Shown in pieces: positions 1 to 64,000 of a stretch of 64,000 nucleotides of DNA. The stretch is from assembly GCA_032718865.1 (NCBI GenBank), contig JALUTQ010000001.1:1364001-1428000 (forward strand), given 5' to 3'. A model generated the notes under the pieces. That model saw only the letters and a list, made by a program, of their open reading frames with translations, was not told the DNA's origin and searched no databases. The stretch's first letter is position 1, and each line of letters begins with the position of its first letter. The DNA is from Tilletia caries. Its lineage: Eukaryota; Basidiomycota; Exobasidiomycetes; Tilletiales; Tilletiaceae. A program made the translations under genes and the position numbers.

Positions 1-999
1 GCTGTCAGCGCAAGGAATGTTAAGATTCACCGCTGCCATACCTCCTTCGCCTCGTGTCTCCTCCGCCCACTTCGTGAGACTCTCCAGCCGGTTGTTGTCT
101 CTCCTGGCCATCGCCAGAAGCTGCCTTCGGAGCTCGTTGTAGACGTCCATATATCGAATTCGAAGCGCTTCTGGTACTTGCTGCAGGTGGCGAGCATGTT
201 GTTCCATCGCCTGCTGAGCCTCGTCGAGACGAAGGAGATTTCGAAACGCTTTCCAGTCGCGTCCCTCCTCGACGCGGGCTCGAATCCACTGGCGAACGCG
301 TTGAGGGAGACGAGACTCGGCCACGCTGCGGAGCGTACATTCGTCGTGGCCGGTGTGCTGAAAGGTCCATTGGATGTAGACTCGATCGTCCCCAATGGGC
401 TGGCACGCAACAAATTTCGCCCGACAGTTAACTTTGATGGATGTATTGCGTTTGCGACGCTTTCGAGGGCTGATATCGGCGTTCTTGGGTTTGTTCTCTG
501 GTTTCCCTGCATGATCACATCTATAACGATGCCGCCAAGAAAGAGAATCTGCTGTCAATAGTAACGCGGCGGCAGCTGCTCTGCCAGCGGCGTTCAATCG
601 ACCAGCATCCCGCCCGTCTCCCTCATCTGCTTCACCATCCTCATCCTCTCCATCCGCTAGCACAGCAGCAGCAGCTGCTCTCTGTTGTGCATCGTGTGCA
701 TCCAGTCCGTCCTGTACACCCCTGGCACCCTGAGCTCCGCGTCCATCTCCTTGCATGCCTCCTACCTGCTCATCCCCCAGGCCCCTAGCTTCCCCGAGGC
801 CGAGCTCGTCAGCAAGTCGGTTTCCAACCCGATCTTTCCTGTGCCTGACCCATTTTCCAGGAAGAGCTGCCATCCAGTCTTTGAACCCCTCTTCGTTCTC
901 CGCAACGACCCAGACGGTCCCAGATACTCCAGGACAATAAGGAAGAATGTTCTGAAGGGAACTAAAGAGACGCAAACTCACATTCGCGTCGGGCAACAT
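1..999 (-). CDS. Mutator-like (MULE/FAR1-type) zinc-finger protein, N-terminal part
   Basis: One uninterrupted reading frame runs from an ATG at 999 down to base 1 (333 codons) and leaves the window, so it is 5'-complete and 3'-partial. Residues about 20-50 carry a short W/F-rich segment (EEGFKDWMAALPGKW); residues about 60-130 are Gly/Ala/Asp-rich linker. A zinc-cluster pattern follows: Cys161, Cys192, His215, His218 (C-x30-C-x22-H-x2-H), with a basic run between the cysteines and QHTGHDE at the end. This layout resembles the FLYWCH/WRKY-GCM1-type DNA-binding head of Mutator-like transposases; the DDE catalytic part would lie beyond the edge. A helical, charged segment follows the zinc cluster (residues about 240-310). 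The family assignment rests on the metal-ligand pattern only; another zinc-cluster protein is possible. Confidence 0.55.
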   Translation of the reverse strand, partial: MLPDANVSLRLFSSLQNILPYCPGVSGTVWVVAENEEGFKDWMAALPGKWVRHRKDRVGNRLADELGLGEARGLGDEQVGGMQGDGRGAQGARGVQDGLDAHDAQQRAAAAAVLADGEDEDGEADEGDGRDAGRLNAAGRAAAAALLLTADSLSWRHRYRCDHAGKPENKPKNADISPRKRRKRNTSIKVNCRAKFVACQPIGDDRVYIQWTFQHTGHDECTLRSVAESRLPQRVRQWIRARVEEGRDWKAFRNLLRLDEAQQAMEQHARHLQQVPEALRIRYMDVYNELRRQLLAMARRDNNRLESLTKWAEETRGEGGMAAVNLNIPCADS

Positions 1000-2515
1000 G
1001 GGTGCTGACTGCTGGGTGCGGGCGTAGGCTTCAGTGTCCTTGATGAGAGAATTGCGTTGATGAGAGAATTACGAAGGTACGAAGTTGGAGTTTGAGGAGA
1101 CGAAGAGGGATAGTGGTCGTGAAGAAGAAGGACAGACGCGACGGACAGACGCGTCGAGCTGACACCGCATCTTCGCCACGTGGCATTCTGCTCCAGAGCG
1201 TGTCACTCATGGACAAGTCGCGCCGACAAGCGCGCCGCTTGTCGGTGCTTTGTCGCTTCGTCGAATTAAGAGCACCGCAGTGCTGCCTCGACGTCATGTT
1301 GATTATGGAACGAAAGGCTCTTGTGGGCCTGTGGCCCGTGCTGAAAGGCGCGTGCGGCGCGAAGCTGAGACGTTTGATGAAACCGGTGTAATCACATGAC
1401 GACTGCTCTTCGATCTTAAAACTCGATGACTGCGATTGGCTGACTTCAAAACACTATAAACTGATAGTTCTTATGATGGGTTTCGGCTCGATAAACTACA
1501 AGCCGTCCACACTCCACAGCGTCAGAATCGAGAGGTCGTCCAACATATCTTTCCCCTCCATAATTCATATACCTTTTCAGCAGCGCATTCCCATTTTCCT
1601 TCCTCCTTCACCTTTTCTCGCTCTGATCCCCCACAAGCTCTTTTCCGCCCCCCCTCCACATCCTCCCAGTGCTCATCACCCGCCCATCACTCATAAGACT
1701 CGCCCACCCACACACAACTTGTCACTTCTCGCGCGTCGACCGTCGACCGTCGTACACCGTCCGTCCGTCCAGCACTCGCCGGCTCGCGTCTCTCACACTC
1801 TCTCCCGCCCATCAATGTCTCAGCGGTGGCACACCAGGGTGCGTATACCCTACAATCCCCCTCTCCCACCTCGTTCTCAAATCTCACGCTTATAGCAGTA
1901 CAACTTACTGACATTCTTTTCATTTCTATCATTTCTTTTTCCTCGATTACAGACACTGGTGCATATTATATCATGGTATGTTTTTTATTTTTATTTTAGG
2001 CCACGTATTATCGAAGGTACACAAAGGTATATACTATCTTCTAATAGTATACTTTAGTATGCGGGACTTAACTTGAGACACTTTAAGTCTTCTACATTTA
2101 TACAGTAGGATACAATGACAGTTCCCAGCTTAATTTGGTCTTGACCTTCGTCCTTCACATGGCACTGGAAGCGTGTTATATAATGGAACTAGTATTTCTG
2201 AATGATATATATAATGCGAGTTAGGCGAATGTCATTTTTCTTCTTCGTCAGCCCAAGGGTTGGGCTGGTTCCCCATCATTTTTGTGCTCCGTCTGACCAG
2301 CCTATTTACTACAGAACTTCCTTTGGAAAACGAAAGCAAAAAGTCATGTTTAAAATTGAATGTTCGGGGACGATAATCATCAAAAACATCGTCACTTGTG
2401 CCTAATTGCATTCCCATCTTGCTTGACCTTTATACTTTTTGAGCGACGATAATGCTAGACACGAACGGTGCGAATGTCAAGCGACGAACTTCCTCCGGGC
2501 CCTTTTTTTTTTTTT
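1000..2515. other. Intergenic, no gene seen
   Basis: This stretch is upstream of the minus-strand gene starting at 999. It is pyrimidine-rich at 1540-1830, AT-rich at 1960-2200, and has only short overlapping frames without recognisable motifs. A T17-19 run sits at about 2503-2521. I see no conserved promoter element that I could defend. Confidence 0.5.
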
Positions 2516-2521
2516 TTTTTT

Positions 2522-2755
2522 TACCAATCCCATCTCGCAGTCGTCTGTGTCTTGCCAAAACATCTTTTCAGGCGGTCTCGGACTGTTCTCTTAAGCACAG
2601 CTGCCACAACCTTGATCACGAGCATACACATTTCTGAAATTGTACCATATTCCGAGATTTGCGAGATCATTTCTCGGAGTATGGAGCTCCCCCGGAATAT
2701 CCGGGCTTCGTAGCTGCGGAGTACGGAGTAGACTTTGTGAAACACTTTCGATTGG
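2522..2755 (+). mobile_element. Fragment of hAT-like MITE family B
   Basis: The stretch matches the interior of the complete family B element at 52430-53187: the cgcagtc..tctgtg segment, then the block from tctcttaagcacagctgc to gagatcattctcgg, then the cggagtacggagtagac words. Both termini are missing. The same interior block recurs at 3753-4018. Confidence 0.8.
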
Positions 2756-2854
2756 GAGAAGATTATGCTGGGAAGTGGGACTGCTGGGAGTTGCTGCTAC
2801 TGGGAGAGGTTGCTGATTAGAGAGAAGTCGGCTGCTGGAAGAGAGGTAGAGACT

Positions 2855-2895
2855 TGCTGGGAGAGAGAGAAAGAGAGAGAAAGAGAGAGAAAAGG
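2855..2895. repeat. GA-rich simple repeat
   Basis: Degenerate GAGA/AAAG microsatellite inside a purine-rich stretch. Confidence 0.9.
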
Positions 2896-2966
2896 AGGTG
2901 GTTGCTTGGAAATGGTCGCTTGGAGGTGGTCGCTTGGAGAGAGATGGAAGGGAAGGGGTTTACAGA

Positions 2967-3634
2967 TCACTGTTTGCTAGTCCTGCTTCGTTTGTTCGGC
3001 GATGGGCTGAGGTAACCGACGGTGAACATATTGCTGCGTCCTTGTTGCGGCGTCGAGACAGAGGCGTCGAGGCGCTGCTGAACTCTAGCCGATGGGGTCG
3101 AGGGGAAATTTTCTCGCTTGAGTGTCTCGTCGAGGCGCTGCTCCTCCTGCTCATCCAACCGCTCCTGCTGCTCTTGCTCCTCCTCCAGCTGCTCTTTCTC
3201 CAGCTGCTCCTCCTCCTCCTCCTCATAAAACTGCTCCTGCTCCTCTTCCTCATAAAACTGCCCCTGCTCCCCCTCCTGCTCATTTGGCTGCCCCTGCTCC
3301 TCCTGCCCGTGCAGCAACTGTAACCGGGTGCGACTTTCTTGAGCTTGGAGTAGGACTTGTTCTGCTCGGGCGTAAGCGATCTGCGAACGAGCCATTTTGC
3401 ATCGCTGCCGGATGATGGTTGCTGGGCCAGCTCCGGAAGCCTGTCCGCTGCCGGCAGCTGCATCTCGAACAGCGCCAGTTTGGCCTCGCGCAGGTTGAGT
3501 TTGGCTTCGTTGGCTTCCAGCCGTCGGAGCGAGACGAGAAGACGCTGCTCTTGGATCGAAGTGTATTCCATTTTGTGGCGAGCTGAGGATCGGGGGGTCC
3601 AAATAAGTCGATTGTGCATTGCAGGATGATGCAT
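2967..3634 (-). pseudogene. Coiled-coil, Glu/Gln-rich protein, frame broken
   Basis: Two minus frames together look like one protein. The frame starting near 3571 gives a regular heptad-like N-terminus (EYTSIQEQRLLVSLRRLEAN, then LREAKLALFEMQL) and runs to about residue 90. The neighbouring frame, from about 3400 downward, gives AYARAEQVLLQAQESRTRL and then a long Glu/Gln-rich tail made of EEEQ- and EQLE-type repeats. Neither frame is convincing over the full length, so an intron or a frameshift near 3390-3330 is needed. I recognise no domain. The tail is low complexity and could diverge or expand easily. The opposite strand reads as Leu/Pro-rich shadows. Confidence 0.4.
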
Positions 3635-3752
3635 GATGCGATGATGATGAGTTATGGAGGTGGGGGTTCTGTCACCTCATTACCAACAGCCACTAAACGA
3701 GGTACTCGAAACATCAGAAACAACACACACCCAAACTTTCAGGGATTTTCCC

Positions 3753-4935
3753 TCCCCTTGCCAGTATTTTGCTATAAACATGGGTATTTTGGGGTCAATT
3801 TCAAAATTTAATTTCACAAATCTCATTTCGCAGTCTATATCTGACCAAAACAACTATTCAGGCGGTCTCGGACTGTTCTCTTAAGCACAGCTGCCACAAC
3901 CTTGATCACGAGCATACACATTTCTGAAATTGTACCATATTCCGAGATTTGCGAGATCATTTCTCGGAGTATGGAGCAGACGTTCTGAAACACTTATAAT
4001 TCGACGGAGCACGGAGTACAGTCCCTCACCGCCCAGTGGAATAAATTGACCCAAAATTTTGACGTTGACCCCTCGAGTAGCACACCGATAGCACAACACA
4101 ACCACACTTGAGCATTTAGAAAGGGTTATACCTACAGTAGGGAGCCACACGCTCCCGCTTTCCGTTTCTGAGTAGCCCTTCGTGCTGAGCAGGGAGGTGC
4201 TGCCAGAGGCTGCTAGGAAAAGTGTACAAATGAGGTGATCGGAGGTTCAACGAGTGGAACACTTTCGACTGTGGACCAATTTTGGCTTCCGACGGCGTGG
4301 GAGCAGTGTCATGACGGATAATTTTGACACTGCAGAAACTGATTTTCATGCCCGATCCAAATGCCGGCAGTCAACCTCCCTTCCTGGCCCTTGCCCCCAA
4401 CTTCGACCAACTTCAACCTTGATGGCGTCGCGACTGTCTGAGATATTCACCATCTCTCACCTGGAGAGTACTCCTACTGCACTCCTCTACGATTACTGTC
4501 GAGACCTGGTTGGTAACTTACTTGCCAATTTTGTGTGGTTGGTGTTCGAATTTCTGTACAGAATTTTTCCTAAGTAAATTTCCTATGCTTCGCACCCTTT
4601 AAATACCATAGCTCCTCGTAGGAACCTCGCAGCGCCTCCAGATTTGGACAGGCTACTCTCTGATACACAGTGCGCAAAATGTGCCCTATCTCAGCTTTGT
4701 GGCATCTTTCTGTGGTGTGTTGTCGTGGTGTTTCACTGGGTGATCGCTGTTCCACTGGGCGGTGAGGGACTGTAAGTTTTCTCTGGTGCTCCTTATCTTG
4801 ACGGAGCACGGAGTAAGATGCTGGTGTAACTTTGAGAAGAGACGGAGCGCGGAGCATCACAGAAAGTCAGCGGAGCGCTCCAGAGGATGGGGCCGGGAGT
4901 ACGGAGCACTCCGGGACACTCAGGACTCATCCTTA
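3753..4935 (+). mobile_element. hAT-like MITE family B, 5'-truncated, carrying a nested element
   Basis: From 3753 the sequence follows the complete family B copy at 52721 onward (tattttgctataaacatggg) and ends with its 3' TIR, ..ggactcatcctta, at 4935. It is split at 4018/4773 by the TA-flanked element at 4019-4772. The family B sequence resumes exactly (..cggagta | agttttctctggtgctcc). The 5' third, including the left TIR, is missing. Confidence 0.85.
4019..4772. mobile_element. Tc1/mariner-type MITE nested in family B
   Basis: It has perfect TIRs of 23 bp beginning CAGTCCCTCACCGCCCAGTG at both ends and is flanked by TA at 4017-4018 and 4773-4774. The intact family B copy at about 53020 has a single TA at the same point, so TA is the target duplication typical of Tc1/mariner/pogo elements. 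The interior (754 bp in all) has no transposase frame. Part of it (about 4300-4590) resembles 61080-61375. Confidence 0.9.
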
Positions 4936-5148
4936 GCCAGGTATACGTGGGTCATACACTCATACCCACATACCTAACTTAGTGGGTATGGCGGACCCCA
5001 TACCCAATACCGTACCTATACACACAGAGTAGATACTGGCATGCCCAAGATGGACCCGTACCCAGGCCGACTTCCGTATATCATAGTGCTTAAAGATCTT
5101 CCCGAACTCCGGGTTCCGCTAAGTTTCTGGTGACCAGCTGGCGAGCAG
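4936..5148. repeat. Short-word array of GTGGGTATG/CATACCCAC
   Basis: The words atacccac, gtgggtat, cataccca and tacccag recur on both strands between 4940 and 5070, forming imperfect palindromes (catacccacatac..gtgggtatg). There is no coding frame. It may be a small, degraded relative of the word-array elements elsewhere in the window. Confidence 0.4.
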
Positions 5149-5460
5149 TAAGGAGGGGCGCGGAGTAAGCCCCGGAGTGGGTTTCCCGGAGTTCCCCGAC
5201 TAGTCGGGGCCTCACTCCGGGGGAGTACGGAGTACGGAGTGCGGTTTCGAGGATTAACTCCCGCTGATTAGATTCTGCAGGAGTACGGAGCGCAAGCCTG
5301 TCATGTCCCCGGAGTACGGAGTACGGCAAGGCCTGGAGCTGATTTTTCCCCGGAGTACGGAGTGACTAGCTCGAATGCCAGACGGAATGCGGAGTTTCCC
5401 CGAAACTCCGGGGCGCTCCGGGGCCTTGCCTTTTTCAAAATCAGGTCGCAATTTCGAAAA
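5149..5460 (+). mobile_element. hAT-like MITE family A, 5' half only
   Basis: It begins with a mutated TIR (TAAGGAGGGGCGCGGAG) and follows the complete family A copy at 47644 up to ..aaatcaggtcgcaatttcgaaaa, then stops abruptly in the middle of the element. The sequence that follows is transposase coding DNA. The missing 3' half begins at this same point and is found in inverted orientation at 19233-19710. Confidence 0.9.
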
Positions 5461-7085
5461 CACTGTTATGGCCCGCAAGGAAAGTCTGAGAGGAGGAAAA
5501 TGGTGCGGTCCTCTACTTCGATTGCATGGCGAGTGGCTTCTAAGATTGGCACATCGATACCGCCCTGAATCGGCAACGCTGACACCGACCATGCGTCTGC
5601 TCTCTCTCCCTCTCCGTCAGACATCACAGGTTTTGAGGTCTGCATCGGGACACCAATCGAGGCACTGCATACATGGCTGCTTGGTCCGGTGAAGGATCTT
5701 TTTGCAAGTCTTGCTCGACAGGTCAAAAAGAACACACAGCACTTTCAGGAGGTTGCTACGCGTCTGAGTGACGCGAATCTAGGAGGAACAGATCTGTCGT
5801 CAAAGCTGGACGGAGTCTACTTGTTGAACAATGCTGGCGGTCTTACGGGAAAAGACATGCGCGCTCTGGCGCAGGTGGTATGGCTGTCGATACTTCCCAT
5901 CAAGGAGGCAGGAGTGCTTCCCCAGAGCACATGGGACGCGTGGAGATGGGCAGGTGTGGTCACAAGGCTCATGCTCATAGAGGAGCTTCCTAGGGACGCT
6001 TTGGACGAGTACAGGGCGAGTGCAGAATGAACAATGGAGGCTATGTTGTGGGAAACTGATGCTCACTCTCTCTTGGCCTCCATACTCTCGGACTTACAGG
6101 CACAGACGAAGACGGCAATGGACAACTTTTATGCAGCAATGCTGGTCGGCTCTCCGAACGAGGTCAAGGCCAAGAGAAAGTTTCACTTACTGGTACATCT
6201 TGCGGCCAGCGTCCAGCAGTACGGTACGGTCCGGCAAAGAACTTTGCAACAGAACGGTACGAATCTTTCAACTCTGTGGCTCGAAATGCTAGCATGTGCA
6301 GCAACCGAGCTGCCCCCTCCCGAGACATAGCACTCCGGATGTACGGACAGAACCTCATCCGCCAACACACGGCAAACGTTCGCCCTGATCGTAATGGTAT
6401 TGTTTCTGAGATTGCCTGCTTCGCAAATGCCTTTCGCGATGGCAAGATTCTCTCTCTCTTTATGGAATGGAGGCCCGAAAGAAAAGTCTCGTTCCAGGTG
6501 AGCTCTCTCCCAAGTCATGTCTACCGTCAGAACGAAGCTGCCACTCATGTTCTATGTTACTGAATCCATTTTGTGCATCGTTCATCATCGAACCCTGTAT
6601 CCTTTACATCCTCTACAGGCAGCTGGCAGCGAGACGCTCAGGCAGCAGCAGTCATAATCACGCAGAGCCATAGAAACGCCGCGCGTCGCTTGTTTCCGGA
6701 CGCCTATGTTGCCCTCGGCCAAGGCACCTACGACTGCCTACGATCTTGTGTGACGGCCGGCAATGAGATAATCTACGTCAGCTCCTTTGCTATTGTGAAC
6801 AACGCGATTGCCCCAGAAGCTGAAGAGTTCAATTTACAGAATGTGAGTGCATCACCAATGTTTGAATTGCAACTACATAAGTTCCGAATACAGAAGCGTT
6901 CTGACAGAGCTCTGGTTCCCCACGGGCCGCACCTTCTGATCTTCACGCAGACGAGGATCGTCAAGGTACTTGCTATCTTTGTTTGCCCACGCGGGCTCCC
7001 CAACATCGCGCCAGCGGCGGCCGGAAAACCTCTCGCGGTCGTCAAGCCGTTCTTTTTGAAAGATAGGGACAGATCCATCATGTCC
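5461..7085 (+). pseudogene. TPIEALH-family transposase, C-terminal half, broken
   Basis: The frame opening at the breakpoint reads NTVMARKESLRGG..GPLLRLHG. It splices through a GC-AG intron (5529-5629) into FEVCIGTPIEALHTWLLG and on to NNAGGLTGKDMRALAQ. I know this order (TP.E.LHT.LLG, then GL.GK..R.LAQ, then KFH.LVHL, then FATERYESFN) from a large basidiomycete transposase-like family without an agreed name. Damage: an in-frame TGA at 6028-6030, and a tandem 5-bp duplication (acggt acggt, 6221-6230) that shifts the frame just before FATERYESFN. Further exons appear after introns at about 6495-6630 (ends on RDAQAAAVI) and 6842-6891, and the frame is lost near 7085. The N-terminal half is at 19711-20556 on the other strand. 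Confidence 0.75.
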
Positions 7086-7089
7086 CTGG

Positions 7090-8491
7090 TGCAAGGTACC
7101 TCCGAAACTCTGATTCCAGTATCGGTATGTCTCTGCGACTCTGCCTCCTTTACACCTCGTTGTCCCTGCTATCTCTCATCCGTCATCACTCGCTTGCTAC
7201 AGGCAATCAGGTACGTCTGCAACGTCGCACATCACTGTACTCATCATCAGTGTCAGGTGGCGGCATCAGGGTTCCGCAGATAAGAACGCAAAATGGGTGA
7301 ATGTCCCCAAGACCTGTTCGCTCACTCGGACGTCAGACCTTTGATCCGATAAGTACCCTGTCCCACAAGCCTGTAAATAACATTCTCTTGCCCTGTAACT
7401 GTCGTCCGTTGAACCTGAAAAAAGCTTTAGTATATCCACCGTTCCCCCTTTAAGGACACTCTCTACCCGACACAGACCCCAAACCGAACGTTTCCCAGAC
7501 TCTTAGCTTGAGGTTTTAGAACATATTTTCACCAGCACATCATCAACAATTCCTTGCAAACGTGGATTTTTTTCAAGGAAGTATCTCTCCAAACCCGGAC
7601 GTCTCCTTGGTCGTTTTGTTGGCGTTTTCTGCCCCCAAAAGATGAGCCTGAACGGACGTGTTTTGATGGTGCTGGAGCCTTTTCGTTGCAGATGTGCTGA
7701 AGTAATAATTGGTAATCATTTCCGGCAATCTTTCCAAAATTCAGCTTTAAATTTGACCTCTTAACTGGGGAGCGGATGTCTTTGGAGGAGGAACAGTGGT
7801 GCCGGACAGGATCAACGGATGTCTGCCTTAAAGGATCGACGGAATTTTGCTCGAGTGAGCGAACAGGTCTGGGGGACATTCCACTAACTTGCGATAAGAA
7901 CGAGAACAGGTGGAAGCCAGGGTCAATGTCGTCGAGCACTCGGAGCAGACAACACCTCTCCTCGCCATCATGAACGACGCGTTGTGCCGGTCTGGATGGG
8001 CAATGAGTGAGATATACGGACCTGTGGTGCAAATGCGCACACCTCGAGATGTTCTCAACCTCATGGATCTGGCTCCTTGAGATTTGATCCCAAAAGGCAA
8101 AGCAAACGCGCCGATTATTATTGTGAACTCTATAGATCTCTTAAGTCTTCATCCTCATCACTCATAAGTCCCAGCTTCTGATGTCTGCTTGGCCATAGGC
8201 TCCGAAAGAAAGGGTTAAGTGGGCTGGAAGCCTGGAAGGTATCGTGGGAGCGGGTGCCACACTGACGTCTGACCACTGTCATGCGCGCGTTGCTCTTCGA
8301 AGGATTCCTGAAGGGTTCTCGTTTCGAACCGTCTCTGACCATTCCCGTTCACATGCGTGAATGATAATGGAATGGTGTCTGAAAAACGTGATCAAAACCG
8401 TTTGTCAGTCATTAACAGGGAGGCTCAAGCCACAGTTCCGGAACAATTAAACGGCGAAATGGTTCTGGCACATGCTCCACTATTTGGTGGT
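7090..8491. other. No recognisable gene
   Basis: Only short frames occur. A 167-codon minus frame (8032-7529) has no known motif and ordinary composition, so I do not call it a gene. No repeat from the families described here occurs before the family A fragment at 8492. Confidence 0.45.
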
Positions 8492-9032
8492 GTAGCTCGA
8501 ATGCCAGACGGAGTGCGGAGTTTCCCCGAAACTCCGGGGAGCCCGGGGCCTTGCCTTTTTCCAAATTAGTGTGCAATTTTGAAAATTTCAATCAGAAATG
8601 GGCATATTTTGCTCTGATTTTCAAAAATTTGGGGTTCGTATTGTGTATTGTTGAGCTCTACGACCGCCAACGATGATTCTGTCGAACAAACACGTGGATG
8701 GAAGGGCGGCAATCAATGTAAGGGTCCATATTTCTCAAGTTTTGTGGGACCTCTGCGAACTTTCCCCGGAGTACGGAGTTTCGGGGGAGTAGTCGCGCTC
8801 CGTCACCCCGGAGTACGGAGTCGGCTTTGAAATTTTACTAAATTTAGCCGGAGTACGGAGCTGGCGCAATGTGATGGGAAGATTCTGTGCGGAGCGCGGA
8901 GTGGAGTTTGGGTGACTGCCTAAAAATGAGAGGAGTACGGAGCACAAAATAGCGTCTCAAAATCAGCCGGAGTCAGCCGGAGTAGGGGCCCCGGAGCACG
9001 GAGCACTCCGGGGCCCTCCGCGCCCATCCTTA
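8492..9032 (+). mobile_element. hAT-like MITE family A, 5'-truncated
   Basis: It matches the complete family A copy from the tagctcgaatgccagacgg segment (47864 there) to its 3' TIR ..cgcgcccatcctta at 9032. The first 220 bp are missing. The next base starts helicase coding sequence (GTTCATCG, the likely 8-bp target duplicate), so the element was inserted in, or recombined into, a helicase gene. Confidence 0.9.
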
Positions 9033-10236
9033 GTTCATCGACGTCGGCACGGATCGGCCGAACCTACACCTCCGCGTACTCTCCATGCAACATCCGATCG
9101 AAGGCTTCGTGGACGTCCTGTCGGTACTGCCAGAGCTGTGGCAATCTGCCGCCGAAGGAGCCTCTACTGTGGAAAGGATGAAGAAGTTTCTGGTCACGCT
9201 CATATACATCAACAGCAAAGACGCGGCAACGAACCTGAAGCACGTACTGGACAAGTGGTGCTTGCGCGCCGGCTTCAAGGCCATCGTCCAGCTCTACCAC
9301 GCCGACCTCACCGACGAACACCGCTCCAAGATCCTCATGCTCATCAATACCGGAAAAATTCTGATCGTCATCTGTACCGACGCGTTTGGTATGGGGGCCA
9401 ACTGTCGAGCCATCTTGCGAGTGATCCAGTTGAAGTTATTCGGCGGGGTGTTGGCCTGGTGGCAGCGTATGGGCCGAGCAGGGCGCGACTTTGCGGATGA
9501 GGCCGAGGCGATCTTGTTTGTCGAGCCTACGCATATGACCGCCGAAATGCGAAAGCACATCGCCGCCACAGGAGAGTTGCCGACGCCTCCAGAGATCGAT
9601 GAAGTTGATGAGGACGGCCCCATTACCCTCGAGAACGACGTGGCGTTGATTTGGAGCGGAACGCACAGTTGGGCGGTCGCAAAGAAGATCGTATATGACG
9701 AACTCTTGATGCTTGCTCGGCACGGTCTCGAACGTGATGCGTGCATTCTTCGATTGGTTCTCGATCACCTTGCACAACCCAAGGCCGAGACGCTGCCAAG
9801 ACACGAGGAGCTGTACCATTCCAGCCGACCGATCCCTCCAGGCAGGGAGATGCCCTGTTGCTCAACGTGCGATTATCAGCCTCTTCCGTGCGTGCCCGAG
9901 GAGTTCGCTCTGTCCAAAGAGACGATCTCCGCTCTGCCGGGTATCACGAGTACCCAGAGCATCTTACGTGGTCGGCTGGAGGCGTGGCGATCGAAACAGT
10001 GGCCGGAGAAATGGAAGGGATTGAATCGAGCTGGACGGATGGGAATTGATGCGTTTATGGCCGAGCAGGACATCGATGCAGTCGTCAGCAACTTAAAGGC
10101 AATTGCGCACAACCTCAGCAAAGGAAACTCACGATTTAGTCTCTTCGTCAACATGCGGCCGAAGGATGTCGTTCTCCCGGATCTGCAGAAGGAGATCGTT
10201 GCAGTGCTGCGGGAGGAGCACGAGCAGGGAACGTAG
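9033..10236 (+). pseudogene. RecQ-like (telomere-linked type) DNA helicase, C-terminal half
   Basis: The frame is open from the element border (codon start 9034, FIDVGTDRPNLHLRVLS) to the stop at 10234-10236. It holds the second RecA-like lobe of a RecQ-family helicase: VTLIYINSKDAATNL (motif IV region), ICTDAFGMGANCRAI (motif V, about 9370-9415) and QRMGRAGRD (motif VI, about 9463-9490). A tail follows with paired cysteines (CCSTCDY, near 9856). The first lobe with Walker A and B is absent, cut off by the family A element, so the product cannot be an active helicase. It is closely similar over its length to the fuller copy at 32226-35930. Such RecQ-like genes are typical of basidiomycete subtelomeres. 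Confidence 0.85.
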
Positions 10237-10239
10237 CGC

Positions 10240-10560
10240 ACTACACTATTCGCGATACTATGAGGTACCGGTTTCCTGGTCATCTCCATCGCGACACATG
10301 CGAATTCGTCAGACTGCTGCCAATCACCACATGCTTGCGGAGGAAGTTGTTCGAAGCTCGCTTGCGGATGACCTTTTTCTCGATGAGTCTCCTCTACAAA
10401 TACGCCATACTGCTCGGTCAGCATCTGCGATGCGTCAATGGAGCTCGCATGTGAAAAATAAAGATACATCATGCTCCAACTTGGTTAGTCTTTCATCTCC
10501 GATTCTCTGAACATAATAAACATTGACTGCTAAATGCTGACGCCACTGTCTATTCAATTC
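10240..10560 (+). other. Helicase 3' flank, no secure gene
   Basis: A 64-codon frame (10260-10454) follows the helicase stop but has no motif. AATAAA at about 10457 could serve as a polyadenylation signal for the helicase locus. Confidence 0.3.
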
Positions 10561-10699
10561 TGTCCCCATCTTCGCAATGCATACATAGGAGCATCACGGA
10601 GCTGCTGGTGCTGTGTCTGAGTCGCCCGAGGACAGGATGACGAGCGAGGACGACATGCAGACGGATAAAGAAGATATGGGGGATAATCGAGGATGGCGA

Positions 10700-11747
10700 G
10701 GAGGGTCTGAGCGGAGATGAAGCAGCAAGTCAAGAGGACGGATCTGCGTCAAACGGAACCGAAAAGTCGGGCGGCTCTCGATGGAAGCATCACGGATTTC
10801 GCGCGCTTATCAGAGGCATGCATGACTTGAACGTGCTGGACTCAAACTTGGACAATAAGGAGAGAGAAAGGTTATGGGAGGAGGTGGACCGGCTGGTGAC
10901 GGATTCCAATCGCAAAATGAACTCCGACGTACGAACAACGGTGGCTTGTAAAAGCGCGTGGACGAGGGTTCTCAAGGCATACGAAGAAGATCAGAAGGTC
11001 AACCACATCGCTTCAGGAGTCAATATCAAGGAGGGAGAATGAGAGCAGATCATGTCCGATCTGGTAGGCCTCTGGCACAACCTCGTTGAAAGCCTCAAGA
11101 CGACAAGGTCGAAGAAAAAGTAGCGGCCCAAGGCACCAAGCGAAAAGATCCAGGACAAGGACATGCGTAGAATGGAGCTGAAGGGGGAAGAGGATGGCGA
11201 TGGAGAAAAGGATGAGGATGTGGCTCCAGAAGAGAAAAATGATAAGGAGAGGACGTCCCGCAAAAGCAAGAAACGCGGACGAAGATCGCAGGGCGAGCGT
11301 CAAATGCAAGAGCGCTCGGAGCAGGTCATCGACGCGTTCAGCACAATGGGCAAGCAGCAGCAGGAATCGATGGTCGAGCGTCTCGAGAAGGAGGAGAAGA
11401 TGCATCAAGACGACCTGGCCGAGCAGAAGGCATTCCGAATTGCGCAGGAGCAGAGTCACGACGCGGATCGGATTGCTCAGGACCGTCAACACGAGGCCTT
11501 CCTGCTGTTGGAGCGGGAGAAGATGCAGGCGGAGACCAAGCGAACCCAGGAGAAAAATCGTCGCTTCCAACAGATGGAACAGAGACTTCAGACGTGCCAG
11601 GACACCACCATTGCGCAGCAGCAAGAGCTGCAGCTCGAAGTGCGGCAAGGACAGACGGAGAACAGACAGCGGCAGGACAACATTGAGCGCATGCTCTCCA
11701 TCGTTGTTGCTCGACGGTCCCAAAGTTTCGTTCTCCCACTCTCATGA
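10700..11747 (+). pseudogene. Coiled-coil protein with two in-frame stops
   Basis: One frame runs from before 10818 to 11747 and is interrupted only by TGA at 11040-11042 and TAG at 11121-11123. The N-terminal part (FRALIRGMHDLNVLDSN, then RTTVACKSAWTRVLKAYEED) has the look of a small helical, DNA-binding-like domain, but I cannot name it. The part after the stops is Lys/Glu-rich (EEDGDGEKDEDVAPEEK) and then a long coiled coil (MQERSEQVIDAF through RRFQQMEQRLQ). Reading on through both stops keeps the composition constant, so this was one protein of more than 310 residues. It lies 0.3-0.5 kb downstream of the helicase fragment in the same orientation. Confidence 0.5.
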
Positions 11748-12501
11748 TTCAGATCAACAACCCTGACAGCGCTCGCATGTCGGCTCAAACCATTAACAAA
11801 CCTCAAAAAATATTCCAAAGCTCGAAAACCCTCCCGAAAAAAAGAACGACTCAATGTATCGACAGCGCTCATCAACTATGCTCTACTCCGTTTCTCGCTG
11901 GATATAATGGTGATACTTTGAAATGTACGATTAATTGGGTGGAAACTGTGCAACTGGGACAAGGTATTCGTGGAGAGAGAGGGTATCCAAACCAACTCGC
12001 ATAGAGGACTGACTTCCACTTATACAAGAAAGGCAATTGACAGACACCGCTACCTTGTACTCCTTGCCTAGTGGGGAGTTTAGCACCTACTGCAGCCTCT
12101 TCTCCTCGAATCTTGGGAAGGTTTGGTAATCCAACCAATGATCCCGGCACTTCAGCTCCTACGGTCGCTACTCCCGGCACTTCGGCACTTCGGCACTTCA
12201 GCTTCTACGGCCGCTGATTCCTGAGCGGACTTCGCCACTGCCTTTTCACCAGCAGTCGAGACTCGAGTTCAGCATGCCTAACGGGACGATTCTCCATCCC
12301 CTTAGCTTCTTTTCTATTTCACTCATGCTCATCGCAGCAATCATCAAGATTTTCCTGTTCTGACGCCTTTTAAGGAAGTGACTTGACTATGAAGGAGAAG
12401 TGACTTGATTATGAGGAAGCATGAAGGCGTGGGAAAGGGAGGTAAGAAGAAAGCTGGGGTCGGACGATGGAAGTGCCGGCGGGAGCATCCCTCCTCCTCA
12501 G
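11748..12501. other. No recognisable gene
   Basis: There are short frames only. Around 12140-12215 a short motif (cccggcacttc / gcacttcagct) is repeated in tandem. Confidence 0.4.
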
Positions 12502-12822
12502 TCAGAAAAGAAGTGGTACTGTCGTTGCTCCGTGCGCACAAGTCACACGTTCACGGAAGAGAAAGTTCACCTCGATTCGGTAGCGGGACATCGCCTTGTT
12601 GTGTCGTCGCTGTGGGGCCGTGGCTAGATCTTTGTATGGATCTTGAAGTCCCGGGCAGACATCTTCACGCGTTTTTGGACGAATCGATGATTTGGCGCAC
12701 GCCTCGAGTGTTCTCCGATCTGCCACAACAAAATTAGCATTCCAGTGAGGCGCAGCGACCGGGTCTGTTGCTCTTCGAGTGCGCGGTTTCCTTTCCTGAT
12801 CCGTCGGCTGAGACGTTGAAGC
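12502..12822 (-). CDS. Unrecognised coding fragment next to a family C element
   Basis: A minus frame reads HWNANFVVADRRTLEACAKS followed by a Lys/Arg/Gln-rich part to about 12505. Composition is protein-like and the opposite strand is less convincing. Its 5' end runs into the family C element at 12823, so it is truncated if real. No domain recognised. Confidence 0.25.
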   Translation of the reverse strand, partial: ASTSQPTDQERKPRTRRATDPVAAPHWNANFVVADRRTLEACAKSSIRPKTREDVCPGLQDPYKDLATAPQRRHNKAMSRYRIEVNFLFRERVTCAHGATTVPLLF

Positions 12823-13142
12823 TAAGTTTGTCCCCGGAGTTGACGCGGAGCTGGGGTTTTGTGGACTCCGCACTCCTCCGACGGAGGGCTCCGCCGGAGG
12901 CGGAGCCCGGAGCTCACTTTTGAGAATTTTTTGATCTTAAAAAGGCACGGAGTCCGCCTGGAGGACGCCATCGGAATTTACGCGGAGCGCGGAGCCCAAT
13001 CCTGGGCCCACTAGCCAAAAGTGCGGAGCGCGGAGTCGTCAAAATTGTGTGACAATTCCGGCGGAATTTCCGCAAAATTCCGACGGAGCTGTGAGGTCAC
13101 GTGATAGTCGAAAACAGGGGTCACGTGACCTCATTGTGGGTG
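12823..13142 (+). mobile_element. hAT-like MITE family C, 3'-truncated
   Basis: It begins TAAGTTTGTCCCCGGAGTTG (a variant of the family C TIR) and follows the complete copy at 15313 through the tcacgtgat..tcacgtgacc palindrome, then diverges at about 13142. Confidence 0.9.
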
Positions 13143-14679
13143 CGCGGCCTGTAGCGTTGAGGTTTGCAAAGCACAGCGAGAAGAGGCAGGAGATGGTGAG
13201 GGCAGAGAAGCAGGGTGAAAAGGAGTTAACAGAAGAAGTCAGAGAACCAGCGGCAGAAATGATGAGACGAAATGCAGGGGTAAAGAGCTGAGAGGGTTGC
13301 GGCGAGAGAGAAGGGCTTTATGCAATCGTAAAGTGTGAAATGAGGTGACTGAGGGGACCACGGTTCCTGGCAAGCGGGTTGATTCAACGACCGTTCGTAA
13401 AGTGTCTACTGTGCTTTTGACTTCTCCACGTACGTGTGCTGTCACCGTCCTTCGGTGAAGGTACCTTGCTGAATTCACCAATCCTTTCAACTTCAGACCT
13501 ACTATCATTCGACGCGGGCGGGTTGAGAAGGGACGGGAGGGTCAAGGGCGTCATGGGATTCCGCGAGGGTACGTTTCCGGTTCGTGTCTGCCGCTCGGTT
13601 CGGGCCTTCCTATCGGACGGCTCATTGGCCATGTCGTCCGATAGCAAGGTCCCATAAAGAAGAGGGGGGGGGGGGGAGGGGGGGAGAGGTCACGCTTGTC
13701 CGTTACTCTGACCGGGCATGTACACAGGTATGTGGTCTGTCATCTGCCTCTACTTCTCAGCCAAGTCTTTGAACTTCTCGCTGACCGATTTACTTTTTCA
13801 TGCTCTAGCGGACTTTGGCAATGAACAATATATTCCAGCATATGTTTTCAGCTTCTATCCACCGCACCACTACAGCATCGCTCATCTGCCATCGTTGTCC
13901 TCGTGCTGTCGTCGTCACAAACTTTGAATCTATGAAATGCTAACTCTTCCACTCACTTTTCCAAATCCATACATCTGCCCCCATTTCTCAAGCTCTCTAC
14001 AGGAACACAACACGCGTCCGTCTCCGACTGCCTGGTTCTCTACTCCTCTCCATTCTTCTTTCAGCTGGGCGGGTCAATGCTGATATTTTTCTTCCTGTTC
14101 AATTCGGAAAGGAAGGGTCAAGGGCCAAACCCGTTTACATTGCTGACACTAAGTTCTATCGCACATGCAGGGTATCCATACCAGTTACACACACCTAAGC
14201 TTGCTTCATTGCCACGGGCTCATTGTAAGACGCAAAATAATCAGCCTTGCGCTTCACCGGGACGGGGCTGGTCAGAGTCGACACCGGGGTCTTCCACTTT
14301 CCAGAAGTCATGGTCCTCAGTCCTCCGTGTCGAGCACAATAACGTCCGGCACAGTATTGGTCGTCTTCTATCGTGCGGGCGAGGTCGTGATCCTCTCGCA
14401 TCTCGGAGGGGCGACCGTGCTGGAAGAGACAGCAATGATGTTAGAAAGCTACATAATATTAATCTGAACTCAACACTGAACACATACGTCGAGCTCCTCA
14501 ATGTGGCCCGCTCCACGCGGTCGAGGTTCTCAATGTGGCCCGCTCCACGCGGGGCCACATGGCGCTGCCCCCCAACGTGGGCAGAGCTCGGCTCCGACTA
14601 TAGTCCACGTTTTTTGGCATAATCATAGTCGTACTCGTAGGCGTGTTTTGAAAATCCGAAACAGTCATGCCAAATGTAC
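13143..14679. other. No recognisable gene
   Basis: A G-rich run (23 of 25 G) lies at about 13662-13688. A 30-bp direct repeat (tcaatgtggcccgctccacg) is present at about 14500 and 14531. Frames are short and without motifs. Confidence 0.4.
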
Positions 14680-14945
14680 AAACATCCAACGGGTTCGTCC
14701 GCTCGCCCATAAAATGGTCCGTTTGTCCTCTGAGTCTCTGCTCCCTTCAGCCAATATTTCCTTCCGCTCGCCCAATATTCACCTCCGTTCCCCCATCATA
14801 CACTTATAGACAGAGCTCCGCTCCCCCCTCTTTCTGCCCCGTCTACCCAATATTAAGAGCCGATGTACCCTAATTTCATAGATTCCGCTCGTCCATTTTT
14901 ACATACGTTTACCCTCTTCAAGCCTTCGTTCCCCCGCTTATATAA
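14680..14945 (+). repeat. Degenerate array of CCGCTCGCCCAATATT-like words
   Basis: Variants of cgctcgccca, cgttccccca, cgtctaccca and cgttcccccg, often followed by atatt or atac, recur about every 20-30 bp. The reverse-complement version of the same kind of array lies at 16150-16430, on the other side of the family C element. Confidence 0.5.
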
Positions 14946-15312
14946 ACCAAGGAAAATCAAATATCGTCCAACGAAAAGCTGGAGCATGGGAGCATAAAGG
15001 CACACGGTCAGCTCTGTCTGATTCTAAGTATGCCGTCTAACCCCATGGGAATTTCAACACGATTCTGGAGAATGGAGTCGTTTCTACCATGGGGATGTGT
15101 GTTGTAGTCATACCCATGACTTCAATCCCATGATTTTTTGAGGGCAACATTTTCGTGTGGGATCGGCAGAAAAAGTCTTACAACACGGTGTTGCGAACTC
15201 GCCGCACAGTGTCGCATCGCTAAATTCTCACTCAGACCTCCACATCAGCTGTCACGTGACTGATGCGCCACGTGTTTCTGTCTGCTCACTCCAATTAAGG
15301 TGGCACCTTAGC

Positions 15313-16102
15313 TAAGGTTGTCCCCGGAGTTGACGCGGAGCTGGGGTTTTGCGGACTCCGTACTCCTCCGACGGAGGGCTCCGCCGGAGGCGGAGCGCGG
15401 AGCTCACTTTTGAGAGATTTTTGACCTTAAAAAAGCACGGAGTCCGCCTGGAGGACTCCGCCGGAATTTACGCGGAGCGCGGAGCCCAATCCTGGGCCCA
15501 CTAGTCAAAAGTACGGAGCGCGGAGTCGTCAAAATTGTGCGAAAATTCCGGCGGAATTTCCGCGGAATTCCGTCGGAGCTGTGAGGTCACGTGATCGTCG
15601 AAAATAGGGGTCACGTGACCTTATTTTTGGGTGCGCTCCGCCGGAATTCCGTCCAAGTTCCGCGGAAATGTGCGGAATTCCGAGAAAATAGGCATCGCCG
15701 AGACACGCGCAGGAGATAAAACAGGCATCATCATCCGTTGAGAGCTTCAGAATAGCACTGGAGTCAATACCGCAACAATGTCGGATGGTGAATGTATAGC
15801 TCTGATTGTGTTAGAGTCATTCTGAGAGCAAATTATACCACCACTGCGCTCCGACGGAATTCCGCGGAATTCCGAGCTCCGCATACACGGAGCACGGAGG
15901 AGCATTATGAAAACGCACAGAAAAACGCGGAGCGCGGAGCTGGGATTTCAACTTTTTGTATAATTCCGTCGGAACGCGGAGCTGAGTTTTTTCAGCTCTG
16001 TCTTAGTCTGCGGAGGCGGAGCTCGCCTCAAAAAGTCAAAATTCCGGCGGAATTTGGAAGTGCGGAGGCGGAGCCCTCCGCGTTACTCCGGGGACAACCT
16101 TA
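15313..16102 (+). mobile_element. hAT-like MITE family C, complete, 790 bp
   Basis: Ends are TAAGGTTGTCCCCGGAG and its complement ..ctccggggacaacctta. It is flanked by a perfect 8-bp duplication ACCTTAGC (15305-15312 and 16103-16110), the length produced by hAT transposases. The interior is packed with gcggagcgcggag-type and ccgcggaattccg-type words plus a tcacgtga pair, and has no transposase frame. Other copies: 12823, 16781 (minus), 38224, 59538 (3' end). Confidence 0.95.
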
Positions 16103-16110
16103 ACCTTAGC

Positions 16111-16780
16111 TGGACTTTTTGCTTTTATTTTGGCTGGACTTTTTGTTTTCCATCACGGGGGAACGGACCTTTTGAGGGTTGCTTGGGGGCGAACGTATCT
16201 ACCAGACGGACATGTGCAGGTGTGATATTGGACAGACGTAGCAAAATTTTGGATGAGTGGGCCCTTCACTCTGGGCAGGTGGGCCGAAAAGGCGGGGGAA
16301 CGGGACAACAAACGGGATATATGAGGGTGTAATAATGGATAAATGCTGTGATTTAATGGGTAAATTAGACTCGGTTTTCAGAGGGCGAACGGACCAAAGC
16401 GTGGGCTAACGTAGGAGATATTGGGCATTCGCCTAACCTGCAACAGTCATGGCTGTAAGTCTGACTACAGTGGCATGGTCGACTATAGTCGCAGGCTTTT
16501 GCGCAGCCGACTGTCTGCACTACAGTATGACTATAGCCAAAATTCTAACGCCAGTCCGCCACGCCGCCACTATAGTCGGACTTTGGGACATAAATTTTCG
16601 CACTATAGTTGCACATCAAATTTTAGACTATAAATAGTTATGTTGTAGGCCGCTTTTGATTGTCTAAAATTGGATATAGATAGGCTATGCCGCCATGGCT
16701 CGACTATCCAACAATAATAGTCGTACTGTGACTGACTATAGTGTTTCATGGGCAATGGATATCACAGTCTGACTGTAGCT
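16111..16780. repeat. Word-array DNA: CGTTCGCCC-like (rc) and GACTATAGTC-like
   Basis: 16150-16430 has gggcgaacg/gggggaacg-type words, the complement of those at 14680-14945. 16440-16770 has many gactatagtc, actatagt and gactacag words on both strands. No coding frame. Confidence 0.5.
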
Positions 16781-17361
16781 AAGGTTGTCCCCGGAGTAAC
16801 GCGGAGGGCTCCGCCTCCGCACTTCCAAATTCCGCCGGAATTTTGACTTTTTGAGGCGAGCTCCGCCTCCGCAGACTTAGACAGAGCTGAAAAAAACCAG
16901 CTCCGCGTTCCGACGGAATTTTACAAAAGTTGAAATTCCAGCTCCGCGCTCCGCGTTTTTTCTGTGCGTTTTCATAATCCTCCTCCGTGCTCCGTGTATG
17001 CGGAGCTCGGAATTCCGTCGCAGCACAGTTGTGGTTAAGTTGCTCTCAGGGGACTCTAATATAATCAGAGCTATACATTGACCGTCTGAAATTGCTGCGG
17101 TATTGACTCCAGTGCTATTTTGAGGCTCTCAACGGATGATGACGTTTGTTTTATCCCCTGAGCGTGTCTCGACGATGCCTATTTTTTCGGAATTCCGCAG
17201 ATTTCCGCGGAACTTGGGCGGAATTCCGGCGGAGCGCACCCAAAATGAGGTCACGTGACACCTATTTTCGACTATCACGTGACCTCACAGCTCCATCGGC
17301 ATTCCGCGGAAATTCCGCCGGAATTGTCACACCATTTTGACGACTCGGTGCTCCGCACTTT
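16781..17361 (-). mobile_element. hAT-like MITE family C, inverted, truncated
   Basis: It starts with TAAGGTTGTCCCCGGAGTAA (the 3' TIR read backwards) and follows family C in reverse to about 17361, where it breaks off before the other TIR. Confidence 0.9.
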
Positions 17362-17949
17362 GAAAGAATGATATTTTTGACATGATCATGACAAATATGA
17401 TCACAGCTATGACATTTTGACAAATTACGTTTGGTTGAAATGAAAAAGGGTGATGATTAATGTGGTATTGTTGAAGATTGCATCTTCATAGCAACCTCCA
17501 CGTGGTTGTGACTTTTTCATAGTCTTTCCTATATTGATGAGACCCTTAGTCTCATTTGTGACTCCACTTCCAGTCTCATCGATTCCTGCGTTTGTGACAC
17601 GAATCGTTGCGCAACGATGTGGCACACATTGTTCATTGCGCAATGGCTGTCCTCCCCCTGTACCCACAAAGCTATATAAGCAGGCACTTTCCACCACCAC
17701 TGTTTCCCCCGCTCCTATTGAAGTTCACCACACACGTTCCTGCTTCCACTCTCCCTCGTCACCTCCTCACCTTTGACCTCGTCCTCCTCATCTTTGACCT
17801 CGTCCTCCTCATCTTTTACCTTCTCGCCCTCATCCTTGACTTCCCCGTCAAAGGTTGCATCCCTTCCGTATCTTCAGGCATAGGCTAGAGTTCTGTCAGC
17901 ACGTCACTTCGCCCTAATTGCGAGGGGGTACTACGTAGCTGATCGTCCG
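17362..17949. other. No recognisable gene
   Basis: Pyrimidine-rich plus strand, with a duplicated ctttgacctcgtcctcctcat at about 17772-17812. No motif-bearing frame. Confidence 0.4.
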
Positions 17950-18480
17950 ACACCGTACCTGAGATACTGGGATTGCTCCTGCAACTCGTCAAGCGACTTC
18001 GGCCTCTCTCCTCCACCTTGTTGGTCCTCCCAAGGTGAGTAGTCGAGCACTGAGCACCTAGCATTTACAACATTCATGTTCGACGGTTGGGCAGTGGTAG
18101 TGAGGGGGAGCGATCATTGCAAGGAGCTTTGCGTGCTCTGGAAGTCCGTGTTCCTCGCGCGCGGCTGCGTGAGACGATCAAGATGGAAAATCCGGGTGAG
18201 ACCGCTTGTAAATGGAAAGGCGGCTACATCGGCGTCTTTATGGTGTCCCATTCGCCAGCTCTCTGTGGCACATCGACGGGCATCACAAGTTGACTCGCTA
18301 CAAGATTGTGGTACACGGTGGTATCGATGGCAAGAGTCATTCGGTCAAAATCATGAAGGCAGCGAACAACAACAGAGCGAGCACGGTCTAACGGCAGCCT
18401 TGTGCTCTACAGCGACTGAACGAGGAAGCTTTATCACAGGTACCTCTTCAAGCAATCAACGAATCGAGAGCATGTGAGTC
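17950..18480 (+). pseudogene. Fungal integrase-like (DDE) transposon protein, badly broken
   Basis: Segments of a familiar basidiomycete integrase-core protein appear in changing plus frames. ALRALEVRVPRARLRETI is the helical domain before the core. SLWHIDGHHKLTRYKIVVHG, followed by GIDGKSHSVKIMKAANNNRA (about 18260-18395), is the first catalytic-Asp region. NERGSFITGTSSSNQRIES (about 18417-18475) is the region before the catalytic Glu. The stretch that should lie between the last two, with the second catalytic Asp, is deleted. Multiple frame changes show that it is inactive. Confidence 0.6.
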
Positions 18481-18647
18481 GATCTGCAGCGGTGGTCCAC
18501 CGTCAGATTCGCAGAAGTCTTTGGGGACTTGGGGAGATGGAAGTCACGGACATTGTTGATTGTACTGACCCGGTACACATCTGATGTCTGCACCGAGTAT
18601 TCATTCATTCTTGCCCTGAACGAGAGCCTGTAACACTTCCAGTAAAA

Positions 18648-19025
18648 ATGGAATCAGTATCCGATGGCCACGAAAGGGCTCGGCGGATTGTCGCCGATGC
18701 AACAATGGATCAAAAGTCAATATCAATTCATCTCTATGATCCGGGTCCCAAACACAAGAACCTGAACCTGACCGACACTCTGTCGTCTTTTACCAGGCAC
18801 GATTACACCTCGATCACAGGGCGCATCCTTTCCGGAGACATCGGAGCCCGTTGGAGACTTGAACGCATGTATCAGGATCAGGGGCCGTCTGTCCTTGTCG
18901 ATGACGTTCAACAGCAGCTCGCCAACATCGGCCCATTGGCCTTTCCCCTTCTCAAAGACGCAGGTATTTCACATTACTGCCGTGTAATGGAGGTAGTGGC
19001 TCTTTACTTGGAACCGGAGCTGTGA
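18648..19025 (+). CDS. Unrecognised 125-residue ORF
   Basis: It is open from ATG 18648 to the stop at 19023-19025, with ordinary composition (DATMDQKSISIHLYDPGP..). An intron-like gtaatg/ag pair is possible near 18960. No domain recognised; it may belong to the integrase relic upstream or be chance. Confidence 0.25.
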   Translation: MESVSDGHERARRIVADATMDQKSISIHLYDPGPKHKNLNLTDTLSSFTRHDYTSITGRILSGDIGARWRLERMYQDQGPSVLVDDVQQQLANIGPLAFPLLKDAGISHYCRVMEVVALYLEPEL

Positions 19026-19232
19026 TCAATGCATCATACTCTTCTACATTGACTTCATCTTTCACATCCAACTGGCTGATGACTTGAGGGCGTGAAAGAC
19101 CTGAACTTAGACCACACTCCACAGACATCTGTCATATGGTCTCGGTACAGGAGCTTTTTTGCGGAGCACAAGTCCGATTGTGATAAATATACGGAGCACG
19201 GAGTAATTTTTTGTGCGCAACTGCGACTTCGA

Positions 19233-19710
19233 CGAGGATGGGCGCGGAGGGCCCCGGAGTGCTCCGTACTCCGGCGCCCCTACTCCGGCTGACTCCGGCT
19301 GGTTTTGAGATGCTTTTTCGCGCTCCGTACTCCGCTCATTTTTAGGCAGTCGCCCCAACTCCACTCCGCGCTCCGCACGAAATCTCCCCATCTCATTGCG
19401 CCAGCTCCGTACTCCGGCTAAATTTAGTAGAATTTCAAAATCCACTCCGTACTCCGAGTTGACGGAGCGCGACTGTTCCCCCGAAACTCCGTACTACGGG
19501 GAAAGTTCGCAGAGGTCCTACAAAACTTGAGAAATTTGTACCCTTAGATTGATTGCCGCTCTTCCATCCACGTGTTTGTTCGACAGAATCATCGTTGGCG
19601 GTCGTAGAGCTCAACAACACACAATATTAACTCCTAAATGAGAAATCTGAAAAGTGATTTTGCCAAATTTTTGAAAACAAGAGCAAAATATGCCCATTTC
19701 TGACTGAAAA
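19233..19710 (-). mobile_element. hAT-like MITE family A, 3' half only, inverted
   Basis: Read on the minus strand it starts ttttcagtcagaaatgggca in mid-element and continues to the 3' TIR (mutated, ..cccatcctcg). Its broken inner end corresponds to the broken inner end of the 5' half at 5149-5460, and both abut the two halves of the same transposase gene. Confidence 0.9.
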
Positions 19711-20556
19711 TTTCTAGCTCCTCTGCCGGTATGGGAACAGCTCCGGTAGCGAGTTCTCTCCGCAGAGCGCGAAGCATCGCACATTGCCGCATGGTGGCCT
19801 CGTCCTTTGCGCCTGACTCGGTCCTCAGCCGCTTGATTTCGGTCTCGCTGTCTCCTCTAGCCGCTGCTTCAATTTGACTCCACAGCTGAGCCTTTACAAC
19901 CGTGTAAGAACGCGGATTTCCAGCCTGGTAGTGAGAAATGCTGATGTCAGTCACCAGAAACCCTCATCTCCCTCGCTGTTCTGTTGACTCTCACTGTAAT
20001 ATATGTAGCCATTCCTTCTGGATCGCGAAGGGCTTGAGCAGATCCATCGACGTGGCAGAGTCGACAGAACTGGTTCCCCTGCAGGCCGATGGGAGAACTC
20101 AACGAAGCGGCCATCGGATTATCGGCCATCACAGCGAGCAAGTACGGGCGAACGAGAACCTCCTGTCCCTGAGCCACGTCAAAGGTCGTGAATGGTTGTG
20201 CATGTAGGCGTCTGTATGAGAAACACCGTCGAAGCGGCGTCAGCATTCATTCGGCGGACGTCTCACTATCAATGCGCCGGTCGACTCACATCAGCTCGTC
20301 CACCACGGCGGACAGTTGAACTTCACCGCTGACGTCTTTGCTGATTGACGTGTGCCTAACGTGGGCGTCTAGATCGAGCTGAGAGCGATCAAGCGTCGCA
20401 TTGGAAAAGTAGATCGCCTCGTGTTTGTTCCATCTCTTTGATCGGGCTCTGGAGACATCATCTATGAAGAGCACGACGGGAACACTGTAGAGACGTTTGC
20501 CGTTGGAGATGTAGCGATCGACGTTCGTCTGTGAAAGCTCCTCGTCCTCTCGATCT
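19711..20556 (-). pseudogene. TPIEALH-family transposase, N-terminal half
   Basis: Minus-strand exons read DREDEELSQTNVDRYI, then VPVVLFIDDVSRARSKRWNK, HVRHTSISKD, then QEVLVRPYLLAVMADNPMAA, IGLQGNQFCRLCHVDG, and, after an intron (about 19965-19922), RSYTVVKAQLWSQIEAAARG down to VPIPAEELEN. These are the upstream conserved blocks (LFLDDVSGN.SKQWN.H; ADNPM.AE..SH.GL..N.FCR.C) of the same family whose downstream blocks lie at 5461-7085. An intron (about 20590-20557) precedes the first exon given here. The gene stops at the inversion breakpoint inside the codon run for ELEN. Confidence 0.7.
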
Positions 20557-20643
20557 GCAGAGACATAACGATATGGTTGGTTAATCACGGTGACAACTGA
20601 CATGCACATCTTTCCCCTCGCTCCAGCCCAGTCTCCAGTTTTG

Positions 20644-20910
20644 AATGCTAATAAAGCGCGCGTTTTAGCCGGGGTCAGGTTCGCTAACAATGAGTGCTCG
20701 CTTGAGGATGCAGCTCGCCTTTCTTATGCCCCTAAAGAGACTATTAGGCGGCACAGGAGTGGAATCCAGTCTCGTAGTACGACGGAGCACGGCCGTCAGC
20801 GACTCTCGGACACTGATGAAGCGGCTATTTTCGACTTCATAACTCATATGTAGGAAACGGGGTTTCCTTGCGCCGTGGTCACCAGCAAGACGAGATCCTC
20901 GGTCTGTCAT
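20644..20910 (+). pseudogene. Pogo-type transposase head: Psq/Tc5-like HTH domains
   Basis: The frame reads KARVLAGVRFANNECSLEDA and on through YAPKETIRRHRSG (first helix-turn-helix, Psq-like), then RQRLSDTDEAAIFDFITHM, TAG at 20851-20853, and in the same frame ETGFPCAVVTSKTRSSV (start of a CENP-B/Tc5-like second HTH). The in-frame stop ends the conserved match in the middle of the second domain. It partly overlaps the first intron/exon of the minus-strand transposase. The DDE domain is missing. Confidence 0.5.
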
Positions 20911-21421
20911 GTCAATCTACGCGAATAACTCTTTCTACGACACACTGGCCTACCCTGTTCTCGTACCACACGGTACATGGACAAATCCAGGCCGAGGCAA
21001 GACCATCCGCAAACTTGCGCGTTTCTACCTGTTAATGGATCCACGGTTCCAGAACTTTTGGCGCGCTCGACGTAGTCTGTTGCATGGAGGAAGTGCGGCT
21101 TCAGTTTATCACCGATAGCACTGCCGCTGTTCATCAACACAATCGAGTAGCTGCAGAGGCTCATGAGGTTGCGGAGCTGGATCAAAACGAAGACGATAAC
21201 GCTTCTTTACCCTCTTCTATCGTGGGGTCGAAGGCCTACCGTGCCGAGCAAGTCGCCGATGCGCTTGCCCTCGCCACTCGCTTCCGTAAACCACAGAAGA
21301 TGGTGACAGTGACGACCAATTCTGAGTGGGCAGAGCTATAATCAATGCTCCGCTCTCACGCCGGCCGAAGCGTGACAGCTGTTGCTGCTTTGGAGGTGCG
21401 CGTTTCCAAGACAGTTCATTG
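20909..21421 (+). pseudogene. Helitron Rep/helicase protein, part 1
   Basis: Frames read TLAYPVLVPHGTWTNPG (the PL.YPLLFP.G block of Helitron-like N domains), then EEVRLQFITDSTAAVHQHNR, then KAYRAEQVADALALATRF and MVTVTTNSEWAEL with the next codon TAA, matching the Helitron block (F.T.TCNP.WPE) in position and spacing. The coding continues in frame (SMLRSHAGRS..EVRVSKT) to a family E element at 21422. Confidence 0.6.
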
Positions 21422-22037
21422 CAAGTCTCGGCAACTATCTTCACTGTGTAACTATGATAACTATATAGTTATAACTTATAGTGATAACTTGACTATACTT
21501 TGGGCGGCGAAGCCGTCTAGGAAAAATTAGTAGCTATAACTTTTTCAGATCGGCGCGGAGTAACTCATAGTTGAAATAGTTATGAAAAATCCCATTTGGC
21601 TGATATAGCCACTAGATAGTCACTATGTAGTAGCTCCAGCTACTCCAAGTCACATATAGTCGCTATCTGAGTTACTCATAGCCACATATAGTGACTATTT
21701 CAACCAAATGTAACTTTTTGTGTTGGACAGGGGCTGGCTGAGACAGCTGCTGGATAGTTACTATATAGTAGCTCCAGTCACTTATAGCCACATATAGTGA
21801 CTATATCGATCTCACTTTGTGCTGAACCAGTCACAGGTAGCTACTGGAAGTGACTATAGTGGCTATTTCAGCGAAAAAGCCAACGAAAATTTCGCATGGC
21901 TGAAATAGTAACTATTAGTTTTTATAGTAGCTATATCTCACTTGACTATACTATTTCCCGCCGAGGTGACCACTCACTATAACTTGACTATACTATTTCG
22001 CAGAAAAGTGGTAACTCTAGTAGGTTGCCGAGCCTTG
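21422..22037. mobile_element. hAT-like MITE family E(i), complete, 616 bp
   Basis: TIRs are CAAGTCTCGGCAAC and ..gttgccgagccttg. A perfect 8-bp duplication GTTCATTG flanks it (21414-21421, 22038-22045). The interior is almost entirely degenerate taactata / agtcactata / gtgactata words on both strands, with a gggcggcgaagccg block near the left end. No ORF. Confidence 0.92.
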
Positions 22038-22045
22038 GTTCATTG

Positions 22046-22945
22046 CCAGGTTCAAAAGACTTTTTTTTTTTTTTTTTTTTGGCAAATTTCTGTACATCAT
22101 TGAGGTCATCGGGTTCCAGAAGCGAGGCCTTCCCCACTCACATACCGTGTTTGCGGTGAGTATTACGGTCACGAAAATCAAACCTTACACTAGCTAACTT
22201 CATATGCTCTCTCAAGATGGACCCCAAGCTTCCCGTTGCCGCTATCGACAAGATTGTTTCTGGTGGAGTGCCGCCCGAGACCAACCCACGCTTGCGCAAC
22301 TGGGTCATCAAGTACATGGTTCATCCGGACACTCACATCTTCAACAAAGACGATACTCCTAATGAAAAATGAACGATCTCGATGCCAGAGAGACGGAAAA
22401 TGCAGCTTCGCTTTCCGCAGCCTCTCTCCGACCTCACCTACGGCGACTCCAACACCCACCGAGTCACCTGTCGCCGTCCACAGGAGCAAGACCGCATGAT
22501 TGCCCAATACTGTCCTGCCTTGCTGCTGCTATGGGAAGATCCCTGCCCCATCGACTTAGCTATGTCGGCCGACACGTTTTTAAGTGCATCAGCAAGGGAC
22601 CATACTACGCTCACTACCGGATTCGACCAGACCGCGAGAACAATCTCAATGTGGAGAAAGCCGCTCAGGCGGCCGCTGACGATTAAATTTAAGCTTAATG
22701 CCTCTCAGTAACAACTAACAGAGGCTACATGGCGCGTTTTTGGACTCCATCTTACCTCCAAAACCCTTACGGTCAGCTCGGCGTACACGAGAGCCAACGC
22801 AATAGTGCACGCTTACAAGGCCAGCATGGTCCAGGATCGAACGCAAGCTCCCTCCTCCGCTATTTCCTCCGTCCCTATCACGACACTTCTGACACCTCAC
22901 GTACGTGGAGTACTTTGGGAGCGTCACGTCTCGAAGAGCACTCGA
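22046..22945 (+). pseudogene. Helitron Rep protein, part 2
   Basis: After the family E element the Helitron reading resumes: LYIIEVIGFQKRGLPHSHT (the rolling-circle Rep two-His motif region, usually KRGLPHAH), then after an intron MDPKLPVAAIDKIVSGGVPP and NWVIKYMVHPDTHIF, then KMQLRFPQPLSDLTYGD, LSYVGRHVFKCISKGP and TEATWRVFGLHLTSK. These match, in order, the D.IV.A..P / V..MVH.PC / C.K.FPKPF / Y..KYI.KG / EA.WR.F.F blocks of Helitron Rep domains. The catalytic tyrosines are not seen intact, and frame changes and stops are frequent. A T22 run lies at about 22058-22080. The SF1 helicase domain is missing. Confidence 0.7.
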
Positions 22946-23340
22946 CAGTGAAATCGCTCATCCAGACACGTTGCCACCTGCCGACACGGCCTGAATTAGT
23001 CGGTGTGGCCATCACCCCCAGCAGCTGCTGGGCCATGCACACGCCGGTCTGTGCGCCTCGTCGACTGCACCTCGATGCGCGGTTCTGGGTTCACCCAGAC
23101 TCCCTGGATTCGGCATAAATGTATATTGATGTATCGTGCCGTATGGTGCACCTGTGAGGGCGATCACTGCAGTCGTCGTCGTGACCATGGATGTTTGGGT
23201 GCATACAGTCCGTGCAGATGGGACCAATGGCTCAAATGATGGTTCGATTATGCAATGCGACTTGCACCTGCCGATTGGAAAGTGTTGTGCGCGCGTCGAT
23301 GGGAAAAGTCTGTAGGCACGCAGCTCCAATTCCCTCACCG
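22946..23340. other. No recognisable gene
   Basis: Remains between the Helitron and reverse-transcriptase-like fragments; short frames without motifs. Confidence 0.4.
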
Positions 23341-24010
23341 TTAGCGACCACTGTCTAAGCCTCCTCCAATGAAGGTTTCGACGGTTTCGACATCATGGAG
23401 TGGTTCAGCCGCGCGTATTCGGCCTCCATGCGTTTCGCCTGAGAGATGAGCGGGACGTCGGCGCCGTCCAAACGGAAAGACCGATCCAAGAAGAGGGAGG
23501 GCATGATCTCCTGGAGAAACTTGGCGGACGATTGCTCCATCGCGGCGCGTGCGTGAGGGCAATGAGGCCATGCTTCGGAACACCAACCCCGCCGAGGTGC
23601 AACGGAAGCTGGAAGAGGATCGAGTCGCGCATCCCGCAGCGTGGCTGAGCTGCCCCATCTCGGAGTAGGCGCAGAGAGTGGTGAAGCGCGCTGTCGACGA
23701 GTGTCCAAGCGTCATCCAGGCCTTCCGAGGGGAGAAAGCGCTGGAGAGGGCGCGGTTGGTGTTGTAGATTCCGGCGGAGCAGCAGCTGCGCATCCAGCTT
23801 GTGGAGGTGCTGAAGCTGATCCATCGTCGCCGCTGGCTAGGTTCAGTTCGAGTCCGCGATGCGTGTCGCCGGCTCGTATTTCGTCAAAAAATTCGTGAAC
23901 GGCGTCCAGAATCTCACCACGGCCGGCAAAAATCGTCCTATCATCCAGATAGCAAGAATGCGTTCCCAAATCCCCGGGGCGTTTCTAATGGCAGCCCCGG
24001 GCCCGAACCG
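23341..24010 (-). pseudogene. Reverse-transcriptase-like fragment with YLDD motif
   Basis: On the minus strand one frame reads SCYLDDRTIFAGRGEILDAV then HEFFDEIR..GLELN (about 23955-23840), the layout of the catalytic YxDD motif and the following GL.LN block of reverse transcriptases. A second frame gives PSEGLDDAWTLVDSALHHSL and then RDSILFQLPLHLGGVGVPKH, like the thumb region LPL.LGGLG of non-LTR retrotransposons. A third frame continues ARAAMEQSSAKFLQEIMPSL. At least two frame changes separate them. The fingers region and endonuclease are not seen. Confidence 0.5.
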
Positions 24011-24311
24011 CCCCCCCCCCCCCTCCCGTCTTCATAGCGTTATCACCAACTACAATGTTTCCGGTGTTTCAAATTTCATAATTCATGCCAATAACCCGAG
24101 AGGCAATATCCGTGAGACCTGCAGGTTTCCAAGCCGCTGCAGCTCAGATTGAGAGTCCGATCCGGACTCAACTGAATCGTGAACCCAGCGTTGTCGCACC
24201 AGGCCGACAGCAACTTCCTCACAGTGAGCTGCATTTTGGCAGGATTCGACCCGACTCGCCCTTTTCATCGATACTGCTTGCAAAGCAGAGGCAGCCCAAG
24301 AACTTGACGAT

Positions 24312-26917
24312 GGTATGCGCGCTGTGTTCACGCTCACGCTGGACGAGTGTCACACTGGCCCACCGGGAGCCGAGCTGCTGTGCAGTGTGCTGACACTCTC
24401 TTCTCTACATGCTGAGCTGACTGCTCTCTCTCACGGCCAGTCCTTGTCGCCTCTAGCGGACTTTTATCGCAACAAACTTTCTTCTTTTTTTCAACTCCTC
24501 TCCATGCTCATTGGAAAGCAGGCCTCGGCAACTTTGTTCACTTCCTATACTTTGTAACTTGGAAGTGAGAACTAGTAGCGAAACTTTCACCATACTTTGG
24601 CTTCTGAGCCGTCGAAAAAAATAGAGTGAACTTTCACTTTGGCCGGGCCGGGAAAGTGAAGAAAGTATTTTGTCTTTATGTTAAACTTGGAGTTACTTGC
24701 TATCACTAGTAGTGCTGCCAAGTTAACATAGTCATTAGTAAGTAACTATCCAGTACAGAAAGTCACTAATAGTTTACTACCCAGTTACTATCAAGACTTT
24801 GTAGTGTTGATATCGGATTGTGAGTTACTGGTATTTTTTTGGTTAGCTTTCGCAGATGTCATAATTTTTGAAGCCCTATACGTTTACTTACCTGCGATCT
24901 GCGACCAAATATGTCTGAGACTCCTCATTTCACATCACTTTGTGAAACTTTTACAATTATCTTCACTACCCAGTGACTTGGCAGAGCTCTGATGCAAAAT
25001 TATCAGGGGCGCCCGCGGTCTACTATGCGGCCGGCACGGTCGCAAAAAGCGCTCAAACTAGTAGTCACTATCTCAATTTTTCATAACTAAACTATGCTTT
25101 GTCCGCCGGCTGAGGCCTTCATTTTCGCTTTCACTATACTTTGTCCGAAAAAATACTCACTATCTTCACTTGCCGAGCTCTGTCGGAAAGACACAAGATA
25201 AGCAGGAAGGGGACGCCGTTCAGCAAGACGACGTTGCTCAGCAAGAGAAGGCGCCTGGTGCGCTGAGTGAAGAGGAGAGGGTGAGCACATTGTTTGGTTT
25301 CTTGCGGCCTGCTTTATGATCGAGTGTTGACATGTCCTCCCTTACCATTCTACGGCCTACACAGATCATTTTGCCGTGTATCTCGTCAATCCTGTTTGCC
25401 CGAAATCGACTTCTCAACCGTTTCCAAATACTGGTTGGCGTCCTGCTCGCCGTGACAGACACGCCGGATATGGTGAAAGGGTTCCTGCATCATTGCGGGA
25501 TAACCGTATCACAGCCAACGATACGCTCGACGTTGGAGTCTATATCGGATATGGCTGTCCCAAACGCGAAGGAACTTTTCGCAGACAAGAACAGGATCAA
25601 GGTCTTTCTATTCGACAACAACATATACATGCGGCGCGCTGCACTCAGGCTTACAGACTTCAACACCGCTGCCGCATTGATGATGCGGAAGATATACACC
25701 CTTTCCTCCTCCTGTTTGCCGTCCGACTTTACTGAGGGTCACATCTGTCAGCTGCGTGACGCTGATTGAGAAGACATCGTTCCAGACGGAGACTTCTTGG
25801 AGCAGGCCGGGATCATTCACATTGCGCAGAGTCTTATGGGATGTGCTCAATTCCATCCCCGTCAACAAAGCGCCGTTGTTCGACGCTTGGAGGAACTCAG
25901 GCGGCTGCATACGATAGACATTCTGGAACCGGAGGTGACCACGTTTGTGTCTCTGAAACTTCTTCGAGAGGATGAAGGGACATTAGAAGGCATTAAGACC
26001 GTGTTTACAGACACGTTGCAGGAGCTGAAATTGAACGGTACTATGGAGCCACTGCTGGTAGCAGGCGATTTACTAAGCGTGTGCAATACGTTGGCGGTAC
26101 AAGATGCGGGAAAGTTCGAGGACGAAGGCTCTGTGCATCGACTGGACAAGGTGTGGCCGATTAGTGGGCCGTGGCACATGTTACAGAGCTGGCTGTATCT
26201 GATCTTCAAGACTCACTTTGCGGCATCGAAGAGCGGGAAAGACGGGTGCTTGGATCGTGTCCGGGAGATCCTCCGGAGAGGTCGAACGGCACTCCGGGAA
26301 GACAAGCCGCTGTTCAACGAAGCCTGGGAGCTTGGACAGGAGGTATGGGAGGGGAAGTTGCAGGCCATGCTAGAGGCAGTAAATATTGTTTTGCAGCTGC
26401 TAGACCTTGAACACGAGCCCACGTAACTCAGCACTCACTTCCTTCACGATGCAGCACGGAACGAAACGTGGATCCACGACGACCAGCAGATGCTTGGAGT
26501 CCCGGTACCAAAGACTTTTTCCGAATGTGTGAGCGACTGTATAAGAAGTTCTTCACCGCGCAGGCGACCAAGAGGGCGCGCGATGCTGGAGACGAGGTGC
26601 ATGCTGTCAGCTGTGGTATGCTGCTTCATGCGAGACTGGGTAATTGGAGTGGAATTTGAAGCAGCAACCAAAGCAGGCGACATTGGGAGACTGAGGTCAG
26701 TAGAGCGCTACATGTGTCTGGCGTTCTTCGAAGGGGGGCAACACAACTACGCGCACCTTATATTGGATCATCTACTGGCAGACCGCATACTCTTCACTCC
26801 GACGTCGCGAATCCTCAGAGCCGCGCAGCTCGTGAATTGTAGGGGAGCACCTGGGAACTTCGAGGGTGCTGATCACTATGAAGAGACTTTGAACAAAGAG
26901 GTCCAGCCGTCCAGGTG
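24312..26917 (+). pseudogene. DUF6589-type protein, copy 1, interrupted
   Basis: Exons: a first part ending SFFQLLSMLIGK; after the family E element the frame resumes TQDKQEGDAVQQDDVAQQ; intron; then ARNRLLNRFQILVGVLLAVT, HHCGITVSQPTIRSTLESIS and KVFLFDNNIYMRRAALRL; TGA at 25767-25769; in the same frame GIIHIAQSLMGC.. and DEGTLEGIKTVFTDTLQELK, LLVAGDLLSVCN, VWPISGPWHMLQSWLYLIF. A last exon (about 26490-26917) has GQHNYAHLILDHLLADRI. Block order agrees with the DUF6589 family common in basidiomycetes: a DN.. block, the E.T..G block, a GD block, and H near the end. Function is unproven; the acidic blocks could be a transposase-like core (inference). The family A element at 26932 removes the C-terminus. 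Confidence 0.7.
24519..25182. mobile_element. hAT-like MITE family E(ii), complete, 664 bp
   Basis: TIRs are CAGGCCTCGGCAACTT and ..cacttgccgagctctg. It is flanked by TTGGAAAG (24511-24518) and TCGGAAAG (25183-25190), a 7/8 target duplication. Interior words: agtaactat, tagtcactat, actttca, with a ctttggcttctgagccg block near the left end. No ORF. It sits inside an exon of the DUF6589-type gene; without it LSMLIGK continues directly into TQDKQEG. Confidence 0.9.
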
Positions 26918-26931
26918 AGTATGCTGAATGC

Positions 26932-27702
26932 TAAGGATGGGCGCGGAGGGCCCCAGAGTACGGAGCACTCCGGGGCCCCTACTCCGGCTGATTTTGAGAT
27001 GCTTTTTCGTGCTCCGTACTCCGCTCATTTTTAGGCAGTCGTCCCAACTCCACTCCGCGCTCCGCACAGAATCTTCCCATCACATTGCGCCAGCTCCGTA
27101 CTCCGGCTAAATCTAGTAAAATTTCAAAGCCGACTCCGTACTCCGGGGTGACGGAGCGCGACTACTCCCCCGAAACTCCGTACTCCGGGGAAAGTTCGCA
27201 GATGTCCTACAAAACTTGAGAAATGTGGACCCTTTCACTGATTGCCGCTCATCCATCCACGTGTTTGTTCGGCAGAATCATCGTTGGCGGTCGTAAAGCT
27301 CAACAACACACGATATGAACCCCAAATGAGAAATCTGAAAAGAAATTTTGCCAAATTTTTTGAAAATCGGAGCAAAATATGCCCATTTCTGACTGAAATT
27401 TTCAAAATTGCAAACTAATTTTGAAAAAGGCAAGGCCCCGGGCGCCCCGGAGTTTCGGGGAAACTCCGCACTCCGTCTGGCATTCGAGCTAGTCACTCCG
27501 TACTCCGGGGAAAAATCAGCTCCAGGCCTTGCCGTACTCCGTACTCCGGGGACATGACAGGCTTGCGCTCCGTACTCCGCAGAATTCAATCAGTGGGAGT
27601 AAATGCTCGAAAATGCGCTCCGTACTCCCCCGGAGTGAGTTCCCCGACTAGTCGGGGAACTCCGGGAACCCCACTCTGGGGCTTACTTCGCGCCCATCCT
27701 CA
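26932..27702 (-). mobile_element. hAT-like MITE family A, near full length, inverted
   Basis: Left end TAAGGATGGGCGCGGAGGGC and right end ..cgcgcccatcctca. The whole element matches 47644-48430 in reverse. The flanking 8-mers (CTGAATGC and ACTCATGG) do not match, unlike other complete copies. To the left the DUF6589-type gene is cut short in an intron (ccag|gtgagt); to the right lies a hAT gene without its own left TIR. Confidence 0.93.
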
Positions 27703-27817
27703 ACTCATGGCCTCAAAAAGTCTGGGGAACACTCTGGGTCAAAGCCAGGCCGGTGGGATCACTATGAACCCCTCTTCTCCCACCAATTTTTCTAACGCGC
27801 AAGCGCATAATAGTTAA
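27703..27817 (+). other. Possible 5' part of the hAT gene
   Basis: An ATG at 27762 opens a short frame (MNPSSPTNFSNAQAHNS) that stops before the BED-finger exon. A small unrecognised intron could join it to 27818, but I see no clear donor/acceptor pair. Confidence 0.2.
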
Positions 27818-29773
27818 TACTTTCCATCGCTGTCGCCGACGACGATCCCGTCGTCAATGCCCCTGTTCCAAAGACTCTTCCCAAGCGTTCATCAGCCTGG
27901 GATGACTTCGAGCATCTCGTAGACCAGCGGAAGGTCCAGTGCACCAGGTGTGGGCACAAGCTGTCCTTTGTCTCCGTCAGCAAGACTGGTGAGTATCACT
28001 GGCCCTCCTTCACGCGTCTCGCTCTCTCCGTTGATCATATTCCGTTCATTTGCCTGCAATCAGGTACCTCCTCAATGACCCGTCATCAGGACGCGTGCCG
28101 CAAGAAGCGCAAGCCAGAGGGAGGGCAGCAGCTGCTTTCCTTCGCCCCCGAGATGCCCAGCACCCAGAAGCTCAAGATCCACGCCCTCCTCCAGCGATGG
28201 ATTGTCAGGGACCAGCAGTCCCTCAGCGTCGTCGCGCACCCCGACTTCCGTGCCTTCCTCTCCGCCGCCGCCGGTGGCTACGACCCACCCTCCCGATACG
28301 TCCTGACCAACAAGATCCGCAACGACTACGAGGACATTAAGGTCGTTATCAAGGGATACATGCGGTCCCTCCCCGGCAAGGTTGCCCTGACGACCGACGG
28401 TTGGACGGCTGCCAATGGCGACCAGTTCCTGTCTCTGACGGCACACTGCATTGGCAAGGACTGGACGATCGGCTCACTGCTCCTGGACTTCCCTCCCTTC
28501 CCCGTCCCCCACACGGCCGAGAACGGCGCCAACCTCATCACACGCGCCCTTCTCGAGTTCGGCATCGACAAGAAGATCACTGCTTGCGTGACCGACAACA
28601 CCCCTTCCGCCTTCAACATCACGACGATCCTGAAGCAGCGGTTCCGCCCCTCGTCGATGCTCCCTGGTCGCTGTGCTGCTCATCTAATCAACCTGGTGGT
28701 GAAGCATGGGCTCAATGACGCGGACAGGGACGTGATCTTTGCGCCCTGCCGCTCCTTCGTCAATCTGATTCAAGGATCGAAGCCAACGAAGAACGCGTTG
28801 AGGGAGGCATGCAAGGTGCGGGGTATCACATTCAAGATGCTCTCTACGGTGATGGACGTGCGCTGGAACTCGACATACAAGCAGCTGCTCTCCCTGCAGG
28901 ACCTCGAGCCAGCTCTTCGGCTCATGTTCGCAGACCGGAAGCATGCCAGTCTGGCTTGGGGTCAACCTGTGTGGCATGCAAATTCAAGACCTGACGAAGA
29001 TCCTTGAGGTCTTTTCCGATGTCTCCGAGCACATCCAGGGACGCAAATACCCCACCATCAGCGCTGCAGCCCAAGGCTACGTTCTCATCTCCACCGAGCT
29101 CGACGCCCTCGGTACGTCCCCCAGTCCCACAGCATGGGGTATCGAGGTCGTCAAGCTCTTTCAGAACCGCCTTGTCTCGTACAGGGAGCATCTCATTGAC
29201 GCGCCTCTGGTTCAGTGGGCTACGCTTCTGGATCCATCAATGAAGACAAAGGTGATTGAATGCGATGGGGTTCATCTTGTGGGGGACGTTGTGGGCTCGT
29301 TGATGGAGCATCTGGTAGCTTTCTATCCCGAGAACAGTCCGACCTCTTCCACGTTTGTCCCATCCGCCGATGCCGCCACTTCATCCTTCCAGCAACGATG
29401 GGAGAAGATGGACTCGGCTCCCACTATCTCGCACCTGCTCAATCCTCGCAAGCAGCTGCACATCTACCTTCAAGAACCAGCTATCAAAAGCAATGTTGCC
29501 TCCGACTCGCTTCGGTACTGGGCGGTCAATGAGGGTCAATTTCCAAGCTTGTCAGCGATGGCCCGAGATCTACTGGTCATTCAAGCAACAAGTGTCCCTT
29601 CTGAGGCAACCTTTTCTCGTGGCGGCGAAGTCATCACCAAGCGCAGGAACCGACTCATCGGTACCACTGTGACCGCCATCATGTGTCTCAATTCTTGGAT
29701 GGAGGGGGGATTTGATAGCATCAGGGCCTTTGATCTCGAGGACATCGTCGAGCCCATCGAGGTCGAGGAGTAG
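27818..29773 (+). pseudogene. hAT transposase (BED finger, RNase-H core, hATC), one frameshift
   Basis: Exon 1 (ends 27988) encodes SSAWDDFEHLVDQRKVQCTR and CGHKLSF; a clean intron (27989-28063) joins it to GTSSMTRHQDACRKKRK, giving a complete BED zinc finger (C-x2-C ... H-x4-C). The core follows: KVALTTDGWTAANGDQFLSL, then ACVTDNTPSAFNITTIL, RCAAHLINLVVKHGL, DVRWNSTYKQLLSL. A single frameshift lies near 28920-28980; afterwards DLTKILEVFSDVSEHIQG and, at the C-terminus, the hATC dimerisation block DSLRYWAVNEGQFPSLSAMA, VPSEATFSRGGEVITKRRN, AIMCLNSWM. Length (about 640 residues) is normal for hAT transposases. No in-frame Met precedes the finger in exon 1, so a further 5' exon is missing or lost. 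It is the most intact transposase here and a candidate trans-acting source for hAT-type MITEs, although its own TIR (CAGTGTTGTTAG) differs from theirs. Confidence 0.85.
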
Positions 29774-29975
29774 GATGATCATGATCATGTAATTACTTGT
29801 CTCCTTTGCGATCAATTCATGTCTCATGTCGGGCTCTAGTCGTGTGTGTGTATCGGCTTGAAACGGGGCCGGACGGGTAGCTGCGGGGAGGGTTCTCAAA
29901 TCGGGCGGGTACAAACAAAGGGAAAACGCCAGGTTACCCGGCACTACCCGGTCCGAACCCGCCCGTTACCCGAAA

Positions 29976-29987
29976 CTAACAACACTG
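29976..29987 (-). repeat. Right TIR of the hAT element
   Basis: CTAACAACACTG, the complement of CAGTGTTGTTAG, a typical hAT terminus, lies 200 bp after the transposase stop and just after gggcgggta/acccgcccgttacc words. The matching left TIR is not found before the gene; the left side has been replaced by the family A element. Confidence 0.6.
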
Positions 29988-30385
29988 GACTAGATAGTCA
30001 TGCATATTTTCCAGCTTTCAGATTGTGAATTGGTCTACTTGCTGACCATAGAGGTCGGTGAACAGTGATCTGCCAAATGAGGTAAAGATGGGGTCAGTGA
30101 GTGATAAAGTTTTTGGTCGAAGGGGACGCACCAGAGCAGTAGACTACCGGACGACCCAAGTCTTTTTGAAAGACTTCGGAAACTCCGCAGGAAGACTCAG
30201 GGACAATTAGAGCCCATATGACTCAGGAAGGGTTTCTCAGATTTTCTACACCCTTCCGAAAGACCTGAGGAGGGATCTGTCCAAATAGCAGCGAATTCTG
30301 ACGCTTAAACATCCATTGGCTGAGTCTGCACCGTGACTGGGCCTATTGAGGAAAATAGAAAAATCGGAAAAAAAAAAAGAAAAAA
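29988..30385. other. No recognisable gene
   Basis: Contains gaaagacttcgg/ccgaaagacct words on both strands (30160-30260). No motif-bearing frame. Confidence 0.4.
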
Positions 30386-30387
30386 GG

Positions 30388-30466
30388 ATCGTCGAGTCCG
30401 GGATTTGACCCTGCGTGTGCACTAAGAACCCAAGCGCAGGTGTTGACCGCTATAATACAAAAGCGT
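30388..30466 (-). ncRNA. tRNA-like sequence with Pol III terminator
   Basis: On the minus strand: a D-arm/A-box-like segment tatagcggtcaacacc, an arm CTGCG..CGCAG enclosing an 18-nt loop, and a B-box-like gggtcaaatccc, followed at once by a TTTTTT run (about 30380-30386). The acceptor strands do not pair and the T-stem has mismatches, so it is not a working tRNA; a tRNA pseudogene or the head of a SINE is more likely. Confidence 0.35.
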
Positions 30467-30734
30467 TTTTGGTTCGATAAATACTTCTCCTCTTTACTAT
30501 TTATCACACGCATAACACTGGTTGCTTCGAAACTCGCTATAACACGCCGTCTTTTGACATCGTAAATTTGAAGGTTGCATGATGCAAGACCTAAAACCAC
30601 TACGTACAGGTGCCTGTGAGGGCCAAAAATTGCTAGAGGTCTCAGCTGCTTCAGGCAGGTTGTCTGCAGGAAGATTCTGGAAGAAAGCCTTTTGATTAGT
30701 CTCATAGTTCAGACAGCCGTTGCGGACATGTGAT

Positions 30735-30759
30735 GATCACCAGCATGTGTGGTGATCAC
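30735..30759. repeat. Inverted repeat TGATCACC / GGTGATCA
   Basis: 8-bp perfect arms around agcatgtgt. A related tggtgatcac stands at about 54333 in a matching stretch of sequence (54268-54450). Confidence 0.6.
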
Positions 30760-30781
30760 TTGTGTGTCACGTGGCAGCAAA

Positions 30782-31532
30782 AAGGCTCGACAACTTACCA
30801 ACTTACCTAACCGCAACTGCGGGTAAGTTAACTTAATCTAGTTAAACTGTGACTAAACTGCGGGCGGCGGAGCCTCCGGAAAATTTAAGTCAACTTAAAC
30901 TGTATGGGCCCGGACACGGTAACTTATAGTCACTAGAAGTTGCCGTTCGCGAGCTGAAGATTTGACCCAACTTACAGTTACTCACAGCTACTTACAGTGC
31001 GAACTTATAGCTACTTATAGTCACTTACAGTTACTTAAAGTTACTCACAGTGCGCACAGTACCTAATCACAACTATAGTAGTCAACTATTGATAACTGTG
31101 TCAAGTAACTAACAATAACTGTAACAAGTAACTATTAACAACTGTGCCCACAGTAACTATCAATAACTGTAACAAGTAACTATTAATGACTAAAAAGCAT
31201 GAGTCTTTGGAGGTAGTCAAGAGAGGAAACATGTACGAGCGAGCTTGGAGGCGGCAAAATACGTGCCTACAGGCAAACTGGAAAAGTACCAGAGATCTTG
31301 ACTCTTGAGGTCGATACCGCGTGAATTGGGTGACTGAGACGCGATTAAGTTACTATAAATAACTGTAAGTAACGTATAGTGACAGGCGCAAAATTGAGTT
31401 AACTGTAATGATAGTAAGTGGCTAAACTGTGACTAAACTAAACTGCGGGCGCTGGCGCCGGGTTCCAACTGCAGCTAAACTTAACTGCGGACCAAAAATC
31501 TACAACTTATAATAACTGGCCGAGCCTTGGCC
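30782..31532. mobile_element. hAT-like MITE family E(iii), 751 bp
   Basis: It starts AAGGCTCGACAACTTA and ends ..ctggccgagccttggcc, with GCAGCAAA directly outside both ends (30774-30781, 31533-31540). The related unit at about 54350-54410 has this site uninterrupted (gtggcagcaaaagcaaacg). The interior is degenerate agttactta / aagtaactattaataactgt words, with a gggcggcggagcctcc block. No ORF. Confidence 0.8.
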
Positions 31533-31540
31533 GCAGCAAA

Positions 31541-32225
31541 AGTAAATGTCGGAAGCTGCCAGTGTCAACACTTGGGTGTCCGCGTAGGCAGTCTGATCCC
31601 ACTCCAAGGGTGCCCATTAGAGATTGCAACGACCAACTCTAGAATGACCTCAAACTCCAGTAATTGATTATACACGTGCTCAAACGCATGCTGCCCAAGT
31701 CTGAGCTCGTTCTGATCAGTGGTTTTTGAGTTATGGTGGATGAAAGCTGACCCTCTCAGAGTGCTAGCTGACCCTCTCAGCTATGTTCGCAGACCTTTAC
31801 CTTCCCGTCATCAGCACACTCCTCAAGACAGTTCAAACACTCCACTACTGCCAGCAGGAACGATGCCGAGCACGGTAATGTACAGCTGGAGGTCTCGAGC
31901 ATCTCTTGGTGCTTATGTATTCCCGTTTCGAGCCAATTCGGGCGCATGTATGCCATTACAGGCACAGCAGCAACGACCGCAACAATTGAGGACTTCACAT
32001 AGCAGCAGCGCGATCATTCCTAAAGGCCGTCTCAGGAAACGAATGCGCGCGGACGAGGGCGGGAATGAAGAAACTAGATAGGCGAAGCGAGCGAAGGTAA
32101 ACCATTGATAGGAATGGAGATGATGCTGAACTTATCTTCATTTATTCTGAACAGTACTGACATCTTCTTCCTACTTCTTCTGCTTTTTTCCCAATTAACC
32201 CTTATGATATCCTCCCTTTTCACAG
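31541..32225 (+). other. 5' flank of helicase copy 2
   Basis: Pyrimidine-rich before 32225, ending in a good acceptor (cccttttcacag). Earlier helicase exons are expected here but none is convincing. A 120-codon plus frame (31719-32081) lacks motifs. Confidence 0.35.
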
Positions 32226-35200
32226 CTGTGCCCAGAGACTATCGCCATCCTCGCCCGATCAGATCTTCACCATCCTCCGAAGCCCAGTCAAATTGTGGTT
32301 GCCGACAGCGTGCGAATGGGCCGCGATACGATCTACATTTCTCCGACGTCCACCGGCAAAGGACAAGCATTCGAGCATCTGGATCACCTGCTCCCAGACG
32401 GGGTTATCGTAATCATCGAGCCCCTGCAGTCGTTGACCTCAGAGATGGCAGAAAGGTTAGCGAACCAACCCTTCAGTCTTGACATCATCTTGAGCCGCAC
32501 AACTCACTAAGTGCTTTCCTCCTTCAACAGATTCAAGGACCGTGCAACCTACGCGGACAGCACCAACAAGAGCCCAGCCCACCTGCAATCCATCCGGGAC
32601 GGCGAGTATCGCCTCGTCTTCACGACCGCCGAGACCGCGACTGAAGGCGACTTCCTCGACATCGTCTTGCGGAATGATCGTTTCCGTCAACGAGCCGTCG
32701 CATTCATCTTCAACGAGGCACACACGCTCGACCAGTGGGGTCGCGACTTCCGTCCGAAGTTCCTCCAGCTTGGACAAGTACGCAGACACTTGTCGGTCCC
32801 TGTCCTGATCATGTCAGCAACATTGACACCAGAAGCACGGGAGGCCTGCCAATCGACACTCAACCTGCGTAATCCATCTGTCATCGATGTGGGCACCGAT
32901 CGACCGAACCTGTTCTTGCGGGTCTTGCCGATGCGCTATCCGGCCGCGTCCTTCCTCGATATCCTATCCGTCATGCCGGAACTGTGGCACGGCGTCGATG
33001 CAGCTGCATCTGTAGAGGAACGAACGCGTCAATTTCCTGTCACGTTGATCTATATCAACAACAAGAACTTAGCTACATCAATGCACCGCGTCATCAACGA
33101 GTGGTAAGGATGTCGACCATCTCCGCGGTTTTCGCGGAGCTCCGCGTCTCCGCGACTTTTTCTCCGCCGTCAGCCTCGGAGAAGCTCGCGGAGACCTCCT
33201 TTCCGCCGGTCATTCATCGCGGAGGGAGATGTTTGTTAGGCTAAGCTGCCTGGAAAACAGCGGAGGGAGACGCTTCAGCTTGCTGCCAAAATCGCGGAGT
33301 TGCGGAGACGCTCGGTAAAAATGTCATCTCCGCGGCATCTCCGGCGTAACTCCGCGTCTCCGCTACTAAGTGATTCGTCTCCGTGGAAACCCCGTGAAAC
33401 TCCATGAAACCGCATGAGACTCTGGAGTTTTAGCGGAGTTTTTGGCGAGTCTCATCGATTGGAGAAAAAGTCTCATGTCACGTGCGGGGGTCTCAGGTCT
33501 GGGACAGGTCGCCGATCCTGGCCCCGGGCTAATCTCCGACGCACCCTCACCGCTCACTGGTGCCGAATCTTTACCAGCTTCTCCTCCAGAACGGTCAAGG
33601 AAGGCTTCTATTAAATCTATGATGCTCAAAAGAAAGATGCAAATGATCAGAGTAGTCGTTGGATCGTCGAACTTGAGGGTCACTTAGCAGCGGAGGAGGG
33701 GATCTGAGCGCTGGACTTTTTTTCGCACCGGCAACCTCGGTGGATGTCGAGCGGCTTTTCTCAAAGGCTGGGCACCATATGCCACACCACTTCGTCCCCG
33801 ACTGAAGGTGATCAAACTGGGACGACTAGTTTCGAGGAATCGGCGGCTATGGCAGGACCCTCAAAGCATATACGGACGGATGCTGACGAGACCGAAATAT
33901 GAACGAGTGGGGATTCCGATGAGGAGATTTTCGGAACACGAGAAGTAGATGCGTTGAAGAGACTTGTGACTGTTTAAGATTCCAAATGCAAATGATTTTC
34001 GACTGATTTTGTTTCGCGGAGACGAGTCACTTAGTAGCGGAGACGCGGAGTTACGCCGGAGACGCCAAAAAAATCGCGGAGGGAGATGCTGTATGAGGAG
34101 GGACAGTCTATGGCGGCCGCGGAGGGAGACGCTCAGCCCCTACAATTTCAAACGCGGAGACGGAGATGCCGTCAGAAGCCCCAGAAAATGGCGGAGATAG
34201 GCAGGAGCTCCGTGCAATCTCCGCAGCAAACACGGAGAGGAGACGGAGCTCCGGGAAAGTGACACGGAGACGCCGCGGAGACGTGACGGCGGAGAAAATC
34301 TCCGCGGAGATCTCCGTCGACATCCTTAACGAGTGGTGTGTGCGCGCCGGTTTCGACGATGCCGTTGATGTCTACCACGCCGATATGTCGGAAGAGCACC
34401 TCGAAGTGGTTCATTCTCGAATCTTGACGGGAAAGACCCTGATCGCGATCTGTACCGATTGTACCGATGCCTTCGGTATGGGCGCCGATTGTCGCCCGGT
34501 CAAGAGGGTGAGCCAGCCCAAGCTTTTCGGCAGCGTTTCGGCATGGTGGCAGCGTGCGGGTCGAGCCGGTAGGGACTTTGCGGATGAGGCGGAAGAGATC
34601 TGCTTTGTCGAGCCGACGCATATCGATCCGGAAACGAAGAAGGCCCTCGCGACAACCGGACAGCTTCTCCCCATTCAAGATCCGCCCGTCCCTCAGCACC
34701 TGGACGACCTTCCTTCCTTGGCCAAAGACGCAGCAGTGATGCGAGCCGGCGAGAATGAGGCGCCAGCGGCGCGCAAGATGGTAGATGACGAGCTCCTCGC
34801 ACTGTCCGCTCACGGGCTTGCCCGTACCGCATGCATCCGACAGCTCGTTCTCGATTATCTGCAGCAACCGGAGAAAGAGCTGTTACCCACGCACAGCGAG
34901 CTATACTCTTCCAGTCGTTACGTACCTGATGATCGAAAGATGCGTTGCTGCACAACCTGCAACCCTGAACCCTTGCCCGACCTTCCCAACGAACGAAAGC
35001 CTCCACCATCTCCAGTGATCCCCACCCTCCCCGGCGTAATGGCTCTTCAAAAGGCCTTACAGGTCCGCCTTGAGGAGTGGCGGGCAGAGCAGTGGCGAAC
35101 GAAATGGAAAGGAACCAACCGAGCAGGCAGAATGGGCATCGATGCCTTCCTGAGCATGCAAGCCATTGAATCCGTCATCAGTAACCTCAAGACGATTGCC

Positions 35201-35930
35201 CACAATATCGAGCAAGGCGACTCACGTTTGAGTTCGTTCGTCAACATGCGCTTCAAGTCGGAAGTGTTGCCGGAGCTTCAAGTCGTAGTTGAGGATCTGC
35301 TGCGGGAAGACCGGGAGAGGAGGGAGCAGGAGCGGGAAGAAGTTCAGCGAGCGGCTCAGCAGAGGGCGGAGGAGATTCGCAAGAAGAGAGAAGCAGAGCG
35401 GATGCTGCGTGCGGAGAGAGATCGTCAGTTGCGGGTGCAGCAAGCTGTTCAGCAAGCTCAGCAGGCAGAAGCGTCAGGATCCAACACAACCGTGAGTACA
35501 TACCTTCAGCAGCAGCGACTTCTCCTACAATGCCCATCTGATCAGAATCCTTTGCCGCCGTAGGTCTCCGAGTGCACGATCTGCAAGGAGATCAACCGCA
35601 GAACTGGTGCTGGTACGGTGGAAGGAAGAGGCCATCGAAGTGAGTATGGCGCTGTGTGCTTTCACACTACCTCGTTCATGATACTCACCTTGGGGTTCTA
35701 CAGGTGATAACAAAGTATGCCCATCCAAGGCATGGCTCGAGCAACGAAAGCCGGAGGAAGGAGAGACCTGGGCAGAGATGTGGATGGCTGGACTGTATGC
35801 TCGAGCTACTTCGAGGAAACAGAGGAACGTCCAGACCAAGAAGAAGTTGTCTGCGTATTTGGAATGCACTAGATTCCATTGTCATTTCCCAGCTCCTCGA
35901 ACTCGTCGACGTTACCCGACACAACGCTGA
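32226..35930 (+). pseudogene. RecQ-like (telomere-linked type) DNA helicase, interrupted by a hAT element
   Basis: Exons: 32226-32454; 32531-33104, continued after the element at 34337-35491; 35564-35639; 35704-35930 (stop 35928-35930). Motifs in order: YISPTSTGKGQAF (Walker A variant, about 32336-32370), FIFNEAHTLDQWG (Walker B with NEAH instead of DEAH), LIMSATLT (motif III), LIYINNKNLATS, ICTDCTDAFGMGADCR (motif V with a 9-bp in-frame duplication), WQRAGRAGRD (motif VI). A cysteine cluster follows (CCTTCNPEP), then a coiled coil (REQEREEVQRAAQQRAEEIR), and a small Cys/His tail in the last two exons (ECTICKEI, then CPSKAW, then ECTRFHCH). The element at 33105 puts TAA directly after INEW, so the product is cut between the two RecA lobes. 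Removing the element and one duplicate (ACGAGTGG) gives MHRVINEW-CVRAGFDDAV in frame. 5' exons are not identified. Its 3' end overlaps the DUF6589-type gene on the other strand. Confidence 0.85.
33105..34328. mobile_element. hAT element family D, 1224 bp, with relic hATC domain
   Basis: TIRs are TAAGGATGTCGAC and ..gtcgacatcctta; perfect 8-bp duplication ACGAGTGG (33097-33104, 34329-34336). Both ends (about 300 bp each) are arrays of ctccgcgtctccgcg-type words. The middle (33722-33805, plus) encodes FAPATSVDVERLFSKAGHHM, the hATC dimerisation motif of hAT transposases (usually P.TSV.VERLFS), so this is an internally deleted or decayed hAT element rather than a foreign MITE. The rest of the transposase is gone. 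Confidence 0.95.
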
Positions 35931-38223
35931 GACCGAAAGGTTCTCCATCGACAACGTCGTCGTCATCGTCGTCAGGAATGTCGACAGCGTCTTGATCGTC
36001 AATCGTGATGGAAGCAGCTCCTTCCTTGTTCATCGCTGCTGCTCGACGCCTGACCCATCGCTGAAACGTGCCGGTGGCACTTGTCTTGCCTTCGAGTGCG
36101 AGCATACCGGTCTTGAACATGTCGCAGGCCACGTTCTTGAGCTGCCGAACCCGTCCGACTGGCCTGCCCTGCTTCCTCAGTCGGTCCTTATTTTCCTTGA
36201 CAGTATCGCCGCGCAGTACCTCGAAGGTGTCACAGGTCCGTCCCGCTTCATCCCATTCGAAGACCGCATAATGATCGAAGTCGATCCGGAGAGAGTCGAT
36301 GGTAGCGTTCCTCTTCTTGTCCGAATGCTCTTGGTTCTGGCCACTGATAGCCAAGTCCTTCCAGAAGCCCATCTTCAAGTTCGCAAGGACCTCCAGCAGC
36401 GAGCCGATAACGCTCTTGTACTGGAGTGACTTCGTTGTTCCTCCCACAGGCCACGAATTCTTGAGCTCGAAGACGAAGTTTTCTTGAACGTGGTCGATGA
36501 GAGTGAATGTGTCCGGCTTGCCCTTAGGATTGACGAGGAAACTTGCGAGCATGACGGCACGCAGAGGGGGAGGTAGCTCGTACCGAATCGTCACAAGGAT
36601 ATCCAGCAGTTCGGCGACGTAGTTGTGTTGGCCGGATGCCTGAAATCGTGGAACCAGTTGCTTGATGGCCACCAGCATCCGTCCTGGATCGCCATTCTTG
36701 ATCGCGTGCTGGAGCTCGATGCAAAGGCCAATGTCGAGAAGCATCAACCTGCTTTGCAAGGCAAAGTCGTCTTGGTGCTCATGCTCGTCCACCATGTCCG
36801 AAGATCCTGTCCCAATCATGTTCCGTACGGCCTCCTCGCTGATTCGCATGGATGTGTCGTAGTCGAGGTCGTCAAACTCGTCCTTCGGATGCTCGCATTC
36901 TTGAAGACCTGTCGAAGGACAAACAGCCTCCTCGGGACGCTGTGTACCTGCTCGTCGCGCCGGGCAGGTTCGTCTTGCTGGCCGTCGTTCTCTTTTGGAG
37001 GCTGCCGGTGCTTGCGGAGAGCGTTGGCGACAACAGATACACTCGCAGCAGAGACCCAGAAGTGCAGGAAGCGATTGCCGTCGTGGAAGTTGTGTGGGAT
37101 GGAAAGCAGGTGCCGGAAGCCATTTCGTTCTGAAAGATGTCGAAAGCTGATGAAACTGGCGTTCTCCTTCGAGCCTCCATATGTCGAGAAGAGGCAGCGC
37201 ATGTATGCATACTGGAAGGGAGAGAGCGTGGTCAAAAATGCATAATGACTGACGATGCCTGATCAGACACATTTACCAGCAGATGCCAGGGAGCAGCAAG
37301 AGGATGCTGTGCAGAGAAGCGGTCGAATTCTTGCGATGAGCGGTCTAGTTGCCGACCTTTTTGCCCCGTCTTGAGCTTCTCGACTGAGTAGACATCTGCG
37401 GAGGTGAACAACACGTTCTCTCGCCAGAACGAGTCGGGAATTTGGAGTTGGAACCGGAAGTACTGCTTGAAAACCTCAAGGTTCCCTTTCGTCGTGCCCT
37501 CGCCGACGTCGAGTACTGGTAAGGGGATCACCTTGGTCTTGCGGAGCATCTGCGGCCACACCTGTGGGGGCTCAGGAGTGGGCTGTTTCTCTGAATCGAA
37601 TTCAATCGAGGAGCTCCGCTGCAGAAACTCCTTCCGGACGTGACTGAGGATCGCTAGCACAATATGCTCGTCGTCTTCCTCTCCGAGCAAGATGTCGGCG
37701 GGCTGAAGCTGGGCGGGCAGAGCTTGTTTGCGCATCTGATCCCTCTTCCTTCGCAGTTCGAGCATGAGGGAAGGATCCTCGGGAGCCACCAGACTTGTCG
37801 GAGTTGTGGTTGGATGCGGCATGTCCTCACCGAACAAGTCTTTGAAGACTTGAGGATGACATACCGGGTGCGTCGGACCTTCGTGAAGCTTGGTCGATGG
37901 ATCCACCTCGTAGATTGTGCCGTGAGTCGCTGCCTTCATCGAAGTGGTGTGGCCGGTGCCGACGTTGTTTACCTTTTGCTGCCAGTTAATGTTGTCGTAT
38001 CCAAAGACGTGGATTTTCGTTTTGTCGAGGAGTGACGACCGTGCCTGCTTCTGTGCTTTTCGTGACAGGTCGTTGACTATTCGGAGGACTGTCATGTATG
38101 ACACACACATGCCCAGTCGACACAGGACTTCGATCACCCGTCGTGGAGTTCGCGATGCAAACAGAAAAAGGCTGAGGGTGAGAAAAAATCGGGAATTTCG
38201 TTGGTGTCTGGAGAACAAGAGCG
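35869..38223 (-). pseudogene. DUF6589-type protein, copy 2
   Basis: From the family C element leftwards: ASRTPRRVIEVLCRLGMCVS, then KIHVFGYDNINWQQKVNNVG with TTSMKAATHGTIYEVD, a Pro-rich linker, LDVGEGTTKGNLEVFKQYFR, HPLAAPWHLLV, then (after an intron or frame change near 37250) SFISFRHLSERNGFRHLLSI, then (second change near 36920) EHPKDEFDDLDYDTSMRISE, CIELQHAIKNGDPGRMLVAI, GQHNYVAELLDILVTIRYEL, and a C-terminus with HEHQ/acidic stretches to the stop at 35871-35869. The blocks match copy 1 in order and spacing, and this copy keeps the C-terminal region that copy 1 lacks. The 5' end is removed by the family C element at 38224. Frame boundaries at 37250 and 36920 are not fully resolved, so I list it as damaged. 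Confidence 0.72.
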
Positions 38224-38993
38224 TAAGATTGTCTCCGGAGTTGACGCGGAGCTGGGGTTTTGCGGACTCCGTACCCCTCCGGCGGAGCGCGGAGCTCACT
38301 TTTGGGGAATTTTCGATCATAAAAAAGCAGGGACTCCGCCTGGAGGACTCCGCCGGAATTTACGCGGAGCGCGGAGCCCAATCCTGGGCCCACTGCCCAA
38401 AAGTGCGGAGCGCGGAGTCGTCAAAATATTGTGAAACTTCCGGCGGAATTTCCGCGGAATTCCGACGGAGCTATGAGGTCACGTGATAGTCGAAAATAGG
38501 GGTCACGTGACCTTATTTTGGGTGCGCTCCGCCGGAATTCCGCAAAAGTTCCGCGGAAATGTGCGGAATTCCGAGAAAAAAGGCATCGTCGAGACACGCG
38601 CAGAGGATAGAACAGGCGTCATCATCCGTTGAGAGCTTCGGAATGGCACTGGGGTCAATACCGCAACAATGTCGGATGGTGAATCTATAGCTCTGATTGT
38701 ATTAGAGTCATTCTGAGAGCAACTTATACCACCACTGCGCTCCGACGGAATTCCGCGGAATTCCGAGCTCCGCATACACGGAGCACGGAGGAGCATTATG
38801 AAAACGCACAGAAAAAACGTGGAGCGCGGAGCTGGGATTTCAACTTCTGCAAAATTCCGTCGGAACGCGAAGCTGGTTTTTTTCAGCTCTGTCTTAGTCT
38901 GCGGAGGCGGAGCTCGCCTCAAAAAGTCAAAATTCCGGCGGAATTTGGAAGTGCGGAGGCGGAGCCCTCCGCGTTACTCCGGGGAGAACCTTA
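38224..38993 (+). mobile_element. hAT-like MITE family C, near complete
   Basis: Left end TAAGATTGTCTCCGGAGTTG, right end ..actccggggagaacctta. It matches 15313-16102 throughout, with one internal deletion near 38280. Flanking 8-mers (CAAGAGCG, ACGTAAAG) do not match. It forms the truncated 5' border of DUF6589 copy 2. Confidence 0.93.
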
Positions 38994-39638
38994 ACGTAAA
39001 GGACTAAAGGTGGGAAGGGGAGGGAAAGAAACGAGGGAGATGATCAGCGGCAAGAGTGCGATGCTGTAAGAAGAAGCAAGGAAGGACAAGGTAGAGAGAG
39101 ACGTAAGCTGGTAGGAGATCAAGAAGAAAAGGGTACGGAGGCATTGAGGTCAGCACGTAATCATCGTTGAGGAGAGTTGAGCCGTGAGGATAAGCAAGGA
39201 AGAACACTGTGGGTCAACGGCACGCCAGTCATTTAGGCCATCGAGAGACAAGAGATATCAGTATGCCAGAAGGTCAATGGCAATGTATCAAGCAGTTCAG
39301 TATGTCAGCGTGTCAGTACGTCAGTTTTTGGCGTAAAGAAAACAAAGGCAAACTACAAGGAGAAGAGGGTATCAGCAAAGTCGTGCTGGTGTAAAAGGTT
39401 GTCCGAGGGAAAAGATCTGTATGGAGGAGAAAAGCCACTTGTGATTCTGACGCACGCAGCAACTAAGACCATGGCCGGCATAGGCTACTCACATGGACAA
39501 GAATGATGGACAAGGATCAAGACTCAAGACTCAAGGATGAAACCTCAGACGTGAATAGAGAGAGATCCGCTGCTGCGGTTGGGGAAGAGCGAAGATAGAC
39601 GGAGGGGGGAGTGTGCAAGCATTGACCAGCTAGACAGG
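38994..39638. other. No recognisable gene
   Basis: Purine-rich plus strand, short cagtatgtcag-type words at 39300-39325. No motif-bearing frame. Confidence 0.4.
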
Positions 39639-40567
39639 CACTGCTACCATGGGGGTTGTTTTAAGGGGTGTAAGACGCTTGTGGAACGCACGTGTTTACC
39701 TCATGTTATAATTTTGTATTTTGTTCCGCTGATTTGGGTGTTAAAACACCTTCTTAATGGTGTTAAAATTCAGTGGGCATAGTGATCACGTGACTGCTGC
39801 AGGGACGCGGGAAGTGAGACAAGGCGTCTCCAGACGCCTTCCTCACCGCCACCACCTTGCTCGACACCACGGCCCTCACCACACCCACCCGCGATGCTCA
39901 GCCCACCACAACATGTCATCCGCAGGTAGCAATACTGTAAATCGAGGGTTTCTGTCTTCAGAGAGCAGCATCAATTGAGTGTGGAAGCAGCTGTGAGCCT
40001 TTTGAGATACAGGGCAGAGACTCTGAGACCACCGAGCAGACCCATTCCAATTAGAGAAACTGAAAGTCTAACTTGTCTTCGGTTAACAGCCGTAGAACAC
40101 CTCCAATACGTCATTGTTTTAAGGGCGAACTTAATGGCCGCCCCCATGCATCAGAGCAGTGTGTGCAGTGATAACCTTGGTAAATCCACGACTTTGAATT
40201 TTTTTCGGCCCATGATTTTCTCTCCAAGGCAATGCCATTCACATCAACTTCGAATGTTCTCAAATTTGGCAAGGATGCTCAGTAAGATGTTCTCGACATG
40301 CGTGTGAAATTTGAGCACTCGTTATATGTGCGTTGTGGAGAACTCAAGGGGGGGGGCGGCCGCGGAGCCTTTTCCCGCCCTAGGGCGGCCATTAAGTTCG
40401 CCCTTGTTTTAAAGCATGAGTCCGCACCACCTAAAACGCTGCAGTTTTTGCCTAACCCTTAAAACGCCTCCACAACAGGGATGTTTTGAGAGAACCGTAA
40501 AATCATTGTAAAACAAATTATTACGAAGTGCTATACACCCCTTAAAACAACCCCCATGGTAGCAGTG
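39639..40567. mobile_element. CACTA (EnSpm)-type MITE, 929 bp including a nested element
   Basis: Perfect 34-bp TIRs starting CACTGCTACCATGGGGGTTG at both ends; 3-bp duplication AGG (39636-39638, 40568-40570). CACTA/G termini with a 3-bp duplication define the EnSpm/CACTA superfamily. Words of the type aaaacgc / ttaaaac recur in the sub-terminal parts. No transposase. The tnp2/Plavaka-like gene at 49.7-54.1 kb belongs to the superfamily that mobilises such elements. Confidence 0.88.
40123..40403. mobile_element. Mutator-type MITE nested in the CACTA MITE, 281 bp
   Basis: TIRs GGGCGAACTTAATGGCCGCC and its complement; 9-bp perfect duplication TTGTTTTAA (40114-40122, 40404-40412). G-initial TIRs with a 9-bp duplication fit Mutator-like elements. 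No ORF. Confidence 0.85.
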
Positions 40568-40570
40568 AGG

Positions 40571-41801
40571 GCATCTACATATATTCTATTTCCCTTTGTT
40601 CCACTCCGCTCCGTTCCGACCCGATTCCGTTCTCACTCCATCTCGCACTCTCGGCTCTTCTCGCTTTTCCACAGCTCCCAATTCGTTACGCAATGGCCGG
40701 GCATCTCTCTCGCTCTCTCTCGCTCCCTTACCATTGCGACCAATTCCTATATTCCTCCCCGAAGCAACCAGGCAAGCTGAATGTATATAGCGGCTCGATC
40801 TTCTTCTCCTCTTCCTTTCGCAATGCAGCTTCTCACACACACATTTTCCTCACCCTTTACTCTAGTCTTCAGAACTTCCCTTGCAGGTGAATACCTTTGC
40901 TATCATAGGGAGGGAGTTAGCACAAGTAGGGGGATGCAGATCAGCCACACCTCTGTCAGTCATTCAGATGAATTGGAGAGAGCGCAGATGTCAGTAGGTC
41001 AAATCATCAACTTGCAAAGTATTAGCAAGTCAGCAGGTCAACGCATCAGTATATCAGCACAGCGCCTTTCGGTTCGGCACCAGGGGATGCGAGGAGAGGT
41101 CGCTCTGAATCCTGGTCGAGAGATGGGCTCGTCTCGAGTTGTTGGAAGTAAAACACGGAGCAAGCGGAGAGCGTTCAACCATGCGCTTTGAGGGCGGGCG
41201 TAATGCTATGATGCCACGGCGCTGCGGCCCTCGGGGGTGATGGGTTTCAGGAGAAGCGACCAAAGTGAATTCACCGATGAAGTATGAACTGAGTCAGATA
41301 CAGGCATGCTCCTAACAAAGCCGGAAACAGCGAGCAGGTACTTACATGAAGGTGGTTCGCTACCAAAGTCGAGCGAGGTCGCGAGGATGAGAGTTGACAC
41401 CGATGAGTGCTGGACTTTTCTGGCCTTGTGCGAGGTCACTTGCTGGAGGGAAGAAGGGCATATTAGCTGCACATAAGAAGGGGAAAGAAAATCAGTACTC
41501 AAACTACCAGCATGCTCTTTGGACAAATAGCAGGAAGGTCAAAGCGCTTCTAGCGCGTTGATATATGCATCGATTCAAGGGCCGGTTGAAGGCCTACTGG
41601 CGTGCAGGGTGTCGCACGACCAGAAGAGAGAAAGAGGAGGACTGGGGGAGTATGCTGTGTGGGTGCAGGTCCGAGCAGCTGCTCGGGTTCTCTGACTTTT
41701 GAGAGGGGGACCGAGAAAAGAATCGTGTGATGTGTCTGAGGTCTGAAAAGAAGTCAACTACCAGCATGAAAGCAGCGAAGGATGCCTGAAGTCAAACTTA
41801 C
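40571..41801. other. No recognisable gene
   Basis: Short frames only. A cagtcagt/gtcagtaggtca word group lies at 40955-41060. This is the 3' flank of gene G. Confidence 0.4.
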
Positions 41802-42973
41802 TTATTCCTCTATAACGTTGGCACGCGCGGCCTTGACCACTGCGGCCGTGAGCTGAATCTTCTTGTTCTTGTGGGCAGCAACCAAGGCATCGAGGATATC
41901 GTCCTTTGAAGTGCGGCTGCTCACGGTCATGTCGTTCCGTTCCAAAAGCTTGGAAGCAGTTTTCTTGGAAAGTGATTTTCAAAGGGAGAACATGCCAATT
42001 GTCAGTGTTCAGAATGGTATCAGATCGAGCGAAGCAATGCGAGCGAGATGCCTACACATAAGGCAGCTTCAGAGACGGTTCCATTGTCGAGCTCCTTTGC
42101 AATTCTGTTCCGGCCATTCGCGACTGTCTTCTTGGTATTCTTGCTCGATGTCGATGCGTTAGCCGTCTGTGCAGCAGTGTCGATGCCGTTGATGCTGGCC
42201 GTTCCAACAGCCGTACTCGTTCCAGCAGCTTCGTCAACCTGAGAGCTCGTTCGTGATGGCAGCTTAAAGATATCAGCAATTTTGTTGCATACCGCTTCGA
42301 TGTGTATACTAGATAAACTAGCAGTGAGCAGCAAAGCGCAACAAGTGAATAGTGAGTGAATGACCAAGAGAAAGAACTAGGTACAAGGATGAGCTCGAGA
42401 AGGGTAAGGATGAGGGCGACAGAAAAGTGTGACGTGGGAAAAAGTGGAAGGAAGTGGAGGCAGGGTGTTGCTATGCGGGATGCGTGTGGGAAAAGAGGGA
42501 AGTAGAGAGAAAGGGAAGGTAATAAGATAAGATAAAGAAGCCACATGGACCCTGTCCTGTGCTGGACGAGGTCCACGTGGCTCAGTTATCTTATCTCGAT
42601 CTCTTCCTCTCCACTTCCTTCTTTTCCCACACGCATCTCGCATAGCAACACCAGTACCTCCACATTTCCCACGCTATCCTCTCTCCTCCTCATCTTTTCC
42701 CTTCCCAAGCTCATCCCTTGTACTTAGTCCTTTCTTGCTCGTCATTCATTACTCTTCTACACCTTGCACTTAGCACTTGCTTTGCCTTACAGCTAGAGAC
42801 ACTCTAGTCTTGTACATGGTGATGAGAGGTTATTTTCTCTGCTGAGCGAACGACGCAAGCGGAGAGACCCACACGGCAACACACACCCTTCTCTTCCATC
42901 TCACCCCCTACCTGCTTTAATCCCTATCCTACCTCCTTTCTTCTCTTTCATCTCACAGCTTCAAGGCTTCAAG

Positions 42974-43639
42974 ATGTTCGTTCTCATTCGCCTCACGCCT
43001 CTCGATGGTACGCTCCCTCCGTCCGATATCTTCCTACATCCCCTTCTCGAACCAGAGCACCTCGACGACTTCTCCTTGCCCATTTCCTTCCCTGTCAACG
43101 CGCAGGCCCAGTTACACATCCACGAAGGGCAACCGGTCATCTACTGCCAGTACAGCAGCTGCGACGTTCTGCAAAACGGAATTCCCGCTTCCAAGAAGCC
43201 TCGGCGCGTGTATACCGGAGACTCGTTCACAGTCCTCTCTTCGGATGCTCCGACTTCCATCTCCGCCACATACACCATCGAGGTGGCTTACTTCTCATTT
43301 TCTTCCGACCTGCGCCGAGAAGTTTCTGTGGAATTGAAGCGCCTACAGTCTTCGGCGACGCTCGCTCTTCAAGCCGACACGAGCTCCGGCTTTCCACTTC
43401 TTCTTCCCCTTGAGGGCGATCTTCCAGCTCCTGCGCCCCGCGGCACGAATTGGAACGGCGTGCAAGATCTGATCAACGGGGTGCGCACTCAGTCAGCACG
43501 CACGGGAGGCGATCCGAGCTCAAGGGGTCCAACATCGGCAATCTGGGTTGTCATCTCCCCTCTTAAACGCTCTCAATCCGTTGCATCCCCCCGCACCCCG
43601 CACGTATGCACAGCTGATCGGCGCGGATCCTTCTTCTAA
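42974..43639 (+). CDS. Element X ORF1 (gag-like position, no known domain)
   Basis: 221 codons from MFVLIRLTPLDGTLPPSDIF; compact beta-rich-looking N-terminal half (QAQLHIHEGQPVIYCQYSSC, KPRRVYTGDSFTVLSS, YTIEVAYFSFSSDLRREVSV). Start is the first ATG about 155 bp after the LTR. Overlaps ORF2 by about 90 bp in the +1 frame; the likely fused product would need a +1 shift or a small intron around 43545-43560. No zinc knuckle seen. Confidence 0.5.
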   Translation: MFVLIRLTPLDGTLPPSDIFLHPLLEPEHLDDFSLPISFPVNAQAQLHIHEGQPVIYCQYSSCDVLQNGIPASKKPRRVYTGDSFTVLSSDAPTSISATYTIEVAYFSFSSDLRREVSVELKRLQSSATLALQADTSSGFPLLLPLEGDLPAPAPRGTNWNGVQDLINGVRTQSARTGGDPSSRGPTSAIWVVISPLKRSQSVASPRTPHVCTADRRGSFF

Positions 43640-44690
43640 ACCAGCCCCGACCCTTACATTCCAGCCGCCCTGCATCCAGACCCACGAGCTCCGCTCCCCC
43701 ACATCGGTATCCACTTCGGCACTGCGGTCTCCAGCTCCTTCGTCAGATGACCTTTCCGTACAGCCCCCGTCTACATCGGTACTAACCTCGGTACTGTCGG
43801 CTCCCGCTCCTTCACCCTCGACTTTTCCGTCCCCAACTTCAACATCCACATCAATCTCGGTATTGGCTCCGCGTCTAACTCCTTTCCAAGAACTGGTCCC
43901 GTCCGCCAAAGCAGTTCCCCCTTCATTGTCGACCGCTTCAAACGTTGGTTCGGCTGCCTCGACGTCCGCCGTCTCTCCCGGTGACTCGTTCACTGATCAT
44001 GCTCGCCTAACATCGTCACGGGACTCATCCATCCGGTTCGATGGTTTTGCACTTGCGCTTGACAGGTTTCGGCAGGGATGGATTACTGCGAGACGGATCC
44101 TTCTCGCCTCAGGACGGGCGTCTGCTTCCCCGTGGCCGTCGTACCCTCCTGCGGTCACGCCAACCATAATGGTCAGCTCTCGGATTGCTTCGATCGAGCA
44201 CGTTCAGGCGCAGCTACTCGCTATTCGTTCGGATATTCAAGCATCGATACCATCTCAGAACGCGTTACCCCCGGTCCATGGCCGTGCACGCACACCCGCT
44301 TTTTCGCATCCCTTGCCGCCTTCATCTGCGCCATTGCGGCAGTCCTCTTCTGCATGGACGAAGGCGTGCTGCTTGCCCGACCCACACCTCGATGTCCTAC
44401 CGGTCTCCGACCCTGAAATGCTCCTTTTCCCAGAGCGATCCTTTCCGACTCATTCAACGGTTCCAGCTTCTCGCTTGGCTGCATCGCCCAGCATGGGTGC
44501 CGGCTCACTGTCGTCCTCCTATTATATTCGTCCAGATTGGTGGACTCGTTCATCTTCCGCCCTTATCACGACCGGAGTCCAGCATCTGCTCTCCAACGCC
44601 ATGACCCTTTGCAGTCGGCTTCATCACGCGACTCTATCCTCACCTCACCATCGCCAACCCGTGTCTACCGACTTCAACTTCATTCGATAA
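43548..44690 (+). CDS. Element X ORF2, Ser/Pro/Thr-rich
   Basis: 380 codons. An STSVSTSAL / TSVLTSVLSAPAPSPST low-complexity part, then a more ordinary helical region (DGFALALDRFRQGWITARRI, then SSRIASIEHVQAQLLAIRSD). The same kind of tcggtatccacttcggtac word is found in the interior of element Z near 62960-63120, so the protein belongs to the LTR family. It has neither polymerase nor integrase motifs. Confidence 0.45.
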   Translation: MSSPLLNALNPLHPPAPRTYAQLIGADPSSKPAPTLTFQPPCIQTHELRSPTSVSTSALRSPAPSSDDLSVQPPSTSVLTSVLSAPAPSPSTFPSPTSTSTSISVLAPRLTPFQELVPSAKAVPPSLSTASNVGSAASTSAVSPGDSFTDHARLTSSRDSSIRFDGFALALDRFRQGWITARRILLASGRASASPWPSYPPAVTPTIMVSSRIASIEHVQAQLLAIRSDIQASIPSQNALPPVHGRARTPAFSHPLPPSSAPLRQSSSAWTKACCLPDPHLDVLPVSDPEMLLFPERSFPTHSTVPASRLAASPSMGAGSLSSSYYIRPDWWTRSSSALITTGVQHLLSNAMTLCSRLHHATLSSPHHRQPVSTDFNFIR

Positions 44691-45479
44691 ACTTGCTTTC
44701 TAGCTTGCACTACACGGTACACGGGTACACCTTCTTCTCACTCCAGCTTCCCCCCCGCCGCGACCGCAACATACCCGTGTCTCGAGGCCCTTCTGTGCTC
44801 CTGTCCTTTCCCTTCCTTGCGCTCCTTCTTCCGCTCTACCACTTCCTCGCCTTCCCTTACACGTTCTTCATTTCCCATCATGACTCGGGACAGTCGTCTT
44901 CCGTCGGTGGGGATGTGCTGGACGAGGTCCACGTGGCTCAGTTATCTTATCTCGATCTCTTCCTCTCCACTTCCTTCTTTTCCCACACGCATCTCGCATA
45001 GCAACACCAGTACCTCCACATTTCCCACGCTATCCTCTCTCCTCCTCATCTTTTCCCTTCCCAAGCTCATCCCTTGTACTTAGTCCTTTCTTGCTCGTCA
45101 TTCATCACTCTTCTACACCTTGCACTTAGCACTTGCTTTGCCTTACAGCTAGAGACTGGAGCCGTTCAGCACATCCCCACCGGCAAAAGACGACTGTCTC
45201 CAGTCGTGATCTGGACCGGAGAAATGCGATGAGCATGGAGCGAGAACGCAGACAGGGATGGGGCGCATGGAACGAGTGCAAAGGGGGGATGGAGAGCAAG
45301 GTGAAGCTGTGAAGAATCAAAGAACAGGATGATAGCGACGGAGAAAAAAGCATCTAAAAGCCCAGTCCCGAAGTCAACTCGACTGAATGGCAGCGTAGTC
45401 GGTAACTCGGAAGGAAGAAAGAAGAGAAGGCGCAAAGAGAGCGGAAGAGCACGGTCGCATGGTGCCAAAGCTGGAGAGT

Positions 45480-46720
45480 ACGCGTCCAGAGCGGTGACGA
45501 GCTGGCGCATCATGAGGAATGTCGATCCAGATGGAGATTGCGGGTGAATGCGCAGTCGGAGCGCAAGAAAGAGACCCAGGAGAGGACGAGCGTGAGGCAA
45601 GGCCGATTCAGCCGGCGATCCCGAGTGACGTGCTGGAGACATCAGCGGAGGGATATCTCAACCTCGACGCGGCTGATTGACAGATAAATCCATCTGGAGG
45701 ACATGCAAGACTCATCAGGAGCTGCTCGAAGTCATGTTGCCTCGAGGCTCGACGTTGCTGGAAACCGAAAGAGGGCTGCAGAAGTCCGGGTTGAGGATGA
45801 TGGAGCGTGAGGTGGATGGTGGCGATCACCGCAGGCGAAGAGAGAGTGCTGGGGGGAGGTGAGGACGAGGAGTGGGAAGCTCGAAGCCGATCGAGACTCC
45901 TATGGCGGTGTAGATGGGTTTGTCGACGGTGGAAGGAGGTGTAGAACAAGAAGATCTTGCATGCATGACGCGGCGTGTCTGTGCGGTGGCAAAGATGACG
46001 ATGGTAACGCGAAGTCCAGGATCGCGCTGAATGTGATCGTCGAAGTTGCCTAAGCCAAGACGTGCCGGTAGAGCATGCGCACGTGTTCATGCCGGCTGCG
46101 AAGCTTGCGAGGTGAGGCTAGGAAGCAGTACCAATCGAACGCGAGGAGTCGGCAGGCAGAGGGAATGCACGTCTTGAGCGCAAAAAGTCTCTGAATTGTG
46201 TCCAGAACGCGGAGGGAAAGCTCTCGACCTCGACGCGCAATGCCGGTGGTGGGGGTCGGAAATAAAGAGGAGCTGCTCAATCCGTCTGGCGAGCCAAAGG
46301 AAGAGGGACCGGAACTGAGGATGGAAATGCGCGTCTAGAGCGCGAAGAGAAGTCCATATCGAGGCTGCTTGAAGCCTTGAAGCCGAAAGCCGCACTCAGG
46401 CTGATGGAAGCCGGAGGAACATGCGCGTCTGGAGCGCGGGAGTTGATGAAGCTGGCATTTGGAGCACAGCAGGGATGGGACGGAATGAATGCGCATCTGG
46501 AGCGGAAGGGAAGCGACATTGATGCTGGATAAAACGAGCTGGCAACCAGAGCGCAGCGAGCCAGGTGCTTGAGGTGACGTCGATGTGGGCGACATATTGG
46601 CGAGTGAGAGTGACCGTTGCTAGCGGCGGAGCTGGCATATGGAGCGCAGCAGGGAAGAGCGTGACGACTTGCCGATCTTGAAGGCGGTGTCTGTAGGGGG
46701 TGCGCGTCTTGAGCGCAGCA
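45480..46720 (-). repeat. Degenerate GCGCTCCAGACGCGCAT words in element Y
   Basis: Plus-strand forms gcgcgtctggagcgc, gcgcgtctagagcgc, gcgcatctggagcgg, gcgcgtcttgagcgc, gcatatggagcgc and gcacgtcttgagcgc recur at about 45481, 46165, 46338, 46426, 46490, 46635 and 46703. Spacing is irregular. Confidence 0.5.
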
Positions 46721-47643
46721 GGTAGGGGTCCTCGGCGCCCGTCATTCGTTAACCGAGAAGAATCCCTCTCATCACCATGTACAGAACAGGAATATCTGAG
46801 GTACCAGGGTAGCAAAGGTGCAAGTGAAGTGTAAAGAGTAAGTAGTTGACGATAGAGAGAGAACTAAGTACAAAGGGGAGCGAGAAGGAAAAGTTGTGAT
46901 CGAGAGGAAAGCGTGGGAAAAGTGGAGGTGGAAGTGGAGTGGTGTGAGGAGAAAGGGAAGAGAAAGATACGAGATAAGATAAGGAAGCCACGTGGATAGA
47001 CCACGTGGAGCCGTTCAGCACATGTCCAGCACAATGTGGGTCCCGCATACAGGGCCGTGTCGGCTGTGTTCAGATGCTGCGATCTGATTAGTCGAAACCC
47101 TCCACATTTGAAAAAAGGCCGCAAGGAGGCGGCAAGCATTTCGGACGCTGCCAAAGTCTTCGATCTTCATAAGCTCTTGCGCGTATTTGTATCGTCCAAC
47201 AGCATCGTGCCCGAAGCTGGGGCCGTGGTTGTCCTCGTCGTCCGGCGTCTCCTCCAGCGTCTCGAGAGAGACCAACCACGTCATGAACGTTTCTTCTCCA
47301 GGTCCAGTCGAGTCCGGACCAAAGTTTACCGAGTCTTGCAGCACCTTGAGAGCAGCGCGCATTTGAGCGTCGTACGGGAAAGATATGGAGCTGAGGTTGA
47401 GATATTCCTGAATCGCCGCGACGGTGGGGTTGGGTCGCTTTGGAGGACTTTGCTTCGCTCCCTGTTGCGATATGTGAGTCCTGGCGGAACTAGTGGCAAA
47501 GACAGCTGTATGCGTGTTAGCAGTGCTGGCAGAGCTTATTGGGCTGCTGGTGACTACGAGCAACTCAATATGGCTGATGGTCAGTAGCATTCAGCATGTA
47601 TTCCGTCCGATAAAGCCAACTCACGATTCTTGGCAGTCTTCGT

Positions 47644-48430
47644 TAAGGATGGGCGCGGAGTAAGCCCCGGAGTGGGTTTCCCGGAGTTCCCCGACTAGTC
47701 GGGGCCTCACTCCGGGGGAGTACGGAGTACGGAGTGCATTTTCGAGGTTTTACTCCCGCTGATTGGATTCTGCAGGAGTACGGAGCGCAAGCCTGTCATG
47801 TCCCCGGAGTACGGAGTACGGCAAGGCCTGGAGCTAACTTTTCGCCGGAGTACGGAGTGACTAGCTCGAATGCCAGACGGAGTGCGGAGTTTCCCCGAAA
47901 CTCCGGGGCGCTCCGGGGCCTTGCCTTTTTCAAAATCAGGTCGCAATTTTGAAAATTTCAGTCAGAAATGGGCATATTTTGCTCTGATTTTCAAAAAATT
48001 GGCAAAATTCCTTTTCAGATTTCTCATTTGGGGTTCATATTGTGTGTTGTTGAGCTCTACGACCGCCAACGATAATTCTGCCAAACAAAAACATGGATGG
48101 AAGAGCGGCAATCAATGTAAGGATCCACACTTCTCAAGTTTTGTAGGACCTCTGCGAACTTTCCCCGGAGTACGGAGTTTCGGGGGAGTAGTCGCGCTCC
48201 GTCACCCCGGAGTACGGAGTGGACTTTGGCATTTTACCAAATGTAGCCGGAGTACGGAGCTGGCGCAATGAGATGGAGAGATTTTGTGCGGAGTGCGGAG
48301 TGGAGTTGAGCGACTGCCTAAAATTGAGCGGAGTACGGAGCGCGAAAAAGCATCTCAAAATCAGCCGGAGTCAGCCGGAGTAGGGGCCCCGGAGTACGGA
48401 GCACTCCGGGGCCCTCCGCGCCCATCCTTA
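47644..48430 (+). mobile_element. hAT-like MITE family A, complete, 787 bp (reference copy)
   Basis: TIRs TAAGGATGGGCGCGGAG and ..ctccgcgcccatcctta; perfect 8-bp duplication GTCTTCGT (47636-47643, 48431-48438). Dominated by ggagtacggagt-type words, arranged towards the centre from both ends, with an AT-rich core (47935-48160). No ORF of its own. It interrupts a coding exon of gene G, where in the gene's direction the first codon of the element is TAA. Confidence 0.97.
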
Positions 48431-49661
48431 GTCTTCGTCGCCTCCATACAGCCTTCGTCTTGCTCTCAAAGTTTTGGAGGCCGCTTTGTGTGACCTTGCC
48501 CGCTGCAGAGAGAGTTGTGTATGATGCTTCAGCGCAAGTCGCAATGTCGCTTACCCGCATGTATGCGGTCATGTTTCTTTGTAACTCACATCTCGCAGCG
48601 GTTGTAGCACTCTCATCATCAGGTTTGGCCATAGCGTTCAGCTTCTCAACGGGAGTCAGGATCTTTGTCTTTTTTTTGAGAGGCTGATCTTCACCTCCGT
48701 CGGAATCCTCGCTGAAATCGACCTCCGAAAGCTTCGTCTTGGAACTCGTAGCATGGCTGGATGCCTTCGACAAGTCTTCTTTGGTCGCCGAGATCCTGCC
48801 TTTTTTGGTCGTCTTCAGGATTTTGCGCCGGCCTTCAACTTTGTGGCGCAGGTGGAGCTCGATGCACAGCATTGCCTTGAAGTGATCGTCGCAAAACTTC
48901 AATTCTTCGATTTGCGCCTCCATGTCCTTGCAGATCCTGACAAGAAGGGCTAAGGCCCTGGTCTTGACCTTCCGGAACGTTTGTTCCTCAGGCGCAAGTG
49001 GTGGGTTGAACTCGTGTTCATCGATAGCCGCACAAGCAAAGACGGTGACCGTGTTGATCTCTTTGATGCGCTCCTTGTTTAAGGGGTTGCCGTGGTGGTC
49101 CCGCATGACGTCCTCCTTCGAGTAACGTTCGTCTTCTTTGACATCCTCGTCTTCGCCTTTCGCTTTCGCGTTCGCCTTTCGATGGGCAAGAGCTTGAGCC
49201 TGTACAATTGCACGCGTCCAGACGGACCGAGTCGGGTCCAGAGCCTTGGCTGCGAGATACTCAGGGGTCGCAGCAGAGTCTGAAGACGCTGACTAAGAGC
49301 CGGCATCCGAGCTCGACTGAGAGACTTGAGCTTGTTGAGTTTGCTGAAGTACTTGACTCTGTTGGGGAACGGAAGTTTGTAAGGGAGGCTGTGAGTTTTG
49401 ATTCCCAGCGGCTGAGATTGCGGCTCGAACCGCTGGGTGTTGGAGAAGCAAGGCCGGATCGATGGTGCTGAGCTCAAACGGAACAGGTGCAAGCAGCTGC
49501 TGCGACATGTTGAAGATAATATGAAGGAGTTGAGAGTGTTGTTGAGGGGAAAGAAGGGGGGGTGAGGGGGTATGATGTTGTGGTCGTGGGAAGGACGAAG
49601 GTGAAAGACGGAAGGCAGAATGTACTACTTCGAACCACATCACACAAGAACAAGAAGGAGT

Positions 49662-52600
49662 TCAAGGACGTTCATCAAGCCAAGATAGCTTTCGAAGCAC
49701 ATAGGTGAATCCCCCAAGATCCATGGTACCGACGGGCTGCATGATGGCTGCAGCATGAATCAGACAGAGTTCGCCCCCAAACCCGTTCCCCCGTACCACT
49801 CCTTCCCCTTCCCACACATCCAAGAGTGGGTGAGCCACCACATAAACTCTGTCGGTGAGAATCTCGGCCTGTCCTCCGTTCGAGATGCGTTGTCCCCCAA
49901 GACACAGAAAGTGCAAGGCCTCCGCATACATGAGACCATCACCTTCTCTGGCCATAAACCGACATGCGATACGCGCCTTGTCCGACTCGTTTCGACTCCC
50001 ACGAAGCATGTGTCCCGATGGAAGGTTGAGTCTACCTCTGATGACGAGCTTCTGTGGAGCGCGGTCGATGCTGTCTTCAGCTACGAGTGCTTGAATACAG
50101 TCGTTCTGCTGTTCTCGTTCGTCCGCAGTCAGAACTCGGTGAGAGTTCTGAAGTTTGACCGTGAGCCGAAATCGATCAAGCTGCTCAGCCTCCTCGCCGT
50201 CCTGAAGAATCAGGTCCAAGATTCGCAAGTGTTCGCGCTGCAGGACTGATATTGACGAACACCGACTTGAAAGAGCGAATCGACCTCTTGATTAGACCTT
50301 CTTCTCGTTCACACCGCGCCTGTGAGCTGATGATGACAATTCCGTGCCAGCAGATGTAGTCGGAAACGTGCAGGAGGTAGTGAATAGAGATACTGCAGGT
50401 GTAGACAGAAATTTTTATCAGTGAAAAGCAGAATGAGGCGGTAAGAGATCAAAAGCCAAGAGCTCACGTTGCGCGACAGACCAACTCTGTCTGCCCTCGA
50501 ACGTACAGGCGTTCCCATAGTTTGACAAACGAGGTGATGTAATAGTTATACGGCCGAGAGTCAGACAAGGTTAGTAGTAATCGAAGTAGTTGTAATCTTA
50601 TCTTATCTCAGAGGTAGACACGACTGTTCACACGGTAGACTTAACTCTGCAATGTTCTGTGAATTGTCAAGTTGGTGTCTGTGATGTGAGTGAGGTGTCT
50701 GTTGGTCGAAAGGGGCGGAAGAATGGGCAAGAGCCTGTCTCCTTTTATACCTTTTCGACCTGGGCCTGGAAGCTCGCTGAGCGCTCCCAGGGCCTGAGTC
50801 ATAGCCTAGTTATGAACGGCTCATTCGCACGAATCATGGTAAGCTACTCAGGCAAGACACTGACACCCTCGACATCATCCAGAAGTTCCAACAACAGGAG
50901 AATGACTAAGTACATGAGGTTGAAGGAGACTAACATTGGATGGGGTGAGAATGGGAAAAATGGAGTATGAATGAGTCGCCATTGCGTAACAATGACACGC
51001 AAGACTTTGGTCATAAATGAGTCAGAGTCAGACCTGTCAGAGTCATACTCTGATAGGAATTGAGTTCAGAGTCAGGGGACGGTGCTATCAAGTCAGAGCT
51101 CAGATGCCAGAATCCTTACAGGTGAAGTGTCGGCTGACTGCGGCTCGCTGCTCTTCGGTGCAACCGTTGATGGAGCTTGCCAACCGATTACCGAACCCCT
51201 CCTTCAAGCTGTGAAATCATCTCAATCACCTGTTCCGGAGCGCCGACCTCGTGCAGAAAAGGTGGGAAGAAGGTATGAAACACGAGCGACGACTCGAACA
51301 TCTTATAGTGGGACTTCGAGAACTCCGTCGGATCGCGCGGCAAGCCAGAAGCAAAAGAACCTGGAAGGTACTTTCCAGATTCAGAGAGCAAGCGAGCGAA
51401 GCGCTTCTGCTGCGCTTCCGAAAGAGAGAAAGGATCTCCTGGCTTCGGGTTGATGAAGACCTCCCAGAGCTGGGATGGAATGTTCATGCCGAAGAGGTGG
51501 AAGATGTCGACGGGGAAGAAAGAGGGCATGCTGAAAGCAGGCGACGCTGCCAAGAGACTAGAGAGGGCGGGATGATAGGCCGGTGAGCCGCCGGGTTTCT
51601 GCTCGCTCTTCTCCAGTAAGACACCCATCAAGTTCAAGGAGAGCGTCCTCGTATGAACGATCGGTACGAAGCGGGAGGTCGTAGGGGTCGTAGCTCTGTG
51701 GGCGATCTGAGTTGATTGGAGGCTCGTCATCTTGACCAGTGGACTCGAGAGGGAAGTAACCGGTGACTTCACCTGGCATGTAGTTGACGACAATGTGGCA
51801 TATACGACAGCCAGAGTAGCCCGAGGTTCCGGTCATGTGATTGATCTTCTGTGAGCCAGGCTGATCTGCGGCAGCGAAGACCAAGTAAGCCTTCCACAAA
51901 AACCATTCTCGCTCTTTGCCATCCCACAGCCAGTGGCCTCGCGCGGCCCTAGCAAACTCCTGCATTATCGGCCATAGAAATGAATCCACATCGACAGGGT
52001 TTTGGGGGCCCGGGATGACCGAGGCAACGAAGGATTCTGTTCGGCGAAAGCGAGCTTGACGAGGCGTGTTGAGGCAGGTGAGCAGGATCACCCACCCATT
52101 CGATTCCTTCCTTTCGACCATTTGAGCACCGTCTACGCTCAGCATGTAAGCCTCTTCCTCAGCCGTCTGGAATAGAATACATGTAGTCCTTCAAGACCCG
52201 CATCACAGCCCCGTCGGAAAAGGCGAGGAAGACGTGATCCTGATCACCGTCCTTGAGTTCTTGAATCGACGTGGCTGCGCGCTCGTGCAGGTATGTCGAT
52301 CCAGATCCAGATGCCCACTTTGCTCGCGCTCTGGGGAGGATAGGGATAGTCGTGAAAGTGCGCTTCGCTTTGCCATTCTGATCGTATCGCCTTTCACGGC
52401 ACTGCGTGCTATTGCGTGTTGCTGTGCACTAAGGATGAGCACGGAGTAAGCCCCGGAGCGGCTTTGCCGGAGCGCCCCGGTTATACGGAGCCGCACTCCG
52501 GGGGAGCCGGGAGTACGGAGTGGGAATCGGGAGTTTACCTCACCGTTGCCGGAGTACGGAGCTGACTTTTGAGCATTGTACAAATTCCCCGGATTACGGA

Positions 52601-54090
52601 GCTGACCTCTTGGCGTTGCAGAAATTTCCCGGAGTACGGAGTAAATACCTGCGAAATGTGCCGGAGTACGGAGTTACCCCCGGAGTCCGGGGCGCTCCGG
52701 GACCTCCACATTTTCTCATAAGGAAAGTATTTTGCTATAAACATGGGTATATTGGGGGTCAATTTTCAAAACTCATTTTCATAAATCTCATCTCGCAGTC
52801 TAAATCTGACCAAAACAACTCTTCAAGCGCTCTTAGCCTGTTCTCTTAAGCACAGCTGCTACAAGCTTGATCATGAGCATACACATTTCTGAAATCGCAC
52901 CATATTTTGAGATTTGTGAGATCATCTCCCGGAGTACGGAGCTCCCCCGGATTATCCGGGCTCCGTAGCTACGGAGTACAGAGTAGACTTTCTGAAATAC
53001 TTCATAATTTGACGGAGCACGGAGTAAGTTTTCTCTGGTGCTCCTCATCGTGACGGAGTACGGAGTACGATGCTGGTGTAACTCTGAAAAGAGACGGAGC
53101 ACGGAGCACCACAGAAAGTCAGCGGAGCGCCCCGGAGCATGGGCCCGGGAGTACGGAGCACTCCGGGGCGCTCCGGGCTCATCCTTACTGTGCACCGCCT
53201 GAGATGTGCTTGAGGTCCGACAAAGGCCATGCATGAGTGTTTGCACATGTCCCACCGCTGCTCGTCAAGTTTGGTGATGCGCTTGACGAAATTGGCGGCC
53301 TTGTACTTGGACATGATCTTGATCCCGTCCGTCTTGGCCGCATCCTCGACGTTCTTGGCGAGCTCGACATAAGCGTCCACCCGCCACCGTGAGGTCCTTT
53401 CGGACAAAGGTGCGGAAGTGCTTGACCGAAGCCTTTTCGCTGGGCGAGAGATCATCGAGAGAGATGAGGAGATCCGCAGCTCGAGGAGCTCTTTGAGGAC
53501 GAGGTCCCGGTGTGTAGTCTCCAATCAGCTCGTCAAGGAGCTGCTGTCCGTGCTGTGATCGAGGTGGAGGATCTGGGTCTTCTTCGTTCCCGTCGAGCTC
53601 GTCTGGAATAGCATCGGCATCCGTTCGATCGCTGTCACTATCTCCGTTGCTGCTCCCTTCATGGTTACCCCCGCTGTGTTCGCTTCCGCTCCTGTCCTCG
53701 TCGCTGCTATTTTCGTCGTCGTCGTCTTGACCGTTAAAGAAAAGCGGAAGCTCCGCTGCGACAAGGTTTCCGTTGTCGTCTTGGTCGAGGAAAGAATCAG
53801 ATGAGGACGAAGACCCTGAGCCGCTTGATGATCCGTTAGAAGTGGCCGTGTCGACATCCATCTCCGCGAATGCAGGTGGGTCGTCGTCGTCAAAAGCCCA
53901 GTGAATTTCTTGCTGAACCGCATCTGGGCGAAGATGGTTGGGATCCTCAAGTTGCTGCTGTGACGATGCTTGGGATTCTTGCCAGGAAAGGACCTTGGAG
54001 GATGCGTCTGTTGAGGGACACTTTCGGCAGGCAGTGAGGATAGGCAAAAAATAATTTTCACAGCGTACCATCCTGTGATAATTTTGGAGA
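49662..54090 (-). pseudogene. tnp2/Plavaka-like (CACTA superfamily) transposase, broken
   Basis: Minus strand, N to C: YFLPILTACRKCPSTDASSK, an acidic Ser-rich region, DDLSPSEKASVKHFRTFVRK; frame change near 53390; VDAYVELAKNVEDAAKTDGI, EQRWDMCKHSCMAFVGP; then the family B element (52430-53187); then STQCRERRYDQNGKAKRTFT; EEEAYMLSVDGAQMVERKES, FVASVIPGPQNPVDVDSFLW, TGTSGYSGCRICHIV (the tnp2-type Cys block); a 1-nt slip near 51553; SPAFSMPSFFPVDIFHLFGM; a gap of about 600 bp of non-coding DNA (50570-51190); YYITSFVKLWERLYVRGQTE, SIHYLLHVSDYICWHG, CEREEGLIKRSIRS; last frame 50228-49662 (VYVVAHPLLDVWEGEGVVRG, then GGFTYVLRKLSWLDE). Block order is that of basidiomycete tnp2/Plavaka-type transposases. 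At least two frameshifts and the insertions make it inactive. Confidence 0.8.
52430..53187 (+). mobile_element. hAT-like MITE family B, complete, 758 bp
   Basis: TIRs TAAGGATGAGCACGGAG and ..ctccgggctcatcctta; perfect 8-bp duplication CTGTGCAC (52422-52429, 53188-53195). Words of ggagtacggagct type; AT-rich core shared with 2522-2755 and 3753-4018. It sits between LRRCT and ATRNSTQC of the tnp2-like gene; removal restores the frame. Confidence 0.97.
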
Positions 54091-54140
54091 GCGTACCATC
54101 CTGGGATAAAAAGCAAAATACCGTACCATTCTGTGATAAA
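54062..54140 (+). repeat. Three tandem ~29-bp repeats
   Basis: cgtaccatcctgtgataatt, cgtaccatcctgggataaaa and cgtaccattctgtgataaac follow one another at about 29-bp spacing, directly upstream of the tnp2-like gene. They could be sub-terminal transposase-binding repeats of that element or promoter repeats. Confidence 0.75.
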
Positions 54141-54640
54141 CCTCACGGCCGAAGGAAGTAGCAGACCCTGGAAGTCTTCAGACGAATAAGACCTCATGAG
54201 TCTACGGCAAAAAGTCTCACATGTCCTCATGAAGGCTAACTTCCAGAAGACGTCAAAAGGTAGTCTCATACTTCAGACTATCGTCACGGTCGAGTGTGCG
54301 TGAGCTGTGTGTGAACGCGTGATCTTGCTCTATGGTGATCACGCGTCACAGTGTGTCACGTGGCAGCAAAAGCAAACGCCGGAAGCTGCCAGTGACAGCA
54401 CACTGCACTGACCGTAAGGTAGTCTGATCCCAACCCTCAATGGAATCGACACTTTTCACCACCACGACCCAATGTCCCAAGCAAGTCACACAGATCAACG
54501 CGCTGGGATCCAAAACCCTCCCTCCCCAAGTTTGGAGCTGATCGGATCACAGGATGGCGGGATATGGACTTCTGACTCCAGGTGAGTAGTAGCCTGTAGC
54601 TGGGACCTGGGCAGTGAGCATGGCTTGACCGCTAAGCAGC
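54141..54640. other. Flank with repeat similarity to 30690-31650
   Basis: 54268-54450 resembles 30690-30781 plus 31533-31610 (gtgtcacgtggcagcaaaa, cggaagctgccagtg, gtctgatccca). No gene. Confidence 0.5.
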
Positions 54641-55495
54641 ATTTGATCCTCAACGGAGACGTGAATAGCGGCACTGGGAGCAGCAGCAGCAGCAGCAGCA
54701 GCAGCTCAAGCGAATGCGACCAAGTGCAGGACGGCAATTGGCTCGATTCGGACGAGGAGATCGCCGACGATCCCGACCAGCTTTCCTCGCGGCGTTGACT
54801 GCAGAATCCCGACATCAAGCACTTCTTCCGGTACCTAGACCACAGGAACATCAGCTGCGGAACGCTCATCCGGAACCTGTTCGACGTGGACGCATCAAGG
54901 TATTGCCCTGAGCCCTGAGGTTCGGAATCTGCTGCAAGTACACGTCAAGCCTTTCTTCCACTCGCAGTCAGCCTACGCGTTCGTCGCCGCGTCCAAAGGC
55001 GCAAAGAAGGTCGCGCTGGGGTCTGTTGTCGACGAGATCAAGCGCGAAGGGAAGCGTGCGGCCCGTATGCCCGAGATTCGCCGACCTCCTTCAATGGATC
55101 GAGCAGAAGACATCAGGACGTACCGATTCGCCGACGCCATGGACGACATCGCTCGCACCATGCCATTCACCAAAGCGGTCATCGCCGCCATTGCGACGTC
55201 AAGCGAGGACGAGGAAGAACCACCGAGCGCAGACCTCGTAGCTGTCGCGCAGTCCTTGGCCGATCTACCTAGGTCTTCCACTCCGCCGCCGGTCGAGCAC
55301 AAGGCGGACGTCGACAGTTCTGCAACAGCACTCGATCACATGCGCGAAGCGTGGGAGGATGTGGAGGATCTCGAAGAGGAGTCCAACCAGAATGCGGAGG
55401 ACGGTCGGGATGATCTCTCACAACAGGAGCCCGATATACCGAAAGCGGTGAAGGGAGCCACAGTCTTGCGGCGAGGCAGTCGATCTCCGGCATAG
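54641..55495 (+). pseudogene. Broken ORF, possibly N-terminus of a DUF6589-type protein (copy 3)
   Basis: Reads HLILNGDVNSGTG, a Ser run from (AGC)n, NWLDSDEEIADDPDQLSSRR, TGA at 54796-54798, then in frame NPDIKHFFRYLDHRNISCGT and LIRNLFDVDAS; a frame change near 54910; VRNLLQVHVKPFFHSQSAYA, GAKKVALGSVVDEIKREGKR, RPPSMDRAEDIRTYRFADAM, and an acidic tail to the stop 55493-55495. The 'single-helix, LI..LF.., FL' start resembles N-termini seen in DUF6589 proteins, which is weak evidence; it could be another fungal transposon protein. Confidence 0.35.
54682..54710 (+). repeat. (AGC)n microsatellite
   Basis: Nine or so AGC units encoding Ser in the broken ORF. Confidence 0.9.
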
Positions 55496-56504
55496 TGAGT
55501 CCTACTCTCTTTCCTCCTGTCGAAACGCTTCAACTGTGGCTGATACTCATGCTTATGCGCTTCAACTGTGGCTGATACTCATGAGGTCGCCACAGCTCAA
55601 GCGAACCTGTGCGAGGCGCTGATGAGGTGAATTCTTTTCGTTCACGTCTTGATTGCCCAGGAGCGTGCGATGCGCTGGGAAGTCCGCAGCCGCCCGTGGG
55701 GAAACGAACCGATGAGATGAACGACTGAAGTGAGCACGACGACCGAGAGAGTATAGGCGCGCGTGGAGACTTGCGAGAGCGGGGCGGGGAGCGAGACGAG
55801 GACGACGACGGAACGAGGGTCGAGGCTATCTATGTCTAAAGTGTCGTGCCGGGGGAAAGGAAGAACAGGGGGAGAAAGAGGCGTGAGGCGGGCTGCGGGC
55901 GCGCTGGCAAGAGGTCAGTGCGAAGAAAGCCGTCGACGCGATGCTGGACTCGACAGCGCAAACAACCAGCACAAATGGGACACGCTGCGAAATGAGAAGA
56001 CGGCGCGGACAGCAGAGAGCAAGATGGCGAGGCGCGAGGCGACTCAGTTCACTCAGTACTCAGAGTAAAGGCACGAGAATTAGCCTCATTCGTCGCAACG
56101 CTAACGAAACTATAATTGGCCAGAGTCTGCGCAGGGGTCTCACCTCAGTATCAGCGCCTCGGGCACGGGTTTCAAGAATCGAGATCTGCTTCCCTTCTTA
56201 GAAACGCTTAGGCCGCTGTGGGCCAGGGCTAAACTCAAGTCTCCCTTGTGCGGCCATCGATGAGCGCCAGGTCCCTCTGGGCGAGCATCCGAGCCCCTCG
56301 GCCCTCACTCTATGGTGCCCAAAGAGAACAAGGCGGCCTGGAAATGCTCCGCCTCATCAATATCCAGACGATGAGGCGATGAGGCAGGGCCGGCGTGAGC
56401 GCGTGAGGCGACGATCTCGTGCGCTTCTGCCTGCTCAAAGTTCATTCAAACCCCGGTCATGCTCTCAGATCAGCCGAGGCGACTCTAAAAATTCCAACCT
56501 TCTA
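55496..56504. other. No recognisable gene
   Basis: A 26-bp direct repeat (gcttcaactgtggctgatac, continuing tcatg) at about 55529 and 55560. Short frames only. Confidence 0.45.
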
Positions 56505-56660
56505 CAGTAGAACCTCGAAAAGTCGATCACTCGATTGGGCGATCACCTCGATCTCTGATCACTTTTGCCCTTCCCCCGAGCTCGGGGGTATGTAAAAGTG
56601 GGGTAAAGCCATGTTACCTCGATCATCCGGTCTTGATCACTTTTTTGAGCGTCTGATCGG
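56505..56660 (+). mobile_element. Left end of a pogo-like element
   Basis: Begins CAGTAGAACCTCGAAAAGTC after TA, the usual terminus of pogo/Tigger-type Tc1/mariner elements, followed by gatcac/cgatca words and acctcgatcatccgg. No right TIR found. Confidence 0.6.
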
Positions 56661-56689
56661 CATAAACAGGTAGCGCAACACGGGGTTGC

Positions 56690-56775
56690 AGGTATGTCGA
56701 CACGGTGTCGCGAGTGTGTTGCGAAGGTGTCAACACCGTGTTGCGAACTTTTCAACACGGTGTCGCGAAAAATTT
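56690..56775. repeat. CAACACGGTGTCGCGA-like word array
   Basis: cgacacggtgtcgcga, caacaccgtgttgcga and caacacggtgtcgcga in succession; each is a near-palindrome. A related caacacggtgttgcga is at about 15181. Confidence 0.7.
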
Positions 56776-59537
56776 GAGTGGTCTGTGCGGCTTTCCTCAA
56801 GCGGCAGGCAGGAGCTGCACACGACCAGCAGGGCTCTGCAAACTTCAACGAAGGGCGGAAGGAGATGGACGATGGACGATGGACACGTGAACTCTCGCCA
56901 AACGCCACTCACTCGTATCATGTGTACCTTTCAAACCCCAAAAATCCACCTCGCGGAGTCTGAAAGACCCCGTCTCCGGGGTTTGTAAGGTGGCTGAATA
57001 CGGCTCATTATTCAGGCACAGATACATATGCACAACGAGTAAAAGTTGAGTGTGGCCTATCGGCCACGCGCTCAGGCCAAGGTGGCTCTCACGGTGTGGA
57101 CACGGTACGCCTCAATCCTTTCACAACCTCCATGTTTCTTCATTGCTTTCGTCGACCGTCCTCCTCTTCCTTGCACGCTCGCTGCTCCCAAGTCGCAACT
57201 CTTCACTTTCCCATCCGCCTTTCTGAACCAATTTCAGAGCATCCCTTCCTTCCTCGACGTTTCACTGTTTCACAGGATGACAGGAATCAGGATCCTCTCC
57301 TCGATGAGTAAGGATTCCTCACCAAACGCGGGCGTATGGATTCCATGTCCTGAGGGTTTGCGCCTTGCGGTGAACGATCGACTTTACAATGCGCTGACGA
57401 TTTCGCTTCCTTCGTTCTCTCTTCCCTCCCTTTTTGCCTCTTTCTTTCTCTACCATTCCCTCAGCTCCGAGCCTTGGACGTCCTTTCCGCCGGGCCATGT
57501 CTCATGAGTTATGCCAGCTCCTCGCCTCCCCTAGTCGTGTCCGGGCACGTCCTCAGCGCGCCACGCGTGTGCCTCCGCCATGTCCTTTTGTCTGCCTCCT
57601 GTTTCAGTCGCCGGGCTCCGAATGCGCACGCTGCTACCTTTGCGAGCGCGTCTTCTGCGTCCCTCCCGCTCATCCGCTCCGCCTTCCCTTTTTCTCGGGC
57701 GTCTTTGTCTCCTGCTCCGCACGCTCAGAACGGTAAGTTGCTTCCACGTCTCAACGGGACTGAATCAGTCCTTATACTAACATCTCTTCATATTTCTATT
57801 CTCCTGCAGCTGGCCGACTTTCGCAGCCTCTAGAATCGTTCTTTGCCCCCCTAGACACCGGGGCGGTCGCGTTCGCAAGCTCCTAACTCCTTCCCGGCGC
57901 TGCTCATCAAAAATTCTCAGTCTCCTTTGTGCGCATTATGACCGGTGAGTATACCCCTCCTTGCCGTGCGTCTCCATGTTCCGACAGCGCACTCACTATA
58001 CATCTGTAAACGAAAGCGTACCTATTTCTCTCTAGCACCACAGCTTATTTCATCATTCATGTTTTGGAGTGCCGGGTGTCGCTGAGCACCTTCTTCCGAG
58101 CGTAACGCGTCCACATCACCGCTGGTCATACTGACACATTTCTACACCGATATTTCCCTTGTTTCTACTTTTCCCACAGAAGCATCTTCGGAGCGTCTGG
58201 CGTTACGGGTGTCTCTACTGACGGTCTGATTTGAACGACCTTTACTCCTTTCACGCCCACATGTTAATGTTGCGGAACGTTGACTGATGTCCATCGCAAT
58301 TCGCTTGCCTTATTCATCTCACTACTTACCTCTCGCATGCAGCTCACAGTTTACACTCATCTGCGCAGATATCCAGTCGAGACGGTTCCCTCTGTTCACG
58401 TGATTTGTACAGTCTACTGCGCTGAGCCGCTGACTTTCCAGTCCCGTGTACGGTGCACTGAACGCTTCTCTTGTGATCTTCTTCCTTCTTCCTATCTTTC
58501 TCATGCCTCCTCATCCTTTGACGTTTTTTCAGTCCCAACTCCCAGCAACCTCATTGTCTTTCTTGCCGACTTGTTCGCTGCTCTGGAACCTCTTTCCATG
58601 ACGCGTGAGTCTGTCGGCGCTCCGATGAGTGATGACCGATCGCATTTGATTGCGCGAGGACAAATACAACGGGCCAGAGCTCGCACATCGCTAACCTTTC
58701 GTTCCTCAGCGCTTCTGTTCCCCTAATTGACAGTCTCCTAACTCCTTAGTCCTTACTCCTACTCTCAGGCTCTCCGCTCTTCGTTCCCTTATCCACAGAC
58801 TCCTGGACCTGGTTTGAACGGGCTCAGCCCTCTTATATTTCTCTCTTTTGCTCGTAATCCAGTGTTCTCTTCTCGCAGCTCGCCTCGGCACTGCAACTCT
58901 GTCAGCCTCCCGTCCGGCCCTGCTTCTTTCCCGCTCCGACGGTTCCAAGCTTCACCTACGGGCCGAGGCGCTGCGATATTGCGTCTTTGCGAGAGGACTC
59001 CGGGGCCCGGGCACATTGAGTCATTGACAATTGATCCTTCAGCCAAAATGCAATGCAAATCACACGTCTGCTCTCCTTTTTCCTTGACACTCCTCAGTCC
59101 TTATACGTACCCAACTGACATCTCCATGCTCATGTCCTCCTAAAGTCCTAACCCTTGATTCTAGACACTTGATCGCTACGACCCTACCCTCAAGTCGCAC
59201 ACGGCTGTCGGACTATATACGGGCATAAGCGCATAACCCCCTACACATTTCGACCCTATCTTTACTCAGTACTATTAATCCTTACAAACTGTCTGCGTAC
59301 GAATGCAGCCAGATTACATCCATCCGGTAAGGATACGCTTCCATTCTCTTACGCTTGTACGCGAGCGCAAGCTGATGTTCGGAGCGCACGCTCACATTCA
59401 TTCTGCCCTGGTGAATGGTGATTCGAACTTGAACCGGTATGGTACCGCTCGTAAGAAGTGGTCATTCTCGGCCGAGTAATGCACGGGAGTCGTCGTGCAT
59501 GAGATTTGCCACCGTTAGAGCTATAGTTATGTTAGAT
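56776..59537. other. No recognisable gene; pyrimidine-rich plus strand
   Basis: Several 60-150-codon plus frames (e.g. 57046-57507, 58280-58726) are Ser/Leu/Pro-rich with intron-like gaps, similar in style to the LTR-element ORFs, but no motif supports a gene. 57040-57070 has a cggcca/tggcctatcggcca palindrome. Confidence 0.35.
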
Positions 59538-59725
59538 GCACAGAAAAAACGCGGAGCGCGGAGCTGGGATTTTAACTTTTGTGTCATTCCGTCGGAACGC
59601 GGAGCTGGTTTTTTCAGCTCTGTCTTAGTCTGCGGAGGCGGAGCTCGCCTCAAAAAGTCAAAATTCCGGCGGAATTTGGAAGTGCGGAGACGGAGGCCTC
59701 CGCGGTACTCCGGGGACAACCTTAA
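59538..59725 (+). mobile_element. hAT-like MITE family C, 3' end only
   Basis: Matches the last 190 bp of the complete copy, ending ..actccggggacaacctta. Confidence 0.9.
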
Positions 59726-59775
59726 CTGTACAAGCTGCTGTGATTGGCGTGGGCGCAGGCCTGGTGTAGACATCG

Positions 59776-60590
59776 CTACGGATTGACTAGTGCACGTGAT
59801 GGAAGCGGTGATTGAGTGTGTGGATTGGAAGGTGTAAGGGCGAGATGCACAGGCTGTAGAGCAGGAAATGGGATCACGGAACATGCGGGAGAAGGGAGAC
59901 GTAGTAAGAGAGAGAAAGAGACCGAAGTGCGAAGGAGTATGTGAGAGTGTGTGTGACCGGAGGAGGAGTAAGAGAAGAGGAGAGGAAAGAGGGTAAGCAC
60001 ACTGATCGCAAGGAGCTCGACCAGGAGACAGAGAGGACTGACCGATTGTAATGATCCAAAGAGCCAAATCCGTGTGCTGAACTCTGCTGGGGAAGCGCAA
60101 GTTGTCCGTGTCGCCTGGTCCTCCCTCTTCTTATAGTTTCCTCCGTTCCTCCCTTCTCCTCGTTCCTCCTGTACTCTTCGCCTCCGCCTCCTGGAATCCG
60201 CTGTGCGCTCTTGTCCTTGTGTGCTGGGGAGAGGCAGGCGATTCCGTCCCGTGTCTTGTGCGATGTTCCCAACAGAATCTGGTCCCGTCTGCTTGATGAG
60301 GTTGTGACGCTCGCCCTCCTTGTTCCTTGGCCGAGAGTTGCTGCCCCGCGCTGGATATGGTCGTCCGTCCCTTGTAGGTGTTGCTGTCGATTGCTGCTGG
60401 CGGGGGAAGGTCGGCTGCCGCTGCTGCACGGAGGTCCTTGAGGATGTGTGCCTCTGGGACCTGCTGCTGGAGAAGAAGAGACGGGAGAGGAAGACGAGAC
60501 GGGAGAGGGAGGGGAAGCGCAGGAGACAAGGGAGGATGTTGGTAATTTAGACTTGTTGGGGTGTCGTAGTTGGATCGATGTTGCCGTCAT
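59776..60590 (-). other. Unrecognised Ser/Pro/Gln/Arg-rich ORF region
   Basis: Three overlapping minus frames of 130-240 codons, all low complexity (Gln-rich, Arg-rich or Ser-rich depending on frame). Which frame, if any, is real cannot be decided. Confidence 0.2.
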
Positions 60591-61640
60591 TGTGAGTGCG
60601 TGGTGAATGGATGGGGTCGTGATCTGGAGCTGGTGTTGATGTTCTCGTCGTGGAGTCCCTTCTCAATCGGCTATCCGGTCCGTCCCTGTTCCCGGCCTAT
60701 CTCCGTCGGTTCATCGGGCCCTGATTCCACTACCACACTGGGCGGAGAGGGGCAGCGGGGGCCGGGGAGGGGCAGCGGGAAGGAGCAGCGTGTTGGGCCT
60801 GTATCGACAGCGTAATAGCAACGTGTCATTCCTATGTATGTCAAGCGTATCAACAGTGCCTGAGCAGTGGGTCACCAAGGTATGGGAAAAAAGCGGCGGT
60901 GTTTTTAGAAGTGCGATACGCTGTTGATCCGCACGATTTTGGTCCAGGTGGGTGGGCAGCGTGTTGACACACGGTCCATACGTGGTCAACACACGTTTCA
61001 GGCACTGAGTTCACGCAAACCAAACCCCGTATGACCCGCGTATCAGCAGCGTCTCAGGCGTGTATGAGACGTGTATTGCCCTGCCCACTTTTTACTGAGG
61101 TGTAGTCTGAGGCAGAAATTTTCTATTTTCAAAATTCCACAAAACTCTGAATTTGCGATCAACCTCAGATTCCCCAGGTTGGGCTCGACCCCATCTCCCA
61201 TAGCTCTGTCACCATTCAAGATTTTTATTCTCTCTCACCTAGAATGTACTCTGACTGTGCTATGCTCTCACTTCTGTCGAGACTGTATAGGTCCTTTACG
61301 TTGTGGTTATCGCTTGGTTGGTGTTTGAAACGTTTGTACATTTTTTTCAGTCTGCTAACCCACGCTCTCACATCGTGACAGACCTGGTCGTGCGGGGCGT
61401 GACCAGAGCGTTACCCAGACTTCTCCACAGTTTCTGTTTTGAAATTTTGATCGAATAATTTCATCGTAACTACATAATGAAAGAAAAAACCTCTTTCCAC
61501 TACCTGTCGATCCACGGGCGGCGGGGGGGCGAAGGGCTTCGCCCCACTGACAGAAAAAGCGCCCAAATTATAATGTACGAAGCGCATGTTGTAGTAAATA
61601 CTAAATAGTCATTCGTTTTTCATACATGATTACTAATGCA
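60591..61640. repeat. No gene; word-array DNA and a partial copy of the Tc1-type MITE interior
   Basis: 61080-61375 resembles 4300-4590 (tctcacct.gagtgtactc, ctgtcgagactg, ttggttggtgttcgaa). 60780-61070 has scattered gtgttgacac / gtatcaacag words. 61510-61550 has gggcgaagggcttcgccc. Confidence 0.5.
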
Positions 61641-61642
61641 TA

Positions 61643-62344
61643 ACGATACATGAACGTGTGACTGAGCTGTGCGTGAAGCCTGAGACGCGTGAGAAGCGTC
61701 GTTGTCGAGTTCTGGCCGAATATGTGCGTCGCGCGCAGGGGTACTAAGTAGCCGCCGAGTTTGTACTAAGCAATCTCGCTCAATTCTCCCTCAATCTCTC
61801 TCAAACCTTCACATCCATGTTCACGAAGACTGTATCTATCATTTACATCGATCCAAATAAAAAAATGACATAGGTTCCCCTTGCAGTCGGACAACATGGT
61901 CGTGGTCGGGCGGAAGAAGTGATCGGAGCTATCCGGGGCTACTAAGTAAGGAAGATTGCATTTCTCACAGATGATCACTGATACAGAAAGATGCGTGAGG
62001 GTGTGATAGACTAGGGCGTGACGTTTGAAGCTCGGGAACAGCGTCGTTTTTCGAGTTTGGGTCAGATATGTGGCTCGCGCGCGGGGGTACTAAGTAGCCG
62101 CCGAGTTTGCCCTTATGAATCTCGCTCGATTCTTACACAATCTCTCCCAACCCTTCACACCCGTGTTCGTGAGGATCATGGCTATCATTTTCATTGAGTG
62201 AAATAAAAAAATGACAGAGTCTCCCCTATTATCGGACATCATGGTCGTGGTCGGGCGGAGGAAGTGACCAGAGCTGTCTGAGGCCCCTATATAAGGTAGA
62301 ATGTATTTCTCAGCGATGATTGCCATGACAGACAGATGCAAGTT
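61643..62344. repeat. Tandem pair of ~346-bp repeats
   Basis: The block tactaagtagccgccgagtt starts at 61742 and again at 62088 (346 bp apart); before and after it the two units align over their whole length (gcgcgcgggg, caatctctc, aataaaaaaatgaca, catggtcgtggtcgggcgg, gtatttctca). On the minus strand both units keep a similar short frame (SSDHFFRPTTTMLSD / SSGHFLRPTTTMMSD). Confidence 0.85.
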
Positions 62345-62471
62345 ATGATTCAAAGGCGCTCATGGCTACGCGGAAGCTCAGGGTAGCTTCGCTACCCTTG
62401 TACTAGCTAGAAGCCAGCAAAGGAAAGGGAAGCAGAAAGGAGAGAGGAAATACAGGACGAGGTCCTCTTGT
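62345..62471. other. Flank of the element Z LTR
   Basis: No gene. Confidence 0.4.
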
Positions 62472-62762
62472 ATAACCTGAAGGGGTGGGCAGGACGAGGT
62501 CCTCTATGCCCGAGCCCCGAGGCGACCAGGACGAGGTCCTCTAGGTCAGGACTGAGTCCTCTAAATAGCAGGTAATGCTAAGTAAGTGCAAGTGAAGTAT
62601 GGTTCAGAGCAACTAAGTACAGGTGGGAAGTGAGGGAAAAGGTGTGACTAAAGAGAGGCGTGGGAAAGTGGAGGTGGAGAAAGTGTGAGAAGAAAGGGAA
62701 AGAGGAAGTATAAAGGGAGATAAGATAAGGACCACGTGGATAAGCCACGTGGTACCAGCACA
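62472..62762 (-). mobile_element. LTR of element Z
   Basis: Minus-strand LTR beginning TGTGCTGGTACCACGTGG at 62762, preceded by the polypurine-like tggtgcgggga and by gactcgagacagtcgtcttt as in elements X and Y. The left boundary is uncertain (about 62472-62570). Its tail has four aggacgaggtcct-type palindromes (62460-62560). Confidence 0.75.
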
Positions 62763-64000
62763 TCCCCGCACCAAAGAAAGACGACTGTCTCGAGTCGGCA
62801 TGGAAGAGGAATCGCTGCGAGTGTGGGCAAGAAGGAGGAGCTGAAGTAACACGCCAGAGAGGATGGGAGTAGGAAGGAACGGGATTCTTGCGCATGGTGT
62901 CGAAAAGCGAAGAAACGATGCTTGAAGTCTAGAAGAAAGTGAGCCGCCAATGCTGAGTACCGATGTGAATACCGATGTGCCATAGATCAACAACGGCCGG
63001 TCCAGGATTGGCGAAGTGGTGTGACAGGTCACAGGATAGCGCACGCGAGGAGACAGCACGAGAAGGGTGGAGGATGTGCGACACGCAAACCGCGAGTACC
63101 GAAGTCGGTACCGAGGTCGACTCGTTCGGTGGGCGCGTCGACATCGACGACGATGGTCTGGTCTGGAGTGGTTCTGGCGATGTTGAGCTCGTGGTGGGTT
63201 GATACACCCCGGAAGCCGATGTATATGGAGGCAGAAAGACCCGTCAACGCGTTACGCGCCCGCGGTGGTTTCGAACCGGCAGCAGTTTGAACGTTGATCC
63301 GTCGGGCCCTTGGAGCCGTGCATACCCTGAACTCAGCTTGATGCTGTCGACCAAGCGCGCATGATGTGGGAAATGGAGGGGGTCAACGGATGGGAATGGG
63401 ACGTGTGATGAACCTGTGATCCCAATGGTTGACGCATGGAGGCGCTGTGGTGTATGCGCCCACGACGCCCGACAGCTTCATGCGCCGCCGTATGCCCGTG
63501 TCTGGATGATCGTCCGCAAGTAGAAGAAGTAGCAACGCACCAACGGAGCGGGCGCAGAAGAGCCTTTCGACATCCGCACCAGGAGTGACTGTATGCACCT
63601 GTCTCCGCCGTGCGTGGCCGTATGCTGCCGTCACCGCGGTTCTGGCACCGCCGTGGTCACGGACAGTCGCGCCGTCCAAAAATGACAAAGGCGAGGTTGC
63701 CGATGCAGTTTCACATCTTGCGGCTGATGATTGGCGCACCGCGCGGATACAGGTATGAACGCCCGCGGTCGCCATTACCCTTGTCGACCATGAGAATCTG
63801 GTTTGGATCGGAATTGAGAACATGGGTGGGCTGAGGGCGATGTTGACAGTGCGACAAGACGAGGGTCGGTGCTCTCGATCGTGATGGCGGATAGGAAGGC
63901 ACGTCGGTGCCGAAGTCGATTTCAGGCGCGACGCGACGCGCGAGACCCACCGTGAACCGTTGCACAGTATCCCATAAGTGAAAAAGAGCAGTCTCCGTAG
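62763..64000 (-). mobile_element. Interior of element Z, runs off the window
   Basis: Continuous with the LTR at 62472-62762 and with the cggtac/tcggtat words of element X ORF2 (62960-63120). Minus frames such as 63823-63383 and 63965-63711 are open but have no polymerase, protease or integrase motif. Confidence 0.5.

What the first reader, a model, noticed from the sequence alone, without database searches (positions are those of the whole stretch)
5457..19713. A ~14.2-kb inversion whose two breakpoints lie in a MITE and in a transposase gene
At 5460/5461 the 5' half of a family A MITE joins the C-terminal half of a TPIEALH-family transposase (plus). At 19710/19711 the 3' half of a family A MITE (minus) joins the N-terminal half of the same type of gene (minus). 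Turning 5461-19710 around joins 5' half to 3' half of the MITE (..tcgaaaa + ttttcagtcag) and N to C half of the gene. The gene then reads VPIPAEELEN-TVMARKESLR without a frame break and continues by a GC-AG intron into GTPIEALHTWLLG. Both junctions share a short A/T run, so end-joining at microhomology is likely. One event explains four broken ends.
Basis: partly seen in the sequence, partly recalled or inferred. Interest (0 to 1): 0.85.

Follow-up and report, generated by a model that had tools for sequence, protein, structure and literature searches.

The report
Small inversion broke two transposable elements
In the genome of a wheat bunt fungus, a 14-kb piece of DNA appears to have been cut out and put back the wrong way round, splitting a short mobile element and a transposase gene in two; it is a cleanly preserved example of a known kind of accident, not a new system.

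Summary
Confirmed. At 5460/5461 the first 312 bp of a ~790-bp MITE abut the C-terminal part of a transposase gene. At 19710/19711, minus strand, the complementary rest of a MITE abuts the preceding part of the same gene. Tests with the pieces kept apart support one inversion. (1) A Tilletia indica protein runs through the gene breakpoint: residues 1-27 match the right piece (26/27), the next ones the left piece; three paralogues match both pieces. (2) The MITE parts are complementary to within 5 bp and carry private changes at equal rates. (3) Their outer flanks, now 14 kb apart, are adjoining parts of one older repeat in which the MITE had nested. The junctions fit an exchange at a shared GAAAA with one base differing, which favours end joining at microhomology over recombination between repeats. 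Two contig lengths identify the genome as Tilletia caries TC1_MSG. Reads, strains and a syntenic relative could not be examined. The gene is a 5'-truncated transposon copy (when truncated is unknown), so little function is at stake. Ordinary in kind.

The parts
5107..5148 (+). Left outer flank of the split MITE: one side of an older family-B repeat; 5141-5148 is the place of the target-site duplication
   Evidence: 41-bp match (80-88%) to uninterrupted family-B copies in L047, L048 and L049, ending 10 bp before the match of the right flank
5149..5460 (+). First 312 bp of a family-A MITE (MITE X)
   Evidence: 96% identical to copy 47644-47955; begins with the family's terminal repeat, one base changed
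5460..5461 (.). Left inversion junction, just after the shared GAAAA
   Evidence: MITE match ends at 5460; gene match begins there
5461..8494 (+). 3' part of a transposon with the C-terminal part of its transposase gene, down to a terminus ..GGTGGTGTA
   Evidence: exon matches to L025-L029, tblastx to L027 up to 8059; terminus as in L025 and L027
5529..5620 (+). Probable GC-AG intron (GT donor in L026, L027, L028)
   Evidence: sequences; no transcript; the T. indica model has no intron here
8493..9034 (+). Second family-A MITE (MITE Y), missing its first 222 bp; abuts the transposon terminus, so the transposon probably sits in it
5461..19710 (.). Inverted segment, 14,250 bp: transposon part, MITE Y, a helicase ORF, several repeats, and a stretch 10300-12392 with no DNA match elsewhere in this genome
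19150..19234 (-). Right outer flank of MITE X: the other side of the family-B repeat
   Evidence: 88% identical to one copy each in L047, L048, L049 and 85% to a second copy in L048, starting 10 bp after the left flank's match
19235..19710 (-). Remaining part of MITE X; lacks the final bases and the target-site duplication
   Evidence: 92% identical to 47951-48428; end compared
19710..19711 (.). Right inversion junction, within the run GAAA
19711..20568 (-). Preceding (middle) part of the same transposase gene; matching stops near 20568
   Evidence: main exon matches to L025-L027 and L029 at 53-74% aa; tblastx; 26/27 to P0001 at the junction

Best explanation
A single inversion of 14,250 bp. 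In the earlier order MITE X (plus strand, nested in a family-B repeat) stood whole on the left and a transposon copy on the minus strand stood on the right. Two double-strand breaks, one 312 bp into MITE X and one in a transposase exon, were repaired with the fragment between them turned round. The two sites share GAAAA in inverted orientation and the exchange seems to have lost and gained nothing, so end joining guided by this 5-bp microhomology is the likeliest repair route (about 0.7, given the inversion). Shown: the four ends, their complementarity, the continuous gene in T. indica, the adjoining outer flanks. Inferred: the breaks, the repair pathway, that it was one event, and the length of the A run in the unbroken gene (from the protein and the pieces; no DNA of an unbroken close copy was seen).
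For: Gene continuity: P0001 of T. indica crosses the breakpoint; L025, L026 and L027 match both pieces in order, with 33 nt between the two matches in L025, and P0001 residues 2-52 align across the point in each of the three at 50%. Same subfamily: main exons of the right piece 74, 57 and 61% and of the left piece 70, 73 and 59% identical to L025; further downstream exons of the left piece 40-58%. MITE complementarity within 5 bp. Empty-site test: outer flanks are adjoining parts of a family-B repeat, 10 bp apart in four copies in three loci, of 40 listed matches. Equal rates of private change in the two MITE parts, 6/312 and 10/471, Fisher P 1.0, against 34 copies. No long inverted homology at the breakpoints: best match 33 bp at 82%, away from the junctions. 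A shared run of 5 or more in 0.43-0.49% of random pairs of positions.
Against: MITE X has no matching target-site duplication, whereas 25 of 25 copies with both canonical ends have one. Nine of the 34 copies had no canonical pair of ends by that test, and one of these, 27704, is near full length and also shows no matching flanks. A ~20-bp deletion at the 3' end accounts for MITE X but is an added event. The right junction has one base unlike the expected run. The copies nearest to the two MITE parts are not the same. No reads, strain or syntenic relative was examined: the T. indica protein shows the gene, not the 14-kb order. Only one relative's protein was found, and none for the exon at 20286-20723.
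Confidence: 0.92

Rival explanations
1. Assembly artefact: the assembler joined the segment the wrong way round, and the chromosome has the uninverted order.
For: Reads could not be examined; the region holds many repeats.
Against: False inversions normally need inverted repeats at both ends (recalled); here about 5 bp are shared and the best longer match lies away from the junctions. The published assembly that this genome matches reports 317x Nanopore and 1,269x Illumina coverage.
Confidence: 0.05
2. Two or more independent events (translocations, deletions, separate MITE copies) happened to leave complementary ends.
For: High-copy MITE family (224 first-look candidates, 40 scored); no matching target-site duplication; nearest copies of the two parts differ.
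Against: Independent breaks would have to be complementary in a MITE (within 5 bp of about 790), in a gene, and in the outer family-B flanks (within 10 bp) at once.
Confidence: 0.03
3. Inversion by recombination between inverted repeats (NAHR), for example between MITE copies.
For: MITE Y and the 3' part of MITE X are now inverted repeats, 403 nt at 92% (I1).
Against: The junctions join MITE to gene, not MITE to MITE, and no long homology is shared there.
Confidence: 0.01
4. A sub-case of the best explanation (its odds are not additional): the same inversion made by replication template switching at the same microhomology instead of end joining of two breaks.
For: Microhomology fits either route; a predicted 10-bp hairpin ends exactly at the MITE breakpoint in copy 47640, and hairpins can stall forks (recalled).
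Against: A reciprocal exchange without duplication or loss is simplest with two breaks; template switching needs two reciprocal switches (inference).
Confidence: 0.2

Closest known systems
Inversions by end joining of two breaks, as set out in a paper on the Drosophila inversion E9 (PMC6861252, passages read)
   Same: Two breaks in non-homologous sequence, fragment rejoined in reverse, presumed unique origin
   Different: 14 kb, both breaks inside transposable elements, 5-bp microhomology, fungal
TE-associated rearrangements in Verticillium dahliae (PMC4971763, passages read)
   Same: Plant-pathogenic fungus, breakpoints in transposons, attributed to faulty double-strand break repair
   Different: [quoted passage not shown] here no long homology was found
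hAT-type MITEs (family traits recalled)
   Same: 17-bp terminal inverted repeats (read) and 8-bp target-site duplications
   Different: About 790 bp, long for a MITE; coding capacity and an autonomous partner were not examined
CACTA/EnSpm-like transposons with tnp2-type transposase (Pfam PF02992)
   Same: A weak Transposase_21 match in one exon of paralogue L027; a 3-bp AGT on both sides of the C4 copy if its ends are ACACCACC/GGTGGTGT (my reading)
   Different: Match below Pfam's cut-off; no CACTA terminus; the C15 copy shows no matching flanks

Membership tests
Inversion by end joining at microhomology | No long homology between the breakpoints | tested here: met
   best match 33 bp at 82%, not at the junctions
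Inversion by end joining at microhomology | Short shared sequence at the junctions, more than chance | tested here: met
   GAAAA on the left, GAAA on the right; 0.43-0.49% of random pairs of positions reach 5 bp, 1.6% reach 4
Inversion by end joining at microhomology | Two reciprocal junctions with complementary halves | tested here: met
Inversion by end joining at microhomology | Uninverted order at the same locus in a relative | not testable with these tools
   Only the gene's continuity in T. indica was seen
NAHR inversion | Both breakpoints in inverted copies of one repeat | tested here: not met
hAT-type MITE (family A) | Terminal inverted repeats and 8-bp target-site duplication | tested here: met
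   25 of 25 copies with both canonical ends match in at least 7 of 8 bases; 9 further copies of the 34 had no such pair of ends
hAT-type MITE (family A) | Related autonomous hAT element with the same ends | not tested
   not searched
CACTA/tnp2 transposase | Pfam Transposase_21 above the curated cut-off | tested here: not met
   23.0 bits against a cut-off of 28.6 in one exon of L027; no family in the three window gene pieces that belong to it, nor in P0001

The most novel reading that the evidence does not exclude
The MITE's internal A/T-rich hairpin is itself a fragile site: in copy 47640 the 3' arm of a predicted 10-bp hairpin ends at exactly the base where MITE X broke, and the exchange falls on the GAAAA of that arm. 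Hairpin cleavage in MITEs would then seed conservative inversions in this genome, and the family-A copies (224 first-look candidates) should hold more such scars.
Probability: 0.08. Interest if true: 0.5.

Novelty: new member of a known kind. Interest (0 to 1): 0.25.

Why it matters
It is a base-resolved, self-documenting inversion scar: both disrupted units and even the outer repeat supply the earlier order without a second strain. Such scars could be counted genome-wide to measure how often small inversions arise by microhomology in repeat-rich fungal DNA; the one fungal study of which I saw passages (Verticillium dahliae) points mainly to homology between transposons. No functional effect is evident.

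Tried and rejected
A target-site-duplication test on MITE X failed at first sight; the family-B comparison explains it by a ~20-bp loss. A first count of private changes (15/471 in the 3' part) was too high: five of the 15 are shared with L033, which the 30-row set had left out; against all 34 copies it is 10/471. A search for relatives of the exon at 20286-20723 gave none. No Pfam family was found in the window's gene pieces. The missing first 222 bp of MITE Y were not found in the window. Pairing the 5' and 3' MITE hits (20 of 40 paired) says nothing about breakage, because both lists are capped at 40. A breakage hotspot at MITE position ~316 is not supported: none of the 34 copies ends there, but these were picked from the best matches and are not a random sample.

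Papers: a search on fungal inversion breakpoints with microhomology listed 2 papers, by title not such a case (listing only); Tilletia with hAT and CACTA gave none; Tilletia with transposable elements and inversion listed 5, none read. PMC7184893 was read only in passages and does not mention CF319. That no such inversion is in print for Tilletia rests on these searches alone and is not claimed beyond them.

The window's genome gives no file and no relatives, so no strain comparison was possible. The three protein searches went to two gene pieces and the helicase ORF.

Full report
What the window is. It is C1:1364001-1428000 of a 38,104,258-bp genome in 40 contigs. Two contig lengths, 2,689,501 and 1,798,756, equal the largest contig and the N50 printed for Tilletia caries TC1_MSG (PMC10684912, passages read; that paper gives 38.18 Mb and 46 contigs). 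The window is therefore very probably from that assembly.

The MITE. Family A has about 790 bp and 17-bp terminal inverted repeats. Of 34 copies examined, 25 showed both canonical ends, and all 25 have an 8-bp target-site duplication with at least 7 of 8 bases equal; three further window matches (the two parts in question and a 70% one) were left out before this count. In the window, 5149-5460 corresponds to reference positions 5-316 and 19714-19235 (minus) to 312-789. The two parts are complementary, overlapping by about 5 bp at GAAAA. They differ from the majority of 30 copies by 10/312 and 20/471 (Fisher P 0.57); one of the 30 copies is more diverged than the first part and nine are more diverged than the second. 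Private changes against all 34 copies are 6/312 and 10/471 (P 1.0). So the two parts have aged alike. The nearest copies of the two parts are not the same, but distances are nearly tied.

The outer flanks. Left of 5149 and beyond 19235 (minus) lie pieces of another repeat, family B. In L049 the match of the left flank ends at 1490 and that of the right flank starts at 1501; two copies in L048 and one in L047 show the same order and a 10-bp interval (four copies looked at, 40 matches listed). MITE X had thus nested in a family-B repeat, and its two ends were once neighbours. The missing terminal bases, duplication and about 10 bp are a deletion of about 20 bp. This test does not use the breakpoints and is the strongest single argument for one inversion.

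The gene. The left piece (from 5461) and the right piece (19711 upward, minus strand) match the same loci L025, L026 and L027 (C15, C7, C4). Main exon identities to L025 are 74, 57 and 61% (right piece) and 70, 73 and 59% (left piece); further exons of the left piece are 40-58%. L029 also matches both; L028 was matched by the left piece only. In L025, 33 nt separate the last match of the right piece from the first match of the left piece. A T. indica protein, CF319_g9072 (218 aa), runs through: residues 1-27 match 19792-19712 at 26/27, the next residues match from the junction, and 79-218 match 5608-6027 at 94%. The paralogous elements run about 8 kb from TACACCACC (three copies) to GGTGGTGTA (two copies; the C7 copy is cut). 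The window copy ends with the same terminus at about 8494, abutting MITE Y (8493-9034), but stops matching near 20568 on the other side, about 5 kb short of the C4 element's start. Whether this truncation came before or after the inversion is not known. Its class is uncertain: one exon of L027 has a sub-threshold tnp2 match.

Mechanism. Left junction: MITE up to ..CGAAAA, then the gene. Right junction: the gene up to ..CTAGAA, then ATTTTCAG of the MITE. Of 34 other copies, 26 have GAAAA at this place, 3 differ and 5 were not parsed. An exchange at a shared GAAAA accounts for both junctions with no base gained or lost and one A/T difference; for the gene side this rests on the protein and the two pieces, not on DNA of an unbroken close copy. 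A shared run of 5 or more occurs for 0.43-0.49% of random pairs of positions, and of 4 or more for 1.6%. The two regions share no long inverted homology at the breaks. End joining at microhomology is therefore favoured; template switching is not excluded. The MITE break lies in an A/T-rich stretch (70% A/T; 7% of the 30-bp windows of the MITE reach that), at the 3' foot of a predicted 10-bp DNA hairpin in copy 47640 (141-nt region, z -2.5). MITE X itself has a changed base in that arm. This is suggestive only.

Known context. Inversions by end joining of two breaks are well described (PMC6861252, passages). Fungal rearrangements with transposons at breakpoints are described for Verticillium dahliae, where eight of 12 rearrangements reconstructed in detail lie over highly similar TEs and two over other extended similarity (PMC4971763, passages). 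Nothing here departs in kind.

Limits. No reads, no second strain and no syntenic locus were available. The T. indica protein shows the gene's continuity there, not the 14-kb order. Whether the inversion is fixed, polymorphic or an assembly error cannot be decided here, though the last is unlikely.

Noticed in passing
whole genome; 5149-5460 and 19235-19711 as queries: Family-A MITEs give 224 and 216 first-look candidate places, 40 scored each, whereas the published repeat table of the matching T. caries assembly lists 2 hobo-Activator elements of 108 bp and 1.06% interspersed repeats. The native MITEs seem to be missed by that library-based count.
   Followed up: partly
8484-9034: The transposon terminus ..GGTGGTGTA abuts a MITE from its position 223 on, as if the transposon had inserted into this MITE; the MITE's first 222 bp were not found in the window.
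   Followed up: partly
9034-10233: Helicase_C ORF, 93% identical to a T. controversa protein, directly after a MITE end; a second ORF at 34097-35560 has a Helicase_C match below the cut-off.
   Followed up: partly
42558-42800 and 44914-45156: Two direct repeats of 243 bp, 100% identical, starts 2,356 bp apart: possibly the LTRs of a small, recent element.
   Followed up: no
20615-20882: Stretch just upstream of the truncated transposase piece is 83% identical to C21:590510-590776 and may mark the truncation.
   Followed up: partly
35872-38359: Two overlapping minus-strand ORFs match the start and the end of Pfam DUF6589, a probable broken or intron-bearing gene.
   Followed up: no
C15:769569-777588, C4:520266-528693, C7:75237 on: Three copies of the related transposon, 97-99% identical to each other over the compared stretches; the C7 copy is cut at its 3' side.
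   Followed up: partly
26931-27704: A near full-length family-A MITE whose flanks show no matching 8-bp duplication: perhaps another rearranged copy.
   Followed up: no
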